In this document: positions 1 to 64,000 of the stretch, one piece after another
Position numbering within the stretch: position 1 is the first letter of the stretch
Layout: every line of letters begins with the position of its first letter
NCBI RefSeq assembly: GCF_004216555.1
Contig: NZ_SGWQ01000003.1
Span: 358,146 to 422,145, forward strand
Reading direction: 5' to 3'
Length of the DNA stretch: 64,000 nt
DNA from: Herbihabitans rhizosphaerae
GTDB taxonomy: Bacteria > Actinomycetota > Actinomycetes > Mycobacteriales > Pseudonocardiaceae
Notes under the pieces: model-generated
Seen by the model: the letters and a program-made list of their open reading frames with translations, nothing else
Told to the model about the DNA's origin: nothing
Databases searched by the model: none
Position numbers and translations under genes: made by a program

Positions 1-462
1 CTCCTGGAAACGCTTGTGCGACAACGTATCCAGCGAGATGTTGATCCGGTCGAGCCCGGCGGCGGCCAGGTCACCGGCGCGCCGGGCGAGCCCGATCGCG
101 TTGGTGGTCATGGAGATCCTGGGCCGGGGTGACAGCTCGGCGGTGCGCGCGATGACCTCGGTGAGCCCCTTGCGCAGCAGCGGCTCGCCACCGGTGAACC
201 TGATGTTGGTGACACCCAGGTCGCACACCGCGATGCCGATCAGCCGCACCAGCTCGTCGTTGGTCAGCAGCTCGGCGTCCGGCGTCCAGTCCAGCCCTTC
301 GGCCGGCATGCAGTAAGTACAGCGAAGGTTGCACCGGTCGGTCAGCGACACCCGTAGATCGGTGGCCACCCGCCCGAACCGGTCCACCAGCGCGGACGTG
401 TCCGGCCGCGGCGTGCCACCCGCCGGCGGCACGGCGGGGAAACCCAAGTCAACCGCTGTCAC
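1..462 (-). CDS. moaA: GTP 3',8-cyclase MoaA, N-terminal part (runs off the left edge)
   Basis: First enzyme of molybdenum cofactor synthesis; a cytoplasmic radical-SAM protein that turns GTP into the cyclic intermediate used to make molybdopterin. The 154 visible residues contain the radical-SAM cysteine motif CNLRCTYC (CxxxCxxC) near residues 47-54, preceded by DLRVSLTDR and followed by RFTGGEPLLR, as in MoaA. The GTG start at 460-462 gives a short N-terminal extension before the conserved core. No strong Shine-Dalgarno sequence is seen. The gene diverges from the arsR operon and lies 3.5 kb from the modABC molybdate importer, consistent with a molybdenum-related neighbourhood. The C-terminal half, with the second Fe-S cluster, is outside the window. 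Confidence 0.93.
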   Translation of the reverse strand, partial: MTAVDLGFPAVPPAGGTPRPDTSALVDRFGRVATDLRVSLTDRCNLRCTYCMPAEGLDWTPDAELLTNDELVRLIGIAVCDLGVTNIRFTGGEPLLRKGLTEVIARTAELSPRPRISMTTNAIGLARRAGDLAAAGLDRINISLDTLSHKRFQE

Positions 463-482
463 CTGTCTCAGCGTAGCCCTGC

Positions 483-510
483 TTGACACATACCCATATG
501 GGAATATGAT
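483..510 (+). promoter_or_regulatory. Near-consensus promoter with a palindromic operator, arsR operon
   Basis: TTGACA (483-488) and TATGAT (505-510) are separated by 16 bases. The palindrome CCCATATGGG (493-502) sits exactly in the spacer, where a bound ArsR-type repressor would block polymerase. A start about 7 bases after the -10 box falls on the ATG at 518, so the mRNA is probably leaderless. The boxes and palindrome are seen directly; autoregulation is inferred. Confidence 0.75.
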
Positions 511-517
511 TGCCCGC

Positions 518-853
518 ATGGCACGAGCAGCGACCACGACCGACGCGTTCAACGCCGTGGCCGAACCCCGGCGGCGGCAGATCATCGACGTCCTGGCCGG
601 CGGCGAGTGCCCGGTGAACGACCTGGTGGACGCGCTCGGACTGGCACAGCCACAGGTGTCCAAGCACCTGCGAGTGCTCAGAGAGGTGGGTGCGGTCGAC
701 GTGCGCAACGACGGGCGACAGCGGCTGTACCGGCTCAACGGCCACGCGCTCAAACCGATCCACGACTGGGTCAAGCAGTACGAGCGCACCTGGTCGGAGC
801 GGTTCGAGGCACTGGACGACGTACTGGAAGAACTGACCGAGGAGGAGAACTGA
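518..853 (+). CDS. ArsR-family winged-helix repressor
   Basis: A 111-residue DNA-binding regulator, probably the autorepressor of its operon. The winged-helix core runs from about residues 10 to 90, with EPRRRQIIDVLAGGE as helix 1 and LGLAQPQVSKHLRVLRE as the recognition helix. It lacks the ELCVCDL metal-binding motif of ArsR/SmtB metal sensors, so it belongs to the group paired with SRPBCC proteins rather than the metalloregulators. The ATG at 518 was chosen because the promoter -10 box ends 7 bases upstream, which fits a leaderless transcript; an ATG 11 bases earlier (507) overlaps that box. The SRPBCC gene starts one base after the stop codon. Confidence 0.88.
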   Translation: MARAATTTDAFNAVAEPRRRQIIDVLAGGECPVNDLVDALGLAQPQVSKHLRVLREVGAVDVRNDGRQRLYRLNGHALKPIHDWVKQYERTWSERFEALDDVLEELTEEEN

Positions 854-854
854 G

Positions 855-1355
855 ATGCCCGAGACGACGAGCGGCAACCCGGTGACGATCACGACGCCGA
901 CCGACGAGCAGATCCTGATCACCAGGGAGTTCGACGCGCCCAAGCACCTGGTGTACAAGGCATGGACCACCCCGGAGTTGGTCAGACGGTGGTGGGCCGG
1001 GCGGCGCGGCACGGTGGACAGCGTCGAGATCGACCTGCGGGTCGGCGGCCGCTGGCGGTACGTGCTGACCGCCAACGGCGGCTTCCAGGTGGCCTTCCAC
1101 GGCGAGTACCGCGAGATCGTGCCGAACGAGCGGATCGTCACCACCGAGGTGTACGAGTCGCCGGAGGCCGCCGGGCACGAGGCGCCGCTGAACATCATCA
1201 CCTTCGAGGAAACCGACGGGCGCACGACACTGCGCCTGCTGACCCAGACGAGCACCAAGGAGCTGCGCGACCTGATCCTGCGATCCGGCATGGAGGTCGG
1301 CGTGCGCGAGCAGATGGAGATCCTGGACGAGCTGACGCGGTCACTGGCGGCGTGA
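855..1355 (+). CDS. SRPBCC (AHSA1/START-like) domain protein
   Basis: A 166-residue protein of the Bet v1-like SRPBCC fold, in the activator-of-Hsp90 ATPase 1 family that is usually paired with ArsR regulators in actinobacteria. Family hallmarks are the N-terminal ITREFDAPKHLVYKAWTTPE stretch, the RWW motif and the VGGRWRYV strand. Such proteins have a hydrophobic cavity that binds small lipophilic ligands; the ligand here is unknown. GAGGAG at 840-845, within the end of arsR, provides the ribosome binding site. It is the second gene of an arsR-SRPBCC-methyltransferase operon and its last bases overlap the methyltransferase start. Confidence 0.87.
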   Translation: MPETTSGNPVTITTPTDEQILITREFDAPKHLVYKAWTTPELVRRWWAGRRGTVDSVEIDLRVGGRWRYVLTANGGFQVAFHGEYREIVPNERIVTTEVYESPEAAGHEAPLNIITFEETDGRTTLRLLTQTSTKELRDLILRSGMEVGVREQMEILDELTRSLAA

Positions 1356-1972
1356 GCACCGACTGGCACGAGTGGCACCTGGCCTACGACGACCCGGAGT
1401 CCGCGCTCAGCAGGCGGCTTCGGGCCGTCCAGGCGCGCGTGCGGGAAGGGCTGGCCCTCTCGGCCGGCGCGCGCGTGGTGAGCATCTGCGCCGGGCAGGG
1501 CCGCGATCTGATCGAGGTGCTCGCCGAGCGGCCCGGCGCGGCGGGACAGGTGCGCCTGGTCGAACTGGACGAGCGCAACGCGGCGGCGGCCGGTGCGGCC
1601 GCCCGGGCGGCCCGGGTGGAGCTGGAGGTGCTGCGGGCCGACGCCGGACTGTCGGACAGTTATATAGGTGCGACTCCGGCGGACCTGGTGGTCGCGGCCG
1701 GCGTGTTCGGCAACACCACCGACTCGGCCGTCGAACGGACCGTCCGGCTGCTGCCGACGTTGTGCGCGCCGGGCGCCACCGTGATCTGGACCCGCCACCG
1801 CCGCGAGCCGGACCTCACCCCGCGGATCCGCGAGTGGTTCACCGAGGCCGGATTCGCCGAGCACGCGTTCGACGCGCCTTCCGGCGATCACTTCTCGGTC
1901 GGTGTACACCGGCTGATCGTCGCGCCGTCCGCGCTCATTCCGGGAACGCGGTTGTTCGAGTTCAGTCGCTGA
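1352..1972 (+). CDS. Class I SAM-dependent methyltransferase
   Basis: A 206-residue predicted methyltransferase. The motif I region reads VVSICAGQGRDLIEVL, a variant of the glycine-rich SAM-binding loop, and an acidic residue ends the next strand (VRLVELDERNA). The C-terminal part (ATVIWTRHRREPDLTP) resembles the distal sheet of this fold. The GTG start overlaps the SRPBCC stop in a GTGA junction, so translation is likely coupled. The substrate is unknown; with an SRPBCC partner a small hydrophobic metabolite is plausible but not shown. A strong hairpin follows the stop codon and separates it from the convergent protease gene. Confidence 0.8.
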   Translation: MSTDWHEWHLAYDDPESALSRRLRAVQARVREGLALSAGARVVSICAGQGRDLIEVLAERPGAAGQVRLVELDERNAAAAGAAARAARVELEVLRADAGLSDSYIGATPADLVVAAGVFGNTTDSAVERTVRLLPTLCAPGATVIWTRHRREPDLTPRIREWFTEAGFAEHAFDAPSGDHFSVGVHRLIVAPSALIPGTRLFEFSR

Positions 1973-1987
1973 ACCCGCCGAAAGAAG

Positions 1988-2015
1988 GGGCGCCCCGGAA
2001 TTGTCCGTGGCGCCC
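1988..2015. terminator. Hairpin between convergent genes
   Basis: GGGCGCC (1988-1994) pairs with GGCGCCC (2009-2015). Inside it CGGA pairs with TCCG around an ATTG loop after one mismatch. There is no clean U-tract, as is common in actinobacteria. It lies between the convergent methyltransferase and protease genes and could serve both strands. Confidence 0.6.
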
Positions 2016-2037
2016 GCAACAGTTTCGTTTTCAACCT

Positions 2038-2661
2038 TTACTTGACGTCACCTTGTGACCGGTAGTTGCACATCGTCGGGGCCATGACGTGTGCGGCACT
2101 ACTCCAACCGGCGCACTGGTAACTCGAGTGGCCGTACCAGTCGTGACCGAACTCGTGCGCGGCGAGCAGCGCGTCGTCGCTGACGCCGCCCATGTACAGC
2201 GCGATGCGCTGACCCTGACCCCAGTTGCAGCCGACGATCCGGCCGCCACCGCCGCAGTCACTGATGTAGCTGTTGCGGCATTCGACCGGGGTGCCGCCAC
2301 CTTCGGTGAGACCCTGCCACGCGGCCGCGCCCTGGCGGATCGCCGAGGCGTGCTGCTGGCAGGACGAGGTCAGGTAGTAGCTGCGCCGGCTGGGAACCGG
2401 CCAGCCCGCAGCGCCGGCCGGTGGTGCGGCCGCACTGGCGGCCGGTGCGGCGTCGATGTCCTCGGCTCTGGTGCCATGACCGACAGCGGCGTCCGTCGAG
2501 TGTTCACGGGTGTCCAACAGCGGGATGCCGGGCCGGGGGTACTCGACCGGCGACGCGGCGGGAGTCTCGGTGCTGACCGACGGGGACGCCGGTCCGGCGA
2601 ACACGCCGATCACGGCGGCTGCCGCGGCCAGACAGGAGATGATGGATAGTTTCCTCGCCAT
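2038..2661 (-). CDS. Secreted HExxH zinc metalloprotease, snapalysin-like
   Basis: A 207-residue exported protein. It has a signal peptide (MARKLSIISCLAAAAAVIGVFAG), a Pro/Ala-rich propeptide-like linker (about 25-85) and a C-terminal catalytic region with HEFGHDWYGHSS. HEFGH matches the zinc-binding HExxH motif. The third ligand is spaced oddly: the next His is at motif position 10, whereas snapalysin (M7) has Gly8 and Asp11. Several cysteines in the last 90 residues suggest disulfides suited to life outside the cell. The gene stands alone, preceded by an AT-rich stretch (2662-2839) that probably holds its promoter. It may be a diverged M7 peptidase or a related unassigned family. Confidence 0.72.
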   Translation of the reverse strand: MARKLSIISCLAAAAAVIGVFAGPASPSVSTETPAASPVEYPRPGIPLLDTREHSTDAAVGHGTRAEDIDAAPAASAAAPPAGAAGWPVPSRRSYYLTSSCQQHASAIRQGAAAWQGLTEGGGTPVECRNSYISDCGGGGRIVGCNWGQGQRIALYMGGVSDDALLAAHEFGHDWYGHSSYQCAGWSSAAHVMAPTMCNYRSQGDVK

Positions 2662-2839
2662 GCGATTAGCCTTTCCGAGCAGGGATTCGACGTGTGGGGG
2701 CCGTCACGTCGACAGACTGAAAGTAATCTCGCATGCGCATGCAGCCATACCAACTTTAGTAGGTAATCAGGTAAAGCCCGAAAAGAAAGGGGTCGATAAA
2801 TTAAGTTGAGCGATAAGAGAATTGCGTCAACTCTGTTAA

Positions 2840-3826
2840 CTAATCTGTGAACCCCGGCGGCCAGTGCCACCGCATTCCGACGATCCCGGCCGGCAGGTCC
2901 CATTCGGCGAGGAGCGCCGTGTCGGAGCCGCCGATCCACAGCTCACGCCGGTTCTCCTCGGGAGCGGCCACCCCGGTTCGGTCGTAGCGGTAGCACTGCG
3001 CGGGGACCTGCGACGGGTCGAACCGCACCTGCAACGCGTATTCCCTGATCGGCTCGTGGAACCTGTGCTCGTAGTACTCCATCGCGGTGCCCGACGAGAA
3101 CCGCCATTCGTACTCCAGCAATGCCGGCTCACCCTGGCCGAGCATCCGGTCCAGGATCAGTTCCGCCACGATCACCCCGACCGACCGGTCGATCCGCACC
3201 CGGCCGAGCCGGCAGAACCGCACGTCGGCCACCACCGGCGGGTGCGCGGGCTGATCGTCGGCCACATACATCACCGTGCACCGCGAGACCCGTTCGACGT
3301 TGGCCCGCACGAGCTGGCGCATGCGGATCGAGGTCGTGCGCCGGTCCGCGCCGACGGTGACCGTGATGTGTGTGCTCATCCTGGTCAGCACGTTGATCGA
3401 CGCCTCGACACCGGCCAGCAGGTCGGTGCGCGGCAGGTCGAACAGGCTCTGCGTGTCGATGGCGCCCGGCGCGTGGCCGAGCCAGCGCCCCCTCGGCCGG
3501 CGCGGCCCGAGCAGTTGCACCAGCGAGTCCGGCGGCAGCTCGAACAACTCCTCCAGCAGGTGCACCGCGCGCAGCGAGCCGGCCCGCTCCGGCCGGCTGC
3601 GACCACGCCGCCAGTAGCTCAGCGTCGGGACGCTCACCTTGGCACCCCGCTCGGTGAGCCAGGCCTGGATCTGGTCGAGCGTGAGACCGCTGGCCTCGAT
3701 GGCCAGGTGCAGCGCGGCGGGGAACGGCCCGGTTCGCAGCGTCTGGCTCAGGTCGCGGCGGACTCTGTCGTCAGGCGCCACCGGTTGGATCGCCATCACG
3801 GCCTCCGCTGATCGTCGGCTGACCAT
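2840..3826 (-). CDS. XRE-like helix-turn-helix regulator
   Basis: A 328-residue putative transcription regulator. The N-terminal 40-95 region (LTLDQIQAWLTERGAKVSVPTLSYWRRG and following) is a helix-turn-helix resembling actinobacterial XRE-like proteins. The remainder (about 110-328) is a mostly beta-rich domain with no motif I recognise, possibly a sensory domain. An internal ATG at 3796 gives a 318-residue alternative. It diverges from the molybdate operon across 87 bases containing inverted TGTTC half-sites, so it may regulate itself or that operon. No ligand can be inferred. Confidence 0.68.
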   Translation of the reverse strand: MVSRRSAEAVMAIQPVAPDDRVRRDLSQTLRTGPFPAALHLAIEASGLTLDQIQAWLTERGAKVSVPTLSYWRRGRSRPERAGSLRAVHLLEELFELPPDSLVQLLGPRRPRGRWLGHAPGAIDTQSLFDLPRTDLLAGVEASINVLTRMSTHITVTVGADRRTTSIRMRQLVRANVERVSRCTVMYVADDQPAHPPVVADVRFCRLGRVRIDRSVGVIVAELILDRMLGQGEPALLEYEWRFSSGTAMEYYEHRFHEPIREYALQVRFDPSQVPAQCYRYDRTGVAAPEENRRELWIGGSDTALLAEWDLPAGIVGMRWHWPPGFTD

Positions 3827-3851
3827 GCACCCAGTCGGGTTAACAACGCTG

Positions 3852-3880
3852 AACAGTATTAGTGTTCGGCTATATGTTCA
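3852..3880. promoter_or_regulatory. Candidate operator, TGTTC half-sites in a divergent promoter
   Basis: GAACA (3852-3856) and TGTTC (3864-3868) form an inverted repeat with a 7-base spacer, and a further TGTTC lies at 3876-3880. A short hairpin TCCGC-ACCT-GCGGA follows at 3886-3899. The sites lie between the XRE regulator and the molybdate operon; either regulator could bind here. Confidence 0.4.
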
Positions 3881-3913
3881 AAGTTCCGCACCTGCGGAGC
3901 TATCGTTGCGTTC

Positions 3914-4306
3914 GTGCCGCACTATCGGTTGTCAGAAGTAGCCCGACTGTTCGGAGTCAGTGACGACACCGTCCGCAGGTGGGTCGACTCCGGCCAGCTC
4001 TCGGCCGGACGGGACTCCGGCGGGCGTGCCGTGGTCGACGGCGCCGAGCTGGCCGCGTTCGCGAAGGCGGGCGCCACCGAGGTGCCGGACCCGTCCGGCG
4101 TCGGCCGTTCGGCGCGCAACCGGTTCGTCGGCCTGGTCACCGACGTGGTGTCGGACAAGGTCATGTCGCAGGTGGAGCTGCAGTGCGGAACGCAGCGGGT
4201 GGTGTCGCTGATGAGTACCGAGGCGGTGCGGGAACTCGGCCTCGAACCGGGTGTGCTGGCCGTCGCCGTGGTCAAGGCGACCCAGGTCGTCGTGGAGACA
4301 CCGTGA
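3914..4306 (+). CDS. Helix-turn-helix molbindin (MerR-like HTH plus TOBE domain)
   Basis: A 130-residue molybdate-responsive DNA-binding protein, by architecture. Residues 4-50 form an excisionase/MerR-type HTH ([24 protein letters not shown]), and residues 65-130 form a single TOBE/molybdopterin-binding domain ([22 protein letters not shown] onward, ending [11 protein letters not shown]). Such fusions act as molybdate sensors in actinobacterial mod operons. The GTG at 3914 lies 7 bases after TATCGT (3901-3906), a possible -10 box, so the transcript may be leaderless. Its stop codon overlaps the modA start (GTGA). Confidence 0.88.
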
Positions 4307-5043
4307 AGCGCCTCATGGCGGCGGCCACGCTCCTGCTCGCGGTGGCCGGCTGCGGCACCAGCGGCGGCGAGCAGGCGCGCACGGTCACCGTGCTGGCCGC
4401 CGCGTCGCTGACCGAACCGTTCGGCGCGATCGAGCGGGCCTTCGAGGCGGCCAACCCCGGCGTCGACGTCAAGATCAGCTACCAGGGCTCCTCGGCACTC
4501 GCGCAGCAGATCGTCAACGGCGCGCCGGCCGACGTGTTCGCCTCGGCCGACACGGAGAACATGGACAAGGTCACCGGAGCCGGCCTCGCCGACGGCACGC
4601 CGACGGTGTTCGCCACCAACCGGCTCATGATCGTTGTGCGGCCGGGCAACCCGAAGCGGATCACCGGGCTCGCCGATCTCGCGCGCGCCGACGTCACCCT
4701 TGTGCTGTGCGCGCCGAAGGTGCCGTGCGGGGCGGCCGCCCGGCGCGCGGCCGGCACGACTCCGCTGCGCCCGGCCAGCGAAGAGCAGGACGTCAAGGCT
4801 GTACTGAACAAGGTGCGCGCCGGCGAGGCGGACGCGGGCCTGGTGTACGTCACCGACGTGCGGTCGGCCGGCGCCGCCGTGCGGGGCGTGGACTTCCCGG
4901 AGTCGGCCGGCGCGATCAACCGGTACCCGATCGCCGCGATCAGCCGCGCCCCGCGGGCCGGTCTCGGGCGCGCGTTCCTCGCGATGGTCACCTCGCCGGC
5001 CGGGCGCGCCGAGCTGGACCGGTTCGGCTTCGGCGCACCATGA
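4303..5043 (+). CDS. modA: Molybdate ABC transporter, substrate-binding lipoprotein
   Basis: A 246-residue extracytoplasmic molybdate/tungstate-binding protein. The GTG start gives a signal peptide with lipobox LAVAGC, lipidated at Cys17. Family motifs follow: [13 protein letters not shown] at the mature N-terminus, [24 protein letters not shown] in the middle, and [14 protein letters not shown] near the C-terminus, with Ser residues placed as in ModA for oxyanion binding. It overlaps both the molbindin gene and modB by 4 bases, so all four genes are one coupled operon. It delivers molybdate to ModB for uptake feeding the molybdenum cofactor pathway that MoaA begins. Confidence 0.95.
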
Positions 5044-5840
5044 CCCGCCGTGCGTCGACCGGCGTGCCGGGCCTGCTCTGGCTGCCGGCCGTACTCGGAC
5101 TCGCGCTCGTGGTGCTGCCGGTGGTCGGACTGATCGCCCGCACCGACCTGGCCGACTTCCCCGCGCTGATCACCAGCCCGTCGGCGGTCAGCGCGCTGTG
5201 GCTGTCGCTGCGCACCGCGATCGCGTCGACCGTGCTGTGCCTGTTGCTCGGCGGGCCGCTCGCGGTGGTGCTGGCCCGAGGACGATTCCGCGGCGTGCGG
5301 CTGGCCCGCGCGATCGTGCTGCTGCCACTGGTACTGCCGCCGGTGGTCGGCGGGCTCGCGTTGCTGTACCTGTTGGGGCGCAACGGTTTCGCCGGCCGGT
5401 ATCTGGACACGGCGTTCGGCTGGCGGATCCCGTACAGCACGGCGGCGGTGGTGATCGCGCAGACGTTCGTGGCGATGCCGTTCCTCGTGGTGGCACTGGA
5501 GGGCGCGCTGCGCTCGGCCGGTGAGCGGTACGAGGCGATGGCCGCGACGCTCGGCGCCTCGCCGTGGACCGTGTTCCGCCGGGTGACCGTGCCGCTGGCG
5601 CTGCCGGCACTCGGGTCGGGCCTGGTGCTGTGCTTCGCGCGGGCGCTCGGCGAGTTCGGCGCCACGATCACGTTCGCGGGCAGCCTCGAGGGCGTGACCC
5701 GCACGCTGCCGCTGGAGGTGTACACGCTCGGCGAGTCCGATGTGGACGGTGCGGTGGCACTGTCACTGCTGCTGGTGATCGTGGCGGTCGTGGTGATCGC
5801 GGTCGCCCGGCCGCACGCGGTGGAACGGAGCCGGTGGTGA
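5040..5840 (+). CDS. modB: Molybdate ABC transporter, permease
   Basis: A 266-residue integral membrane subunit of the molybdate importer. About six hydrophobic segments are visible, starting with [23 protein letters not shown]. The EAA-type coupling loop is [31 protein letters not shown]. The motif [28 protein letters not shown] is typical of ModB. The ATG start overlaps the modA stop (ATGA). It pairs with the ATPase encoded next. Confidence 0.95.
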
Positions 5841-6931
5841 CAGTGTCCACTGTGGACGGTCTGCGGGCCGAGATGGCGGTCGGACGGGGCGGGTTCCGGC
5901 TGGACGTGACACTGGCCGCGGCGCCGGGCGAGGTGCTCGCCGTGCTCGGCCCGAACGGCTCCGGCAAGTCCACCCTGCTCGACACGCTCGCCGGCCTGCT
6001 GCGCGCGGACACCGGGACGGTCGAGCTGGCGGGGCGCACGCTCGCCGGCGACAGGCTGCACGTGCCGCCGCACCAGCGCCGGGTCGGCCTGGTCACCCAG
6101 GACACGCTGCTGTTCCCGCACCTGACCGTGCTCGCCAACGTCGCGTTCGGGCCGCGCGCGCACGGGAAACCCCGTCGTGCGGCGGAAAACACGGCCCGGC
6201 GCTGGCTGTCCGAAGTGGACGCGAGCGAGCTGGCCGGCCGGCGCCCGTCCACGTTGTCCGGCGGGCAGGCGCAGCGGGTGGCGCTGGCTCGGGCGCTGGC
6301 CACCGAGCCGGATCTGCTGCTGCTCGACGAGCCGTTCGCCGCGCTGGACGTGGACGCGGCACCCGCGCTGCGCGGCCTGGTGCGCCGGGTGCTCGGTGTC
6401 GCGGGCGGCCGGCGCGCCACCGTGCTCGTCACGCACGATCCGCTGGACGCGCTGGTACTCGCCGACCGGGTGGTGGTGCTGGACGGCGGCCGGATCGTCG
6501 AGCAGGGGTCGACCGGCGAGGTGCTGTCCCGGCCGCGCACCGCGTTCACCGCGCGGGTGGCCGGCCTGAACCTGATCACCGGCACCGCGTCCGGCGACGG
6601 TCTGGTGACCGCGGACGGCACGCACGTGGCCGGCATGCGCGGCGAGCCGCTCGCCGATGGCGCGCCGGCGGTCGCGGTGTTCCTGCCGTCCGCCGTGGCC
6701 GTCCACATGGAACGGACGCTTGCCAGTCCGCGCAACGTGTTCCCCGCGACGGTGGCCGGGTTGGAGCCGCACGGGGACGTGATCAGGGTGCGCGCGCGGG
6801 GCGGGCCGCCGTGGGTGGCCGGGCTCGCCGCCGACCTCAGCCCGGCGGCGATCGCCGAGCTGGCGCTGGAGCCGGGGACGGCGATCCACCTGGTGATCAA
6901 GGCCACGGAGGTCACCGTCTACGGCGCCTGA
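5837..6931 (+). CDS. modC: Molybdate ABC transporter, ATPase with TOBE domain
   Basis: A 364-residue nucleotide-binding subunit. In order it has Walker [10 protein letters not shown], a Q-loop in [14 protein letters not shown], signature [15 protein letters not shown], Walker B LLLLDEPF and the H-loop histidine in VLVTHD. The last 70 residues form a TOBE domain ending [14 protein letters not shown], expected to bind molybdate and gate transport. The GTG at 5837 overlaps the modB stop (GTGA); GTG codons at 5834 and 5843 are alternatives. A copy of the 13-base palindrome GTCCACTGTGGAC lies at its fifth codon onward. Confidence 0.94.
5845..5857. repeat. 13-base palindrome GTCCACTGTGGAC, copy 1
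   Basis: Exact copy near the start of modC, read there as V-S-T-V-D. One of five exact copies in the window, all inside genes. Confidence 0.85.
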
Positions 6932-7050
6932 ACGATGGTGCGCAAAATCATGGCAACCGAGTGAGGGTTACCTTCGTCAACGTTGGTGCGCCCGATGGTC
7001 AGCCGTGTTCACCGGGGCCTACAGTGAGCTGGAGGGAGGGATCTTCGATA

Positions 7051-7875
7051 GTGGAGCGAGCACCGTCGACGTACGTGGTCGGCGACATCCACGGACACCG
7101 CGACGAACTGGTCGCGGCGCTCGTCGATGCCGGCTTGCTGGACGCCGACGAGAAGTGGAGCGGCGGCGACGCGCACATGTGGTTCCTCGGCGACTTCGTG
7201 GACCGGGGGCCGGACGGCGTCGGCGTGATCGACCTCGTGATGCGACTGGCCGAGGAGGCCGCCGAGGCCGACGGATCGGTCGACACCCTGCTCGGCAACC
7301 ACGAGGTGCTGCTGCTCGGCATGCACCGGTTCGGTGACACCGAGGTGCCGTCGGACTTCGGCCCGCGCAGCTTCGCCCGCAGCTGGGAGATCAACGGCGG
7401 GCAGGAGAGCGACCAGGACGCGCTGACCCCCGAGCACATCGACTGGCTGCTGTCCCGCCCGCTGCTCGCGGTCGTCGAAGATCACCTGCTGATGCACTCG
7501 GACACGCTCGAGTACCTCGAATGGGGCACCACCATCGAGGAGATCAACTCCTCGGTGCGCGAGGTGCTGCACTCCGACGATCTCGAGCAGTGGTGGGAGG
7601 TGTGGCGCCGGATGACCACGCGCTACGCCTTCCGTGGGCCGCGCGGCGAGGAGGTCGCCGACGATCTGATGCGCACACTCGGCGGCGAGATGGTGGTGCA
7701 CGGGCACAGCGTGATCGCCGATCAGCTCGGGTTGATGCCGGCACAGATCGACGGACCGTTGCGGTACGCGGGCGGCAAGGCGCTCGGGGTGGACGGCGGC
7801 GTGTTCGTCGGCGGACCATGCCTGGTGGTGAAGCTGCCCTACGAGGCCGAGGAGGCCCAGGAGGAGGCACCGTGA
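7051..7875 (+). CDS. PPP-type metallophosphoesterase (calcineurin-like)
   Basis: A 274-residue cytoplasmic phosphatase with the metal-binding motifs of the serine/threonine PPP family in order: GDIHG (about 11-15), GDFVDRGP (about 42-49), GNHE (about 76-79) and later VVHGHS. The bimetal-centre residues Asp, His and Asn are all present. It also resembles diadenosine tetraphosphatases, so protein phosphatase and nucleotide phosphatase remain possible. The purine-rich ribosome binding site at 7031-7040 lies 10 bases before the GTG. Its stop overlaps the cutA start (GTGA). The Glu-rich C-terminal tail is unusual. Confidence 0.87.
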   Translation: MERAPSTYVVGDIHGHRDELVAALVDAGLLDADEKWSGGDAHMWFLGDFVDRGPDGVGVIDLVMRLAEEAAEADGSVDTLLGNHEVLLLGMHRFGDTEVPSDFGPRSFARSWEINGGQESDQDALTPEHIDWLLSRPLLAVVEDHLLMHSDTLEYLEWGTTIEEINSSVREVLHSDDLEQWWEVWRRMTTRYAFRGPRGEEVADDLMRTLGGEMVVHGHSVIADQLGLMPAQIDGPLRYAGGKALGVDGGVFVGGPCLVVKLPYEAEEAQEEAP

Positions 7876-8198
7876 TCGAGTCCTGCGTCCAGGTGATCAC
7901 CACGATCGACAGCGAGCAGGCGGCACGTGATCTCGTTGCCGGGCTCGTCCAGGCGCGGCTCGCCGCGTGCGTGCAGATCGTCGGACCGGTGACCAGCGTC
8001 TACCGCTGGGACGGCGCGATCCAGACCGACACCGAGTGGCAGTGCGTGATCAAGACCAGCACGCTGCGGCTGGACGAGCTGACCGAGTACGTCAAGGCGC
8101 ATCACCCGTACGACGTGCCCGAGGTGATCGCCACCCCGATCACCGGCGGCAGCCCTCAATACCTCGCCTGGATCGGCTCGGAAACCCGCGACGCCTGA
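7872..8198 (+). CDS. cutA: CutA1-family divalent-cation tolerance protein
   Basis: A 108-residue protein covering the complete CutA1 fold, a trimeric ferredoxin-like protein. Motifs include the ARLAACVQIVGPVTSVYRWDGAI stretch, EWQCVIKTS, and HPYDVPEVIATPI. In other bacteria it is linked to copper tolerance, but its molecular role is unsettled. It is translationally coupled to the upstream phosphatase, an arrangement with no obvious metabolic logic. It ends 50 bases before a convergent acetyltransferase gene. Confidence 0.93.
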   Translation: MIESCVQVITTIDSEQAARDLVAGLVQARLAACVQIVGPVTSVYRWDGAIQTDTEWQCVIKTSTLRLDELTEYVKAHHPYDVPEVIATPITGGSPQYLAWIGSETRDA

Positions 8199-8248
8199 CG
8201 TCCCGGAATTAGCCCGCTGAATCCGGCCGGAAGAGGGCTTTGCGAGCG

Positions 8249-8788
8249 CTATTTCCATTCCTGTTCGAGGACTGAATACAACACCGAGTCGCGCCATTCC
8301 CCATTGGTGTGCACGTGCTCCCGCAACAGCCCCTCTTCGGTGAATCCGAGCCGTTTCAGGGTAGCGATGGAAGCCGCGTTGTCAGGTCCGGCAGCGCCCG
8401 TGATTCTGTGCAGGCCCAGCTCACGGAATCCGAAGGTGATCAGGGTTCGTGCCGCGTCGGTGCCGTAACCGTGGCCCCAATGGTCGGCCGCGATCATGTA
8501 GCCGATCTTCGCGTTGCGATGGATGCCGATGGCCAGGCGGATGACGCCGATCAAGGTGTCGTCATCGAGAGTCGTGACGGCGAGGTAGTACTCGGTGCGT
8601 GGTTCGGCCTTGGCTCGCTCAATCGCGGCGGCGAGGCGTTTCCTCTGCTCATCGCGAATGAGGGTGTCGAATGCCATCCATACCGTCACCCGTTCGTCGC
8701 CGACGATCGCCATCGAAGCGTCGAGATCCGATTCGCGAAACTCGCGGAGCCGAACCACCGCGCCGCGCAGCTCCAGTGGATAGCTCAT
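8249..8788 (-). CDS. GNAT-family N-acetyltransferase (RimJ/RimL-like)
   Basis: A 179-residue acetyl-CoA-dependent transferase. The N-terminal ELRGAVVRLREFRESDLDA matches the start of RimL-type GNATs. Motif A, the acetyl-CoA pyrophosphate loop, is seen around DHWGHGYGTDAARTLI (about 105-120), followed by GPDNAASIATLKRLGFTEEGLLRE. The acceptor is unknown; relatives modify ribosomal protein N-termini or small amines. The ATG overlaps the stop of the upstream XRE-TPR gene (ATGA), so the regulator and enzyme are made together. Confidence 0.87.
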   Translation of the reverse strand: MSYPLELRGAVVRLREFRESDLDASMAIVGDERVTVWMAFDTLIRDEQRKRLAAAIERAKAEPRTEYYLAVTTLDDDTLIGVIRLAIGIHRNAKIGYMIAADHWGHGYGTDAARTLITFGFRELGLHRITGAAGPDNAASIATLKRLGFTEEGLLREHVHTNGEWRDSVLYSVLEQEWK

Positions 8789-10086
8789 GACGGAACCGCC
8801 AGACGCTGCGCGGAAAAGTCCTCCAACTCGGCCCGGAAGTCGTCAACCGCCGAGTCATCGATGCTGGCGAGCGCCGTCCGTACATTCTGTACCGAGTGCA
8901 CAATTCCGCTGATTCGCATCGGAGGTGGCAGTTCGAGTACGTCGGTCATGGCCTCGCGGCCACCCTCGATATCGCGGTTCGCGACGCGGGCGAGAGCCAA
9001 ATCGCACCTTGTTCCAGCTTCGTCGCCGAATGCCCGGTCATCGGGGTCGGCGTTGTTGTAGGCGTCGATGGCCTCAAGGGCGTATCGCTCCGTGTCCGCC
9101 GCCTGTTCAGAACCGCCCCACGCGAGCGAGTCGGCTATGTAATAGAGCTGCCGTGGGCGCGAGAACGTGCAAAGCCCACCAAGAGCGTCGAGATCATCCA
9201 GTTCCACGCGGTCACGGGCGTCGTTCGCTTTGGCGATGGCCTCATGCACCTTGTCCCAATGGTTGAGCGCGGCATGTGTGCGGGCCTCACTGCAGGCCAG
9301 CCACACGGCAACGGTTCCCTGACTGTGTTCGGCGTGCTCGAATCCTTGCTCCGCGAAGTGCGCCGACTTGGCGTAGTCGCCCGCCCAGTACGTGATCAGA
9401 GCTTGGAGTCCACGGGTCCAGGCGATCAGGCCGCTGTGCCCAGCTCGTTCGGCACTGATATACGCCGCGCGTGCCTGGGTGAGAGCATGATCGGGCGACC
9501 CGACATCGTGGGATGCTTTCGCGAGGAGACCGGATGCGACCCCCGCCAGAAGGTAGAGATCGCGGGCGTGGTCCGGTCGCTGTCGCCCTTCGCTGATGAG
9601 GTTGATCAGCTCCTCCTGCGTGGACGCCAGCTTGGGCAGAAGCGTTTCCAGCGGCCGCTGCTGGTAACTGCGGACGAGACCCCGCACGTCGCTCTCAAGC
9701 TGGTCAATGGTCTCCGGTCCCACGTTTGTTGCCTCCGCTTGGAATAGAAAGTCGCGCGCTCGGTCGGCGCAGATGGCGAGGACCCTGCTGGCCCAGGTAT
9801 CCCGCGTACCGCCGCCGGCAGGCCGAGGCGGTGTGGGCAGAACGGCCGTGCCGTTTGGTGGACCGAGTAGACGCTCCACGGGTTCGTTGAACAAGCGTTC
9901 CAACGCCGCGCACGCGTCCGGGTGTGGGCGGGTGCGCACCCTGCCGCTGACCCAGCGCTCGGCCTGGCGTCGCTCGACGGTCCAGCCTGTTTCTCTGCTG
10001 AGTCGATCGCGGAATTCCCGCAGGGTCCAGCGTCGAACGCGGAGTATCTGGGCAAGCCGTGTCGGCGGAAGATCGTCGAGCTCCAC
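8785..10086 (-). CDS. XRE-type regulator with TPR-like C-terminal domain
   Basis: A 433-residue putative regulator. The N-terminal 10-80 region (LAQILRVRRWTLREFRDRLSRETGWTVERRQAERW) is HTH-like, and the rest is alpha-helical with TPR-like pairs, such as HALTQARAAYISAERAG and VAVWLACSEARTHAALNHWDKVHEAI. This layout is common in actinobacterial regulators that sense peptides or partner proteins. The GTG at 10084-10086 was chosen because family members begin at ELDDLPPTRLAQ; the open frame continues upstream without an obvious start. TACCTT lies 6 bases before it, so it may be leaderless. Coupled downstream to the GNAT gene. Confidence 0.75.
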   Translation of the reverse strand: MELDDLPPTRLAQILRVRRWTLREFRDRLSRETGWTVERRQAERWVSGRVRTRPHPDACAALERLFNEPVERLLGPPNGTAVLPTPPRPAGGGTRDTWASRVLAICADRARDFLFQAEATNVGPETIDQLESDVRGLVRSYQQRPLETLLPKLASTQEELINLISEGRQRPDHARDLYLLAGVASGLLAKASHDVGSPDHALTQARAAYISAERAGHSGLIAWTRGLQALITYWAGDYAKSAHFAEQGFEHAEHSQGTVAVWLACSEARTHAALNHWDKVHEAIAKANDARDRVELDDLDALGGLCTFSRPRQLYYIADSLAWGGSEQAADTERYALEAIDAYNNADPDDRAFGDEAGTRCDLALARVANRDIEGGREAMTDVLELPPPMRISGIVHSVQNVRTALASIDDSAVDDFRAELEDFSAQRLAVPS

Positions 10087-10268
10087 GCTCTCAAGGTACG
10101 ACCACGTCGCGACACAGTGCGACACCCCGAGCACAGAAGACCACAGATGACCGCAGAAGGCCGTCGGGCGACGTTTCGATGACGGCGAGCACCTGCCGAT
10201 TCTCAGGGTCATAACACGGGCACAACCCGTTACGTCGGACTCGCTCACCCAAGGAAGGTGCGCTCGGC

Positions 10269-10562
10269 ATGGCCGAGATCAGTCACGAAGAAGTGATCCG
10301 CCGGTTTCCGGAACTGGCCCCGCTCGCTGATCAGCAGTGGACGTGGGAGGAACGTCCGCTGCGACACGTGGCGAGGCTGGAGGTCTGGGGCACTCGCCGT
10401 GAAACGTGGGAACGGCCAGCGGCCCAACTGTTCATCTACGGATCGAGCGACGCGTCGCTGTACTGGATTGAGAACGGGAACAAGCACACTGTGCCGAACG
10501 GTCCCGTCTCGGAGTTCGTGCCGTGGCTGGCTGGCGAGATCCCAGGGAGGCCGACCCGGTGA
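10269..10562 (+). CDS. Hypothetical protein, 97 residues
   Basis: Not recognised. The protein is soluble, has no signal peptide or membrane segment, and is rich in aromatic and charged residues (WTWEERPL, LFIYGSSDASLYWIE). A clear ribosome binding site (AAGGAAGG) precedes the ATG. It diverges from the XRE-TPR regulator across 182 bases that include the inverted repeat ACGGG-CACAA-CCCGT (10216-10230), so that regulator may control it. It overlaps the next small gene by 4 bases. Confidence 0.6.
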   Translation: MAEISHEEVIRRFPELAPLADQQWTWEERPLRHVARLEVWGTRRETWERPAAQLFIYGSSDASLYWIENGNKHTVPNGPVSEFVPWLAGEIPGRPTR

Positions 10563-10711
10563 GCGAGCGTTTCGGACGAATAGCGCTGGAAGATCTCGTC
10601 TGGCGCATTCTCGTCCGCATACCCGGTACTCGGACACGACGTGAGTCGCTACGTGAGGTAGATCGTCGGCTGGCCGCGGCTGCCGAGGTCCTTCAGTACA
10701 GAGGCCCGTGA
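10559..10711 (+). CDS. Small hypothetical protein, 50 residues
   Basis: Not recognised. The GTG start overlaps the preceding stop in a GTGA junction, the best evidence that it is real. The peptide is basic and amphipathic (Arg-rich RIPGTRTRRESLREVDRRLAAAAE), with no cysteines. It could act as a partner of the 97-residue protein encoded just upstream. Confidence 0.5.
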   Translation: MSERFGRIALEDLVWRILVRIPGTRTRRESLREVDRRLAAAAEVLQYRGP

Positions 10712-10720
10712 CCAGCGGGT

Positions 10721-10759
10721 TATCCAAATCTGGACGTGTTCGCTATCCAAATCTGGACG
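10721..10759 (+). repeat. 16-base tandem direct repeat
   Basis: TATCCAAATCTGGACG occurs at 10721-10736 and again at 10744-10759 with a 7-base spacer (23-base period). A third, partial look-alike (TTTGGCTAGCCAGATT) follows directly. The repeats lie between a small plus-strand gene and the 3' end of the Emb gene. They may be the remnant of a transposon end or a protein-binding array. Confidence 0.75.
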
Positions 10760-10781
10760 GTTTGGCTAGCCAGATTCCGCT

Positions 10782-13700
10782 CTACTTGTCGCCTCCGGCG
10801 GCGGCTTCGCGTTCGCGTTGCTTGCGGATGTCGTCCGGCTTGATCCCGGGGTTGCGGGAGATGTCGGGGTAGGTGTTGTCCGCGAGCGAGGGCCCCCGGT
10901 ACAGGCCACCACGGTCCACCGTGTCCACGCGCAGGTCGAACTTGTTCACGTGGTACGGGTAGCGGAGCACGAAAACCTGCCCCCACGGCAGCCGCTGCGG
11001 CCCTTCGGGATCCAGGATCGAGGTGACCTTGCTGCGCACCCACGTCCGCGATGTCTGCAACCACGCGCCGCCCCAGTCGACGTGCGTCGGGTTGTTCAGG
11101 ATGCGCGGATCGATGATCTCGTCGGCGGCCAGGAACACACCCGGCGTGTCGGTCAGCCCGTCGCGGATCAGCGCCGGGTTCACACACGGCCACAGCGCGC
11201 CGGAGATCTGGTCGGCGAACACCGTCCCCTGCTTGGCCAGGTCGTTCACCGGACGGTACTCGGTCAGCCTCGGCTCCTCGGCGGCGATCCAGGTTCCCCT
11301 GCCGGTCACCACATCGGCCACGGACACCCGCACGAAAGCCGGCCGCTGCGCGGGAATCTCCGCCTGCACCTGCTGCCACACGTCGATCGGCAGCCGGTCG
11401 TCCGGCCTCAGCTTCACGGTGTCCACAATGGACGGATTGCGTGGATCGCCGGCGCCGAACTGCATCTCCAGGCGCTGACCGTTGAGCTGACCGGCCAGTG
11501 GCACCGTCACGTGCGTGCCACCGGTGGCCGGCAGCGGATACCACGCGGTGGTCAGCGTGCCGGTGCCGGTCGACGAACCGTCCGGCAGATCGTCGTGCCA
11601 GGTCTGCTTGGTGTCCTCCCACGAGCCGGCGCGCATCGGCGAGCGGCCGGACGCGGTGAAGTCGCCGGCACGGGTCGGCTGCCCGATCGGCGCACCGAGC
11701 GAATTCCCCGACGGCACAAGGACTTTCACGCCGCTGGCGAGCCCGCAGCCGTTGCCGAACAGCGTCTCCACGCCCGACTTCGCGACCGTCCACCCGGGAC
11801 TCTGGCGCATCGGCGCGTAGGCGAACAGGCCGAACAGCAGCACAACCGAGCCGGCCACGGCGGCCAGCAGCACCGCGCGCTCACCGTCCACTCGGGACAG
11901 TTTGCCCCGGTTGCGGCGCCAGCGTGTCCACAGCCACGCGGCCAGCACGATCGCCAGCCACGGCAGCGGACTGCGCAGGTACAGCGGACCGAAGTGCGGC
12001 TCCAGGTCGTTGACCGTCGAGTCCACGTCCAGGTGGTTGCCGAACCGCTGGCCGGCGTCGGTGAACGGGTGCCACCGGTTCTGGCCGGCGTAGGACAACG
12101 CCACCGCGCCCACGGTCAGCAGCAGCGCCGCGGCCCGCGCGACCAGCCCCACCTTGCGCGGCAGCGGCGAGCGCACCAGCGCGGCGGCCAGCAACAGCGT
12201 GGCCACCGGCTGCATGACCTGGAAGTGGTTGACCCACTTGGTCGGGCTCAGCGCGATCAGCACGAACGCGATCGCGGTGGTGATCGCGGCGGCCAGGGTG
12301 AGCCGGCGCAGCGGATCGTTGCCCATGTTGGCGCGGCCGCTGCCGATCGCCACCACGAGCACCACGGCGACGGTCAGCAGCACGGGCAGCCGCCGTCCCC
12401 AGCCCGAGGTGTCCAGCAGCGTGTTGAAGTGGACGATCTCCTCGAACCACGGGTGCGCGATGTAGTACCACTGGTGCGCGGTGGTCGCGTCCAGCACGTC
12501 GCCGAGGCTGGCGTCGGTGAACCCGATCGGCACCATGATCGACATCGCCGCGCCGGCCAGCAGGATCGCGGCCACCCGGCCGGACCAGGTCTGCGCGCGC
12601 AGCCAGCGGATCAGCCACGGCAGCGCCATCACCAGCGGCGCGGCGGCGGCGATGCCGGACGGCGACACGGCGATCGCGAGCGTGGCGAACACGGTGGCCA
12701 GAGCGAGTGCCGCGATCGACTCACGCGCCCGCGCGATCTCGGCGAACAACAGCACGGCCGCGCCGCAGGCCACGATCACCGGCTCGGGCCGCAGCGTCAC
12801 GCCGTAGGGCAGGAACCACAGCAGGTGCGCGGCCAGCAGCGCCCACGGCACGAACCGCAGCCGCGCCGCCCGGCCGAGCATGCTGGCCAGCGCGACCCGC
12901 AGCAGCACCCAGGTGATCAGTCCACACAGGACCGGAACGAGCCTGATCCACCACAGCGACCAGCCGCCCAGCTCGCCCCACCACTGCATCAGGTACTGCG
13001 AGAGGACGAACGGGTTCTCCGTGATGTTGAACATGTAGACGGCGTTGCCCATGAACCCGGACTCGGACGCGTTCTGCGCCATCCGCAGGTACCACGAGTC
13101 GTCCATCTGCATCGGGCCGAGGAACACCCACGCCCCGGACACGAGCAGCACCACACCGTCCGGAATGGACAGTCGAGGCCTGCTGATCGCGAACTTGGCC
13201 TTGTCGCCCCAGCGCCGCCAGGCGAGCACCAGCGTGACGATCAGGCACAGCGCGTGCAGCACCAGCAGCACGATCTTGAGCACGCTCGGGCTGGACTGGT
13301 AGCGCGCGTCGGTGTGCAGCTCCACCCGCAGGCCGCGCGCCTCGGGCAGCTTGTCGGCCTGGCTGGTCAGCTCGGCGACCTGCGGCGGCCACATGCCCTT
13401 GCGCTCGGCGATCATGGTCTGGTCGCGCAGCACGCGCACGCCGTTGCCGTCGGCCAGCACCCGGTAGGCGCACGATCCGGCCGGGACGGCCTCGGTGATC
13501 AGCGTCGACCCCGACGCGGTGATCGTGATCTTGCCCTGCTTGGACTGCACCAGCATGCCCTGGTCGCCCACCACGGAGGTGCTCAGCGCGTTGCCGCCGA
13601 GGCGCTCGGCGGCACGCACTGTCTCGCACGGCACGGTGGCGTCGAACTGGAGCGGCCGGTACGGCGACAGCGGCACCACGGTGGACACGGGCTGCTCGCC

Positions 13701-13850
13701 GGCCTTCGGCCAGGTGACCACCGGGTCGTCGACCTTCACCGGCGACAGCACGGCGAGCGCGCCCAACAGAATGGTCAGGCCGGCGAAGACGATCACCAGC
13801 AGGTTGCCGCCACGCGATCTCGCGGGAGTGTCGGACGCGCTCTCACTCAT
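10782..13850 (-). CDS. Arabinosyltransferase, EmbA/EmbB/EmbC family
   Basis: A 1022-residue polytopic membrane enzyme of the GT-C fold that transfers arabinofuranose from decaprenyl-phosphate-arabinose to cell-wall arabinan. It has an N-terminal membrane anchor (about 15-37), a first extracytoplasmic domain, a central block of about a dozen membrane segments (180-680), and a C-terminal carbohydrate-binding-like domain of about 330 residues. MQMDDSWYLRMAQN contains the acidic DD motif expected at the catalytic site. Length matches mycobacterial Emb proteins (about 1050-1100). The ATG at 13850 starts MSESASDTP. Only one Emb gene is seen, next to a conservon rather than the usual embCAB set. Its presence argues for an arabinogalactan-containing organism. 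Confidence 0.93.
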   Translation of the reverse strand: MSESASDTPARSRGGNLLVIVFAGLTILLGALAVLSPVKVDDPVVTWPKAGEQPVSTVVPLSPYRPLQFDATVPCETVRAAERLGGNALSTSVVGDQGMLVQSKQGKITITASGSTLITEAVPAGSCAYRVLADGNGVRVLRDQTMIAERKGMWPPQVAELTSQADKLPEARGLRVELHTDARYQSSPSVLKIVLLVLHALCLIVTLVLAWRRWGDKAKFAISRPRLSIPDGVVLLVSGAWVFLGPMQMDDSWYLRMAQNASESGFMGNAVYMFNITENPFVLSQYLMQWWGELGGWSLWWIRLVPVLCGLITWVLLRVALASMLGRAARLRFVPWALLAAHLLWFLPYGVTLRPEPVIVACGAAVLLFAEIARARESIAALALATVFATLAIAVSPSGIAAAAPLVMALPWLIRWLRAQTWSGRVAAILLAGAAMSIMVPIGFTDASLGDVLDATTAHQWYYIAHPWFEEIVHFNTLLDTSGWGRRLPVLLTVAVVLVVAIGSGRANMGNDPLRRLTLAAAITTAIAFVLIALSPTKWVNHFQVMQPVATLLLAAALVRSPLPRKVGLVARAAALLLTVGAVALSYAGQNRWHPFTDAGQRFGNHLDVDSTVNDLEPHFGPLYLRSPLPWLAIVLAAWLWTRWRRNRGKLSRVDGERAVLLAAVAGSVVLLFGLFAYAPMRQSPGWTVAKSGVETLFGNGCGLASGVKVLVPSGNSLGAPIGQPTRAGDFTASGRSPMRAGSWEDTKQTWHDDLPDGSSTGTGTLTTAWYPLPATGGTHVTVPLAGQLNGQRLEMQFGAGDPRNPSIVDTVKLRPDDRLPIDVWQQVQAEIPAQRPAFVRVSVADVVTGRGTWIAAEEPRLTEYRPVNDLAKQGTVFADQISGALWPCVNPALIRDGLTDTPGVFLAADEIIDPRILNNPTHVDWGGAWLQTSRTWVRSKVTSILDPEGPQRLPWGQVFVLRYPYHVNKFDLRVDTVDRGGLYRGPSLADNTYPDISRNPGIKPDDIRKQREREAAAGGDK

Positions 13851-13922
13851 GGATGTGATGGCTCGCTCGCAAATGTGATCGGCGACCACCTGGGCCGCCG
13901 ATGTGGTTGTGGGTTCTCTGTG

Positions 13923-14531
13923 TTAACCCGCGCGAGCCGACATGCGTTGCCTCATCGCGTGCTCCACCAAGGTGATCAAGCACTCCTTGGTGGACGCGCG
14001 ATCGCGGGCGTCCACGGTGACCACCGGAACGGTCTGTTCGATGGTCAACGCGTCGCGCACGTCGTCCACCCGGTGATGGAGCACCCTATCGAAGCAGTTT
14101 ATGGCGACGATGTAGGGCAGCTGCCGGTCCTCGAAGAAGTCGATCGAGGCGAACGCGTCGGCGAGCCGGCGGGTGTCCACGAGCACCACCGCACCGATCG
14201 CACCGCGCACCAGGTCGTCCCACATGAACCAGAACCGGTGCTGCCCCGGCGTGCCGAACAGGTAGAGGATCAGGTCGGAGTCCAGCGACACCCGGCCGAA
14301 GTCCATGGCCACCGTGGTGGTGGTCTTGTTCGGCGTGGCGCTCAGGTCGTCGTGCTCGACACTGGCCTCGGTCATCACGGCCTCGGTGGTCAGCGGCACG
14401 ATCTCCGACACCGAACCCACGAGCGTCGTCTTGCCGACGCCGAAGCCGCCGGCGACCACGATCTTCGCCGAGGTCGTCGGCTGCGGCGCCATTCCGCGCG
14501 TTCCTGCCGCGCTAGAGCCTGCGGAGCCCAC
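13923..14531 (-). CDS. Conservon GTPase (CvnD-type)
   Basis: A 202-residue Ras/MglA-like GTP-binding protein, last gene of the conservon. Walker A is GGFGVGKTT (about 28-36), G3-like is LFGTPGQHRFWFMW, where GTPGQ replaces DxxGQ, and NCFD stands in for the NKxD base motif. In Streptomyces such GTPases form membrane-linked complexes with the sensor kinase and roadblock protein and affect development and antibiotic output. The GTG start overlaps the DUF742 gene by 20 bases; an ATG at 14492 is an alternative. Confidence 0.9.
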   Translation of the reverse strand: MGSAGSSAAGTRGMAPQPTTSAKIVVAGGFGVGKTTLVGSVSEIVPLTTEAVMTEASVEHDDLSATPNKTTTTVAMDFGRVSLDSDLILYLFGTPGQHRFWFMWDDLVRGAIGAVVLVDTRRLADAFASIDFFEDRQLPYIVAINCFDRVLHHRVDDVRDALTIEQTVPVVTVDARDRASTKECLITLVEHAMRQRMSARAG

Positions 14532-15159
14532 TGAGCACCCTTTCCATGAATTCGATCGACGGCCGGTCGCCGACGACCATGCCGCTCTGGTGGATCAGGA
14601 CCAGGCCCATGCCGGCCATGTCACCGATCAACACCCGCGCGACCCCGAGTGGAAGCCTGAGGTGCGCAGCGACTTCAGCCACCGAGCGGGTGTCGAGGCA
14701 CAGCCCACAGATCGAGCGGTGCTCCGGCGACACGGCGGCGTCTGGTGAACGACCTTGCTCGCTGGTGGAGACCAGCGCCTCGATCGCCAGGTCGTAGTCG
14801 GAACGCGTCCGACCACCGGTCTTCGTGTAGGGGCGAACTCGCAGGCCCGTCTCCTCGGCCTCGTTCACCGGCTCCGGCTCCGGCACGCCGAGCTGGTGCA
14901 CCGGCTCGGGGTGCGCCATCGAGTCGGTCACCGCGGGAAACTGGTTACTGTCCCAGTCGGACTGACGCGGGACCCCCGAGTCCCCGTACAGGCCAGCGCT
15001 CGGCCCCCCGAACAGTCGGGCCCTGAATCCGTCCAGATCGAATCTGTTCGGCGGATCTCCAAGGCCGTGCTCGGGCAGGTCCTCCCAACCTCGCTCCGGC
15101 ATCTCTCCAGCCTCCGCTTCGGCCAATCTGCCAGCTTGCGCTGCCCTGTCGTCCAACAC
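14512..15159 (-). CDS. Conservon DUF742 protein (CvnC-type)
   Basis: A 215-residue protein whose C-terminal 110 residues are the DUF742 domain: RVRPYTKTGGRTRSDYDLAIEALV, then SICGLCLDTRSVAEVAAHLRLPLGVARVLIGDMA and ending VLSGLRRL. The middle is a helix-turn-helix-like segment, so it is thought to be a DNA-binding or adaptor subunit. The first 90 residues are acidic and probably disordered, longer than in most relatives. It sits between the roadblock gene (9-base gap) and the GTPase gene. Confidence 0.88.
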   Translation of the reverse strand: MLDDRAAQAGRLAEAEAGEMPERGWEDLPEHGLGDPPNRFDLDGFRARLFGGPSAGLYGDSGVPRQSDWDSNQFPAVTDSMAHPEPVHQLGVPEPEPVNEAEETGLRVRPYTKTGGRTRSDYDLAIEALVSTSEQGRSPDAAVSPEHRSICGLCLDTRSVAEVAAHLRLPLGVARVLIGDMAGMGLVLIHQSGMVVGDRPSIEFMERVLSGLRRL

Positions 15160-15168
15160 GTCGGTGCC

Positions 15169-15594
15169 CTACCGTCGCTGCGCTCCCTGCAATTGCGCGC
15201 GCAGCTCCGGAGTCATCTGCTGGCCAACCCGCTCGACCAGCAAGGTCATCTCGTATGCGATCAGCCCGATGTCGCAGTTCGGCGCGGCCAGTACCGACAG
15301 GCACGAGCCGTCCGAGATCGACATCAGGAAGAGGTAGCCGCGGTCCATCTCGACCACGGTCTGGTTCACTCCGCCCGCCTCGAAGCAGCGTGCGGCGCCC
15401 TGGGTCAGGCTGACCAGACCGGAGGCCACGGCCGAGAGCTGCTCGGCGCGGTCGCGGGGCAGGCCGTGGGAACCGGCGAGCAGTAATCCGTCGGCGGAAA
15501 CCACCACGGCGTGGGCGACACCAGGCACCCGTCGGACGAAATCGGTGATGAGCCACCCGAAACTGCCGGGCTGATTGGCTGACGCGGTCGTCAC
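15169..15594 (-). CDS. Conservon roadblock/LC7 protein (CvnB-type)
   Basis: A 141-residue MglB-like protein. The roadblock fold covers about residues 12-125, with [44 protein letters not shown], and [20 protein letters not shown]. Roadblock dimers modulate the partner GTPase in these systems. Its ATG overlaps the kinase stop (ATGA), so the two proteins are made in step. Confidence 0.92.
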
Positions 15595-18500
15595 TCCTGC
15601 TCCTCGTCTTGACGGCCCTCGGCTGAGCCGGATTGGTCACCAGGGTAGGACTCAACAAGTGCGTGCCGGCCACGCCGGACCCCTTGTTGGAAGCTGGACA
15701 TCCGTCCGCGCACCGCGTCGGCGGTACGTGGCGGCAGCTGTGGACGCTCCTCGGTCTGCTGGGCGGTCTCCTGCCTCGGCGCCGCCGAACCGGGCACCAG
15801 GTGAGCTTTGGGCACGCGTTTCGGCAGGCCGGCCGTGGTCTTCTCGACCTCGGGGTCCGGCGTCAGCAACGCCTGGGCGGCCTGCCATCCGTCATCGCCG
15901 GGCGACTGCCACGCCGCCGCGGCCTCGGCCGCGCGCCGCTCCTCGGCGGCCGCGTCCGACTCCGCCGGCGGCTCGGGCTCGTCCCGCCCGGTCGGTGTGA
16001 GATCCGACATCGCCGGGGACAGTGCCTCCTTCGGGTCGGAGGTGTGCTCGAACCACTGGGACAACACCGCTTCGTAGATGGGCAGCCGCTCGGTCGGCGC
16101 ATCCACGTTCAGGTCTACCTCCTGCTGCGCTGCCGACCTGTGCTCCAACTCGCTGCCATTGGTCGCGGCGGAGTCGTGCTGCGGCGCCTGGACGGGCTCG
16201 TGGCCCGCCGGCGCCTCTTCCGCGCCGCCGGTGCGCGGGCCGAACGCGTCGCTGAGGTGCTGGCCCGGCTGCCGCTCGGGAAGCGGCTCGCCGAACAGCG
16301 AGGCGGGCCCGTCGGCCGTCGCGTCGTTGGTGGCCTTCTCCTCGCCCCAGCCACCGGCGACACCGTTGGCGCCGTGGCCGACCACCTGCGTGGGCTCCGC
16401 GTCGGCCGGCGGGTAGCCGACCACCTCGGGTGGCGGGTAGTCCGGCCACCGGTTGGCCGCGTCGTCGACCGGGGTGCCGTCCGCGCCCAGCTTGGGCATG
16501 TTGCCGGTGAACGCGCCGGCGATGCCGCTGGCCCGTGACGGCGGTCCGCCGCTGGTGGGCGGCCCTGGCGGGAATGTCGTGGTGGGCGCGCCGGTCGCCT
16601 GCACCAGCACGGCGGGGACGGTGATCCTGGCGACCAGGCCGCCCTCGATGTCCTCGTTGTCGCGCAGCCGCACCTTGATGTCGTGCCGCTTGGCCAGCCG
16701 CGCGACCACGTACAGGCCCATCCGCCTGGTCACCGACACGTCCAGGTCCGGCGGGTCGGCGAGGCGCGCGTTGGCCCCGGCGATGTCCTCGTCGGACATG
16801 CCCACACCGCGGTCGGTGATCTGGATGGCGAGTTCCCTGGACTTGGTGGCCGCCATCCGGACGGTGACCTTCTTGTCCGGGTCGGAGAACGAGGTCGCGT
16901 TGTCCAGCAGCTCCGCGATCAGGTGCACCAGGTCGTTGACCGCGCGGCCCATGACCGCCACGTCCGGCGCGCTGACCACATCGACGCGGGCGTACTGCTC
17001 GACCTCGGACACCGCGGCGCCGACCACGTCGGCGGCCGGCACCGGCTTGGTCAACTGGCGGGACAGGCCGGAGCCGGAGAGCACCAGCAGCGACTCGGAG
17101 TTGCGGCGCATCCGGGTGGCCAGGTGGTCCAGCTCGAACAGGCTGGCCAGCTGGTCGGGGTCCTGCTCGTCCTGCTCCATGCGGTCGATCAGGTTGAGCT
17201 GGCGCTCGACCAGCGCCTGGCTGCGCCGGGACAGGTTGACGAAGATCGAGTTCACGTTCTCGCGCAGCAGCGCCTGCTCGGCGGCCATGCGCACGGCCTG
17301 TTCGTGCACCACGTCGAAGGACCGCGCGACCTCGCCGGTCTCCTCGCGGGTGAACACCGGCACCGGCTCGATCGCGTTCTTGGACGCCTCCATCGGGTCC
17401 GGGTCGTCCAGGATCCGGCGCACCGTCTCGGGCAGGCGGCGGTTGGCCACGTCCAGCGCGTTGCGGCGCAGGGTGCGCAGCGGGCGCAGCAGCGAGCGGG
17501 TCACGATGATCATCAGGATCAGCGCGACGATCAGCACGCCGGCCACGATGCCGGCGTTGCGCCACGCCGAGAGGGTGGCGTCGCTGGCCAGGCCGTCGGC
17601 GGCTCGGCGCAGCGAGTCCAGCAGGCCGGTCTCCACCTTGCGCAGCCGCTCGACGGTCGCGGTGCCGTCGGTCTTGACCGCCTCGGGGGCCAGCGCCAGC
17701 GGGGAGCCCGGCGTGTTGGGCGCGGCGGCCTCGGCGCGCGCGAACGCGGTGGCCTTCAGGCGCGCGCGGTTGTCCACCTCGACACCGCTCACGGTGTCGG
17801 CGTAGAGCCGCTGCTGCTCCGGGGAGGCACTCGCGGCGAACGCGAGGCGGGTGGCCTCCGCACTCGCCTCGGCCGCACGGGTCTGGGTGAGCAGGTCGCC
17901 GGGGAACACGCCGCGCGTCGCCGCGATCATCAGCATCGCGTTCTCGCGGGAGAAGAACTCCTTCTGCTCGCTGAGCGCCTGCACGAGCGTGCCCTGGCGG
18001 AGCAGTTCCCGGTCGGTGACCGCGGTGTTCACCTCGCGGCCGAGCTGCACCAGCGCGTCGAGGATCTGGGAGTAGGTCGCGTACACCGACACGTCGGGGT
18101 AGGACGAGCCTTCCGCGGTGGCGCGGATCGCGGGCAGCGCGGACAGGCGCTGCAGACCGCGGTTGTACCGCTGCTTGGAGTCCTCGTCGGCGTCCAGGTT
18201 GGCCGCGGCGCCGCGCGCCTCGTCGACGGCCTTGTCCACGCGTGCGGTCTGGTGGTCGATCTCCGTGCGCGGCGCGGCCTTGTTGCCGGCCACCCAGCCG
18301 GACATGAGCGAGCGCTCGGTCTGCAGTTCGTGCACGACGTTGGTCAACTTGCGGGCCAGGTCGACCTGCGCGACCGTTTGCCGGAACCGCTCAGCGCGGT
18401 CGAGGTCGGCCTTGACCTGGAGGCCGCCCAGGACGAGAACGGCGACCGTCGGCACCACGAGAACCGCGATCAGCTTGGTGCGCAGCCGCCAGTTGCGCAT

Positions 18501-18641
18501 ACGCCAGCGCGAGCCGGCGCGAGCCGACATACCCCGGTCGTCGACGACACGCGCGGTGCCGACCTTCTCGGTCGGTATCGCGCCCCGCTCGCCTACCGAG
18601 CTACCTTCGACCCCAGCGTTGTGGTCGGGCACTCCAAGCAC
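15591..18641 (-). CDS. Conservon sensor histidine-kinase-like protein (CvnA-type)
   Basis: A 1016-residue membrane sensor. Two membrane segments (about 54-72 and 375-395) flank an extracellular nitrate/nitrite-sensor (NIT)-like helical domain, with a HAMP-like linker after it. The ATPase domain (about 520-690) has the N-box [24 protein letters not shown] and [13 protein letters not shown]. No typical phospho-acceptor His box is evident, as in other conservon kinases, so it may signal by binding rather than phosphotransfer. About 300 residues of low-complexity Pro/Ala/Glu tail follow. The GTG at 18641 gives an N-terminal cytoplasmic extension; an ATG at 18530 is an alternative. Confidence 0.9.
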
Positions 18642-19134
18642 TCTCCCTGGTTCGAGTCAGCTGCCCGTCGCGCGGAGTCCGGCTCGGCGGGCGGAACACC
18701 ACGACGGTGATTCGCCCGACCTGCCGACACTGTGAGCGGTGTTGACGTCGATGCCGGTTGGGCCGTCGCACGCGACCGAGACCCATCTCCCGGACATCGG
18801 ACACCTCTCTCACCACATCGGCGGCTCGCCTACCCCACCCACATTCCACTGTGGCCACAGAAGGTAGCGAACGATGAGCCGAGCTGTCACCCTACCGGGG
18901 AGGGTTTTCCGGCTGGATGACCGGCAGCCACACGCGTCGTATGCGTAATTGTGAGGCACGCACAGTCCGTCGCGTCGAGGGGGATCTCCGGGGGTTGTGG
19001 CAACTGCCACACCGAAACTGCTCCGTCAGCCGCATTGTCACGCCCGCGCCGTGCTCATAGAGTTCGCCGGAATCGGGGACAGCCAGGCTGACGTGCGCCC
19101 CAGCGCGCGCCGCCGCACTCGCAAGGAGAGGCAA
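18642..19134. other. 493-base divergent intergenic region
   Basis: It separates the conservon (minus) from the first importer locus (plus). It holds a promoter for the importer (19035-19063) and presumably one for the conservon. No gene with convincing start, composition and ribosome binding site was found. A near-copy of the 13-base palindrome (TTCCACTGTGGCC) lies around 18845-18857. Confidence 0.6.
19035..19063 (+). promoter_or_regulatory. Promoter of importer locus 1
   Basis: TTGTCA (19035-19040) and TAGAGT (19058-19063) are 17 bases apart. Locus 5 carries TTGTGA-17-TAGAGT, and the sequence around both -10 boxes is the same (TAGAGTTCGC). That similarity between otherwise unlike upstream regions is the main support. 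Confidence 0.6.
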
Positions 19135-20157
19135 TTGCACCCAACGGACCCGGCGCGCTCGCGCCGGCCGGTTCGCCGAACCAGACCAGCGATCGTCGTG
19201 ATCGCGCTCACACTGGTCGCTGCCCTCACCAGCTGCGGTCTCCTCGGTGACGACACCGACGACGGCAATTCGTCGTCCGGTCAGGTGGAGAAGACCAAGA
19301 TCAAGGCGGCGATGCTGCCCGTGGTCGACGTCGCACCGTTCTACTACGCGATCGAGAAGGGGTACTTCAAGGCCGAGGGGCTCGAGGTCGAGCCGGTCGA
19401 GGCCAAGAGCGGCAAGGAGGCCATCGACAGCCTGATCAACGGCTCGGTCGACGTCGCGTTCGCCTCCTACCCCGCGCCGATGCTGGCGCAGAGCAAGAAC
19501 GCCGCGAAGTTCACCATCGTGGCCGACGGGCTCACCGCGAAGACCGGCCACATCGTGGTCGTCGCCCCGCCGAATTCCCCGATGAAGAAGCCGCAGGACG
19601 CGCCAGGCCGCAAGATCGCCATCACCGCGAAGAACACGTTCAGTGATCTCGCGCCGAAGTCGGTGTTCAAGACGCTGGGCGTGGACTACGGCAAGATCCA
19701 GTGGGTGGAGATGGGCTTCCCGGAGATGATCCCGGCCATGGAGCGCGGCGACGTGGACGGGGCCGTCCTGGTCGAGCCGTGGGTCACCCTCGCGCAGAAG
19801 AGGATCGGCGCGGTGCCCGTGGTCGACGGCGCGACCGGCGCGACCGCCGAGATGCCGATGTCCGGCTACGTGGCGCTGGCCGGCGAGGGCAAGCTCGGCT
19901 CGACCAGCCCCAAGACCATCGCGGCGTTCAACCGCGCCATGGTCAAGGCGCAGACCGAGGCCACCGACCGCACCAAGATGGAGCCGATGTTCGTCAAGTA
20001 CGCCAAGGTCGACCAGCAGACCGCGCCGCTGGTGACGCTGTCGATCTACCCGACCTCGCTGCAGGCGGCGCGGATCCAGCGGGTGGCGAACCTGATGTCC
20101 GAGTTCGGGGTCATCACCGGCACTCTCGACGTCAACCAGATGCTGCCCAAGACGTGA
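19135..20157 (+). CDS. NitT/TauT-type ABC transporter substrate-binding lipoprotein 1
   Basis: A 340-residue extracytoplasmic receptor of the SsuA/TauA/NMT1-like family, anchored through Cys34 of the lipobox ALTSC. The start is a TTG, set by AAGGAGAGG 3 bases ahead, the same leader (GGAGAGGCA) that precedes the ATG of binding protein 2. The mature protein begins QVEKTKIKAAMLPVVD, then FYYAIEKGYFKAEGLEVEPVE; the ligand cleft is lined by segments such as GSVDVAFASYPAP and DVDGAVLVEPWV. It most resembles binding protein 4. The ligand is unknown: the family covers sulfonates, nitrate, pyrimidines and aromatic acids. First gene of a three-gene locus without its own ATPase. Confidence 0.88.
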   Translation: MHPTDPARSRRPVRRTRPAIVVIALTLVAALTSCGLLGDDTDDGNSSSGQVEKTKIKAAMLPVVDVAPFYYAIEKGYFKAEGLEVEPVEAKSGKEAIDSLINGSVDVAFASYPAPMLAQSKNAAKFTIVADGLTAKTGHIVVVAPPNSPMKKPQDAPGRKIAITAKNTFSDLAPKSVFKTLGVDYGKIQWVEMGFPEMIPAMERGDVDGAVLVEPWVTLAQKRIGAVPVVDGATGATAEMPMSGYVALAGEGKLGSTSPKTIAAFNRAMVKAQTEATDRTKMEPMFVKYAKVDQQTAPLVTLSIYPTSLQAARIQRVANLMSEFGVITGTLDVNQMLPKT

Positions 20158-20167
20158 TCTGATCCCT

Positions 20168-20944
20168 GTGCTGGCTCGGTTGCAGAGCCTGATCGGTCTG
20201 GCTGGCTTCTTTCTCGTGTGGGAAGTGGCCAGCCGGACCGATCTGGTTCCCAGTTACTACGTCCCGCCGCCGTCGACCGTGCTTCCGGCACTGGTGCGGA
20301 TGCTCGGCGAGGAGTCCTTCCTGCGCGCGGCCGTTGCCACGGTGCTGGCCACGCTGATCGCGGTTGTCATCGCGGCGGCCATCGCGATCCCGGCCGGCCT
20401 GGTGCTCGGCAGTATGCCCGCGGTGCGCCGCGCCACGATGGTGATCATCGAGTTCCTGCGGCCGATCCCGTCCGCCGCGCTGATCCCGCTGTTCGTGCTG
20501 CTGATCGGCGCCGGCTCGGACACCAAGATCTCGCTGGCCGTGTACGGCGCGGTGTGGCCGATCCTGTTCAACACGATGTACGCGCTGGACGAGGTCGACC
20601 CGCTGCTCACCGACACCGCGCGGGCCTTCGGCATGCGGCGCTCGCGGATCATGTCCACCGTCTCGCTGCCGAGTGCCGCGCCGTTCGCGCTGACCGGGAT
20701 CCGGCTGTCCGCCACGATCGCGCTGGCCGTGGTGATGACCACCGAGTTGTACGGCGGCGGCGCGAAGGGCCTCGGGCAGTACGTGCTGGACGCGCGCAAC
20801 GGGTTCCGGATGGATCTTGTGCTGGCCGCCACGCTGGTCGCCGGCCTGATCGGCTACCTGCTCAACGCCGGCTTCGAGCGGCTGCACCGGCGGATGTTCG
20901 CGTGGCAGGCGACCGGGGCCGAGACGGGAGCGGGGGCACGATGA
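20168..20944 (+). CDS. NitT/TauT-type ABC permease, A-type subunit, locus 1
   Basis: A 258-residue membrane permease with about six helices. The A-type signature seen in all four loci is here EFLRPIPSAALIPLFVLL and YGAVWPILFNTMYALDEVDP. The ATPase-coupling EAA loop is DTARAFGMRRSRIMSTVSLPSAAPFALTG. The GTG start lies 10 bases after the binding-protein stop. It is expected to form a heterodimer with the B-type subunit that overlaps its end. Confidence 0.9.
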   Translation: MLARLQSLIGLAGFFLVWEVASRTDLVPSYYVPPPSTVLPALVRMLGEESFLRAAVATVLATLIAVVIAAAIAIPAGLVLGSMPAVRRATMVIIEFLRPIPSAALIPLFVLLIGAGSDTKISLAVYGAVWPILFNTMYALDEVDPLLTDTARAFGMRRSRIMSTVSLPSAAPFALTGIRLSATIALAVVMTTELYGGGAKGLGQYVLDARNGFRMDLVLAATLVAGLIGYLLNAGFERLHRRMFAWQATGAETGAGAR

Positions 20945-21741
20945 GGGGCATCACCGGGTTCGTGCAGCGGTGGGCGCTGTTCGTGCTGATCGTGCTGATC
21001 TGGGAGGTCGTGACCCGGCTGTCGGCGAGCCCGTTCTTCCCGCCGCCGTCGCAGATCGGCCCCAGGATGGTCGACCTGTGGCTGTCCGGGCCGGCGTCGC
21101 GACTGTTCCTCACCGACACCGTGTACGACCACCTGCTGCCGAGTGTCGGGCGCACGCTGCTCGGCTGGGCGATCGCCGCGGTGATCGGCATCGGGCTCGG
21201 CCTGCTGCTCGGCCGCTCGACTGTGGCGATGCGCTACCTGCGCGTGCTGCTGGACTTCGGCCGGGCGATCCCGCCGCCGCTGATGGTGCCGTTCTTCCTG
21301 GTGACGCTGGGCCTTGGCGCGCCGATGCAGCTCGGCGCGATCGTGTTCGGCGCGGTGTGGCCGGTGCTGCTGAACTCGATCGACGGCGCCCGCTCGGTGG
21401 ACGCCACCAAGGTCGACACGGCGCGCGCGTTCCGCCTGTCCGGCCCGCAGTGGATGGGCGGTGTGGTGCTGCCCGCCGCGCTGCCGAAGATCTTCGCCGG
21501 ACTGCGCCTGTCCATCTCGATCGCGCTGATCCTGATGGTGGTCTCGGAGCTGGTCGCGTCCACGCACGGGCTGGGCAACCAGCTCGTCGCGGCGGGCCGG
21601 GACTACGACATGGCCGGCATGTGGGCCTACATCGTGCTGCTCGGCATCCTCGGGTACGCGTTCAACATCGCCCTGTTGGCGGTTGAACATCGGGTGCTCC
21701 GGTGGCAACCCGGTCGTGCGCACGCCGCAGCGTCACGATGA
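20941..21741 (+). CDS. NitT/TauT-type ABC permease, B-type subunit, locus 1
   Basis: A 266-residue membrane permease. The B-type signature is DFGRAIPPPLMVPFFLV and FGAVWPVLLNSIDGARSVD, with the EAA loop DTARAFRLSGPQWMGGVVLPAALP. Its ATG overlaps the A-type stop (ATGA). It ends the locus: no ATPase follows, so the pair probably uses the ATPase of locus 2. A 230-base gap with GGGTGACACCC-type short palindromes leads to the next locus. Confidence 0.9.
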   Translation: MRGITGFVQRWALFVLIVLIWEVVTRLSASPFFPPPSQIGPRMVDLWLSGPASRLFLTDTVYDHLLPSVGRTLLGWAIAAVIGIGLGLLLGRSTVAMRYLRVLLDFGRAIPPPLMVPFFLVTLGLGAPMQLGAIVFGAVWPVLLNSIDGARSVDATKVDTARAFRLSGPQWMGGVVLPAALPKIFAGLRLSISIALILMVVSELVASTHGLGNQLVAAGRDYDMAGMWAYIVLLGILGYAFNIALLAVEHRVLRWQPGRAHAAASR

Positions 21742-21862
21742 CACTCCGCTACGCCCATCTGACGACACCCCATGTGACCTGCGGTTTCAATTTTGGTGGG
21801 ATCACCCAACGTTAGTTCAAACGGGTGACACCCGATTGTGGTACATCCGATACTCACCGCAT

Positions 21863-21892
21863 TTGTCGTGGTCTACGCCAATCTCATATGGT
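21863..21892 (+). promoter_or_regulatory. Candidate promoter of importer locus 2
   Basis: TTGTCG (21863-21868) and TATGGT (21887-21892) with an 18-base spacer. The spacer end (ACGCCAATCTCA) resembles that of locus 5 (ACGCCAAGATCT... TCTCC). Weaker match than loci 1, 4 and 5. Confidence 0.42.
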
Positions 21893-21971
21893 GTGCCACG
21901 GTGCGGCGGGCCCCCTCTATTCGAGGCTGCCCGAAAGCGCCGTTCTGCCCACCTCACCCACAGGAGAGGCA

Positions 21972-23006
21972 ATGCTGCGACCACGCCCGGGCACCCCACC
22001 GGCGCGACTGCGCCGGCCCGCGGCCCTATTCACCATCCTGGCCATGCTGGTGGCACTCGTCACCGGCTGCGGTCTGCTCGGCGGCGAGGACGACTCCTCG
22101 TCGTCCGGCGGCCAGGTGGAGAAGTCGAAGATCAAGCTCGGTCTGCTGCCGGTGGTCGACGTGGCCTCCGTGCACCTGGCGATCCGGGAGGGCTACTTCA
22201 AGGCCGAGGGCCTCGACGTCGAACTCACCAACATCCAGGGCGCCGGCGCGGCCATCCCCGGCCTGATCGGCGGCTCGCTGGACATGGTGTTCGGCAACTA
22301 CGTGTCCTTCTTCGCCGCGGAGTCGGGCGGAGCGGCCAAGAACGTCGACGGCCTGAAGTTCGTCGCCGACGGCTACATCGCCAAGCCCAACACCTGGATG
22401 GTGCTGCGCGGCCCGAACTCCTCGGTCAACACCGTGCGCGACCTGGCCGGCAAGAAGGTCGCCGTGACCACCCGCAAGAGCCTCGCCGAGGTGAGCATCA
22501 AGTCGGTGCTGCGCGCGAACGACGTGGACGCCAGCAAGGTGGAGTTCATCGAGTCGCCGTACGCCGGTATGGCCGCGCTGATGCAGCAGAACAAGGTCGA
22601 CGCGGCACTGCTCGCCGAGCCGTTCATCACCCAGGCGCAGAAGTCCATCGGCGCCGTGCCGTTGTTCGACGCGGCGTCCGGCCCGACCGCCGACCTGCCG
22701 ATCGCCGGCTACGGCACGACCGGCAAGTTCGCCAAGGACAACCCGAAGACGGTCGCCGCGTTCCAGCGCGCGTTCGCCAAGGGTCAGCTCGCGGCGGGCG
22801 CGGACCGCAACAAGATCGAGAAGCTGCTCCCCGAGTACGCGGGCATCGACCCGCAGACGGCCGCGCTGGTCGCCCTCGGTGGCTTCCCGACCTCGCTGGA
22901 GGCCACCCGGCTGCAGCGGATCCCGGACCTGATGCTCGAGTTCGGTCTGCTGCCGAACCGGTTCGACGCGTCGAGCATGATCCTCAACGCCGGGTCGACG
23001 AAGTAG
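21972..23006 (+). CDS. NitT/TauT-type ABC transporter substrate-binding lipoprotein 2
   Basis: A 344-residue receptor with lipobox LVTGC (Cys33), then an Asp/Ser-rich tether and QVEKSKIKLGLLPVVD. Segments facing the cleft include PGLIGGSLDMVFGNYVSFF and KVDAALLAEPFIT; IAGYGTTGKFAKDNPKTVAAFQ marks the second lobe. It is closest to binding protein 3, sharing the PGL-GG-FGN pattern and the RLQRIPDLM motif. The ATG follows GGAGAGGCA. It is the only one of the five whose locus is complete, with two permeases and an ATPase. Confidence 0.9.
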   Translation: MLRPRPGTPPARLRRPAALFTILAMLVALVTGCGLLGGEDDSSSSGGQVEKSKIKLGLLPVVDVASVHLAIREGYFKAEGLDVELTNIQGAGAAIPGLIGGSLDMVFGNYVSFFAAESGGAAKNVDGLKFVADGYIAKPNTWMVLRGPNSSVNTVRDLAGKKVAVTTRKSLAEVSIKSVLRANDVDASKVEFIESPYAGMAALMQQNKVDAALLAEPFITQAQKSIGAVPLFDAASGPTADLPIAGYGTTGKFAKDNPKTVAAFQRAFAKGQLAAGADRNKIEKLLPEYAGIDPQTAALVALGGFPTSLEATRLQRIPDLMLEFGLLPNRFDASSMILNAGSTK

Positions 23007-23009
23007 CGA

Positions 23010-23777
23010 ATGCGACCGGTCACCCGAGGGCTTGTCGGGCTGGCCGTCTTCCTCCTGATCTGGGAGGTGGTCGGCCGGTCCGGCATCACGGAACGCAGGT
23101 TCCTGCCACCGCCGTCCGACGTGCTGGGCTCGCTCGGCGAGATCCTGGTCGACGGCAAGTTCCAGTCCGACGTCGTCGCCACGGTGCTCGCACTCGTGGT
23201 CTCGGTCGCGATCGCGGTGCTGATCGCCGTGCCGCTGGGTCTACTGCTGGGGAGCTTCCCGGTGGCCCGGCACGCCACCCGAGCGGTGGTCGAATTCCTC
23301 CGGCCGATCCCGTCGGTGGCGTTCATCCCGCTCGCGGTGGTGATGCTCGGCGTCGGCCCGGAAACGAAGATCACGCTCGCGGTGTACGCCGCGGTGTGGC
23401 CGATCCTGTTCAACACGATCTACGCGCTGGACGAGGTGGAGGACCTGCACCTGGAGACGGCGCGGGCGTTCGGGTACTCCCGGGTGCGCACGATCCTGTC
23501 CATCTCGCTGCCCAGCGCCGTCCCGTTCGTGCTGACCGGCGTGCGGCTGGCCTCCTCGATCGGCCTGGTCGTGCTGATCAGTACGGAGATGATCGCGGGC
23601 GGGCGGCTCGGCATCGGCACGTTCATCAACGTCGCCCGCGAGGGTGCCGGCCGGATGGACCTGCTGCTCGCCGCGACCGTGGTGGCCGGGGCGATCGGAT
23701 ACCTGGTGAACGCTGCGTTCGACGTGGCACAGCGGCGCTGGGTGTCCTGGAGTTCGCTGACGAGGAGCGCGTCGTGA
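23010..23777 (+). CDS. NitT/TauT-type ABC permease, A-type subunit, locus 2
   Basis: A 255-residue membrane permease. It begins MRPVTRGLVGLAVFLLIWEVVGRSG, with motifs EFLRPIPSVAFIPLAVVM, YAAVWPILFNTIYALDEVED and the EAA loop ETARAFGYSRVRTILSISLPSAVP. The ATG is 3 bases after the binding-protein stop, so translation is probably coupled. The partner B-type gene overlaps its end. Confidence 0.91.
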   Translation: MRPVTRGLVGLAVFLLIWEVVGRSGITERRFLPPPSDVLGSLGEILVDGKFQSDVVATVLALVVSVAIAVLIAVPLGLLLGSFPVARHATRAVVEFLRPIPSVAFIPLAVVMLGVGPETKITLAVYAAVWPILFNTIYALDEVEDLHLETARAFGYSRVRTILSISLPSAVPFVLTGVRLASSIGLVVLISTEMIAGGRLGIGTFINVAREGAGRMDLLLAATVVAGAIGYLVNAAFDVAQRRWVSWSSLTRSAS

Positions 23778-24565
23778 GCTGGTTCGGAAAGTTCGCGTAC
23801 CGCTGGGTGGTGTTCGTGGGCATCGTGGTGGTCTGGCAGTTGGCCACCGCGGCGGCCGACGACCCGTTCTTCCCGCCGCCGTCGACGATCGCGAACACGA
23901 TCTACCACCTGTGGCTGTCCGGGCCGGGCTCGCAGCTGTTCCTGACCGACACGGTGTACGACGACGTGTTCGCCAGCATCGGGCGGATCCTGCTTGGCTG
24001 GGCCATCGCCGCGGTGATCGGCGTCGCGATCGGCGTGCTGCTGGGCCGGTCGCGCACCGCGATGGACTACGTGAACCCGTTGTTCGCGTTCGCGCGGTCC
24101 GTCCCGTCGCCGGCGCTCGTGCCGGTTTTCCTTGTGCTGCTTGACATCGGGACACCGGCACAGCTCGCCACGATCGTGTTCGGCGTGGTGTGGCCGATCC
24201 TGATGAACACGGTGGACGGCGTGCGCTCGGTCGATCCGATCAAGGAGGAGACCGCCCGGGCGTTCCGGCTGTCCCGCGGGCAGTGGCTGCTCGGGGTGGT
24301 ACTGCCCGCCGCGGCTCCGAAGATCTTCGCGGGGCTGCGGGTGAGCCTGTCGCTGTCACTCGTGCTGATGGTGATCTCCGAGCTGGTGGCCTCGCGCAAC
24401 GGGATCGGCCTGCAGATGTTGATCGCGCAGCGGGCGTTCGACTATCCGGCGATGTGGGCCGGGATCGTGCTGCTCGGTGTGCTCGGCTACCTCTTCAATA
24501 CCGTGCTGCTCATGGTCGAAAACCGGGCACTGTCCTGGCAGCCAGAGCGGCATACTGGGCACTGA
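23774..24565 (+). CDS. NitT/TauT-type ABC permease, B-type subunit, locus 2
   Basis: A 263-residue membrane permease with GTG start in a GTGA overlap. Motifs are AFARSVPSPALVPVFLVLL, FGVVWPILMNTVDGVRSVD and the EAA loop ETARAFRLSRGQWLLGVVLPAAAP. The usual A-I-P-P-P of B-type subunits is S-V-P-S-P here. It is followed after 17 bases by the only ATPase of this type in the window. Confidence 0.91.
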   Translation: MSWFGKFAYRWVVFVGIVVVWQLATAAADDPFFPPPSTIANTIYHLWLSGPGSQLFLTDTVYDDVFASIGRILLGWAIAAVIGVAIGVLLGRSRTAMDYVNPLFAFARSVPSPALVPVFLVLLDIGTPAQLATIVFGVVWPILMNTVDGVRSVDPIKEETARAFRLSRGQWLLGVVLPAAAPKIFAGLRVSLSLSLVLMVISELVASRNGIGLQMLIAQRAFDYPAMWAGIVLLGVLGYLFNTVLLMVENRALSWQPERHTGH

Positions 24566-24582
24566 CGACAGGGAGGGCCTCC

Positions 24583-25449
24583 GTGCCGACCATGCTCGAG
24601 GTTTCTGGCCTCGGCCACACGTACAAGACCAAGGACGGCGTGCACAACGCCATCGGCGACGTGTCGTTCACGGTGAACGCCGGTGAGCTGGTGTGCGTCG
24701 TGGGTCCGTCCGGCTGCGGCAAGTCCACGCTGCTGCGCACGATCAGCGGGCTGATCACGCCCACGGTCGGCGAGGTGTTGCTGCACGGCGATCCCGTGCG
24801 CGGCGTGCCGGCCGACCTGGCCGTGGTGTTCCAGGACTACAGCCGCTCGCTGTTCCCGTGGCTGTCCGTGCAGCGCAACGTCGAATTCCCGTTGCGCACA
24901 AGGGTTTCCGCGCGCGCGGAGCGGCGGGAGCGGGCCCGCGAGGCGCTGGAGTGGGTGGGCCTTTCGGCAGCCGGCGGCAAGTACCCGTGGCAGTTGTCCG
25001 GCGGCATGCAGCAGCGTGTGGCGATCGCGCGGGCGCTGGCCAGCCGGCCGTCGCTGCTGCTGATGGACGAGCCGTTCGCCTCGGTGGACGCGCAGACCCG
25101 GTTCGAGCTGGAGGACCTGCTGCTGCGGGTGCGCGCCGAGCACGACAGCACGGTGCTGCTGGTGACCCACGACATCGACGAGAGCGTGTACCTGGGCGAC
25201 CGGGTGCTGGTGCTGTCCAAGTCGCCCGGCTCGATCACCACCGACCTGGACGTGAACCTGCCCGATGAGCGCGACCAGATCACCACGCGCGCGTCCTCGG
25301 AGTTCGTCGAGCTGCGCAGCGAGGTCGCACGGCTGCTGCACGGCGGAGAGCCCGCGACGCGCCCGAGCCCGTCGGTACCCGACACCGCGGCCAACGACCG
25401 CTTCCTGGCCGCCGAACGCGCGGAAACCCACAGCACCAGCGATACCTGA
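24583..25449 (+). CDS. NitT/TauT-type ABC transporter ATPase, apparently shared by four permease pairs
   Basis: A 288-residue nucleotide-binding subunit of the SsuB/TauB/NrtD type. Walker A is GPSGCGKST, Q-loop VVFQDYSRSLFPWLSV, signature LSGGMQQRVAIARAL, Walker B LLLMDEPFASVD, and switch His in LLVTHDIDE. The C-terminal 60 residues are a variable, hydrophilic tail. GGGAGGG (24571-24577) lies 5 bases before the GTG; an ATG at 24592 is an alternative start. It is the last gene of locus 2. The other three permease pairs carry no ATPase, so it is the obvious candidate motor for all of them; sharing is inferred from gene content. Confidence 0.92.
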   Translation: MPTMLEVSGLGHTYKTKDGVHNAIGDVSFTVNAGELVCVVGPSGCGKSTLLRTISGLITPTVGEVLLHGDPVRGVPADLAVVFQDYSRSLFPWLSVQRNVEFPLRTRVSARAERRERAREALEWVGLSAAGGKYPWQLSGGMQQRVAIARALASRPSLLLMDEPFASVDAQTRFELEDLLLRVRAEHDSTVLLVTHDIDESVYLGDRVLVLSKSPGSITTDLDVNLPDERDQITTRASSEFVELRSEVARLLHGGEPATRPSPSVPDTAANDRFLAAERAETHSTSDT

Positions 25450-25562
25450 GCGAGCACCCGTGAAGGTGACCCCACCGCCACGTGGGCCCGTATGTGCATC
25501 ACCCTCAGGTTTCCCGCGCCATGCTGATCTTGCCTGACCTGGGCTTTCTCCGTGGCCGAGGG

Positions 25563-25580
25563 ACTTTAGCGGGCTAAAGT
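25563..25580. repeat. 18-base intergenic palindrome, copy 1
   Basis: ACTTTAGCGGGCTAAAGT, with 8-base arms around GG, lies between the convergent ATPase and pobA genes. Flanks GGA and ACGCGGA are shared with copy 2. It may act as a two-way terminator or be a dispersed palindromic element. Confidence 0.85.
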
Positions 25581-25620
25581 ACGCGGACGGGTGCCGGCAC
25601 GTTTGTCAAGTCCCGAGCAG

Positions 25621-26805
25621 TCACATCAACCCGACGTAGTTTTCCGCGAACGCCGAGGCGAAGGTCCGCGAATTCATCAGGTGTTCCAGGCGGGCCATCG
25701 CCAGGCGGCCGAGGAACCCGTGTTCCTCGTCGTCCTCCCGGGGCATGTGGATCATGCTGGTCATCCACTGGGAGAACTCCTGGCAGCGCCACACCCGGCG
25801 CAGGCAGATCTCGGAGTAGGCGTCCAGGGCGGTGGTCTCGCCGGTCGTGCGCCAGTGGGTGAGCGCGTTGGCCAGCACCTCGGCGTCGTGCAGCGCGAGG
25901 TTCATGCCCTTCGCGCCGACCGGCGTGATCACGTGGGCGGCGTCGCCGAGCAGGTACAGCCGCCCGTGGCTCATCGGCTCGACGACGAACGAGCGCATGT
26001 CGAGCACCCGCTTCTCGATGATCGCGCCCTCGGTCAGCCGCCAGCTCCCGTCGGCGAGCGCGAGCCGCTCACGCAGTTCCGCCCACACCCGTTCGTCCGG
26101 CCAATTCCGCACGTCGTCGGAAACGGGGCATTGCAGGTAGAACCGGCTCACCGTCTTGCTGCGCAGCATGTGTCCGGCGAATCCGTTCTCGTGCAGCGCG
26201 TAGATGATTGCCCTTGTGGACGGCGGCGCCTCCGCGAGAATGCTGAGCCAGGCTATTCCCGGATTATGGGAGTATTCGCGAAACATACCCGCCGGTATCG
26301 ATTGCCGGGAAACGCCCCGGTAGCCGTCACAGCCCGCGATGAAATCACATTCGAGCCGTTCCTCGCCGTCCGCGCCGGTCCAGCTGATCACCGGGCGCGG
26401 GCCGTCGATCTGGTGCAGCGCAACAGAATCGACGTCGAACCGAATGTCGCCACCACGGTCCAGTAGAGCCGCGACGAGGTCGGTCACCAACTCCTGCTGC
26501 GGGTAGACGTAGTGCGTTCGCCCCTCGTAGAGATCACCGTACGGAACGGTGAAAGCCTTGCCGTATACGCGAAACTCGCAAACCCCGTGCGGTTCGGCCT
26601 CGGCGAGCAGGCGGTCGGCGAGGCCGTTGGCCGCGAGCATGTCGACGGCCCGCTGTTCGAGCACGCCGGCCCGCGCCCGCCCCTCGATGTAGGACCTGCC
26701 GTGCCGCTCGAGTACCACACATTCCACGCCGGTCTTCGCGAGCAGATTCGCCAGCGTGAGACCGGCGGGGCCAGCGCCGATAATTCCAACCGTGGTACGC
26801 CCCAC
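25621..26805 (-). CDS. pobA: 4-hydroxybenzoate 3-monooxygenase
   Basis: A 394-residue FAD monooxygenase, the same length as the characterised Pseudomonas enzyme, converting 4-hydroxybenzoate to protocatechuate with NAD(P)H and O2. The FAD-binding motif GAGPAGL is at 10-16, RARAGVLEQ near 42-50 is the substrate/NADPH region, the active-site strand SKTVSRFYLQCPV carries the Ser and Arg that hold the carboxylate, and LLGDAAHVITPVGAKGMNLAL is the second FAD motif. The GTG start follows AAAGGA. It diverges from orphan binding protein 3 across 153 bases, suggesting linked control and an aromatic-acid ligand for that receptor. No protocatechuate dioxygenase genes are in the window. Confidence 0.93.
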   Translation of the reverse strand: MGRTTVGIIGAGPAGLTLANLLAKTGVECVVLERHGRSYIEGRARAGVLEQRAVDMLAANGLADRLLAEAEPHGVCEFRVYGKAFTVPYGDLYEGRTHYVYPQQELVTDLVAALLDRGGDIRFDVDSVALHQIDGPRPVISWTGADGEERLECDFIAGCDGYRGVSRQSIPAGMFREYSHNPGIAWLSILAEAPPSTRAIIYALHENGFAGHMLRSKTVSRFYLQCPVSDDVRNWPDERVWAELRERLALADGSWRLTEGAIIEKRVLDMRSFVVEPMSHGRLYLLGDAAHVITPVGAKGMNLALHDAEVLANALTHWRTTGETTALDAYSEICLRRVWRCQEFSQWMTSMIHMPREDDEEHGFLGRLAMARLEHLMNSRTFASAFAENYVGLM

Positions 26806-26958
26806 CCCCGAAATCCTTTCACATCGACAGCGTCACTATGCGCACCGTACCGCTACTACTTTTGTATGGACTTACCTTCCGCCTCTATCAGGTAGAGAAC
26901 CGTCATCAGTAGCGTGTCACGGTTCATCCCGAGAAAACGCAACCCAAATGGAGTAATG

Positions 26959-27945
26959 ATGTCCCGATGCCGTGGGTATCTCCACGCGCTCGTCGCTGCC
27001 ACCCTGGTCACCGTTCTGGCCGGCTGCGGGCTACTCGGCGGTTCGGACTCGGGAAATACCGGCGGCTCGATCCAGGTCGAGAAGACCAAGATCAGGGTGG
27101 GCGTGCTGCCGATCATCGACAACGCCCAGCTGTACATCGCCATCAAGAACGGGTACTTCAACGAGGTCGGCCTCGAGGTCGAGCCGGTCCCCATCCAGGG
27201 TGGCGCCGCCGCGGTACCCGGCCTGGTGAACGGCGGCCTCGATTTCAGCTTCGGCAACTGGGTTTCCTTCGTCTCGGCGCAGAGCAAGGGAATCGACCTG
27301 AAACTGGTGGCCGACGGCTACCAGGCGGCGCCGAAGATGTTCATGATCATGACCGGGCCGAATTCCCCGATCATGGGGCCGAGGGATCTGGCCGGGAAGA
27401 CCATCGCGGTCAACACGTTCAACAACATCACCGAATTGACCACCAGGGCCGTGCTGCAGGCCAACGACGTGGATCCGAGAACCGTCAGGTTCATCGAGCT
27501 CCCGTTCCCCGACATGGAGTCGCAGCTCTCCCAGAAGAAGATCGACGCCGCGTTCCTGGTCGAACCGTTCATCACCAGGGCGAGCAAGCAGATCGGCGCG
27601 ATGCCGGTGGTCGACACCGCGTCGGGCCCGACCGCCAGCATCCCGATCGCCGGATACGCGGCGACCGGCAAGTTCGCCGCGGCCAACCCCAAGACGGTCG
27701 CCGCGTTCCAGCGGGCGCTCGCCAAGGGACAGGCGGCGTCCGCCGACCGCACGAGCGTCGAAGAGGTCCTGACCAGCTACGCCAAGATCGACGAGTCCAC
27801 CGCGCGGCTGCTGCGGTTCGGCGAGTTCCCGACCAGCCTCGACCCGACCAGGCTGCAGCGCATCCCCGACCTGATGCGGACCTACGGGCTGCTCAAGAAC
27901 CGCCTGGACGTGCGCGACATGATCATCCCGCCGCCTCCCGTGTGA
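26959..27945 (+). CDS. NitT/TauT-type substrate-binding lipoprotein 3 (no permease genes)
   Basis: A 328-residue receptor with lipobox VLAGC (Cys23) and mature start IQVEKTKIRVGVLPIID. Closest to binding protein 2: VPGLVNGGLDFSFGNWVSFV, KKIDAAFLVEPFIT, AGYAATGKFAAANPKTVAAFQRALAKG. Two ATG codons lie in a row at 26956 and 26959; GGAG at 26950-26953 is better spaced for the second. It stands alone, followed by a broken methyltransferase gene rather than permeases, so permeases were either lost or are borrowed from a neighbour. Divergent pobA hints at 4-hydroxybenzoate or a related aromatic acid as ligand, by context only. Confidence 0.88.
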   Translation: MSRCRGYLHALVAATLVTVLAGCGLLGGSDSGNTGGSIQVEKTKIRVGVLPIIDNAQLYIAIKNGYFNEVGLEVEPVPIQGGAAAVPGLVNGGLDFSFGNWVSFVSAQSKGIDLKLVADGYQAAPKMFMIMTGPNSPIMGPRDLAGKTIAVNTFNNITELTTRAVLQANDVDPRTVRFIELPFPDMESQLSQKKIDAAFLVEPFITRASKQIGAMPVVDTASGPTASIPIAGYAATGKFAAANPKTVAAFQRALAKGQAASADRTSVEEVLTSYAKIDESTARLLRFGEFPTSLDPTRLQRIPDLMRTYGLLKNRLDVRDMIIPPPPV

Positions 27946-27961
27946 CACCTGATCGGACGAT

Positions 27962-28493
27962 ATGCACCGCATCGGCGAGATGCTGGTCAGCCCCCGTTCG
28001 CTGGCCGAGTACCGCGGGATGTTCCGGCTGACCGACGGCGATCTCGCCGGCCGGATCCTGGACTGCCCCGGCGGCGGAGCCGGCTTCACCGCCGAGCAGA
28101 TGTGAGCACAGCGCCAGGTCGAAGGCACGGTCGGGGAAATCCAGGCGCGGCAGGGCAGCGGTGACGCACCGGGCCGGGTGCGCGGCCTTGTCGGCCACGA
28201 ACCGCTCCACCGACTCCGACCTGGTGCGCAGGTAGTTCAGCTACACCGACCGGCTCAGCGTCGAGTTCCACGTCGATAGCCTGGTCGAACTGGCCACGGT
28301 CGCCGCCGAGGTGCGGGTGTTCCCACTCGTGCCGATGGGCTACGACACGAGCCCCATCCTCGGCCCGGTACTCGCGAAGCTCGCCGACGCCGGACTGCTG
28401 GCGAGCCGACACCCGGTCGACTACGAGTTCCAGCGCGGCGGAGACACGATGCTGCGACTGCGAGTCGCACCTGATCGGCCGTTGTGGACGTGA
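27962..28493 (+). pseudogene. Broken SAM-dependent methyltransferase with an internal inversion
   Basis: Three pieces of one methyltransferase are present. 27962-28105 (plus) encodes 47 N-terminal residues, MHRIGEMLVSPRSLAEYRG through LDCPGGGAGFTAE, with the SAM-binding motif I, then a stop. 28097-28235 encodes the middle part on the minus strand (SVERFVADKAAHPARC, DFPDRAFDLALCSHL). 28236-28493 (plus) encodes the C-terminal part, FSYTDRLSVEFHVDSLVELA to its stop. Flipping 28097-28235 joins the middle and C-terminal parts in frame at SHL-FSYTDR. About 60 residues between the N-terminal and middle parts are missing, judged from family members. No long inverted repeats flank the inversion. The downstream importer promoter has taken its -35 box from the end of this relic. 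Confidence 0.82.
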
Positions 28494-28510
28494 TCATGAG
28501 TCCTTAGGGT
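28482..28510 (+). promoter_or_regulatory. Promoter of importer locus 4
   Basis: TTGTGG (28482-28487), a 17-base spacer, and TAGGGT (28505-28510). It matches the layout at loci 1 and 5 (TTGTSA-17-TAGAGT). The upstream box lies within the last codons of the pseudogene. Confidence 0.52.
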
Positions 28511-28568
28511 GTGGTCCGCCGGGAGGGAGATCCCCACGTCTCCGGCTCATACCTGGAGGGGAAATAAC

Positions 28569-29564
28569 GTGATCACGTCCGGGAAGAAACTGCTCGCGGC
28601 CGTCGCCGCCATGGCGTTGACGGTGAGTAGCTGCGGACTGCTCGGTGGCGAATCGGACAGTGGTTCTTCCGGCCCGTTGGGCAAGTCGAAGATCAAGGTC
28701 GGCATCATCCCCGAGCTCGGCGCGGCCGGGTTCTACCTCGCGCTGGACCGGGGGTATTTCAAGGAGCAGGGCCTCGACGTCGATGTCGTCACCGTGAACA
28801 GCGGCAAGGCGGCCGTGGACAGCATCAGCAACGGCAGCACCGACATCGCGGTGGGCTCCTACCCCGCCGTGCTGCTGGCCCAGGCGAACAAGGCGGGCGA
28901 CTACAAGATCGTCGGCGACGGCTTCTCCGCGAAGCCGAACGTGCAGGTGCTGCTCGCCAGCCCGAAGTCGCCGGTCAAGACCGCGCAGGACGTGCCGGGC
29001 CGCAGGCTCGCCACCACGGCCACGAAGACCTTCGCCGACCTGTGCGTGCTGGAGGCGTTGAAGGCCAAGAACGTGCCGACCGACAAGGTCACCTGGCACC
29101 CGATCCCGTTCAGCGACATGGCCGCCGCGATGGATCGCGGTGACGTCGACGCGGTCTCGATCGTGGAGCCGCAGCTCACCCAGGCGCTGCGCACCTACGG
29201 CGGCCACAAGGTCGCCGACTGCGGCGAGGGTCCGCTGGCCGACATGCCGGTCACCGGGTACTTCGCGGTCGGCGGCGAGGGCAAGTTCGCCCAGTCCAAC
29301 CCGAAGACCGTGGCGGCGTTCCAGCGCGGACTGTTCAAGGGGCACGCCGAGGCGGCCGACCGGTCCAAGGTCGAGCCGATCTTCGTGAAGTACCTCAAGC
29401 TGGACGACGTGACCGCCAAACTGGTGACCGTGGCGGGCTGGTCGACCTCGATCGAGAAGACCCGGATCCAGCGGGTGGCCACGATGATGCAGAACTTCGG
29501 CGTGCTCAAGGAACCGCTGGACGTCGGGCCGATGATCTTCCGACCGGAAGTCGACGCGAAATAA
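28569..29564 (+). CDS. NitT/TauT-type ABC transporter substrate-binding lipoprotein 4
   Basis: A 331-residue receptor with lipobox TVSSC (Cys22), tether and GKSKIKVGIIPELG. Similar to binding protein 1 in AAVDSISNGSTDIAVGSYPAVLLAQ and DRGDVDAVSIVEPQLT, but with two mature-domain cysteines (DLCVLEA, VADCGEG) not present there. GGAGGGG precedes the GTG by 7 bases. The permease gene begins at the base after its stop codon. Ligand unknown. Confidence 0.88.
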   Translation: MITSGKKLLAAVAAMALTVSSCGLLGGESDSGSSGPLGKSKIKVGIIPELGAAGFYLALDRGYFKEQGLDVDVVTVNSGKAAVDSISNGSTDIAVGSYPAVLLAQANKAGDYKIVGDGFSAKPNVQVLLASPKSPVKTAQDVPGRRLATTATKTFADLCVLEALKAKNVPTDKVTWHPIPFSDMAAAMDRGDVDAVSIVEPQLTQALRTYGGHKVADCGEGPLADMPVTGYFAVGGEGKFAQSNPKTVAAFQRGLFKGHAEAADRSKVEPIFVKYLKLDDVTAKLVTVAGWSTSIEKTRIQRVATMMQNFGVLKEPLDVGPMIFRPEVDAK

Positions 29565-30329
29565 GTGAAGCGGCTCATTCGTGGGCTGATCGGCCTCGCC
29601 GGGCTGTTCGCGATCTGGGAGTTGGCCAGCCGCGCCGAGTTGGTGCCGTCGCACTACCTGCGGCCGCCGTCGGTGGTGCTGCCGTCCCTGGTCGAGTTGC
29701 TCGGCGAGGAGACCTTCGTGCGGGCGGTGGTCGCCAGTGTGCTCGCGATGGTCGTCGCGGTGGTGGTCGCGGTGGCCATCGCGGTGCCGGCCGGGCTGTT
29801 GCTCGGCTCGCTGCCGGCGATCCGCAAGGCCACCATGGTGATCATCGAGTTCGTCCGGCCGATCCCCGCGGTGGCGCTGCTCCCGCTCGCCCTGTTCACC
29901 TTCGGCGCCGGCCCGGACACCAAGATCGGCCTCGCCGTGTTCGCCGCCACCTGGCCGATCCTGTTCAACACGATGTACGCGCTGGACGAGATCGACCCGG
30001 TGCAGGTTGACACCGCGCGGGTGTTCGGGCTGCGCCGCCGCGCGGTGCTCACCAGGGTCGCACTGCCGAACGTGGCGCCGTTCGTGCTGACCGGGGTGCG
30101 GCTGTCCTCGGCGATCGCGCTGATCGTGGTGGTGTCCACCGAACTGCTGGCCGCCGGTACGAAGGGCATCGGCACGTTCGTGGTGGAGGCGTCCAGCGGC
30201 GGCGCCCGGATGGATCAGGTGCTCGCGGCGACCGTGCTGGTCGGCGCGATCGGCTACCTGATCAACTCCGGGTTGGAGGCGCTGCACCGAGGACTGTTCG
30301 GCTGGAGCACCGTGCGGGAGGCGGCGTGA
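29565..30329 (+). CDS. NitT/TauT-type ABC permease, A-type subunit, locus 4
   Basis: A 254-residue membrane permease; its GTG abuts the TAA of the binding-protein gene. Motifs are EFVRPIPAVALLPLALFTFG, FAATWPILFNTMYALDEIDP and the EAA loop DTARVFGLRRRAVLTRVALPNVAP. It is most like the A-type subunit of locus 1, matching the similarity of their receptors. Confidence 0.9.
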   Translation: MKRLIRGLIGLAGLFAIWELASRAELVPSHYLRPPSVVLPSLVELLGEETFVRAVVASVLAMVVAVVVAVAIAVPAGLLLGSLPAIRKATMVIIEFVRPIPAVALLPLALFTFGAGPDTKIGLAVFAATWPILFNTMYALDEIDPVQVDTARVFGLRRRAVLTRVALPNVAPFVLTGVRLSSAIALIVVVSTELLAAGTKGIGTFVVEASSGGARMDQVLAATVLVGAIGYLINSGLEALHRGLFGWSTVREAA

Positions 30330-31096
30330 CGATCACCCGCAGGCTCGGCGGCCTGGCGCACCGGTGGGCGCTGTTCGCGTTCGTCGTGGTGGCCTGGGAG
30401 CTGGTCACCCGCTCGGTGGACGACCTGCTGTTCCCGCCGCCATCGGAGATCGCGCGCGCCACGGCGGACACCTGGTTCTCCGGCAAGTTCGCCGAGGACG
30501 TGCTGCCCAGCCTCGGGCGAATGCTCGGCGGCTGGGCGATCGCGGCGGTGATCGGCATCGCGCTCGGTGTGGCGCTGGGCCGGTCCAGGGTCGCGATGGA
30601 CTACGCCGGTCCGGCGATGCACTTCTTCCGCGCGATCCCGCCGCCGTTGCTGGTGCCGTTCTTCCTGGTCACCATGGGCCTGGACGGGATGCATACCGGG
30701 ACGATCGTGTTCGGCGCGGTGTGGCCGATCCTGCTGAACTCGGTCGACGGCGCACGCTCGGTGGACGCCGTCAAGATCGACACCGCGCGGACGTTCCGGC
30801 TGTCCCGTGCGCAGTGGATGGTCGGCGTGGTGCTGCCGGCGGCGTCACCGAAGATCTTCGCCGGCCTGCGGGTGAGCCTGTCGATCGCGCTCATTCTGAT
30901 GGTGATCTCCGAGCTGGTCGGCGCGGCCAACGGCATCGGCCGCGAGCTCAAGGACGCGCAGGAGAGCTACCAGAACCCGGCGATGTGGACCTGGATCGTG
31001 CTGCTCGGCCTGCTCGGCTACCTGTTCAACTCGATGCTGCTGATCGCGGAGCGACACTTGCTCGGTTGGCGGTCCGCGCCTTCACGAACCGCCTGA
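30326..31096 (+). CDS. NitT/TauT-type ABC permease, B-type subunit, locus 4
   Basis: A 256-residue membrane permease with GTG start in a GTGA overlap. Motifs are FFRAIPPPLLVPFFLVTMG, FGAVWPILLNSVDGARSVD and the EAA loop DTARTFRLSRAQWMVGVVLPAASP. It ends the locus without an ATPase. An 18-base palindrome follows 18 bases after the stop, before a convergent MFS gene. Confidence 0.9.
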   Translation: MTITRRLGGLAHRWALFAFVVVAWELVTRSVDDLLFPPPSEIARATADTWFSGKFAEDVLPSLGRMLGGWAIAAVIGIALGVALGRSRVAMDYAGPAMHFFRAIPPPLLVPFFLVTMGLDGMHTGTIVFGAVWPILLNSVDGARSVDAVKIDTARTFRLSRAQWMVGVVLPAASPKIFAGLRVSLSIALILMVISELVGAANGIGRELKDAQESYQNPAMWTWIVLLGLLGYLFNSMLLIAERHLLGWRSAPSRTA

Positions 31097-31114
31097 CCGG
31101 CGCACTGCTCGCGG

Positions 31115-31132
31115 ACTTTAGCGGGCTAAAGT
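31115..31132. repeat. 18-base intergenic palindrome, copy 2
   Basis: ACTTTAGCGGGCTAAAGT between the convergent permease and MFS genes, in the same orientation and with the same flanks (GGA before, ACGCGGA after) as copy 1. Confidence 0.85.
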
Positions 31133-31179
31133 ACGCGGAACATGAATGGAGCGATCGCTAAGTTTCGGACACGAGGGCG

Positions 31180-32400
31180 TCATCGAGCGGGCTGCGCCAC
31201 GGCGACGGCCGGCCGTGCCCGCAGTTCGCGCACTGCCGGCACTGCGGCCGTCCCGAGGCAGGACACGGCCACCAGCACGGACGCGATGATCAACGGTGTG
31301 CCGTCGCCCCAGTGCGCGGCGGCCAGCGGCGCGAGCGCGTAGCCGAGCGGCTGGGCGCCGAGTGAGAACAGCCAGTCCCACGCGGTCACCCTGGCCAGCA
31401 GGTGCTCCGGCACCTCCGCCTGGAGCACGGTCGACCAGGTCGGGTTGAGGAACCCGAGCCCGGCCAGCGCCAGCCCGTACGCGCCGATCGTCCACACCGC
31501 CGGCACGGCCAGCGCGAACAGCAGCAGCGGCACGGCGTACCCGGCGAGCGCGATGTTGGCGATCAGCACCGGCCGGGACACCCGCGCCCTGCCGGCCGCC
31601 AGCGAGCCGATCAGCAGGCCGATGCCGCCGGCCTGCAGCGCGGCCACCCACACGCCCTCCCCGCCGAGCTGGCGCACGGCGATCAGCGGACCGAGCGTCA
31701 GCAGCACGCCCGCGGCGAGGTTCCACACCGCGTGCGCGACCAGGCTCGACCACAGCCAGCCGCGGGTGCGCACCTCGGTCCAGCCGGCGACCAGATCGGC
31801 ACGCAGCGAGGCGCGCGGCACCTCGACCCGGCGCACGGTGATCGAGCCCAGCAGCGAGGCGCTGACCAGGAACGCCACCGCGGTGAGCACGAACACCCAG
31901 CCGGCGCCCACCGTGAAGATCAACAGCCCGGCGATACCCGGCCCGCACAGCCGCGCCAGGCTCGCCGACGCGCCGGTCATCGAGTTGGCGCGCTGCCGCT
32001 GCTCGGCCGTCACGGTGCCGATCACCAGCGGGGACAGCGTCGGCAGGGCGCACCCGGACGCCGCGCCGCCGACCGCCTCGGCGATCGCGATGTGCGTCAG
32101 TTGCGGGTCGCCGCCGATCAGCTCGACGCCGACCACGAGCTGGGCCGCCGCGCGCACCAGGTCGGTGGTGAGCGCGATCTTCCTGGCGTCGAACCGGTCC
32201 GCGATCACCCCGCCGATCGGCAGCAGCACGAGCCGAGGGAGCAGCGCGCAGAGCAGCACGGTGGCCAGTGCTCCGGCCGACCCGGTGGCCTGCACGACGG
32301 CGAGCGTCAGGGCGGCCGGCACGATCGCGTCGCTGAACGTGGACAACGAGCGACCCAGGAACACGCGGCGGAACTGGCGATCACGTAAGGGGTGCGTCAC
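31180..32400 (-). CDS. MFS transporter, probable drug or siderophore exporter
   Basis: A 406-residue major facilitator with about 12 membrane segments, resembling the EntS-like DHA3 group of exporters. The first cytoplasmic loop GGVIADRFDARKIALTTDLVRA carries the MFS motif A pattern (G-x-x-x-D-R-x-x-x-R). The second half begins near WLWSSLVAHAVWNLAAG. GTG start. It diverges from a MarR-type regulator across 71 bases with two inverted repeats, the usual layout of a MarR-controlled efflux pump. Substrate unknown. Confidence 0.88.
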   Translation of the reverse strand: MTHPLRDRQFRRVFLGRSLSTFSDAIVPAALTLAVVQATGSAGALATVLLCALLPRLVLLPIGGVIADRFDARKIALTTDLVRAAAQLVVGVELIGGDPQLTHIAIAEAVGGAASGCALPTLSPLVIGTVTAEQRQRANSMTGASASLARLCGPGIAGLLIFTVGAGWVFVLTAVAFLVSASLLGSITVRRVEVPRASLRADLVAGWTEVRTRGWLWSSLVAHAVWNLAAGVLLTLGPLIAVRQLGGEGVWVAALQAGGIGLLIGSLAAGRARVSRPVLIANIALAGYAVPLLLFALAVPAVWTIGAYGLALAGLGFLNPTWSTVLQAEVPEHLLARVTAWDWLFSLGAQPLGYALAPLAAAHWGDGTPLIIASVLVAVSCLGTAAVPAVRELRARPAVAVAQPAR

Positions 32401-32414
32401 GCCGGCGACGATAC

Positions 32415-32449
32415 TTCGATACCGAAAGATTTGGCAACGAAATTCTTGC
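32415..32449. promoter_or_regulatory. Candidate MarR operators between efflux and regulator genes
   Basis: Two inverted repeats: TTCG-ATAC-CGAA (32415-32426) and GCAACGAAATTCTTGC (32434-32449, GCAA/TTGC arms). They fill the 71-base gap between divergent genes, where a MarR dimer would control both promoters. Confidence 0.5.
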
Positions 32450-32471
32450 GAGCCGAAGTAGGCTGCCCGGC

Positions 32472-32966
32472 ATGGCCGAGACCGACTCCGTCGACGAGCA
32501 CGTGACCAGGTGGCGCGAGATCATCGACGACCTGGATCCGACGGTCGAGGCCGTGGTCACCCGCATGCAGTGGCTGGTGGCACACCTGCGCAAGAACAAG
32601 GAGCGCGCGCTGACCACCCATGAGCTGCAGCTGTTCGAGTACCAGACCCTGCACTCGCTGGCCGGATTCGACGGCCGCGCGTCGGCCGGTGAGCTGGCCG
32701 CCGCCCTGCGCGTCGCGCCCGCCACCATGACTGGCAGGCTGGACACGCTGGAGGAGCGCGGGTTCGTCACGCGCGGCCATTCGTCGACCGATCGCAGGCG
32801 GGTGGACGTCGAGCTGACCCCCGCCGGCCGCGCACGCTGGCGGGGCGCGCTGGACGCCCAGGGCCGCGAGGAGCACCGCGTCATGGCGCCACTCACCCAG
32901 CGGGAACGCGAGCGGCTGGCCGACCTGTTGCGCCGCATGCTGCTGCTCGCCGAGCACACGGAATGA
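32472..32966 (+). CDS. MarR-family transcriptional regulator
   Basis: A 164-residue winged-helix repressor. The DNA-binding core is ASAGELAAALRVAPATMTGRLDTLEERGFVTRGHSSTDRRRVDVELTPAGR (about 75-125), with the wing motif STDRRR. The flanking helices form the usual dimer interface. It is divergent from the MFS exporter and probably represses both genes until an inducer, perhaps an aromatic compound, binds. The XPB-like helicase gene follows 54 bases downstream on the same strand. Confidence 0.9.
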   Translation: MAETDSVDEHVTRWREIIDDLDPTVEAVVTRMQWLVAHLRKNKERALTTHELQLFEYQTLHSLAGFDGRASAGELAAALRVAPATMTGRLDTLEERGFVTRGHSSTDRRRVDVELTPAGRARWRGALDAQGREEHRVMAPLTQRERERLADLLRRMLLLAEHTE

Positions 32967-33020
32967 CGCCCACCCGCGCCTTGTTGGCACACTGGTGCGC
33001 ATGACGAGGAGGACCAGTTC

Positions 33021-34682
33021 GTGACCGATGGCCCGCTGATCGTGCAGTCGGACAAGACGCTGCTGCTCGAAGTCGACCACCCACGCGCCGACGACGCGCG
33101 CACCGCGATCGCGCCGTTCGCGGAGCTGGAGCGCGCGCCGGAGCACGTGCACACCTACCGGGTCACCCCGCTCGCGTTGTGGAACGCCCGCGCGGCCGGG
33201 CACGACGCCGAGCAGGTGGTGGACGCGCTGTCCAACTACTCGCGCTACCCGGTACCGCAGCCGCTGCTGATCGACGTGGTGGACACGATGGCCCGCTACG
33301 GCCGGCTGTCCCTGGTGAACCACCCCGCGCACGGGCTCGTGATGTCCACTGTGGACAGAGCGGTACTCGAGGAAGTGTTGCGGCACAAGAAGATCGCGCC
33401 CATGATCGGCGCGCGCATCGACGACGACACGGTGATCGTGCACCCCAGCGAGCGCGGCCGGCTCAAGCAGGTGCTGCTCAAGGTGGGCTGGCCGGCCGAG
33501 GACCTCGCCGGGTACGTGGACGGCGAGGCGCACGCGATCGCGCTGGACGAGAGCGACTGGGAGCTGCGCGACTATCAGCGGCATGCCGTGCAGGCGTTCT
33601 GGGCCGGCGGCTCCGGCGTCGTGGTGCTGCCGTGTGGCGCGGGCAAGACGCTGGTCGGCGCGGCCGCGATGGCCGAGGCGCAGGCGACCACGCTGATCCT
33701 GGTCACCAATACGGTCGCCGGCCGGCAGTGGAAGCGCGAGCTGATCGCGCGCACCTCGCTCACCGAGGAGGAGATCGGCGAGTACTCGGGCGAGCGCAAG
33801 GAGATCCGCCCGGTCACCATCGCCACCTATCAGGTGATCACCCGCAGGACCAAGGGTGAGTATCGGCACCTCGAGCTGTTCGATTCACGCGACTGGGGCC
33901 TGGTCGTCTACGACGAGGTGCACCTGCTGCCCGCGCCGGTGTTCCGGATGACGGCCGATCTGCAGTCGCGGCGGCGGCTCGGACTGACCGCGACCCTGGT
34001 GCGCGAGGACGGCCGCGAGGGTGACGTGTTCTCGCTGATCGGGCCGAAGCGGTACGACGTGCCGTGGCGCGACATCGAGAACCAGGGCTGGATCGCGCCG
34101 GCCGAGTGCACCGAGGTGCGGGTGACGCTGACCGAGGCCGAGCGGCTCACCTACGCCACGGCCGAGCCGGACGAGCGGTACAAGATCTGCTCGACCGCGC
34201 GCACCAAGATCCCTGTGGTGAAGTCGATCCTGGCCAAGCACCCTGGTGAGCCGGCTTTGGTGATCGGCGCGTACCTGGACCAGCTCGACGAGCTGGGCGA
34301 GGCGCTGGACGCGCCGATCGTGCAGGGCTCGACGAAGAACAAGGAACGTGAGGTGCTGTTCGACCAGTTCCGGCGGGGCGAGCTGCCGGTGCTGGTGGTG
34401 TCCAAGGTGGCGAACTTCTCCATCGACCTGCCGGAGGCGTCGGTCGCCGTGCAGGTGTCCGGCACGTTCGGGTCGCGGCAGGAGGAGGCGCAGCGGCTGG
34501 GAAGGTTGTTGCGCCCCAAGGGAGACGGGCGTCAGGCGCACTTCTACTCGGTGGTCTCCCGGGACACCCTGGACACCGACTACGCCGCGCACCGGCAGCG
34601 GTTCCTCGCCGAACAGGGCTACGCGTACACGATCCGCGACGCCGACGATCTCCTCGGCCCGCAGATCCCCGAGGTCAGCTGA
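33021..34682 (+). CDS. XPB/ERCC3-like superfamily 2 DNA helicase
   Basis: A 553-residue helicase of the bacterial XPB type. Residues 1-170 are the damage-recognition-like N-terminal region. Helicase motifs follow: Walker A LPCGAGKT (203-210), DEVH box (298-301), motif III TATLVRED, and motif VI QRLGRLLRPKGDGRQ. The length is close to mycobacterial XPB (about 550). These proteins unwind DNA in the 3' to 5' direction and are assigned to repair. The GTG start follows GAGGAGGA. It carries one copy of the 13-base palindrome at 33344. It converges with an AbiE-like gene 17 bases away. Confidence 0.92.
   Translation: MTDGPLIVQSDKTLLLEVDHPRADDARTAIAPFAELERAPEHVHTYRVTPLALWNARAAGHDAEQVVDALSNYSRYPVPQPLLIDVVDTMARYGRLSLVNHPAHGLVMSTVDRAVLEEVLRHKKIAPMIGARIDDDTVIVHPSERGRLKQVLLKVGWPAEDLAGYVDGEAHAIALDESDWELRDYQRHAVQAFWAGGSGVVVLPCGAGKTLVGAAAMAEAQATTLILVTNTVAGRQWKRELIARTSLTEEEIGEYSGERKEIRPVTIATYQVITRRTKGEYRHLELFDSRDWGLVVYDEVHLLPAPVFRMTADLQSRRRLGLTATLVREDGREGDVFSLIGPKRYDVPWRDIENQGWIAPAECTEVRVTLTEAERLTYATAEPDERYKICSTARTKIPVVKSILAKHPGEPALVIGAYLDQLDELGEALDAPIVQGSTKNKEREVLFDQFRRGELPVLVVSKVANFSIDLPEASVAVQVSGTFGSRQEEAQRLGRLLRPKGDGRQAHFYSVVSRDTLDTDYAAHRQRFLAEQGYAYTIRDADDLLGPQIPEVS
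33344..33356. repeat. 13-base palindrome GTCCACTGTGGAC, copy 2
   Basis: Exact copy in the helicase gene, read as M-S-T-V-D-R. Confidence 0.85.
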
Positions 34683-34699
34683 TTCGGCCGAAGGAAATC

Positions 34700-35449
34700 C
34701 TAGACGGCTGCCAGCCACGCGCGTCGGACGGTGTCCAAGGCTTCGACTGGCGTGACGCTGAGGCGAGTCTGACCGGAAAGGTCCCGGTGCCAGGTGGACT
34801 CATTTGGCGCACGGTTGAAAAGGCTCACAGCCGGCGCCTTCGCAGTGGGGCCGTGCCGAGCGAAGAGATCAGCGGCTTCGCCGTTTATGGCGCCGGCTTG
34901 GGAAAGTAGCCAGAGGTCGAACAGGTCTCGGGAAGCCGCGCGGTCCATCCAGGCGACAGTCTTGGCCGCGGCGAAGGCGGCGGCGGTCGGTACCGCCAGG
35001 GTGGCGGGTGCCGCGTCCGAGTAACGCTGGACAAGCGATGTCATCGCGGTCGGCCATTTCGGGTAACCGTCGGCTCGGAGGAGTTGGATCCGGACGGTGA
35101 TGCCCTCGGTCGTCGTGAGGACAGCCGGTCGAGTGTCACGGACGTTGGTCAGCGGAGGATCCCAACGCAGTCCAGGGAATTCCCGGCGAGTTTCGCGGAT
35201 CGAGCAGTCCTGGACGAGGGCGGCGGTATCCCGGCGGTCGCGAGTGGCGATCAGGTCGATGTCTTCGGACAGGCGGCCGTCAGGTGCGAACGTTCGGGAC
35301 AAGGCGGTGCCGCCGAAGAACACCACGTCGCCGGCAGCACGACTACTGAGTGCGGCCAGCAGGTGCGAGATCAGATGGTCGCGGCGAACCTGGTCACGGG
35401 CGACGCCGAACTGGTCGGCAACTGCGACTTCCTCGGACGGATCGAGCAC
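34700..35449 (-). CDS. AbiEii-type nucleotidyltransferase toxin
   Basis: A 249-residue protein of the AbiEii/AbiGii DUF1814 family, toxins of type IV toxin-antitoxin and abortive-infection systems. The nucleotidyltransferase motif is FFGGTALSRTF followed by RLSEDIDLIAT (Gly-Gly/Ser and Asp-x-Asp pattern), and SRDLFDLWLLSQ is the conserved distal motif. Known members transfer nucleotides to tRNA or other acceptors and stop growth. The GTG lies 4 bases downstream of the stop of the antitoxin gene, so the pair is one transcription unit. All key acidic residues appear intact. Confidence 0.85.
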   Translation of the reverse strand: MLDPSEEVAVADQFGVARDQVRRDHLISHLLAALSSRAAGDVVFFGGTALSRTFAPDGRLSEDIDLIATRDRRDTAALVQDCSIRETRREFPGLRWDPPLTNVRDTRPAVLTTTEGITVRIQLLRADGYPKWPTAMTSLVQRYSDAAPATLAVPTAAAFAAAKTVAWMDRAASRDLFDLWLLSQAGAINGEAADLFARHGPTAKAPAVSLFNRAPNESTWHRDLSGQTRLSVTPVEALDTVRRAWLAAV

Positions 35450-35452
35450 GGG

Positions 35453-36088
35453 TCACCTACCGGACGTGATGCGGTTGAGCGCGGCGCGGCGGCGCTGCCT
35501 GGCAGCCAGTTCGTCCAAGAGGGCGCGATCTGTTCTGGGTAGCAGCGCCTGCGCCGCCGCCAACGCTTCGGCTTGCGGACCGCCGAGGGCGGGTCGAGCG
35601 GCGAGATCCAGGATCGTCTGCTCCACCGTGGTGACCCAACCCTGTCCGAGATCCGTGACGTGCCGCTCGAGATCCAACGCGGCCACGTCGCGTCGGACGA
35701 AGACGACCACGGCGTCACGGTCGAGCAGCCGAAGAGTGTTGCGGTGACTGGTGATCGCGATGACAGCGATCCCGACCGCGCGGGGAACCGCTCCGTGTAT
35801 CCGGGCGGCGGACAGGCCCATCAGCGCCACGGAGTCCACGCCCTGATCGGCCGCCGCTATCCCGAGTGCGGCCGGTTCCAACTCGGGTAGCCACGGGCCG
35901 CCGATCAGGTCGTCGGGCACCACCGCGTAGTAGCCGTTGGCCAGCCGATGCAGGACACCGGACTTGGTGAGGCGGGCGAACTCCGGGCGTGGGTGCGCGT
36001 AGACGTCGGTGGCGTCCTGTGGCCGCAGCACGCGCAGGGGACGTCGCAGTAGTTTCGAGGGCAGCCTGCCTGCCACGCGGCTCGTCAT
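35453..36088 (-). CDS. AbiEi-type antitoxin
   Basis: A 211-residue putative DNA-binding antitoxin. The N-terminal winged-helix segment includes EFARLTKSGVLHRLANGYYAVVP, matching the AbiEi antitoxin start, and the C-terminal part is helical and basic (LLDELAARQRRRAALNRI). The ATG at 36088 was chosen because GGAGGTGA (36095-36102) lies 6 bases upstream; the open frame extends further without a site. AbiEi proteins repress the operon and neutralise the toxin without stable binding. It precedes the toxin gene by 3 bases. Confidence 0.78.
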   Translation of the reverse strand: MTSRVAGRLPSKLLRRPLRVLRPQDATDVYAHPRPEFARLTKSGVLHRLANGYYAVVPDDLIGGPWLPELEPAALGIAAADQGVDSVALMGLSAARIHGAVPRAVGIAVIAITSHRNTLRLLDRDAVVVFVRRDVAALDLERHVTDLGQGWVTTVEQTILDLAARPALGGPQAEALAAAQALLPRTDRALLDELAARQRRRAALNRITSGR

Positions 36089-36131
36089 GAGTGTCACCTC
36101 CGTAGGTTCTAAGCCTACGCTCATGCCAGTG

Positions 36132-36509
36132 TTATTGCCCGTTGGCCATCCGGATGCGGCACGGCTTGCGTTCGTCCGTCGGAATGTAGGCGAACTCCGG
36201 CGCGGCAAATTCCTGCATCGGCCCGGCCCGGCCCGGCGACACGATCGTCAGCACGGCGCGCAGGGCGTGCATCGCCGTTCCGCCGTACCACCAGCTGACC
36301 CACCGCGGCTGGAACACGTCCTCACGCTGGTGCACGCGGTAGGCGGCGGCCTCGTGCTCGCCGCGCAGAATGAGCACGTCCGCGTGCTCGTCCCACCATT
36401 TGACGGCTGCCATGGCGGTCAAGCGGTCGTCGTCTCGCCCGAAGAGGTGGATGTCCCATCGGCGGCGCCGCAACTCGCTGTACAAATCATCGAGGTCCGG
36501 GAAGTTCAC
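36132..36509 (-). CDS. Hypothetical protein, about 125 residues
   Basis: Not recognised. It contains NFPDLDDLYSELRRRRWDIHLFGRDDD and a Trp-rich centre (KWWDEHADV, RWVSWWYGG); no signal peptide or membrane segment. The start is uncertain: a GTG at 36509 fits the protein composition but lacks a ribosome binding site, and the frame is open to a TTG at 36581. It lies between the AbiE pair and an XRE/DUF6879 module on the same strand and may belong to either. Confidence 0.55.
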   Translation of the reverse strand: MNFPDLDDLYSELRRRRWDIHLFGRDDDRLTAMAAVKWWDEHADVLILRGEHEAAAYRVHQREDVFQPRWVSWWYGGTAMHALRAVLTIVSPGRAGPMQEFAAPEFAYIPTDERKPCRIRMANGQ

Positions 36510-36599
36510 ACGCCGAGCGTATGAGCGATCACTCTCCGCTAGCCAGCAACTTTCTCGAAACTTCGCCAACCCGTCGGACAAGTTGCTCGATCGGGCAAC

Positions 36600-37484
36600 C
36601 TACGAATCTTCGTCGTCCCCGACCTCGGCCGCCAGTTCGTCGACCACCTTCGTGATGAGCGCCCGAGCAGCCCTCCCGTAGCTGGCCGCCGCCGCGAGAT
36701 CCTCGAAGATCTTCACGTACAGCTCGATCTCCTGCGGCTGCTTCAACGTCAGCTCCGCAGAGAACATCTCAATCTGAACCTGTTTGCCATCAAAGACCCA
36801 GAAGTCATGAAGCGCTGGGGTGTCACAACGGGTCCGAAACTCGATGATCCCCAGCTTCACATTGGGCAGACCAGCCAATGAGGACAACCGGTCCAACTGC
36901 CCCAGCAACACCTCGGGCGAGCACAGTCGAGACCGCAGGGCCGCCTCGGTCAACACGAAATGAAAGCGCTTCTCTGGGCGATAGAGAGCTTCCTGTCTCC
37001 TGAGCCGGCCGCGTACAGATTCGTCAATATCGCGAGGGGTGCCGAGATGTTTACTTGCCGAAACAAAACGTGCGCGTGCGTACTCCGGAGTTTGCAGAAG
37101 TCCAGGGATAATCGCGGAATTGAAAACCTGGAAGAACCGGGACTTCTGATCGAGTTCAAGAAGCCTGCCCTGATGCGAAGCCATCCCACCACGAAAGGCT
37201 CTGCGCCATTCGTGATACTGCTCTTCAAGGGTGTGCAGCGACACGAGCAGCGACTGCGCTTCGCCCGAGGCGGACGTTCCTTCCGCCCACTGCCTGATGT
37301 CCTCGTCCGTGGGAGTCTGGCGACCGTTCTCCAGCTTGGAGATCTTGGACGGTGGCCACGACAACGACTCCGCGAGCTGCCTGCCGGTCAGCCCGGCCTG
37401 CTGGCGCAGCTCGCGGAGTCGCCGTCCTAGCGCTTCACGCGCCTCATGGACTTGATGCGAAGTCGAGGTTGTGTTGCGCGACAA
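36600..37484 (-). CDS. XRE-family regulator with DUF5753 domain
   Basis: A 294-residue regulator of the large actinobacterial XRE-DUF5753 group, which includes WhiJ-like proteins. The HTH (about 14-70) reads ALGRRLRELRQQAGLTGRQLAES, then WPPSKISKLENGRQTPTDEDI; the C-terminal DUF5753 has FNSAIIPGLLQTPEYARA and VLTEAALRSR. The start is a TTG: GGGAGG lies just upstream, no ATG or GTG fits, and the length then matches the family. It overlaps the upstream DUF6879 gene by 41 bases. Such regulators usually act with a small neighbouring protein; here the neighbours are a DUF6879 and a 77-residue protein. Confidence 0.87.
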   Translation of the reverse strand: MSRNTTSTSHQVHEAREALGRRLRELRQQAGLTGRQLAESLSWPPSKISKLENGRQTPTDEDIRQWAEGTSASGEAQSLLVSLHTLEEQYHEWRRAFRGGMASHQGRLLELDQKSRFFQVFNSAIIPGLLQTPEYARARFVSASKHLGTPRDIDESVRGRLRRQEALYRPEKRFHFVLTEAALRSRLCSPEVLLGQLDRLSSLAGLPNVKLGIIEFRTRCDTPALHDFWVFDGKQVQIEMFSAELTLKQPQEIELYVKIFEDLAAAASYGRAARALITKVVDELAAEVGDDEDS

Positions 37485-38016
37485 AGTCCTCCCGTCGGAT
37501 CGCGTGGTGCCACGCTGCGTCCCGCCAGTAGTTGTGCTGCACGAGCAACTCCGGCTGATCGTCGATGATCTCATGCTCCAGCGGCTGATCATCGTCGTCG
37601 AAGTTCATCATGACAAGGATCCGGGAGTCGAACAACCAGTAGTCGTGGTTGGGCAGCCCGTTCGCCTGATCCCGCTTCAAGTACCGAATATCCTCGCCTG
37701 CTCCACAGGTGAACTGCGAGGACCAAAGCCCATAACGAGTGTAGTCGGTGAACGGTTCACTGACCACTCGAACGCGCTCAAACAGTTTGCCTGCCGCCCC
37801 GGACCGCGCCACCATATCCGTCCAGTCGTTGGCCTGCCTGTACCGGACATCCATTTCCGCGACATCTCCGGAAAGGAACTTGTTCACTGACTCCGTTTCG
37901 TAAGAGACGTTGTAGCGGTCGCGCACCTCCAACCGGAACGCCGTGTGCTCGTAGTTCTCGAACAGATGCTGGAACTTCTTCGCTCCCAGCGTCACCAACT
38001 CACCCAGCGGTCTCAC
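37444..38016 (-). CDS. DUF6879-family protein, module 1
   Basis: A protein of about 190 residues in the DUF6879 family that often sits beside XRE-DUF5753 regulators. Recognisable stretches are KFQHLFENYEHTAFRLEVRDRYNV, then VRVVSEPFTDYTRYGLW, AGEDIRYLKRD and LPNHDYWLFDSR. Function unknown. Several GTG/TTG starts are possible; 38016 was chosen because it gives a 17-base overlap with the upstream small gene, exactly as in the related pair at 63603-64000. It overlaps the XRE gene by 41 bases, so three genes are tightly coupled. Confidence 0.8.
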   Translation of the reverse strand: MRPLGELVTLGAKKFQHLFENYEHTAFRLEVRDRYNVSYETESVNKFLSGDVAEMDVRYRQANDWTDMVARSGAAGKLFERVRVVSEPFTDYTRYGLWSSQFTCGAGEDIRYLKRDQANGLPNHDYWLFDSRILVMMNFDDDDQPLEHEIIDDQPELLVQHNYWRDAAWHHAIRREDFVAQHNLDFASSP

Positions 38017-38233
38017 CCTCTCGATCACGACCGTAAAAGACCAGCACCTCTTCAGGAATCTCAATGATCGCCTCGCCGTCAGGAATAGGGCCAACGTCGG
38101 CCAGCACCTGCGGATCGGTGACCTCCCAGCCTTGCGCGATGTAGGTACGCCGATCCGCACGATCGGTCGCGAACAACGTTGGCGAACCTCCACCGTGAGA
38201 TTCAGGGTCCTTGCCGAGGAAGTAAGCTCTCAT
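38000..38233 (-). CDS. Small protein linked to DUF6879, module 1
   Basis: A 77-residue soluble protein (78 if the preceding ATG at 38236 is used; GGAGGG lies just upstream). The core PTLFATDRADRRTYIAQGW, followed by EAIIEIPEEVL, resembles the 61-residue protein at 63603 (PAVFVTDRDTIAVQG, EAVVEIPTAVL). First gene of the small-protein/DUF6879/XRE module. Function unknown; it may be the small partner sensed or bound by the other two. Confidence 0.72.
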   Translation of the reverse strand: MRAYFLGKDPESHGGGSPTLFATDRADRRTYIAQGWEVTDPQVLADVGPIPDGEAIIEIPEEVLVFYGRDREGETAG

Positions 38234-38425
38234 CATCCCTCCAATGTCGAGAAACTTCGCGAACGTTCTCCAGCATGCCTGGCCCGTCAGGCAGCGTCAA
38301 TGGCTGAGTGTGAGCAAACGGGTGATATCTGTGGTCACACGTGCTGGCCATGAGGGCGTCACCGAACGTTCACTCGCGCTGACCTGAGTGTTGTTGGTGT
38401 CTCAGAGAAATCGGGATATTGCCCG

Positions 38426-38454
38426 TTGTGACGCCAAGATCTTTCTCCTAGAGT
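38426..38454 (+). promoter_or_regulatory. Promoter of importer locus 5
   Basis: TTGTGA (38426-38431), 17-base spacer, TAGAGT (38449-38454). The -10 region TAGAGTTCGC is identical to that of locus 1, 19 kb away. The 292-base gap also separates the divergent XRE/DUF6879 module. Confidence 0.6.
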
Positions 38455-38528
38455 TCGCGGCGCACAGCCACTGGGGGCGGCGAGCTTGCACGTGCGCCTC
38501 CACAGAACCTCGACCACGAGGAGGGCGC

Positions 38529-39506
38529 ATGTCGCGTCGCGGCACGGCGACGATCATCGGGTTGGTCTTCCCACTGTTAGCCGCTCTCACCGGGTGCAGT
38601 GCGCTCGGCGACAGCGAAAGCTCGGCGTCCGCCGGCGGCAAGGTCGAGAAGTCCTCGATCAAGATCTCGGTCATGCCGACCACCGACGTCGCACCGTTTC
38701 ACCTCGCCATGAAGCGCGGCTACTTCAAGGCCGAGGGCATCGATGACGTCAAGATCTCCAACGCCCCGAGCGGCGGCGCCTCGGTCACCAAGCTGACCAG
38801 CGGCGAGGTGGACATCGCCTACTCCAGCTACACCCCGTTCTACGTCGCGAAGGCCAAGGGCGTGCTGGACCTCAAGTTCGTCGCCGACGCGTCCTCGGCC
38901 GGCCCGAAGAGCACCGTCGTGGTCGCCCTGCCCACCTCGTCCGTGCGCACCCCCGCCGATCTGGCCGGCAAGCGGGTCGCGGTCACCGCGCGGAACACGA
39001 TCTCCGACCTGCTGACCATGGCCACGCTCAAGATCCAGGACGTGCCGTACCAGACGATCAAGTGGGTGGAGATCCCGTTCCCGCAGACCGCGGCGAAACT
39101 CGCCTCCCGCGAGGTGGACGCGGCCTTCCTCACCGAACCGTGGATCACCCACGCGGCCAAGACCACCGGCGCCGTCCCGGTGATCGATGTCGCCACCGGC
39201 CCGACCGCGAACTTCCCCACCGCCGGCTACGCGTCCACCGGCAAGTTCACCTCGGAGAACCCGAAGACGGTCGCCGCCTTCCAGCGCGCGATGAAACGGG
39301 CCACCGACGAGTCGCGCGACCGGTCGGTCGTCGAACCGCTGCTGGTCGAGTTCGCCGGCGTCGACCACGACATCGCCAAGCTCGCCACGCTGCTGGACTT
39401 CCAGTCCGCGATGGACGCCACCCGGATGCAGCGGGTGCCGGACCTGCTGCTCGAGTTCAAGGTCATCGACAAGAAGATCGACGTGGCGCCACTGCTGGTG
39501 AAATGA
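38529..39506 (+). CDS. NitT/TauT-type ABC transporter substrate-binding lipoprotein 5
   Basis: A 325-residue receptor with lipobox ALTGC (Cys23) and mature start KVEKSSIKISVMPTTD. Cleft segments include LTSGEVDIAYSSYTPFYVAKAKG, SREVDAAFLTEPWIT and AGYASTGKFTSENPKTVAAFQRA. It is the most diverged of the five; the ligand-facing YSSYTPF differs from the FGNWVSF or ASYPAP seen in others. GAGGAGGG precedes the ATG. The nearby benzoylformate decarboxylase suggests an aromatic ligand, by context only. Confidence 0.88.
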   Translation: MSRRGTATIIGLVFPLLAALTGCSALGDSESSASAGGKVEKSSIKISVMPTTDVAPFHLAMKRGYFKAEGIDDVKISNAPSGGASVTKLTSGEVDIAYSSYTPFYVAKAKGVLDLKFVADASSAGPKSTVVVALPTSSVRTPADLAGKRVAVTARNTISDLLTMATLKIQDVPYQTIKWVEIPFPQTAAKLASREVDAAFLTEPWITHAAKTTGAVPVIDVATGPTANFPTAGYASTGKFTSENPKTVAAFQRAMKRATDESRDRSVVEPLLVEFAGVDHDIAKLATLLDFQSAMDATRMQRVPDLLLEFKVIDKKIDVAPLLVK

Positions 39507-39513
39507 CCCGACC

Positions 39514-40278
39514 ATGCGCGTGATCAGGAGCCTCGTCGGCCTCGGCGTGTTCTTCGCACTGTGGGAGATCATCGTCAGGGCCGACGTGGTTCGCGCGGTC
39601 TTCCTGCCCCCGCCGTCCACGGTCTTCGCACGGCTGGGCGATCTGCTCGGCTCGGTCGAGTTTCTGCGTGACGTGCAGGCCAGCCTGCTCGCGTGGCTCA
39701 TCGCGCTGCTGATCGCGACCGGTGTGGCCGTGCCGGCCGGCCTGCTTCTCGGCAGCATCCCCGGCCTGCGCTCGGCCACCCGCGTGCTGGTCGAGTTCCT
39801 GCGCCCGATCCCGTCGGTCGCGCTGATCCCGCCCGTGCTGATCATGGTCGGCGCCGGCTCGGCCGCGAAGATCACGCTCGCGGTGTACGCGGCGGTGTGG
39901 CCGATCCTGTTCAACACGATGTACGCGCTCAGCGAGATCGACCCACTACTGCGTGACACCGCCAAGTCGTTCGGCACCAAGGGTTTGCGGCTCGCGACAT
40001 CGGTGTCTCTGCCGCACGCCGCTCCGTTCGTGTTCACCGGCCTGCGCATGTCCGCGGCGATCTCGCTGATCGTGGTGATCAGCACCGAGTACCTCGCCGG
40101 CGCGACGCGCGGAGTGGGCAGGTTCATCCTGGAGGCGACCGAGGGCGCCGGCCGGATGGACCTCGTGCTCGCCGGCACGCTGGTCGTCGGCGCGATCGGC
40201 TACCTGATCAACGAGGGCCTCGAGCGGCTCGGCGGGCGGCTGTTCCGGTGGAGCACGGTGGAACAGGGGGCGGCGTGA
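39514..40278 (+). CDS. NitT/TauT-type ABC permease, A-type subunit, locus 5
   Basis: A 254-residue membrane permease, 7 bases after the binding-protein gene. Motifs are EFLRPIPSVALIPPVLIMVG, YAAVWPILFNTMYALSEIDP and the EAA loop DTAKSFGTKGLRLATSVSLPHAAP, in which Lys-Ser replaces the usual Arg-Ala. It overlaps the B-type gene by 4 bases. Confidence 0.9.
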   Translation: MRVIRSLVGLGVFFALWEIIVRADVVRAVFLPPPSTVFARLGDLLGSVEFLRDVQASLLAWLIALLIATGVAVPAGLLLGSIPGLRSATRVLVEFLRPIPSVALIPPVLIMVGAGSAAKITLAVYAAVWPILFNTMYALSEIDPLLRDTAKSFGTKGLRLATSVSLPHAAPFVFTGLRMSAAISLIVVISTEYLAGATRGVGRFILEATEGAGRMDLVLAGTLVVGAIGYLINEGLERLGGRLFRWSTVEQGAA

Positions 40279-41075
40279 GCAGAGTCGCCGCGTTCGCCGG
40301 CCGCTGGCTCGTGCTGGCCGGCGCGCTCCTGGTCTGGGAGATCGCCGCGCGTGCCAGCGCCAGCTTGTACTTCCCGCCGATCACCACGATTCTCGACCAG
40401 GGGCGAGCGCTCTGGCTGACCGGCGACGCGTCCTCGTTGTGGTTGTCCGCCACCGTGTTCGACGACATCCTGCCCAGCATCGGACGAGCGCTCTCCGGTC
40501 TCGCGATCGCCGTGGTGATCGGAGTGGCGCTCGGCACCGCGCTCGGCCGTTCGCGTACCGGTATGGACTACGTCGGCCCGCTGTTCGCGTTCTTCCGGGC
40601 GATCCCGCCGCCGACGCTGATCCCGGTGTTCCTGGTGTTGCTCAAGATCGGTACCCCCATGCAGGTGACCACGATCGTGTTCGGCTGCGTGTGGCCGATC
40701 CTGCTCAACACGGTCGACGGCGTGCGCACGGTGGACCGCACGCAGACCGACACCGCCCGCGCGTTCCGCATTCCGAGGACGGCGTGGCTGACCACGGTCG
40801 TGCTGCCGGCCGCGATGCCGAAAATCTTCGCCGGGCTGCGGCTGAGCATGTCGATCGCCGTGCTGCTGATGGTGATCTCCGAACTCGTCGCGACCACCAA
40901 CGGCATCGGCTACCAGTTGCTGTTCGCGCAGCGGCAGTTCGACTTCCCGAAGATGTGGGCGTGGATCATGCTGCTCGGCGTGATCGGCTACGGCCTGAAC
41001 ACGGCGCTGCTCGCGGTGGAGGGGCGCACACTGCGGTGGCAGCCTTCGCGTCAGGACTTGGCGCGGCTGTCGTGA
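40275..41075 (+). CDS. NitT/TauT-type ABC permease, B-type subunit, locus 5
   Basis: A 266-residue membrane permease with GTG start in a GTGA overlap. Motifs are FFRAIPPPTLIPVFLVLL, FGCVWPILLNTVDGVRTVD and the EAA loop DTARAFRIPRTAWLTTVVLPAAMP. No ATPase follows. Its last 25 bases overlap the 3' end of the convergent flavoenzyme gene. Confidence 0.9.
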   Translation: MSRVAAFAGRWLVLAGALLVWEIAARASASLYFPPITTILDQGRALWLTGDASSLWLSATVFDDILPSIGRALSGLAIAVVIGVALGTALGRSRTGMDYVGPLFAFFRAIPPPTLIPVFLVLLKIGTPMQVTTIVFGCVWPILLNTVDGVRTVDRTQTDTARAFRIPRTAWLTTVVLPAAMPKIFAGLRLSMSIAVLLMVISELVATTNGIGYQLLFAQRQFDFPKMWAWIMLLGVIGYGLNTALLAVEGRTLRWQPSRQDLARLS

Positions 41076-42268
41076 CCGGTCTCGTCCGGCCCGATTGACG
41101 GGGCCAGCTCCACGCCGAGCACGCTCGCGCCGAGCAGCCGGCGTGCCGTGGCGTTGGGCATCGGCATGAACACGCCGGCCTGCACGTCGCGCCACATCCG
41201 TTCGAAGGGCAGCGACCGCGTGTAGCTGGCGCCGCCGATCACCTCGACGAGCTGCCGCATGACCGCGGCCGCGTTGTTGCTCGCCACGTACTTGACCAGC
41301 CCGCAGCGCGCGACGCCCTCCTGCACCTCGGGCCCGGTCAGCACGCCGTCGCGGACGTCGTCCACGTGCCGGTGGATCAGCGCACGCGAACTCTCCAGAA
41401 GGATCTCGCATTCGCCGATCACGTTCTGTACCAACGGATCCGTGTGCTTGCCGCGCCGCACGACCTGGTCGACCGTCCAGCTCAACGCACCGGCGGCGAT
41501 CCCGGTGTACACGGCCGCGAACGCGGGCATCGCCCACGCCCACACCGTCTCCAGCACTCGGGCGTCGAAGTGCCCGACCGGCAGCGAGTGCACCACGTCC
41601 TCCTCGGGCACGAACACGCCGTCCAGCTCGAGATCGTTGCTCTGCGTGGCGCGCATGCCGAGCGTGTCCCAGGTCTGGTGCACGGTCACGCTCGGGTCGG
41701 ACAGCGAGATCCGGCACAGCAGCAGCCGCGGCCCGCCGTCGGCGCCCTCGAAGCGCGCCGTCGTCGAACAGTGCGTGGCCACGGATGTGTTGGTGGCAAA
41801 GGATTTGCGGCCGGTGAGCCGGTACCCGCCGTCGACCCGCACGGCTTCGGTGCGCGCGTCGGTCATGTCGTTCACCACGCCGAGTTCGGCGGTCACCGAC
41901 GCCCAGACCAGCTCGTCGCGCGCGGCGAGGGTGAGCAGTTCGGCGAGCCTCGGATTGCCGGTGCGCCGCCAGATGTTGCCCCACTGACCCAGCGGCGAGA
42001 TGTGCATCGTCACCGCGAGCGCGGTGGACCCGTCGCCCATGGCGAGGCGTTCGAGTACGGGCACGATCTCGGCCAGACCCGCGCCGCCACCGCCGAGTTC
42101 GGTCGGCACCGACATCCGGAGGAACCCGGCGTCGCGCAGATCGGCGTAGTTCTCGTGCGGGAACGTGTTCTCCCGGTCGTGCTCGATGGCGCGCGTGGCG
42201 AACAGATCGGCGAGTTCCCCCGCGCGATCGACCAGTTTCGCCTGCTCGTCGTTGAGTCGGCTTTTCAC
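41051..42268 (-). CDS. Acyl-CoA-dehydrogenase-fold flavoenzyme (possible SfnB/DszC-like)
   Basis: A 405-residue flavoprotein of the acyl-CoA dehydrogenase superfamily. PTELGGGGAGLAEIVPVLERLA and ALAVTMHISPLGQW are N-terminal domain motifs, ASVTAELGVVNDMT and GRKSFATNTSVATH form the flavin-binding strand region, and VIGGASYTRSLPFERMWRDVQAG is near the C-terminus. The sequence pattern is closer to the SfnB/DszC-type enzymes that oxidise organosulfur or aromatic compounds than to fatty-acid enzymes, but that is a judgement from memory. The GTG start overlaps the benzoylformate decarboxylase stop (GTGA), so the two enzymes probably act in one pathway. Convergent with importer locus 5. Confidence 0.78.
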   Translation of the reverse strand: MKSRLNDEQAKLVDRAGELADLFATRAIEHDRENTFPHENYADLRDAGFLRMSVPTELGGGGAGLAEIVPVLERLAMGDGSTALAVTMHISPLGQWGNIWRRTGNPRLAELLTLAARDELVWASVTAELGVVNDMTDARTEAVRVDGGYRLTGRKSFATNTSVATHCSTTARFEGADGGPRLLLCRISLSDPSVTVHQTWDTLGMRATQSNDLELDGVFVPEEDVVHSLPVGHFDARVLETVWAWAMPAFAAVYTGIAAGALSWTVDQVVRRGKHTDPLVQNVIGECEILLESSRALIHRHVDDVRDGVLTGPEVQEGVARCGLVKYVASNNAAAVMRQLVEVIGGASYTRSLPFERMWRDVQAGVFMPMPNATARRLLGASVLGVELAPSIGPDETGHDSRAKS

Positions 42269-43812
42269 GTGCGCAGATGTAGCACAGCCGGACCGCCGGC
42301 GGCCAGTGCCCGGCGCAGTGCGGGTTCCAGTTTCTCTTGCGTGGCAACGGTTTCCGCCGTGCAGCCGAGTGCGCGGGCGAGGGTGGCGAAGTCGATGCCG
42401 CCGAGTTCGGTACCGGGCATCCTGGACCTTCCGGACAGCTCGCCGAGTTCGCGGACGGCGGCGTACTCCTCGTTGTCCATGACCACCACGGTCACCGGCG
42501 CCTGCTCGCGCACGGCGGTCCACAGCGCCTGTATCGCGTACATCGCCGCCCCGTCGCCGACGACCGCGACCACCCGCCGGTCGGGCCGGGCGAGCGCGGC
42601 GCCGACCGCCGCCGGCAGGCCGTACCCGAGGGTGCCGCCGGGGATGGTGAGGAAGCCGGTCTCTGTCGCGGTGATCGGCAGGTGCGCGCGCAGCGCGTCG
42701 CGGTGGCTCGGTGCCTCCTCGACGAGCAAAGCGTTGTGCGGCAACAGGTCCGCGAGCGTCCCGAACGCCGTCGCCGCGATGCCCGCCGGCTCGGGTGGCG
42801 CCGGGCGTGCGGGTGGTACCGGCCGGTCCGACGCCGTCACCAGGCCGGCGAGCGTCACGATCGCCTTGCCGACCGCGCCACACAGGCCGATCGCGTGCGG
42901 CGCGCGGGCCAGCGCGGAGTCGTCGTCGCTGATCAGGTACAGCCGGGGGTGCGGGACGTCCGGCCCGTCGCTGGGTACGTGATAGGTGAACGCGGGCGCG
43001 CCGAGTACGAGGACGGCGTCGTGGCCGGCCAGCGCGTCCGCGATCGCCTGCCGCGTCGGGGCCAGAAACCCGTGGAACAGCGGGTGATCCTCGGGAAACG
43101 AGCAGCGCGCGGACATCGGCGCCGCCCACACGCCGGCGCGCAGCCGCTCGGCGAGCACGACCAGGTCGGTGACCGCGCGCTCGGCGTCGACGGCGGGCCC
43201 GGCCACGATCGCCGGCCGCTCGGCGTTGTCGAGCACGGCGGCCAACTCGGCCAGCGCCTCGGAGTCCACTGTGGACGGTCGGATCGGCGGGCCGGCGAGG
43301 GCCGGGGCCGGCTCGGCGTCCCAGTCGTCGGCGGGCACCGTGACGAGCACCGGTCCGCGCGGCGAGGTCGCCGCCAGCCGGTGTGCTCGGACGACGGCGG
43401 CCGGCACGTCCTTGGCGCGGGCCGGTTCGATCGCCGCTTTCAGGTACGGCCTGGGCAGTGCGGGCCCGTCGAGGAAGGCGAGGAACGGGTCCTCCGGGAG
43501 CATCGCGCGGTCCTGCTGCCCGGCGAGCACGACCATCGGCGTGTGGTTGTGGAACGCGTTGACCAACTGGCCCATGGCGTTGCCCAGGCCGCCGGCCGCG
43601 TGCAGGTTCAGCAGCACGGGCCGCGCGCCCGCCTGGGCGTAGCCGTCCGCCATGGCCACCGCGACCGCCTCGTGCAGGGCCAGCACGTAGCGGAAATCGG
43701 ACGGCCAGTCGGTGAGGAAACCGGCCTCGGTGGAGCCGGGATTGCCGAACACCGTCGTCGTACCGAACTCGCGAAGCAGATCACGGACCGCGTCCCGAAC
43801 GGTGACTGACAC
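42265..43812 (-). CDS. mdlC: Benzoylformate decarboxylase (ThDP-dependent)
   Basis: A 515-residue thiamine-diphosphate enzyme, very near the 528 residues of the Pseudomonas enzyme, which decarboxylates benzoylformate to benzaldehyde in mandelate breakdown. FGNPGSTE (22-29) places the active-site Ser at 27, Glu48 (LALHEAV) is the cofactor glutamate, His71 (NLHAAGG) and His278 (FTYH) are the two catalytic histidines, and GDGAAMYAIQALWT is the ThDP-binding motif. PRPYLKAAIEPARAKDVP also matches the family. It is the first gene of a two-gene operon with the flavoenzyme. Related aryl-2-oxoacid decarboxylases cannot be excluded. It contains one 13-base palindrome (43264). Confidence 0.9.
   Translation of the reverse strand: MSVTVRDAVRDLLREFGTTTVFGNPGSTEAGFLTDWPSDFRYVLALHEAVAVAMADGYAQAGARPVLLNLHAAGGLGNAMGQLVNAFHNHTPMVVLAGQQDRAMLPEDPFLAFLDGPALPRPYLKAAIEPARAKDVPAAVVRAHRLAATSPRGPVLVTVPADDWDAEPAPALAGPPIRPSTVDSEALAELAAVLDNAERPAIVAGPAVDAERAVTDLVVLAERLRAGVWAAPMSARCSFPEDHPLFHGFLAPTRQAIADALAGHDAVLVLGAPAFTYHVPSDGPDVPHPRLYLISDDDSALARAPHAIGLCGAVGKAIVTLAGLVTASDRPVPPARPAPPEPAGIAATAFGTLADLLPHNALLVEEAPSHRDALRAHLPITATETGFLTIPGGTLGYGLPAAVGAALARPDRRVVAVVGDGAAMYAIQALWTAVREQAPVTVVVMDNEEYAAVRELGELSGRSRMPGTELGGIDFATLARALGCTAETVATQEKLEPALRRALAAGGPAVLHLRT
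43264..43276. repeat. 13-base palindrome GTCCACTGTGGAC, copy 3
   Basis: Exact copy in the benzoylformate decarboxylase gene, read on the minus strand as S-T-V-D. Confidence 0.85.
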
Positions 43813-43834
43813 GAAAGCGACTCTAGAGGCGCGC

Positions 43835-43914
43835 GAGTCCCGCGCTGGGACACCCCGAGTCCCGCGTTCCGTACTGCCTGAGCGCGGGACTCACCGATGC
43901 AGGGCGCGGGACTC
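43835..43914. repeat. Clustered GAGTCCCGCG repeats in a divergent promoter region
   Basis: GAGTCCCGCG occurs at 43835-43844 and 43857-43866; its complement CGCGGGACTC at 43883-43892 and 43905-43914. Both pairs have a 22-base period, so the whole 80 bases can fold into one large stem or two. The cluster lies between the divergent decarboxylase and Uma2 genes. Confidence 0.85.
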
Positions 43915-43976
43915 GCGAGTCTAGCGACGTGGCACCCGGCGGGAACATGCCATGCTGATAGTGAAGGAGGACGGCG

Positions 43977-44570
43977 ATGAGCACTGCGATCCAGCAGCAC
44001 GACCACGGTCGCCCGTGGACGTTCGACGAGGTCATGGCGCTACCGGAAGACGGTTTCCGCTATGAGCTCATCGACGGCGACCTCATCGTGAACCCGCCGC
44101 CAGCTCCTTCGCACCAGCTGCTCGGTCACGAGCTTCACTACATCCTTCGTGACGGCATCCAACGCGCCCGGTCCGCGCTGCGCATACTCGAAGGCGTCGG
44201 CATCAAGATGCCGCAGGGCAACCTGCTCATCCCTGATCTCGTCATCGTGCCGACGAGCGCCTCCAGGACGTCGGCCGCGGCCCTGCACCCCGGCGACATC
44301 CAGCTCGCCGTCGAGGTCGTCTCGCCCAGATCGCGTGCGAAGGACCGGGGGACGAAGCCGTACATGTACGCCGAGGCCGGGATTCCACACTTCTGGCGGA
44401 TCGAGACGAGCAACTACCGCGGGCGCACCAAGGAACTCCCGGTGATCATCGCGCACGAGCTGGTCGCACTCGGCGAGTACGCGGTCAAGCACACCGTCGG
44501 CGCCGGCGAGCGGTTCATGCCCGCCGAACCGGTGCCGGTGGAGTTCGATCCGGCCGTACTGGTCAACTGA
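43977..44570 (+). CDS. Uma2-family (DUF820) putative restriction-like endonuclease
   Basis: A 197-residue protein with the PD-(D/E)xK nuclease fold of the Uma2 family, very common in actinobacteria. The family start PWTFDEVMALPEDGFRYELIDGDL is clear, followed by LLIPDLVIVP, where the Asp is a catalytic candidate, and QLAVEVVSPRSRAKDRGTKPYMYAEAGIPHFW, holding the E-V-x-S-P-x-x-x-x-x-D and K motifs. The role is unknown. GAAGGAGG precedes the ATG. It overlaps the convergent serine hydrolase by 8 bases. Confidence 0.88.
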   Translation: MSTAIQQHDHGRPWTFDEVMALPEDGFRYELIDGDLIVNPPPAPSHQLLGHELHYILRDGIQRARSALRILEGVGIKMPQGNLLIPDLVIVPTSASRTSAAALHPGDIQLAVEVVSPRSRAKDRGTKPYMYAEAGIPHFWRIETSNYRGRTKELPVIIAHELVALGEYAVKHTVGAGERFMPAEPVPVEFDPAVLVN

Positions 44571-45375
44571 GCTCGGCGAGCACGGCGTCGGTGAACGCCG
44601 GCCACGCCTCGATCGCCCACTCCCCGAAGTTCCGGTCGGCGAGCGCGACACAGGCGACGCCGGCCCGCGGATCGACCCACAGGAACGTGCCGGACTGCCC
44701 GAAATGCCCGAACGTCTCCGGCGAGCTGTTCGCACCGGTCCAATGTGGACTCTTGCCGTCCCGGATCTCGAAGCCGAGCCCCCAGTCGTTCGGCCGCTGG
44801 CTGCCGTAGCCGGGCAGCACGCCGTTCAGACCGGGGTAGGCCACCACCGTCGCCTCCGCGAGGGTCCGCGGCGACACCAGCGTCGGCCGCTGCAACTCGA
44901 CCGCGAACCGCGCGAGGTCGGCGCACGAGGACACCGCCCCGGCGCCGGCGGAGCCGTCCAAGGCGGACGACGTCATGTCGAGCGGGGTGAACACGGCCTC
45001 GGCGAGGTAGTCGGCGAACGGGATCTCGGAGGCCGCCGCGACCGTCTCGGCCAGCACGTCGAACCCGGCGTTGGAGTAGATCCGGCGCTCGCCCGGCGGC
45101 GCCTGCACCGTGCGGCTGTCGAACGCCAGCCCCGACGTGTGCGCGATCAGGTGCCGCACGGTGGAGCCCTCAGGCCCGGCCGGCGCGTCCCACTCGACCG
45201 CGCCTTCCTCCACGGCCACCAGCACCGCGTACGCGGTCAGCGGCTTGGTCACCGACGCCAGCCGGTACCGCCGGTCCTGGTCACCCTCGGCCCCGAGCAC
45301 CGTCCCGTCGGCGGCCACCACCGCGACCGCCACATTGTCGACCGGCCATTTCCGCACTTCAGCCACGCTTCGCAC
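44563..45375 (-). CDS. Serine hydrolase, beta-lactamase/penicillin-binding fold
   Basis: A 270-residue member of the class C beta-lactamase-related family. LASVTKPLTAY holds the catalytic SxxK (Ser-Val-Thr-Lys), and RIYSNAGFDVL supplies the Tyr-x-Asn motif. The third motif region, GHFGQSGTFLWVDP, has HFGQSG in place of KTG or HxG. No signal peptide is seen, so it probably acts in the cytoplasm as an esterase or peptidase rather than on peptidoglycan. GTG start at 45375. Confidence 0.84.
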   Translation of the reverse strand: MRSVAEVRKWPVDNVAVAVVAADGTVLGAEGDQDRRYRLASVTKPLTAYAVLVAVEEGAVEWDAPAGPEGSTVRHLIAHTSGLAFDSRTVQAPPGERRIYSNAGFDVLAETVAAASEIPFADYLAEAVFTPLDMTSSALDGSAGAGAVSSCADLARFAVELQRPTLVSPRTLAEATVVAYPGLNGVLPGYGSQRPNDWGLGFEIRDGKSPHWTGANSSPETFGHFGQSGTFLWVDPRAGVACVALADRNFGEWAIEAWPAFTDAVLAELS

Positions 45376-45492
45376 GCGATCAACCCTACGTGCCCGATCA
45401 TGGCGATCACGTGTGACTGACGTGTCAGCGAATTGTCAGCGGCGCCGGGTTGACTATCACTCGTCCGCCGCGCCAACTCGGCGGACAGACCG

Positions 45493-45542
45493 AAGGACAC
45501 CGGTCGCCTCACCGCATCCCCCGCCCCAGGCGGCCGGTGTCC
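45493..45542 (-). terminator. Hairpin terminator after the large SARP regulator
   Basis: AGGACACCGG (45493-45502) and CCGGTGTCCT (45533-45542) form a perfect 10-base stem; inner CGCCT/AGGCG can extend it. It lies 7 bases beyond the stop codon of the minus-strand regulator gene. No U-tract. Confidence 0.65.
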
Positions 45543-45548
45543 TAGGTT

Positions 45549-48344
45549 CTAACTGGCGGCGACGGCGGTGTCGGAGAGCTTGGCCCGCACCAGTTCGGCG
45601 TCCGGATGGCCGGCCTGTTCGAACAGGTGCAGCGCCTTGGTCCAGCACAGTCGAGCCTCGACCGGTCGCCCCTGCCGCAGCCGCACCTCACCGAGTTCGA
45701 GCACGCTCAACGCCACCTCGAGCTGCATCTCCAGCTCACCGTGCACGTCGATCGCGCGCAGGTACATCCGCGCGCTCTCGTCCAGCCGGCCGAGCCCCCG
45801 GTGCGCCCGCCCGGACTCCCGCAGCACCAGCGCCTCGCAGTCGGCGAGCCCGATCTCCCCGGCCGCCTCGAGCGCCAGCCCGCAGTACTCCAGCGCCTCG
45901 GCATAGCGGCCGAACCGCGTGTTGACCATCGCCAGCGAGCGCAGCGCGAGCCACGTGTGCTTGGCGCCCGGCGTCGAGGGCGCCGCCTCCAGCGCGCGCC
46001 GGCCATAGTCCAGCGCCAGCTCCTGGTGCCCCAGCTCCGCGTGCGAGATCGCCAGCATGGACAGCACGTTCACCAGCACGCTGGGCACGTCGATCTCACG
46101 GCAGATCGCCAGTGCCCGTTCGCTGCACGCGATCGCGTCGGCGAACCGCAGCGTCTGGAAGTGCTTGACGGCCACGCCGGACAGCATCCGCGCCTCGCCG
46201 AACAGGTCCTCCCGCGCGCGGCACACGTCGATCGCGAGCTCCGTGGTGGCTTCCCAGTCGTCGAACCGGCTGCGCACAAGGAAATACGTCATCATCGACC
46301 AGCAGAGTGTCCACAGTGGACTGTCCGGGGACAGCGTGGTCGCGCGCCGTGCGACGGCGAGCAGGTTGGCGTGCTCGCGGTCGCACCACTCCAGCGCGGC
46401 GCGGTACCCGGTGAACGTGAGCGGCACCAGCCCGTCCGGCACCGGCGGCACCCGCTCGGCGAACCGGTGCCGGTTCAGGTGCAGGTTCGCGTTGCGCAGC
46501 GAGTGCAGGTACCACAGGAAGATCCGGTCGCCCGCCGCGGCGATGTCCGCGGCGCCGTCGTGGTGGCGGGTCAGCTCGCCGGCGAACTCGCGCATCAGAT
46601 CGTGCAACTGGTACCGGTTGCGGTCACGCCGTTCCACCAGATGCGCGCCACACAGCCGATCCAGCGTCCTTCGAGCGTCCGAAGTGGACAGTCCGGAGCA
46701 CGCGGCGGCCAGCTCCGCGCCGAACTCGGTACCAGGGTGCAACCCGAGCAGCCGGAACAGCCGCGCCGCGTCCGGATCGAGCGCGTCGTAGGAGTAGGTG
46801 AACACCGCGGTCAGATCGGTGTCCTTGTCGTCGTCGAGGGTGAACGGGGCGAGCGTGCCGTCCAGTTCGGCCATCTCGTCCAGGAATTCGGCCAGCCCCA
46901 CGTCCGGCTCGGAGGCGGCCCGCTCGCCCAGGATCCTGATCGCCAGCGGCAGCCGGTCGCACCGGTCCACGAACCGCGCGCTCGCCACCGGATCGGCCTG
47001 GACCCGTTGCGCCCCAACGAGTTTCTCCAGCAGCCCGATCGCTTCCGGCATGCTCAGCGCGTGCAGGGTGATCCGCCGGGCGCCGTCACGCGCACCGAGC
47101 CCGATCATCTGCGCGCGCGTGCTGGCCAGCACCATGCAGCCGGCACCGGGCAGCAGCGGCCGCACGTCCTGGCTGCTGCGCGCGTTGTCCAGCACGATCA
47201 GCATCCGCCGGCCCGCCGTGCGGGTGCGCCACATCGCCGACCGCGCGTCCACGTCGGACGGCAGGGCGTCGCCCGGCACACCGACCGACTGCAGCGCCGA
47301 GGCCAGCGCGGCGCTCGCGTCCATCGGCTCGCCGGGGCCGTAGCCGCGCAGGTCCAGGTACACCTGGCCGTCCGGGAACCGCTCGACCACGCGGTGCGCG
47401 AAGTGCACGGCAAGCGCCGTCTTGCCGACCCCGGCGGTGCCCTCGATCACCGCGATGGCGACGTTGTCCTCGCCGGCGTCCTCGGCCAGCGTCGCGCCGA
47501 GCTGCTCCAGGTCGGCCTCCCGGCCGGTGAACCCGGTGGCGTCACCGGGGAGCTGGCGCGGCACCTCGCGGGCGACCACCGGCCGCTCGCCGGCCGAGGG
47601 GGCCAGCGTCGGGTCGGCGGTCAGGATCCGCTGATGGGTCTGCCGCAGGCCACGGCTGGGGTCCACGCCCAGCTCGTCGGCCAGCATGCCGGCGATCCTG
47701 CGGTACTCGGCGAGCGCGTCGGCCTGCCGCCCGGCCCGGTACAGGGCCAGCATCAGCAGCTCGCTGGACCGCTCCCGCATCGGCTCCTCGCGGGTCAGCT
47801 CGTTGAGCACGCCGAGGACCTCGTCGTGCCGGCCGAGCCGCAGCAGCACGTCGGCCCAGTGCTCGCGGGTGCGCGTGTGCCGTTCGTCGAGCGCGCGGAA
47901 CTCGTTGCGCCGCAAGGCATCCGACTCCACGTCGGCGAAGGCCGGCCCTCGCCAGAGCGCGAGCGCCTTGGTCAGCAACGACGCCGCGACCGGCAGCTCG
48001 CCGCCGGTCTCGGCCCGCCGCGCCCGCTCCAGGAGCAGGTCGAACGCGGTGAGGTCGAGCGAGTCCTCGGACGCGGTGATCTGGTAGCCGCCGGGGACGG
48101 TCCGCACCACGTCCGGGCCGAGCAGCCGGCGCAGCCGCAGGACGTAGGTCTGGATCGCGTTCCGCGCGCCGGTCGGCTCCTCGCCGTCCCACACCCAGCG
48201 GGTCAACTGTTCCACCGGCACCGGCCGGTTGGCGCGCAGCAGCAGGCCGGACAGCAGCACGAGCAGCTTCGTCCCGCCCACTCTGGCCGGCTGCCCGTCC
48301 ACCGTCACCGCGACCGGGCCGAGCACCCGGAAGTCCCACCCCAT
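45549..48344 (-). CDS. SARP-type regulator with NB-ARC ATPase and TPR domains (AfsR-like)
   Basis: A 931-residue signal-transducing transcription activator. Residues 1-90 form an OmpR-like winged helix (KLLVLLSGLLLRANRPVPVEQL), 95-240 the bacterial activation domain (LTAFDLLLERARRAE through DELGVDPSRGLRQTH), 270-560 an NB-ARC ATPase with Walker A GTAGVGKTA (302-310) and MLIVLDNARSS as Walker B, and 600-931 TPR repeats. This is the AfsR/SARP layout that controls secondary metabolism in actinobacteria. Targets are unknown; no biosynthetic cluster is in the window. It contains one copy of the 13-base palindrome. Confidence 0.92.
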   Translation of the reverse strand: MGWDFRVLGPVAVTVDGQPARVGGTKLLVLLSGLLLRANRPVPVEQLTRWVWDGEEPTGARNAIQTYVLRLRRLLGPDVVRTVPGGYQITASEDSLDLTAFDLLLERARRAETGGELPVAASLLTKALALWRGPAFADVESDALRRNEFRALDERHTRTREHWADVLLRLGRHDEVLGVLNELTREEPMRERSSELLMLALYRAGRQADALAEYRRIAGMLADELGVDPSRGLRQTHQRILTADPTLAPSAGERPVVAREVPRQLPGDATGFTGREADLEQLGATLAEDAGEDNVAIAVIEGTAGVGKTALAVHFAHRVVERFPDGQVYLDLRGYGPGEPMDASAALASALQSVGVPGDALPSDVDARSAMWRTRTAGRRMLIVLDNARSSQDVRPLLPGAGCMVLASTRAQMIGLGARDGARRITLHALSMPEAIGLLEKLVGAQRVQADPVASARFVDRCDRLPLAIRILGERAASEPDVGLAEFLDEMAELDGTLAPFTLDDDKDTDLTAVFTYSYDALDPDAARLFRLLGLHPGTEFGAELAAACSGLSTSDARRTLDRLCGAHLVERRDRNRYQLHDLMREFAGELTRHHDGAADIAAAGDRIFLWYLHSLRNANLHLNRHRFAERVPPVPDGLVPLTFTGYRAALEWCDREHANLLAVARRATTLSPDSPLWTLCWSMMTYFLVRSRFDDWEATTELAIDVCRAREDLFGEARMLSGVAVKHFQTLRFADAIACSERALAICREIDVPSVLVNVLSMLAISHAELGHQELALDYGRRALEAAPSTPGAKHTWLALRSLAMVNTRFGRYAEALEYCGLALEAAGEIGLADCEALVLRESGRAHRGLGRLDESARMYLRAIDVHGELEMQLEVALSVLELGEVRLRQGRPVEARLCWTKALHLFEQAGHPDAELVRAKLSDTAVAAS
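46309..46321. repeat. 13-base palindrome, copy 4 (GTCCACAGTGGAC on the plus strand)
   Basis: Exact copy in the SARP regulator gene, read there in another frame as P-L-W-T. Confidence 0.85.
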
Positions 48345-48448
48345 GAGGGCGGAGTATGAACCAGCCTGGGCCAGTCCGTAAGTGTTTCCCGCTCAGCAGT
48401 CCGAATCTACGTCCAGAGATGTACGACGAGATCAGCCTCTCGACGGAG

Positions 48449-49606
48449 TCACCGTCGGCTGAGGCCGCTCCTGGACGCACCCCGGCTGAGCACGATCCGG
48501 TCGATGCGCGTCAGCGCCTGCTCACGCCGCGCCGGCTCCACACCGGTGGCGGCGGACAGGTCGCGCAGCCGGATCGGCGGGCCGAGATCGACCAGCGTCG
48601 GCACGTACTGCGCGTTGTCCACGGTCCACCCGGACGCCGTCCTGGAGAACCGGAACAGGCCGATCAGGCCCTCCTCGGTGGTGCCGCGCGGCTCGGAGTG
48701 CTTGGCGATGTGGTTGCCGAGCCCGTAGGCCACCCACTTGTCGCCGATCTTCTCGATCGGCTGCACGACGTGCGCGTGGTGCCCGATGATCAGGTCGACG
48801 TTGGGGTCGGCGAGTACCCGGCGGGCGGTGTCGCGCTGGTCGGCGGTGGGCTCGTGCACGAACTCGGTGCCCCAGTGCAGGCTGGCGATCACCACCTCGG
48901 CGCCGGCCTTGCGTGTGGCCTTGGCGGCGGCGATCACGGCGTCGGCGTCCAGCGTGTTGGACAGCCACGGCTTGTCCGGCGGCAGCTTGATCCCGTTGAA
49001 GCCGAAGGTGAACGACACCTGGCCCACCTTCACGCCGTTGACCTCGCGCACCAGCGGCTTGGACGCCTCGGCCTTGGAGCGCGCCGACCCGGTGTGCTCG
49101 ATGCCCGCCTCGTCCAATGTGGACAGCGTGCGGGCGACGCCGTCGGCGCCCTTGTCCAGCGTGTGGTTCGAGGCGGTGGAGCAGGTGTCGTACCCGGTGT
49201 CCTTGAGCGCCCGCGCGATCTCCGGCGGCGCGTTGAACGCGGGGTAGCCGTCGAACGGGCCGTTCGCGGAGGCCAGCGGGACCTCCAGGTGACACACCGC
49301 GAGGTCGGCGGACTCGATCGCCGGCTTCACGCCGGCCAGCAGCGGGCGGTAGTCGCGGCGCCCGCCGCCGTCGGTGGTGGCCTGATCGGTGAGCGCGGGG
49401 TGGATCAGCACGTCACCGGTGGCCGCCACGGTGAACGCCTGCCCTCGCGGAGCGGTGGTCGGCGCCGGCTTGCCCATCGTGGTCGAGCGCCCGACCGACG
49501 GGACGGTGACACCGGACGGTTCCTCCCCCGAGCAGGACGTCGCGGCGATGGCGCACGCCGCGAGCAGGACTGACACACGGATCTTGGCGCGAGTCACGGC
49601 GCACAC
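48449..49606 (-). CDS. CapA-family (metallophosphatase-fold) lipoprotein
   Basis: A 385-residue exported protein of the CapA/PgsA family, related to poly-gamma-glutamate synthesis proteins and to calcineurin-like phosphatases. Lipobox IAATSC (Cys25 from the first GTG). Conserved motifs are AATGDVLIHP, ADLAVCHLEVPLA, TASNHTLDKGADG, SLHWGTEFVHEPT and IGHHAHVVQP, which together form a metal site. The first GTG (49606) or one nine bases later (49597) may be the start; TAGGGT upstream could be a -10 box giving a leaderless mRNA. The other genes of a polyglutamate operon are absent, so the role may be in cell-wall or polymer turnover. Confidence 0.86.
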   Translation of the reverse strand: MCAVTRAKIRVSVLLAACAIAATSCSGEEPSGVTVPSVGRSTTMGKPAPTTAPRGQAFTVAATGDVLIHPALTDQATTDGGGRRDYRPLLAGVKPAIESADLAVCHLEVPLASANGPFDGYPAFNAPPEIARALKDTGYDTCSTASNHTLDKGADGVARTLSTLDEAGIEHTGSARSKAEASKPLVREVNGVKVGQVSFTFGFNGIKLPPDKPWLSNTLDADAVIAAAKATRKAGAEVVIASLHWGTEFVHEPTADQRDTARRVLADPNVDLIIGHHAHVVQPIEKIGDKWVAYGLGNHIAKHSEPRGTTEEGLIGLFRFSRTASGWTVDNAQYVPTLVDLGPPIRLRDLSAATGVEPARREQALTRIDRIVLSRGASRSGLSRR

Positions 49607-49704
49607 CCTAGGGCTATTGCCGAGGTGTGCCCAGGGGTCGGATCCGGGTTCGACCAGGGGCGGTCCCCGATGTGTCGACGCCCGTTCGCGGCGAAGGTGG
49701 AGTC

Positions 49705-49929
49705 ATGACGAACGACATCTACGGCACGGACACCACGACCACGACGAAGAAGCTGCGCCGGTCGAAGTCCGACCGCATGGTCGCCGGCGTGTGCGGCGGC
49801 TGGGCGGCCACGCTGGGCGTCGACGCCGCCGTCCTGCGGATCATCCTGGTCGCCGCCACGCTGCTCGGATTCGGCACCGGCGCGCTGATCTACCTGATCT
49901 GCTGGCTGGTCATGCCGGACGAGAACTGA
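49705..49929 (+). CDS. PspC-domain small membrane protein
   Basis: A 74-residue protein with a PspC domain: KKLRRSKSDRMVAGVCGGWAATLGVDAAVLRIIL, then one hydrophobic helix (VAATLLGFGTGALIYLICWLV) ending MPDEN. Such short proteins are membrane-stress or signalling partners in actinobacteria. GAAGGTGG precedes the ATG. A second small membrane protein gene follows after 24 bases. Confidence 0.86.
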   Translation: MTNDIYGTDTTTTTKKLRRSKSDRMVAGVCGGWAATLGVDAAVLRIILVAATLLGFGTGALIYLICWLVMPDEN

Positions 49930-49953
49930 GCCCCACAGCCTTATGCTGGCGCG

Positions 49954-50268
49954 GTGCCCGATCGAACGTACTCCGAGGTGGGCACCGCGCGCGGCCTGGT
50001 GATGCTGGCGACCGCGCTGGCGCTGGGCGGCGCCGTGATGATCGCCGTGGTGGTGATCGCGGTGGCGCTGATGCGACCCGGTGGCACCGGAGCGGTCGTG
50101 GGCGGGGCCGTCGCCTATCTCGCGATCGTGGTCATCACGGCGGTGGTCGCCATGGTGCTGGCGTTTCGCGGTGACTCGCGGCGGCGCGTGCTCGTTTCCG
50201 GCTGCGGGCTCGTCGCGGGCGGCACGGTACTCGGGTTGATCGTGCTCGCGTTGTTCGTGTGGGCCTGA
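49954..50268 (+). CDS. Small membrane protein, 104 residues
   Basis: Not recognised by family. Three hydrophobic segments are evident (about 14-40, 46-70 and 80-103), separated by short polar loops, one of them RGDSRRR. GTG start. It lies 24 bases after the PspC gene and may share its transcript. No cysteine cluster or catalytic motif is seen. Confidence 0.6.
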   Translation: MPDRTYSEVGTARGLVMLATALALGGAVMIAVVVIAVALMRPGGTGAVVGGAVAYLAIVVITAVVAMVLAFRGDSRRRVLVSGCGLVAGGTVLGLIVLALFVWA

Positions 50269-50360
50269 CGTCTGGTTTTCTTCTCCCAACACGTATCTGG
50301 CAGGGCTGATCGGGCTCTTCTTGATGTCCGACCCATCAACGCCTTGTTCTGGGAGGAAGC

Positions 50361-51509
50361 ATGACCTCCGATCGCAATCTGCCGGAGATCGCGGCCGTCC
50401 GCGAGTCCCTGGCCGAGCTCGGCCACCCGTGGCAGGCGGCCGAGACCCGAATGAGCCGGCTGCCCGAGGAGTGGCGCAACGCCCGCCTCGGCGTGCCGAC
50501 GCCCACCGACGCCGAGATCGCCGCGCGCACCGGCCAGCCCGACGCCATGGCCGCCGCCGCGCAGTCCGCACTCGGTCAGCAGGTGTCCGCCGCCGGCGCT
50601 CCCGGAATCTCGCTGCCCGCGAGTTTCGACCTGCGCAACGTCGGCGGACGCAACTTCGTGACGCCGATCCGCGACCAGGGCGGCTGCGGCTCCTGCGTCT
50701 CCTTCGGCACGCTGGCCTCGATGGAGTCCACCGCCGCGTACACCCGCGGCACTCCCGGGATGAACCTCAACCTGTCCGAGGCGCACCTCTACCACGTGCA
50801 CGCCAAGGCGCGCGGCTACACCTGTGCGTCCGGCTCGTGGCCGGACGACCTGTACGGCGACTGCGTCACCAAGGGCGTCACGTTCGAGGACTACTTCCCG
50901 TACAACGACAACGGCTCCGGCACGGTGAACGCCGACTGGCCCAACCGGCTCGCCAAGGCCGTCGGCCTGGTCAACCTGACCGGCAACCCGGCAGCCATGA
51001 AGCAGCACATCTACTCCTACGGCGCGATCGAATCCTGCTTCGTGGTCTACAGCGACTTCATGCACTACAAGACCGGCGTCTACAAGCACACCACCAACAG
51101 CGTCGCCGGCGGGCACTGCGTCTCGCTGATCGGCTGGGACGACGCGGCCGGCTGCTGGATCGGCAAGAACTCGTGGGGCACCGGTTGGGGCGAGAACGGG
51201 TTCTTCCGCATCGCCTACGGCGACTCGTTCATCGAGGACTACCCGGGCGACCGCGCCACCGTGTTCGGCTGCACCGGCGTGAACCTCCGCGCCTGGCTGC
51301 CGGCTCAGCGCACGCTGCGCCTGTTCGCCACGGCGAACGACGCCAACGGGTGGGCCTACCTGGAGCACTACGGCTGGACGCACCTGGCCGGCGGCCCGAA
51401 CACCACGACCAACAAGCTCGCCGAGCTGACCCACGCCCGCGGCAGCGGCCACGCGGTCACGCCGTTCATCAACGGCAACGAGCTGTCCACCGTCCAGGTC
51501 CACGACTGA
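50361..51509 (+). CDS. C1-family (papain-like) cysteine peptidase
   Basis: A 382-residue peptidase. The N-terminal 85 residues are charged and helical and look like a pro-region. The papain triad is intact: Cys112 in QGGCGSCVSF, His252 in GGHCVSLIGWD, and Asn270 in GKNSWGTGWGENG, with a Gln in IRDQGG for the oxyanion hole. A 90-residue C-terminal domain (from about 295) follows and is not typical of papain. No signal peptide or membrane segment is present, so the enzyme is likely cytoplasmic or exported by another route. GGGAGGA precedes the ATG. A hypothetical gene and a chagasin-type inhibitor follow on the same strand. Confidence 0.92.
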   Translation: MTSDRNLPEIAAVRESLAELGHPWQAAETRMSRLPEEWRNARLGVPTPTDAEIAARTGQPDAMAAAAQSALGQQVSAAGAPGISLPASFDLRNVGGRNFVTPIRDQGGCGSCVSFGTLASMESTAAYTRGTPGMNLNLSEAHLYHVHAKARGYTCASGSWPDDLYGDCVTKGVTFEDYFPYNDNGSGTVNADWPNRLAKAVGLVNLTGNPAAMKQHIYSYGAIESCFVVYSDFMHYKTGVYKHTTNSVAGGHCVSLIGWDDAAGCWIGKNSWGTGWGENGFFRIAYGDSFIEDYPGDRATVFGCTGVNLRAWLPAQRTLRLFATANDANGWAYLEHYGWTHLAGGPNTTTNKLAELTHARGSGHAVTPFINGNELSTVQVHD

Positions 51510-51528
51510 TCCGAAGGGCAACGACACC

Positions 51529-52002
51529 ATGACCAGCAGCACTTCGCGGACCTCGCGCAAGAAGACCTCCGCGGCCTCCACACCGCCGATTCCGACCACG
51601 ACCGTCAAGGCGGACGCGCCGGCGGACCCGCAGACCAACGTGGACGACCCGAACATCGCGCCGCCGAGCCCGACCGGGGCGTTCGACGGCTCGTCGGTCT
51701 CCTCCGTGTCGCTCGACCGCGACGCGCCCATGCCGCCGCGGCTGGACCCCGCCGGCGCGCTGGCCGCCGAGGAGATCACCGCCGGCTGGGTGTACGCGCG
51801 GACGATCTCCTACCTGTACTCCTACGACGACCCGGCCGGTGTGTGGGCCCACGTGGTGGGCATCGGGTGGAAGCGGCTGTCGCCGAACTCGCTGTCCGGG
51901 CACAGCCACATGGCGATCCTGTCCACGCTGGCCACCCACGACAACATCACCGTCGACTACCACGAGGACGCGTCCGGCCGGATCGACCAGATCATGGTGT
52001 GA
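51529..52002 (+). CDS. Hypothetical protein in the protease locus, 157 residues
   Basis: Not recognised. Residues 1-75 are rich in Ser, Thr, Pro and Ala and probably disordered; residues 76-157 look folded (GWVYARTISYLYSYDDPAGV, HVVGIGWKRLS, HSHMAILSTLATHDNITVDY). No signal peptide. It begins 19 bases after the peptidase stop, with GAAGGG upstream, so the two are probably co-expressed. A protease substrate or adaptor role is possible but unproven. Strong hairpins follow its stop. Confidence 0.7.
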   Translation: MTSSTSRTSRKKTSAASTPPIPTTTVKADAPADPQTNVDDPNIAPPSPTGAFDGSSVSSVSLDRDAPMPPRLDPAGALAAEEITAGWVYARTISYLYSYDDPAGVWAHVVGIGWKRLSPNSLSGHSHMAILSTLATHDNITVDYHEDASGRIDQIMV

Positions 52003-52020
52003 TCAGGGTGCGAAGGTCGC

Positions 52021-52091
52021 GTCTGGCAAACCCATGGTCTGCCAGACACGACCTGTGGGTGGAAACCGTTGCACCGCGGCGGTTTCCACCC
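52021..52091 (+). terminator. Two tandem strong hairpins before the inhibitor gene
   Basis: Hairpin 1: GTCTGGCA (52021-52028) with TGCCAGAC (52040-52047). Hairpin 2: GGGTGGAAACCG (52057-52068) with CGGTTTCCACCC (52080-52091), a perfect 12-base stem and 11-base loop. They lie between the 157-residue gene and the inhibitor start at 52116, and could terminate the protease transcript or attenuate the inhibitor. Confidence 0.72.
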
Positions 52092-52115
52092 GCCGCCCGG
52101 GACGCGGAGGTGTTC

Positions 52116-52442
52116 ATGGCACTGGTTCACCTTGTCGAGAGCGACGCACGACGGACGACCCTGGTACGCAAGGGCGACACCGTGGAACTGCGGCTCGCGG
52201 AGATTCCGACGACTGGCTATCGCTGGCGCTGGCGGCTGCCGAACGGGCTGCGGCTGATCGCCGACGAGCATGTGCGGCCCGAGCCCGGCCTGCCGGGTGC
52301 GCCCGGTCAGCCGGGGCAGCGCAGGCTCGCGTTCGACATCACCGACAGCGGGGAGCACGAGCTGACCGCCGAGCTGGTTCGGCCGTGGGAGGACACCCCG
52401 CGTCGCACGCTCAGCTTCGTGCTCCAAGCCAGGGTGACGTAG
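52116..52442 (+). CDS. Chagasin-type (I42) cysteine-protease inhibitor
   Basis: A 108-residue protein with the three-loop layout of chagasin inhibitors, which block papain-like enzymes: loop BC as IPTTGYRWRW (30-39, normally NPTTGY), loop DE as GAPGQPGQRR (61-70, a diverged GxGG loop), and loop FG as RPW (89-91). No signal peptide is seen, unlike many bacterial I42 proteins, matching the apparently cytoplasmic C1 peptidase encoded 0.6 kb upstream. The ATG follows CGGAGG by 5 bases. The natural inference is an enzyme-inhibitor pair. The sigma gene starts 114 bases later. Confidence 0.84.
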   Translation: MALVHLVESDARRTTLVRKGDTVELRLAEIPTTGYRWRWRLPNGLRLIADEHVRPEPGLPGAPGQPGQRRLAFDITDSGEHELTAELVRPWEDTPRRTLSFVLQARVT

Positions 52443-52555
52443 GCCAATCGGGTGAACCCCCGAAAGTGGTAGTGGCGATCTGTGATGAGAAGGAGGTGCC
52501 GCGCGACAAAGCAAGCGACGAGCTGACAACAGAACCGCGGAGTGGGGTGGGCGCG

Positions 52556-53164
52556 GTGACAGAGGTCCGGATGGCGGACACCAATCCGCCGTGGGAAGGC
52601 CTGGACGGATCCGACCGGCACGCGGCGTGCATGGTCGCGGCCAGGCACGGCAACCGCAAGGCGCTGGACGTTCTCGTGGCCGAGCTGACACCCCTGGTGT
52701 GGCACGTCGCCAGAGGCAACGGCCTGGACAAGGCCAGCGCCGAGGACGTGGTGCAGACGGTGTGGCTGGCGCTGCTGCGACACGTCGACCGTCTGACCGA
52801 GCCGAAGGCACTGGTCGGGTGGTTGATCACGACCACGAGACGGGAGTCGTACCGCGCGCGGCAGAACGGCACCGCACAGGTCGAGCTGTCCACCGAGTTG
52901 GCCGAACAGGTGCTCAGCCGCGACCCGATGCCGGAGGCCGAGGCGTTGCGCGAGGAGCGCGACCAGGACCTGTGGATCGCGTTCTCCCGGCTGCCCCGCC
53001 GCTGCCAGGAGCTGCTGCGGCTGACCGTGCTCGCCGGAAGGGCCGAGTACCAGGCGGTGTCCGAGGCGCTGCGCATGCCGCGCGGCAGCATCGGCCCGAC
53101 CAGAGGGCGGTGTCTGAACACCCTTCGGACACTGCTCAGCGACGACGAAGGTGATGTCCCATGA
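52556..53164 (+). CDS. ECF-like RNA polymerase sigma factor
   Basis: A sigma factor of about 202 residues. Region 2 covers about 35-105 (LVAELTPLVWHVARGNGLDKASAEDVVQTVWLALLRHVDRL, then LVGWLITTTRRESYRARQ). Region 4 covers about 140-195 (AFSRLPRRCQELLRLTVLAGRAEYQAVSEALRMPRGSIGPTRGRCLNTLR), with the helix-turn-helix near its end. The start is uncertain: GTG at 52556 was chosen, and ATG at 52571 is the alternative. No anti-sigma gene of known type is adjacent. Its stop overlaps the next gene (ATGA), linking it to a 147-residue protein and a TPR-CHAT protease. Confidence 0.86.
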   Translation: MTEVRMADTNPPWEGLDGSDRHAACMVAARHGNRKALDVLVAELTPLVWHVARGNGLDKASAEDVVQTVWLALLRHVDRLTEPKALVGWLITTTRRESYRARQNGTAQVELSTELAEQVLSRDPMPEAEALREERDQDLWIAFSRLPRRCQELLRLTVLAGRAEYQAVSEALRMPRGSIGPTRGRCLNTLRTLLSDDEGDVP

Positions 53165-53604
53165 GTGACCGTGACGACGACGTCTATCAGGGCGTCGCCA
53201 GACTGGTCGAGTTCGACGCGCCACCGGGCGATCTGGTGGAACGGATTCAGTTCGCCATCGCGATCGAGGACATCGACGTCGAGGCGGCGCGCTGGGCACG
53301 AATGCCCGCGCTGGCCGGCGTCCGCGGCGATGGCAACGGCACGATCACCTTCTCCGTGGACGACCTGACCGTGATGGTGAACCTGACCAGGACCGGCGAG
53401 GCGCATCGCATCGACGGCTGGCTCGTGCCCGCCGGCGAGCACGCGGTCGAGGTGCGGGTGGCCGAGCACGGCTCGACGGCCACCACCGCCGACGAGTCCG
53501 GCCGGTTCGTGCTCACCGACGTTCCGCGCGGCACCACCCAGATCCTGGTTCGCCTTGCCGGAAGGCTGTCCGGCACGGTGGTGACCCCCGCGGTAGTGCT
53601 GTGA
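53161..53604 (+). CDS. Hypothetical protein between sigma factor and CHAT protease, 147 residues
   Basis: Family not known to me. The first 70 residues are acidic and helical (MSDRDDDVYQGVARLVEFDAPPGDLVERIQF); the last 80 look like beta-sandwich strands (TITFSVDDLTVMVNLTRTGE, ESGRFVLTDVPRGTTQILVRLAG), as in carboxypeptidase-regulatory-like folds. It overlaps the sigma gene upstream and the CHAT gene downstream by 4 bases each, so the three are made together. Position suggests an adaptor, an anti-sigma factor, or the CHAT protease's target; none of these is shown by sequence. Confidence 0.75.
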   Translation: MSDRDDDVYQGVARLVEFDAPPGDLVERIQFAIAIEDIDVEAARWARMPALAGVRGDGNGTITFSVDDLTVMVNLTRTGEAHRIDGWLVPAGEHAVEVRVAEHGSTATTADESGRFVLTDVPRGTTQILVRLAGRLSGTVVTPAVVL

Positions 53605-56174
53605 CTGCTGGGGGAGTCGAACTAGCGCGGGCGCTGCACCAGCAGGCGGTCGTCACGGCCAGCGGCGCCGACCCCGCGGAGGCGGCCCGCCTGCTGCGCC
53701 GCGCGCTCCGCGAACTGCCCGAGATCGACTCGGTGGACACCGAGCTGGTTTCGTTGCGCACCAAGGTGTTGGCGACCCTCGCCCTCGCCGAGACCGAGAC
53801 CGGGTCGATCGCCGGCGGGCTGGTCCACCTGGACACCGCCGAGTCGCTGCTGGCCGAGCTGCCCCGCAATCCCGGCCGGGCCGCGCTGCAGGGGCTGGTC
53901 ACCGGCCAACGCGGGATCGTGCTGCTGCGCGGCGGCCGCACCGACGACGCGGTTGCCCACTTCGACGCGGCGATCCCGCTGCTGGAGCGGGGCCTCGCTG
54001 CCGGAGCCGGCGACCCCGCCGTGCTGGCACGCACCCTGATGAACCGGGCGCTGGCGCACCTGGCCGCCGGCCGGCCCGCCCCGGCGCGGCGCGACCTGCA
54101 GCGGTGCATCGCCCAGGCAGTCGACGGGGTGCCGCCGATCGTGCCGGCCAAGGCGCGGCACAATCTCGGCGATCTCGCCCAGCTCGTCGGCGACGTGCCC
54201 GGCGCGCTGCGGCACTACGAGCTGGCCGGCGACGCGTACGCCGCGCTCGCGCCCGGCATGCTGCCACGGCTGCGGCTGGACCAGGGGCGCGCGCTGCTCG
54301 CCGCCGGGCTCGCCGACGAGGCCGCGCGGCACCTGGACGAGGCGATGGATTCCTTGCGGGACAAGCGAATCGGGCAGGATCTCGCCGAGGCGGAGGTGTC
54401 CCGTGCGGCGGCCGCGATCCTCGCCGGCGACCTGGCCGGCGCGGTGCGACTGGCCGGGTCGGCGCGCCAGCGGTTCCTGCGCAGGGGCAATCTCGCGTGG
54501 GCCGAGGTGGCCGCGCTGACCAGGATGCGCGCCCGCGCGGTGCAGGCGCTCACCGGCCAGGCGGCCGGCCGGCGCGTCGGGCCGGAGCCGGCGCGCGAGC
54601 TGGCCGACCGGCTGTCCGCGCTCGGGCTCGTCGACGAGGCGCTGCTGGCCAGGATGATGGCCGTGCGGCTGGCACTGCGGCGCGGCTCGGCCACCGCCGC
54701 CGAGGAACTGCTCGCCGACGTCCGGCCGCCCCGCCGCACCGCGCCGATGGACCACCAGATGCTCTACCGGCTGTGCCACGCCGAGCTGGCCGTGGCGCAC
54801 GGAGAGACCCGGAAAGCCTTGGCACAGGCCAGAACCGGGCTCGCCGAACTGGAGCGCGTACGGGACCGTATGGGCGGTCTGGACCTTGTCTGCGGCACCG
54901 CCGTGCACGGGCGGGCGCTCGGCCGGCTGGCCGTCGGGATCGTGCTGGAGGGTGCGCGCGGGGCGGCCGACGCGCGCCGGCTGCTCGCCTGGCAGGAGCG
55001 CACCCGCGCGCAGGTCTACCGCTACGAGCCGCTGCCGGTGATCGACGATCCGCTGCTCGCCGACCGGGTCGCCGAGGTGCGCACGCTGCTGCGCGCGATC
55101 CAGGTGGCGCGCCTGGAGGGCCGGTCCTCCGCCGCGCTGGAACGCCGCTGCGAGACGCTGCAGCGCGAGGTCAGCCGGCTCGGCTGGCGCACCAGCCGAT
55201 GGGGCCGGCCGCGTCCGATGCGCTCGCCCGAGGAGATCGCCGACGCACTCGGCGACCGCACGCTGGTCAGCTTTTCCGGGCCGGGCAAGGAACTCGCCGC
55301 CGTGGTCGTCCACAGTGGACGGACAAGCCTGGTGCGACTGGGCGCGGTCGCCGACGCGGCGGAGATCGCCAGGCAGTTGCACGCCGACCTGGACGTGCTG
55401 GCGCCCGACCACCTGCCGGCGCGGCTGGCGGCGAGCGTGCAGGCGTCCGCGCGCAAGCGGGCCGAGACGCTGGACGAGCTGCTGTTCCGGCCGCTCGCCG
55501 GTGCGCTGGGCGGCGGCGAGCTGGTGCTGGTGCCGCACGGGCCGCTGTACCCGGTGCCGTGGGCGGCGCTGCCGTCGCTGCGCGGCCGGCCGGTGTCGGT
55601 CGCGCCGTCGGCGAGCACCTGGACCGACGCCGCGTCCCGCCATCGCGCGTCGGACGGCCCGACGGTCCTGGTCACCGGGCCGCACCTGCCCGAGTCGTCG
55701 GACCTGCGCTCGATCTACCCGGATGCCGTGGTACTCAAGGAGAACCGGGCCGCGGCCGGTGCGGTGCTGGCCGCGATGGACGGTGCGCGGCTGGTGCACG
55801 TGGACGCGCACGGCACGCACGTGCGGGCCAACGCGATGTTCTCCCGGCTCGAACTCGCCGACGGACCGCTGCTCGCGCACGAGACGTCCCATGTGGACAG
55901 TCCGCCCGAGCACGTGGTGCTCGCCGCGTGCGAACTGGCGCTCGCGCACATCCGGCCGGGCGACGAGGCGCTCGGGTTCGCCGGCGCGCTGCTGGTCGGC
56001 GGGTCGCGCACGGTCGTCGCCGCGGTGACCAGGGTGGGCCATCGCGCGGCCGCGGCCACCATGTACGACTACCACCGCCGCCTCGCCGCCGGCGCCACCC
56101 CGGCCGCCGCACTCGCCGCCGCAGTCGCCGTGGATCCGCTGCGCCGCCCGTTCATCTGCCTCGGCGCCGGCTGA
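53601..56174 (+). CDS. TPR-CHAT protein, caspase-like protease
   Basis: An 857-residue protein. Residues 1-450 are helical repeats of the TPR type (such as RAALQGLVTGQRGIVLLRGGRTDDAVAHFD and ARHNLGDLAQLVGDVPGALRHYELAGDAYAAL), then a linker. The CHAT domain occupies about 560-857, with the clan CD dyad His737 (HVDAHGTH) and Cys777 (VVLAACELA) both present, so it should be active. The domain ends FICLGAG. CHAT proteases act in programmed cell death and in conflict systems, including type III-E CRISPR, where one cleaves a sigma-binding protein. Here the partner genes are a sigma factor and an uncharacterised protein. GTG start overlapping the previous stop. Carries one 13-base palindrome. Confidence 0.9.
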   Translation: MTAGGVELARALHQQAVVTASGADPAEAARLLRRALRELPEIDSVDTELVSLRTKVLATLALAETETGSIAGGLVHLDTAESLLAELPRNPGRAALQGLVTGQRGIVLLRGGRTDDAVAHFDAAIPLLERGLAAGAGDPAVLARTLMNRALAHLAAGRPAPARRDLQRCIAQAVDGVPPIVPAKARHNLGDLAQLVGDVPGALRHYELAGDAYAALAPGMLPRLRLDQGRALLAAGLADEAARHLDEAMDSLRDKRIGQDLAEAEVSRAAAAILAGDLAGAVRLAGSARQRFLRRGNLAWAEVAALTRMRARAVQALTGQAAGRRVGPEPARELADRLSALGLVDEALLARMMAVRLALRRGSATAAEELLADVRPPRRTAPMDHQMLYRLCHAELAVAHGETRKALAQARTGLAELERVRDRMGGLDLVCGTAVHGRALGRLAVGIVLEGARGAADARRLLAWQERTRAQVYRYEPLPVIDDPLLADRVAEVRTLLRAIQVARLEGRSSAALERRCETLQREVSRLGWRTSRWGRPRPMRSPEEIADALGDRTLVSFSGPGKELAAVVVHSGRTSLVRLGAVADAAEIARQLHADLDVLAPDHLPARLAASVQASARKRAETLDELLFRPLAGALGGGELVLVPHGPLYPVPWAALPSLRGRPVSVAPSASTWTDAASRHRASDGPTVLVTGPHLPESSDLRSIYPDAVVLKENRAAAGAVLAAMDGARLVHVDAHGTHVRANAMFSRLELADGPLLAHETSHVDSPPEHVVLAACELALAHIRPGDEALGFAGALLVGGSRTVVAAVTRVGHRAAAATMYDYHRRLAAGATPAAALAAAVAVDPLRRPFICLGAG
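55308..55320. repeat. 13-base palindrome, copy 5 (GTCCACAGTGGAC on the plus strand)
   Basis: Exact copy in the CHAT gene, read there as V-H-S-G. Confidence 0.85.
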
Positions 56175-56226
56175 CCCACGCCGCTGGTGTCCGAAACTGA
56201 GCGATCGCTCCGTTCATGTTCTGCGT

Positions 56227-56244
56227 ACTTTAGCCCGCTAAAGT
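56227..56244. repeat. 18-base intergenic palindrome, copy 3
   Basis: ACTTTAGCCCGCTAAAGT, the complement of copies 1 and 2, with shared flanks on the opposite sides. It lies 53 bases after the CHAT stop, in the 206-base gap before the DUF445 gene. Confidence 0.85.
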
Positions 56245-56380
56245 CCGGCGCTCCGCGTGAACTCGCAGGTCAGGGAGGTCCTTCGGTCGGACTGGCCATC
56301 CCAGCCGGCGGGAATCATGATTACCTACTGGCGGGTTCGCCGTTGAACACGGTGGGAGCCACAACGGCGGGAGGCTGGCG

Positions 56381-57676
56381 ATGAACGTATCGATGGAGCT
56401 GTTCGGCCTCAGCAAGTTCTGGACCGACATGATCACCATCCCGCTGTTCAGCGCCATCGCCGGCTACCTCACCAACTGGACCGGCGTGCTGATGCTGTTC
56501 AAGCCGCTGAGGTTCCACGGTTTCCGGTTTCCCGGCCTCAAGATCCTCTTTCCGCTGCTGCCCCGCCGCATCCAGGTACTTCCGCTGATCCGCTACGACG
56601 GCAAGATCGGCTGGCAGGGAATCGTGCCGTCGCGCGCGGACAAGATGGCCAGCATCGCCGTGGACAAGGGTCTGGGAAAGCTCGGCAGCATCAACGACTT
56701 CTACCGCGAGCTGGAGCCGGACAAGATCGCCGACCACCTGGTGGCCACCGCGCAGGGCGAGATCCGCGAGATCGTGGACGCGCTGATGAGCCGCGAGCAC
56801 CCGCAGCTCTGGCACGACCTGCCGCCGCTGGTCAAGGAGGCGGTGCACGCGCGGGTCCGGCAGCAGTTGCCCGCGATCGTCCGGGAGATCACCGAGAAGA
56901 TCGGCGAGAACGCCGACCAGTTGATCGACGCGAAGCTGATGGTGATCGGTTACTTCCAGCGGCACCCGGAGCTGCTCAACGAGCTGTTCCTGATCATGGG
57001 CCGCAAGGAGCTGAAGTTCATGATCAACTTCGGCTTCTGGTTCGGCCTGCCGATGGGCGTGCTGATCGCGATCGCCGTGCACTACGTGCCGGAATGGTGG
57101 GTGATCCTGGTCGGCGCCACGATCGTCGGCTGGATGGTCAACTGGGTCGGCATCACGATGATCTTCGAGCCGATCTTCCCGAAGAAATGGGTGCCGTGGC
57201 GGCAGGGCCTGCTGATCAAGCGGCAGCCGGAGATCACTGACGCGTACTCGCAGATGGTGGCCGACCACGTGGTCACACTCAAGAACATCGGCGACGAGCT
57301 GCTGTACGGGCCGCGCGCCGATCGCACCAGGCAGATGCTCGAGGACACCATGCGCCCGGCGATCGACAAGTCGGTCGGGCCGGCCCGCGGCGCCGTGCGG
57401 GTGGCCGTCGGCACCAGGGAGTACGACCGCATCCGGGACTCGGTCGCGATGGAGAGCATGACGTTCATGGACGTGCTCAACGACGCCGAGTTCGGCCGCC
57501 AGCAGTCCCGCAACATCTACCGGTTCGTGCGCAGCCAGATGATCAAGATGGGGCCGGACGACTTCGTCGAGATGCTCAGATCGGCGATCAAGCAGGACGA
57601 GTGGTTGTTGTTCGTGCACGGCGGGGTGCTCGGCGTCGGCGTCGGCGCGCTGCACTTGTTGATCTTCGGAGTCTGA
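56381..57676 (+). CDS. DUF445-family membrane-associated protein
   Basis: A 431-residue protein of DUF445. The membrane segment near the N-terminus (TIPLFSAIAGYLTNWTGVLMLF) carries the family's characteristic GYxTNW motif, repeated later as VGWMVNWVGITMIFEP, and a final hydrophobic stretch (VLGVGVGALHLLIF) ends the chain. The central part is helical and charged. Function unknown in any species. GGGAGG precedes the ATG. It is 3 bases upstream of the Abi-alpha gene, so the two are co-translated. Confidence 0.86.
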   Translation: MNVSMELFGLSKFWTDMITIPLFSAIAGYLTNWTGVLMLFKPLRFHGFRFPGLKILFPLLPRRIQVLPLIRYDGKIGWQGIVPSRADKMASIAVDKGLGKLGSINDFYRELEPDKIADHLVATAQGEIREIVDALMSREHPQLWHDLPPLVKEAVHARVRQQLPAIVREITEKIGENADQLIDAKLMVIGYFQRHPELLNELFLIMGRKELKFMINFGFWFGLPMGVLIAIAVHYVPEWWVILVGATIVGWMVNWVGITMIFEPIFPKKWVPWRQGLLIKRQPEITDAYSQMVADHVVTLKNIGDELLYGPRADRTRQMLEDTMRPAIDKSVGPARGAVRVAVGTREYDRIRDSVAMESMTFMDVLNDAEFGRQQSRNIYRFVRSQMIKMGPDDFVEMLRSAIKQDEWLLFVHGGVLGVGVGALHLLIFGV

Positions 57677-57679
57677 GGC

Positions 57680-58522
57680 ATGAGCGACGGCGTGAACGAC
57701 AAGAAGGACGAGCCCGGCCACACGATGGAGATCGTCGGAGAGGTCGTGCGCGGCACGCCTGGTCTGGTCAAGCTGGCGTTCGGCGCGTGGGTGCGCGGCG
57801 CGACCTGGGTCGTGCGGACCACGGTCAACACCAGCACCGACATCGCCCGCGACCTGGCCAACGGCGAGCCGCCGGCGACCGTGATCCGCAAACAGACCTC
57901 GGAGCTGCGCACGATCGCGCTGCGGGCACTCGGCATGCGAGAGGACAACGGCGACCAGCCCGCGCCCCGGCCGGCGCCAACGCCTCGGCGCTCGCCCACC
58001 GTGGGCCTGGCCGACCAGGGCAAGGAGCTGCTGCGCCGCTCGGCCGACGTGCGGTTCACCGTGGACACGCATCCGGCCTACGCGCGGATCCTCGCCGACC
58101 TCACCCCGGACGAGGCGCGCATCCTGCGGTACATCTTCATGAAGGGCCCGCAGCCGTCGATCGACATCCGCACGAACCGCCCGCTGGGCATCGGGTCGGA
58201 GCTGATCGGCTCGGGACTGAACATGATCGCCGAGTTCGCCGGGTGCACCTACGTCGACCGCATCCACCCGTACCTGACCAACCTGAACCGGCTCGGGCTC
58301 GTCGAGTTCTCCAAGGAGAAGGTGCCGCCGCACCGGTACCAACTCATCGAGGCGCAGCCGAAGACCACGGCGGTGATGAAGCAGGCCGGCCGCGCGCCCA
58401 AGATCGTGCACCGGTCGATCCTGCTGTCCCGGTTCGGCGAGGACTTCTGCACGGCGTGTCTGCCCACGGACGGGTACGGCTTCACCAGGCCGGAGGACGC
58501 TGACGACGACGGGCAGGCATGA
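57680..58522 (+). CDS. Abi-alpha family protein (DUF4393)
   Basis: A 280-residue protein. The C-terminal 160 residues match the Abi-alpha domain: HPAYARILADLTPDEARILRYIFMKGPQPSIDIRT, GCTYVDRIHPYLTNLNRLGLVEFS, and SRFGEDFCTACLP. The name comes from an abortive-infection context in some bacteria, but most members have no known role. The N-terminus is helical with a weak hydrophobic patch (VKLAFGAWVRGATWVV). It lies between DUF445 and a Ser/Thr kinase, 7 bases from the latter. Confidence 0.82.
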   Translation: MSDGVNDKKDEPGHTMEIVGEVVRGTPGLVKLAFGAWVRGATWVVRTTVNTSTDIARDLANGEPPATVIRKQTSELRTIALRALGMREDNGDQPAPRPAPTPRRSPTVGLADQGKELLRRSADVRFTVDTHPAYARILADLTPDEARILRYIFMKGPQPSIDIRTNRPLGIGSELIGSGLNMIAEFAGCTYVDRIHPYLTNLNRLGLVEFSKEKVPPHRYQLIEAQPKTTAVMKQAGRAPKIVHRSILLSRFGEDFCTACLPTDGYGFTRPEDADDDGQA

Positions 58523-58529
58523 TACGCCC

Positions 58530-60152
<1,623 letters not shown>

Positions 60153-60180
60153 CTTCGAATGTCAGATATTGGGAGCACTT

Positions 60181-60199
60181 GCGCGGTTACTCACCGCGC
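60181..60199 (+). terminator. Hairpin after the kinase gene
   Basis: GCGCGGT (60181-60187), loop TACTC, ACCGCGC (60193-60199): a perfect 7-base GC-rich stem beginning 28 bases after the kinase stop codon. Confidence 0.6.
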
Positions 60200-60329
60200 C
60201 GACACGATGCGTTCGTGAGAAATTCGAAGCCGTTCAGCGGCCGCCGATGTAGCGCCTGTCGCTGATTTCTCGTCAACGCTCGGCATCGCCGAATCATCCC
60301 TTTATTTCGCATTCTTCCGAGGAGTTTCC

Positions 60330-61085
60330 ATGTCCATCGCACGCCGTATCGCCGTGCCCGCGACCGGGGCGGTACTGACCGCCGCCGCGCTGGTGCTCGC
60401 CGCGCCGACCGCCTCGGCGCACCCTGGCCACCCGCACTCGCCCGCTCAGCCGGGCATCCACAAGGGCGACCCGCTGGCCGGGCCGGACTTCTTCGCCAGC
60501 CACCTCGATCGCTACCACTGGGGCCGCACGCTGTTCGGCTTCACGCGCGCCGCCGAGGACCCGTACGACTGGCTGGTCTACCACTTCCTGCCGACCAACC
60601 TGGAGACCGTGACCCGCACCGTCTCGCCCGGCCAGGCGCCGGCGGTGGAGGGTGACACCTGGGTGGAGACGCCGGCCCGAGAGGCCGGTCCTGACCACGG
60701 GCACGGCCCGCCTTCCCATGCGGGACAAGCACTTCGCGCGCCGATCGACCCCACAGCAGGCCTGGAGTACCTGGCCAGGTACGGCGCCAAGCCGGACCCG
60801 GCGACGGCGGTTCCCGCACTGCGGGAGGCCGTTCGCCGCACGGTGACGCCGACCGAGGACCGCCCGCCGAACACCGTGGACAAGTGGTCGGACAAGCGTC
60901 CGGCGGGTGGCGCCGAGAGCGGCCGGGTGCTGCTGCCGGCCGAGGTCGCCTCGGTTCCGGCCAACGCGTCCAAGACCGTCGGCCGGTTCGTCGGCGGCGT
61001 GCTCGACTCGCTGGCCGGCACGTCGCCGAACTCCGGCCCGGTCGGACTGCTGCCGATCGGCGGCCTGCTCCCGTCCGGCCGCTGA
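60330..61085 (+). CDS. Secreted protein, His-rich N-terminus
   Basis: A 251-residue exported protein not recognised by family. The signal peptide ends APTASA-HPGHPHS, after which the mature chain starts with a His/Pro-rich segment that could bind metal; a second His cluster (GPDHGHGPPSH) lies near residue 125. The remainder has low complexity towards the C-terminus (GPVGLLPIGGLLPSGR). GAGGAG precedes the ATG. A strong hairpin separates it from the DoxX gene. Confidence 0.7.
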   Translation: MSIARRIAVPATGAVLTAAALVLAAPTASAHPGHPHSPAQPGIHKGDPLAGPDFFASHLDRYHWGRTLFGFTRAAEDPYDWLVYHFLPTNLETVTRTVSPGQAPAVEGDTWVETPAREAGPDHGHGPPSHAGQALRAPIDPTAGLEYLARYGAKPDPATAVPALREAVRRTVTPTEDRPPNTVDKWSDKRPAGGAESGRVLLPAEVASVPANASKTVGRFVGGVLDSLAGTSPNSGPVGLLPIGGLLPSGR

Positions 61086-61117
61086 ACCAACCACACAGAA
61101 TCCAACAACACAGGGGT

Positions 61118-61150
61118 CGCGGGCGCCGGACATCGCAGCCGGCGCCCGCG
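61118..61150 (+). terminator. Perfect 12-base-stem hairpin before doxX
   Basis: CGCGGGCGCCGG (61118-61129) and CCGGCGCCCGCG (61139-61150) with a 9-base loop. It follows the secreted-protein gene by 33 bases and precedes the DoxX start codon by 29 bases. No U-tract. Confidence 0.7.
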
Positions 61151-61179
61151 GCTCCGCCGTCAGAATCGGGGTTGAAACA

Positions 61180-61659
61180 ATGGCATTGGTCGACAACGTC
61201 ACCGGTATCGTCGACCGTCTGCGGGAACGCGGTATCGCCGTGTACCGAATCGCGATCGGAGTGCTGTTCCTCACACACGGCGCCGCCACACTGTTCGGTG
61301 TTTTCGGCGGCGCGAAGAGCAATCCCGGGCACGCGGCGGACTTCGCGTCGTGGCCGGACTGGTGGGCCGGTCTCATCCAGTTCGCCGGCGGCATTCTCAT
61401 CGCACTGGGAATCGGCACGCGGACCGCGGCATTCGTCTCGTCCGGCGCGATGGCGTACGCGTATTTCGCCGTGCACCAGCCGAAGGCGCTGCTCCCGCTG
61501 CAGAACGGCGGAACGGGTGCGGCGGTGTTCACCTGGGCGCTGCTCGTGCTGGTGTTCACCGGGCCCGGCGCGTGGGCGCTGAGTGCGGCGCGCGGCAGGG
61601 CGCGCACCACCGAGCAGTCGCCGCTTGGCCAGCCGCAACCCCACACCGGCGCTGGCTGA
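61180..61659 (+). CDS. DoxX-family membrane protein
   Basis: A 159-residue protein with four membrane segments. DoxX hallmarks are YRIAIGVLFLTHGAATLFG, then the region LIQFAGGILIALGIGTRTAAFVSSGAMAYAYFAVH. DoxX proteins act at the membrane in redox or thiol stress; this one has no visible cysteine pair. The ATG lacks a good ribosome binding site, and a strong hairpin lies just upstream, so its expression may depend on read-through or an unseen start. It converges with the next secreted-protein gene. Confidence 0.85.
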   Translation: MALVDNVTGIVDRLRERGIAVYRIAIGVLFLTHGAATLFGVFGGAKSNPGHAADFASWPDWWAGLIQFAGGILIALGIGTRTAAFVSSGAMAYAYFAVHQPKALLPLQNGGTGAAVFTWALLVLVFTGPGAWALSAARGRARTTEQSPLGQPQPHTGAG

Positions 61660-61671
61660 TCCGCCTTACCA

Positions 61672-61689
61672 AGCGGGATCGAGCCCGCT
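61672..61689. terminator. Hairpin between convergent genes
   Basis: AGCGGG (61672-61677) and CCCGCT (61684-61689) with a 6-base loop, between the DoxX gene and the convergent secreted-protein gene. Confidence 0.5.
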
Positions 61690-61695
61690 CAATCC

Positions 61696-62343
61696 CTAGC
61701 CGGCGTGCGGATCGCAGGCGGCCGAGCCGACGTAGATGTCGCCGCTGGCCGGGCCGCCCTCGGGGAACAGCTTGATGTGCGCCGCGTGCACGACCATGCT
61801 GCCGTCCGGCGGCGAGGGCACGGTCAACTCGTTCAGCACCACGTGCGCGGCCGGCGGCTGACCGGAGCCGCCGGGGATCACGACCAGGTGGTTGCTCGGG
61901 ATGTCCTGTGGCGCGTCGAATCCGCTGACACCTTCGAGGTACATGCTCGAACTGCTGCCGGCCGGCCGGGTCCAGCAGCTCACGCCGTACCCGCTGATCT
62001 TGATGGTCGGCCCGCCGAACTGCCGCAGCACCGTGGTCTCGAACCGCTTGCCGTCCGCGGCGCCCTTGGACATGCCCTCGGCGTCCCGGCCGCAGGTGGT
62101 GGTGCCCCGGCCGTACTTCGTGGTGGTGCCCACGGTGACGCCGGCGCTCTGGCCGGACGAGACGTCGGTGTCGGTGCCGCAGCGGGCGATCGGCCCCTGC
62201 TCGACGGTCGACCCGGTCACGATCGTGGCGCTGCCCAACCAGGCCGCGCCGACCGTCACCTCGTCGGCCTGCGCGGTCGCCGGCAGCCCGACCAACCCGA
62301 CGCACGCCGCTGTGGTGATCGCGATCCGCCTGAATTCGAACAT
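61696..62343 (-). CDS. Secreted beta-rich protein (choice-of-anchor P-like)
   Basis: A 215-residue exported protein. The signal peptide is MFEFRRIAITTAACVGLVG, with a likely cut after ATAQA-DEV. The mature part is rich in Gly, Ser and Thr, with two evenly placed Cys (IARCGTD, TTTCGRD) and further ones near the end (VSCWTRP, AACDPHAG). It resembles actinobacterial choice-of-anchor P proteins, of unknown role, but that is a weak match. The ATG at 62343 was chosen over an upstream start because GAGGG precedes it and it gives a clean signal peptide. Confidence 0.68.
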   Translation of the reverse strand: MFEFRRIAITTAACVGLVGLPATAQADEVTVGAAWLGSATIVTGSTVEQGPIARCGTDTDVSSGQSAGVTVGTTTKYGRGTTTCGRDAEGMSKGAADGKRFETTVLRQFGGPTIKISGYGVSCWTRPAGSSSSMYLEGVSGFDAPQDIPSNHLVVIPGGSGQPPAAHVVLNELTVPSPPDGSMVVHAAHIKLFPEGGPASGDIYVGSAACDPHAG

Positions 62344-62421
62344 GGAACTGCCCTCCGTCGCACCGACTCCCACTCGTCTATCGGCGCGGCGCGGCGCGGC
62401 GTTGGCGGTCGCGCGCCCGGT

Positions 62422-62970
62422 TCACTCGGAAGTGTCGTCGTAGCGCAGCAGGGAGAAGACGTCGTGCCCGGCGAGCTTGTCCCGCCCGTGCAGGAAGTCC
62501 AGCTCGATGACGAACCCGAGGCCGATCACCTCGCCGCCGAGCGCGGTGACCAGCTCGACCGTGGCGGCGGCGGTGCCGCCGGTGGCGAGCAGGTCGTCCA
62601 CGATGATCACCCGCTGGCCGGGCCGCACCGCGTCGGTGTGGATCTCCAGCCGGTTGTTGCCGTACTCCAGCTCGTAGTCGGCGGCGATCGTCTCGGCCGG
62701 CAGCTTGCCCGGCTTGCGCACCGGGACGAAGCCGGCGCCCAGCCGGTAGGCCAGCGCCGGCCCGAAAATGAAGCCGCGCGCCTCGATGCCGAGCACGAGA
62801 TCGGCATTGTGGTCGACGTACTGCTCGGCCAGCGCGTCCACCAGCGTGGCGAAACCCTTGCGGTCCTTGAGCAGCGTCGTGACGTCGTAGAACAGGATCC
62901 CGGGGACGGGGAAATCCGGCACCGAGCGGACCAGCGCCTTCAGGTGATCGATGTCGGTCACCGGTCCCAC
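62422..62970 (-). CDS. apt: Adenine phosphoribosyltransferase
   Basis: A 182-residue purine-salvage enzyme that makes AMP from adenine and PRPP in the cytoplasm. The PRPP-binding motif is [14 protein letters not shown], with [27 protein letters not shown] and [19 protein letters not shown] also typical. The length fits the family. GTG at 62970 or, three codons later, 62961 can serve as start. In related actinobacteria apt lies near the secretion and stringent-response genes, which are not in this window. The next gene upstream on the same strand ends 12 bases away. Confidence 0.95.
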
Positions 62971-62982
62971 CCTGCCAGACGC

Positions 62983-63315
62983 CTACCGCTCGAACCGGGC
63001 GAGTTCCAAATGGGCCCAACGCCGTCCGAAGGCGATCAGGGTCTCGGGACTCCACGGCCCGCGAATGGGAACCGCGTGCCACAGCGCCATGTTCCTGTCC
63101 AGCCGCCCGTGTCCGATCTCCAAGGTTGGCATATTCCGGCCCCATCGGAACACGAAGAACGCATGCATGTAGCACAGGGTTTCGCGTCCATTCGCCGCGA
63201 CCAGGCGTGGTCCCTCGCTCTCCAAAGGAGCCCGATACACGTCGACCTTCTTACCGCCGGAGAGATACACCGTTTCGCGATACACATGGGGCGGCAGAAT
63301 CCAGTCCCGCATCAT
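62983..63315 (-). CDS. Hypothetical protein, 110 residues, coupled to a zinc-finger-like peptide
   Basis: Not recognised. It contains WILPPHVYRETVYLSGGKKVDVYRAP and a Trp/Arg-rich C-terminal half (FRWGRNMPTLEIGHGRLDRN). No signal peptide or membrane segment. The ATG at 63315 overlaps the stop of the upstream 29-residue gene as TGATG, indicating coupled translation; ATG at 63312 is an alternative. It may share a transcript with apt. Confidence 0.62.
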   Translation of the reverse strand: MMRDWILPPHVYRETVYLSGGKKVDVYRAPLESEGPRLVAANGRETLCYMHAFFVFRWGRNMPTLEIGHGRLDRNMALWHAVPIRGPWSPETLIAFGRRWAHLELARFER

Positions 63316-63404
63316 CACTCCACGATGGTCACCGTGCCGGAATGATTGCACTTGTCGCAGCCGTTGCCGCCGCATTCACCACACGCCACTGTAATGTCGT
63401 CCAT
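63315..63404 (-). CDS. 29-residue zinc-finger-like peptide
   Basis: A very short gene. The peptide has four cysteines as CGECGGNGCDKC (CxxC-x4-CxxC), followed by His and a short strand (SGTVTIVE), like a single DnaJ-type or rubredoxin-type zinc finger. The TGA stop overlaps the ATG of the 110-residue gene (TGATG). TATGGT lies 7 bases before the ATG, so the mRNA may be leaderless; no ribosome binding site is seen. Alternatively it is a leader for the next gene. It is supported by cysteine spacing and coupling. Confidence 0.55.
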   Translation of the reverse strand: MDDITVACGECGGNGCDKCNHSGTVTIVE

Positions 63405-63602
63405 GCGTCTGACCATAAGAGTGACCCGGGTCGCCTTCCATGCGAATTCACGAACTTGCATTTATCGCATTCAGCCGCGCATAGAATTCTTGTTTCACTC
63501 GGTGGTGGGACACCGTATGCAGGAACGTGCATCGCGCTTGCCCGCTCAATGCCGACCGCCGTACTGTCACATCAGGTAGCCGTTCAGGTGCGGGGAGGAA
63601 CC

Positions 63603-63788
63603 ATGAGGCTCGACCAGATCGCTGGCCAGGACTGCGGCAAGAAGGACTGTCCTGCCGTGTTCGTCACCGATCGAGACACGATCGCCGTCCAGGGAAACAC
63701 TCTGGACCGAGCGACACCAGCGAACGAGGCCGTCGTCGAGATTCCCACCGCCGTACTCAAGGAGGCCGTGCGTGCGCTTGGCTGGTGA
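63603..63788 (+). CDS. Small protein linked to DUF6879, module 2
   Basis: A 61-residue soluble protein, MRLDQIAGQDCGKKDC then PAVFVTDRDTIAVQG and EAVVEIPTAVLKEAVRAL. Similar in its core to the 77-residue protein of module 1 (38000-38233), but with two cysteines (Cys11, Cys16) that one lacks. GAGGAA precedes the ATG. Its end overlaps the DUF6879 gene by 17 bases, as in module 1. Confidence 0.75.
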   Translation: MRLDQIAGQDCGKKDCPAVFVTDRDTIAVQGNTLDRATPANEAVVEIPTAVLKEAVRALGW

Positions 63789-64000
63789 AGGCTGGGAGGC
63801 CTTCTTTCAGACGTTCGAGCGGGAGGCATTTCGTCTCGAAACGCTCCCGGTGTACAGAGTCGAGGGAGAAAGAGAGGAATTCGAGGCCTTTCTTGCCACG
63901 GGAAGGCAGGACGTGCCAGCGGATGACTCTTGGTTGGAAGACATCCGTCACTACCGTGCGACCGATCGCTGGATCGGTCGCGTTCACGTGATCACACGAC
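63772..64000 (+). CDS. DUF6879-family protein, module 2 (cut by the right edge)
   Basis: The first 76 residues of a DUF6879 protein: EGWEAFFQTFEREAFRLETLPVYRV, ADDSWLEDIRHYRATDRW and VHVITR. The GTG at 63772 lies 6 bases after GGAGG (63761-63765), placed inside the end of the upstream small gene. By analogy with module 1 an XRE-DUF5753 regulator could follow beyond the window. Only about 40 percent of the protein is visible. Confidence 0.8.
   Translation, partial: MRLAGEGWEAFFQTFEREAFRLETLPVYRVEGEREEFEAFLATGRQDVPADDSWLEDIRHYRATDRWIGRVHVITR

Follow-up and report, generated by a model that had tools for sequence, protein, structure and literature searches.

Bacterial pseudogenes usually carry a frameshift, a stop codon, a simple deletion or an insertion element. 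Intragenic invertons are a different class, in which a short segment within a gene undergoes phase-variable inversion. In microinversions, a segment is replaced at its own site by a copy of its reverse complement. They have been ascribed to template switching or to microhomology-mediated break-induced replication, and the definite cases between human and chimpanzee span 17–33 nt and are flanked by inverted repeats (PMC8755829, PMC8604942, PMC7954356). A literature search for bacterial microinversions yielded little.

Here, we analyse a broken gene in a 64,000-nucleotide stretch of the genome of Herbihabitans rhizosphaerae (the window). As in template-switch mutations, a segment of this gene stands in its place as the reverse complement; unlike the human–chimpanzee microinversions, it is 142 nt long, has no significant flanking inverted repeats and adjoins a deletion of 162–165 nt. 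As in ordinary bacterial pseudogenes, the gene is open but disrupted, has intact homologues elsewhere and appears recently broken, with no further lesions; its lesion, however, is an inversion plus a deletion. The locus also shares the short inverted intragenic segment with invertons, but the segment lacks terminal inverted repeats, adjacent codons are lost and inversion could not lead back to a working gene. All three pieces of the gene align to an actinobacterial Methyltransf_11-like family that is intact in Labedaea, Amycolatopsis, Nocardia and Rhodococcus, whereas in the window residues 51–104 are lacking and the middle lies on the other strand. We are confident that what stands here is a class I SAM-dependent methyltransferase gene (Methyltransf_11-like) that was inactivated recently, when its middle was inverted and the adjoining stretch removed, most simply by one compound rearrangement. 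Its features are as follows.

27962–28096, plus strand: methyltransferase N part of 45 codons, which contains the glycine-rich motif I (DCPGG); read directly.
28094–28235, minus strand: inverted middle segment, 142 nt with the ambiguous GAG at 28094–28096 and 139 nt without it; encodes YLRTRSES...LALCSHLL.
28236–28493, plus strand: C-terminal part, an open stretch of 85 codons and a stop; contains the conserved motif DYEFQRGG; read directly.
27962–28105, plus strand: residual reading frame of 47 aa, ended by TGA at 28103–28105 just within the inverted segment.
28094–28096, no strand: left junction with 2–3 nt of microhomology; GAG fits either side, as the codon that closes the N part or, reverse-complemented, as the second Leu codon (CTC) of SHLL.
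28096–28097, no strand: deletion point, with no spacing left between N part and inversion; homologues carry 162–165 nt (54–55 codons) here.
28235–28236, no strand: right junction, no base lost relative to homologues; a microhomology of at most 1 nt is arguable.

The N part translates to MHRIGEMLVSPRSLAEYRGMFRLTDGDLAGRILDCPGGGAGFTAE and is 73–80% identical to the Labedaea and Amycolatopsis homologues (tblastn). The stretch 28097–28235 is meaningful on the minus strand only, where it reads YLRTRSESVERFVADKAAHPARCVTAALPRLDFPDRAFDLALCSHL, with 60–64% identity to the nearest homologues; the C part translates to FSYTDRL...PLWT followed by the stop codon and reaches 51–58% (both tblastn). Homology to the actinobacterial Methyltransf_11-like SAM methyltransferase thus holds along all three parts. 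The window gene groups with the genes of Labedaea and Amycolatopsis (support 100/98), so that both are proper references; they belong to the same family as the source genome, the Pseudonocardiaceae, and the Labedaea homologue matches PF08241 above the curated cut-off. Compared with the Amycolatopsis homologues, the broken gene is short of about 10 N-terminal residues, which are less conserved (27946–27964), and an in-frame TGA lies upstream of the N part at 27950–27952; the 5' end may therefore be trimmed or the start shifted.

To compare the locus with intact homologues, we searched at the level of both DNA and protein. The DNA search (blastn) used window positions 27930–28560 as the query and involved no protein model. 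In Labedaea rhizosphaerae (G030), query positions 51–167 match on the plus strand, 165–286 on the minus strand (E 3.5e-14) and 307–524 on the plus strand again, and the middle piece runs up to 355901, with the right piece continuing from 355902. A second genome (G305) likewise gives a plus-then-minus pattern. At the protein level, the three translated pieces were searched with tblastn, and 99 loci were matched by all three; some of these are overlapping fetches of one place, and 83 are distinct at the junction. The three pieces lie on one strand and in order in 99/99 loci. Between the N and middle pieces there is a spacer of 54 codons in 51 loci and of 55 codons in 32 (range 50–56 over the 99), while the gap between the middle and C pieces is 0 nt in every locus.

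Among the loci compared, a middle on the minus strand is therefore seen in the window alone. A preliminary description of this DNA, made from the sequence, had proposed a methyltransferase pseudogene with a flipped middle that had suffered both a deletion and an inversion, and the comparison bears out each of these points. It had also named homologues without the middle segment as a reason for doubt; the segment is present and collinear in all 99 loci and so belongs to the normal make-up of the methyltransferase family. The junction of the window has no counterpart among the 299 genomes of the family that were searched (blastn).

The homologues also allowed us to place the edges of the rearrangement. 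The right edge of the inversion is codon-exact. On the left, an edge at 28097, as first described, drops one Leu from the conserved motif SHLLFSY, whereas an edge at 28094 restores the motif exactly, with GAG read as CTC. The inversion of 139 bases that had been proposed is thus real but measures 139–142 nt, best placed at 28094–28235 with GAG at 28094–28096 ambiguous. Similarly, the re-inverted join ALCSHL-FSYTDR is in frame, with a lossless right edge, but is one Leu short, which the ambiguous GAG supplies. The N part terminates in GCCGAG in 31 of the 83 distinct homologues, and the second Leu codon of SHLL is CTG in 57 and CTC in 16 of them. The left overlap is accordingly 3 nt if the ancestral codon was CTC and 2 nt if it was CTG; this is too short to settle whether a template switch occurred, and the closest reference for the middle is only about 60–64% identical. 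The loss on the left had been put at about 60 codons; a deletion did occur there, of 54–55 codons judged by the spacers of the homologues (range 50–56). The lost stretch corresponds to residues 51–104 of the Labedaea protein and includes the invariant G55, D62, P63, Y65 and W96. In a working enzyme the frame would be collinear and motif I would be followed by the DPxY stretch; the window gene has neither.

The deletion and the inversion share an edge, and at the opposite end of the inversion no base is missing. A single accident is the simplest account of this, and we consider a single event probable. Either a replication fork or a double-strand break is the most likely site of this accident. 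At a fork, a nascent strand ending in ...GCCGAG would have jumped to the CTC in the SHLL codons, which is complementary to GAG, about 142 nt would then have been copied backwards, and synthesis would have returned to the original template exactly at the end of the copied piece, so that the intervening 54–55 codons were skipped. At a break, end-joining repair would have flipped the middle fragment while its left-hand neighbour was lost. The genome encodes Ku (PF02735, E 1.7e-54), so that end joining is possible. The microhomology of 2–3 nt, which is weak evidence and could be due to chance, cannot separate the two versions. We therefore put forward only tentatively, as something short of an even bet, that a single reverse template switch copied 142 nt backwards and deleted 162–165 nt with no guiding inverted repeat, which would be a longer span than in the repeat-guided microinversions usually described.

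Alternatively, the inversion and the deletion may have happened at different times. Inversion of a larger block followed by a deletion, or the reverse order, yields the identical final arrangement; the genus is represented by this one genome, with no sister strain to polarise the steps. Dead genes commonly collect later deletions. Such a history demands, however, that both events used one breakpoint, and no other lesion is present in the gene despite the time that a second event would have had. We thus regard two separate events as possible but rather unlikely, and a single event as the better account.

Furthermore, the arrangement could be an artefact of assembly or DNA amplification. Multiple displacement amplification makes inverted sequences with intervening deletions at 2–21 nt of complementarity (PMC1855051), and both the type of rearrangement and its short overlap resemble such chimeras. 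The locus lies on contig C3 of a draft genome of 6.6 Mb in 25 contigs. An amplification chimera would nonetheless require two switches, the second for the return to the original strand. In addition, the genome (98.6% complete, 0.01% contamination) is unlike a typical single-cell amplified genome, and the broken gene lies deep within a contig of 737 kb, with no near-identical second copy in the genome that could have misled the assembly. We consider an artefact very unlikely. The only other family member seen in the genome, a copy on contig C19, is 37% identical; thus, no close backup of the gene is seen.

Apart from the rearrangement, the gene is well preserved. No further stop or frameshift was found in the translated N, middle or C pieces. 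Third-position GC is 0.93 in the N part, 0.89 in the middle (minus-strand frame) and 0.85 in the C part, and in each piece third positions account for the largest share of the differences from every homologue compared. Decay of the broken gene is thus slight. As there is no other lesion and a codon-type composition has been kept, the event looks recent compared with the divergence from Labedaea and Amycolatopsis. The product of the rearranged gene would be non-functional, and turning the middle over again could not restore the enzyme because the lost stretch holds invariant residues. It is highly improbable that the present arrangement instead encodes new functional products, namely the 47-aa frame or a minus-strand frame (27923–28210) across the junction: the latter is open for 95 aa, but over its second half it runs antisense to the methyltransferase's N part, and the junction has no counterpart in the 299 family genomes searched.

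The last alternative is a reversible switch in its off state. An intragenic segment whose inversion halts translation would fit this, but the chance is close to nil, as the segment ends carry no significant inverted repeats and the gene, turned back, would still be 54–55 codons short and without its invariant residues. Between the outer 40-nt flanks, the longest complementary run was 7 nt, a chance level that 16% of random window positions reach, and a further look for inverted repeats gave no pair flanking the segment, so that the inverted repeats expected at both ends of an intragenic inverton are lacking. A working switch for this enzyme is thus excluded on two grounds, the lost codons and the chance-level complementarity of the flanks; the proposals that no long inverted repeats are present and that the locus is a scar rather than a switch both hold.

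A direct repeat was considered as well. An exact 11-bp copy of CACCTGATCGG brackets the broken gene at 27946–27956, just ahead of the first codon, and at 28468–28478, within the last codons; in a wider register, 22/29 bases are alike. Among 2000 random position pairs, 17 gave a run of at least 11. In the genome the 11-mer has 32 occurrences, and the repeat is absent from all homologue and transporter loci that were fetched. We rejected it as an explanation, since it was chosen post hoc, has these 32 genome copies and is found at none of the homologue or transporter loci. With at most one mismatch, the 11-mer occurs 12 times in the window compared to 2.3 expected from shuffles.

Lastly, we looked at the neighbouring genes. 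The broken gene starts 16 nt after the gene of an NMT1/THI5-like substrate-binding protein and is followed by another binding-protein gene with two permeases. In three Amycolatopsis genomes, the nearest intact relatives also lie beside an NMT1-type binding protein and permeases, but are divergent from them; this binding protein is about 45% identical to the protein encoded at 26914–27945 in the window. At these loci (L027, L028 and L029, about 2300–5680), the intact methyltransferase is divergent from the NMT1-type ABC transporter. The adjacency in Amycolatopsis suggests that this methyltransferase and NMT1-type transporters are functionally linked. In the window itself, an array at 18997–31096 and 38388–41075 comprises five genes for NMT1/SsuA-like binding proteins and one ATPase. 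Four of the binding-protein genes are each accompanied by two permease genes; the one at 26914–27945 lacks permeases of its own. The divergent PobA-like neighbour of the latter (25621–26805) is conserved in relatives. In the transporter relatives (58–63% identical) that have the same divergent PobA-like neighbour, no methyltransferase was found downstream, and the gene thus seems to be an addition here, which has no bearing on the inversion. In those relatives, the pair of PobA-like and binding-protein genes is followed by what reads as a sensor-kinase-like gene, resembling the window's own minus-strand gene at 15591–18641.

Taken as a whole, the methyltransferase gene is a clear but ordinary, well-preserved dead gene that carries the scar of a small inversion-deletion, and it reveals no new system. 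It does show cleanly how an inversion-deletion can kill a bacterial gene. Such rearrangements escape gene callers, as the pieces resemble fragments and the middle, where it is annotated at all, is assigned to the wrong strand. Tools that seek template-switch mutations in bacterial genomes could be tried out on this locus.
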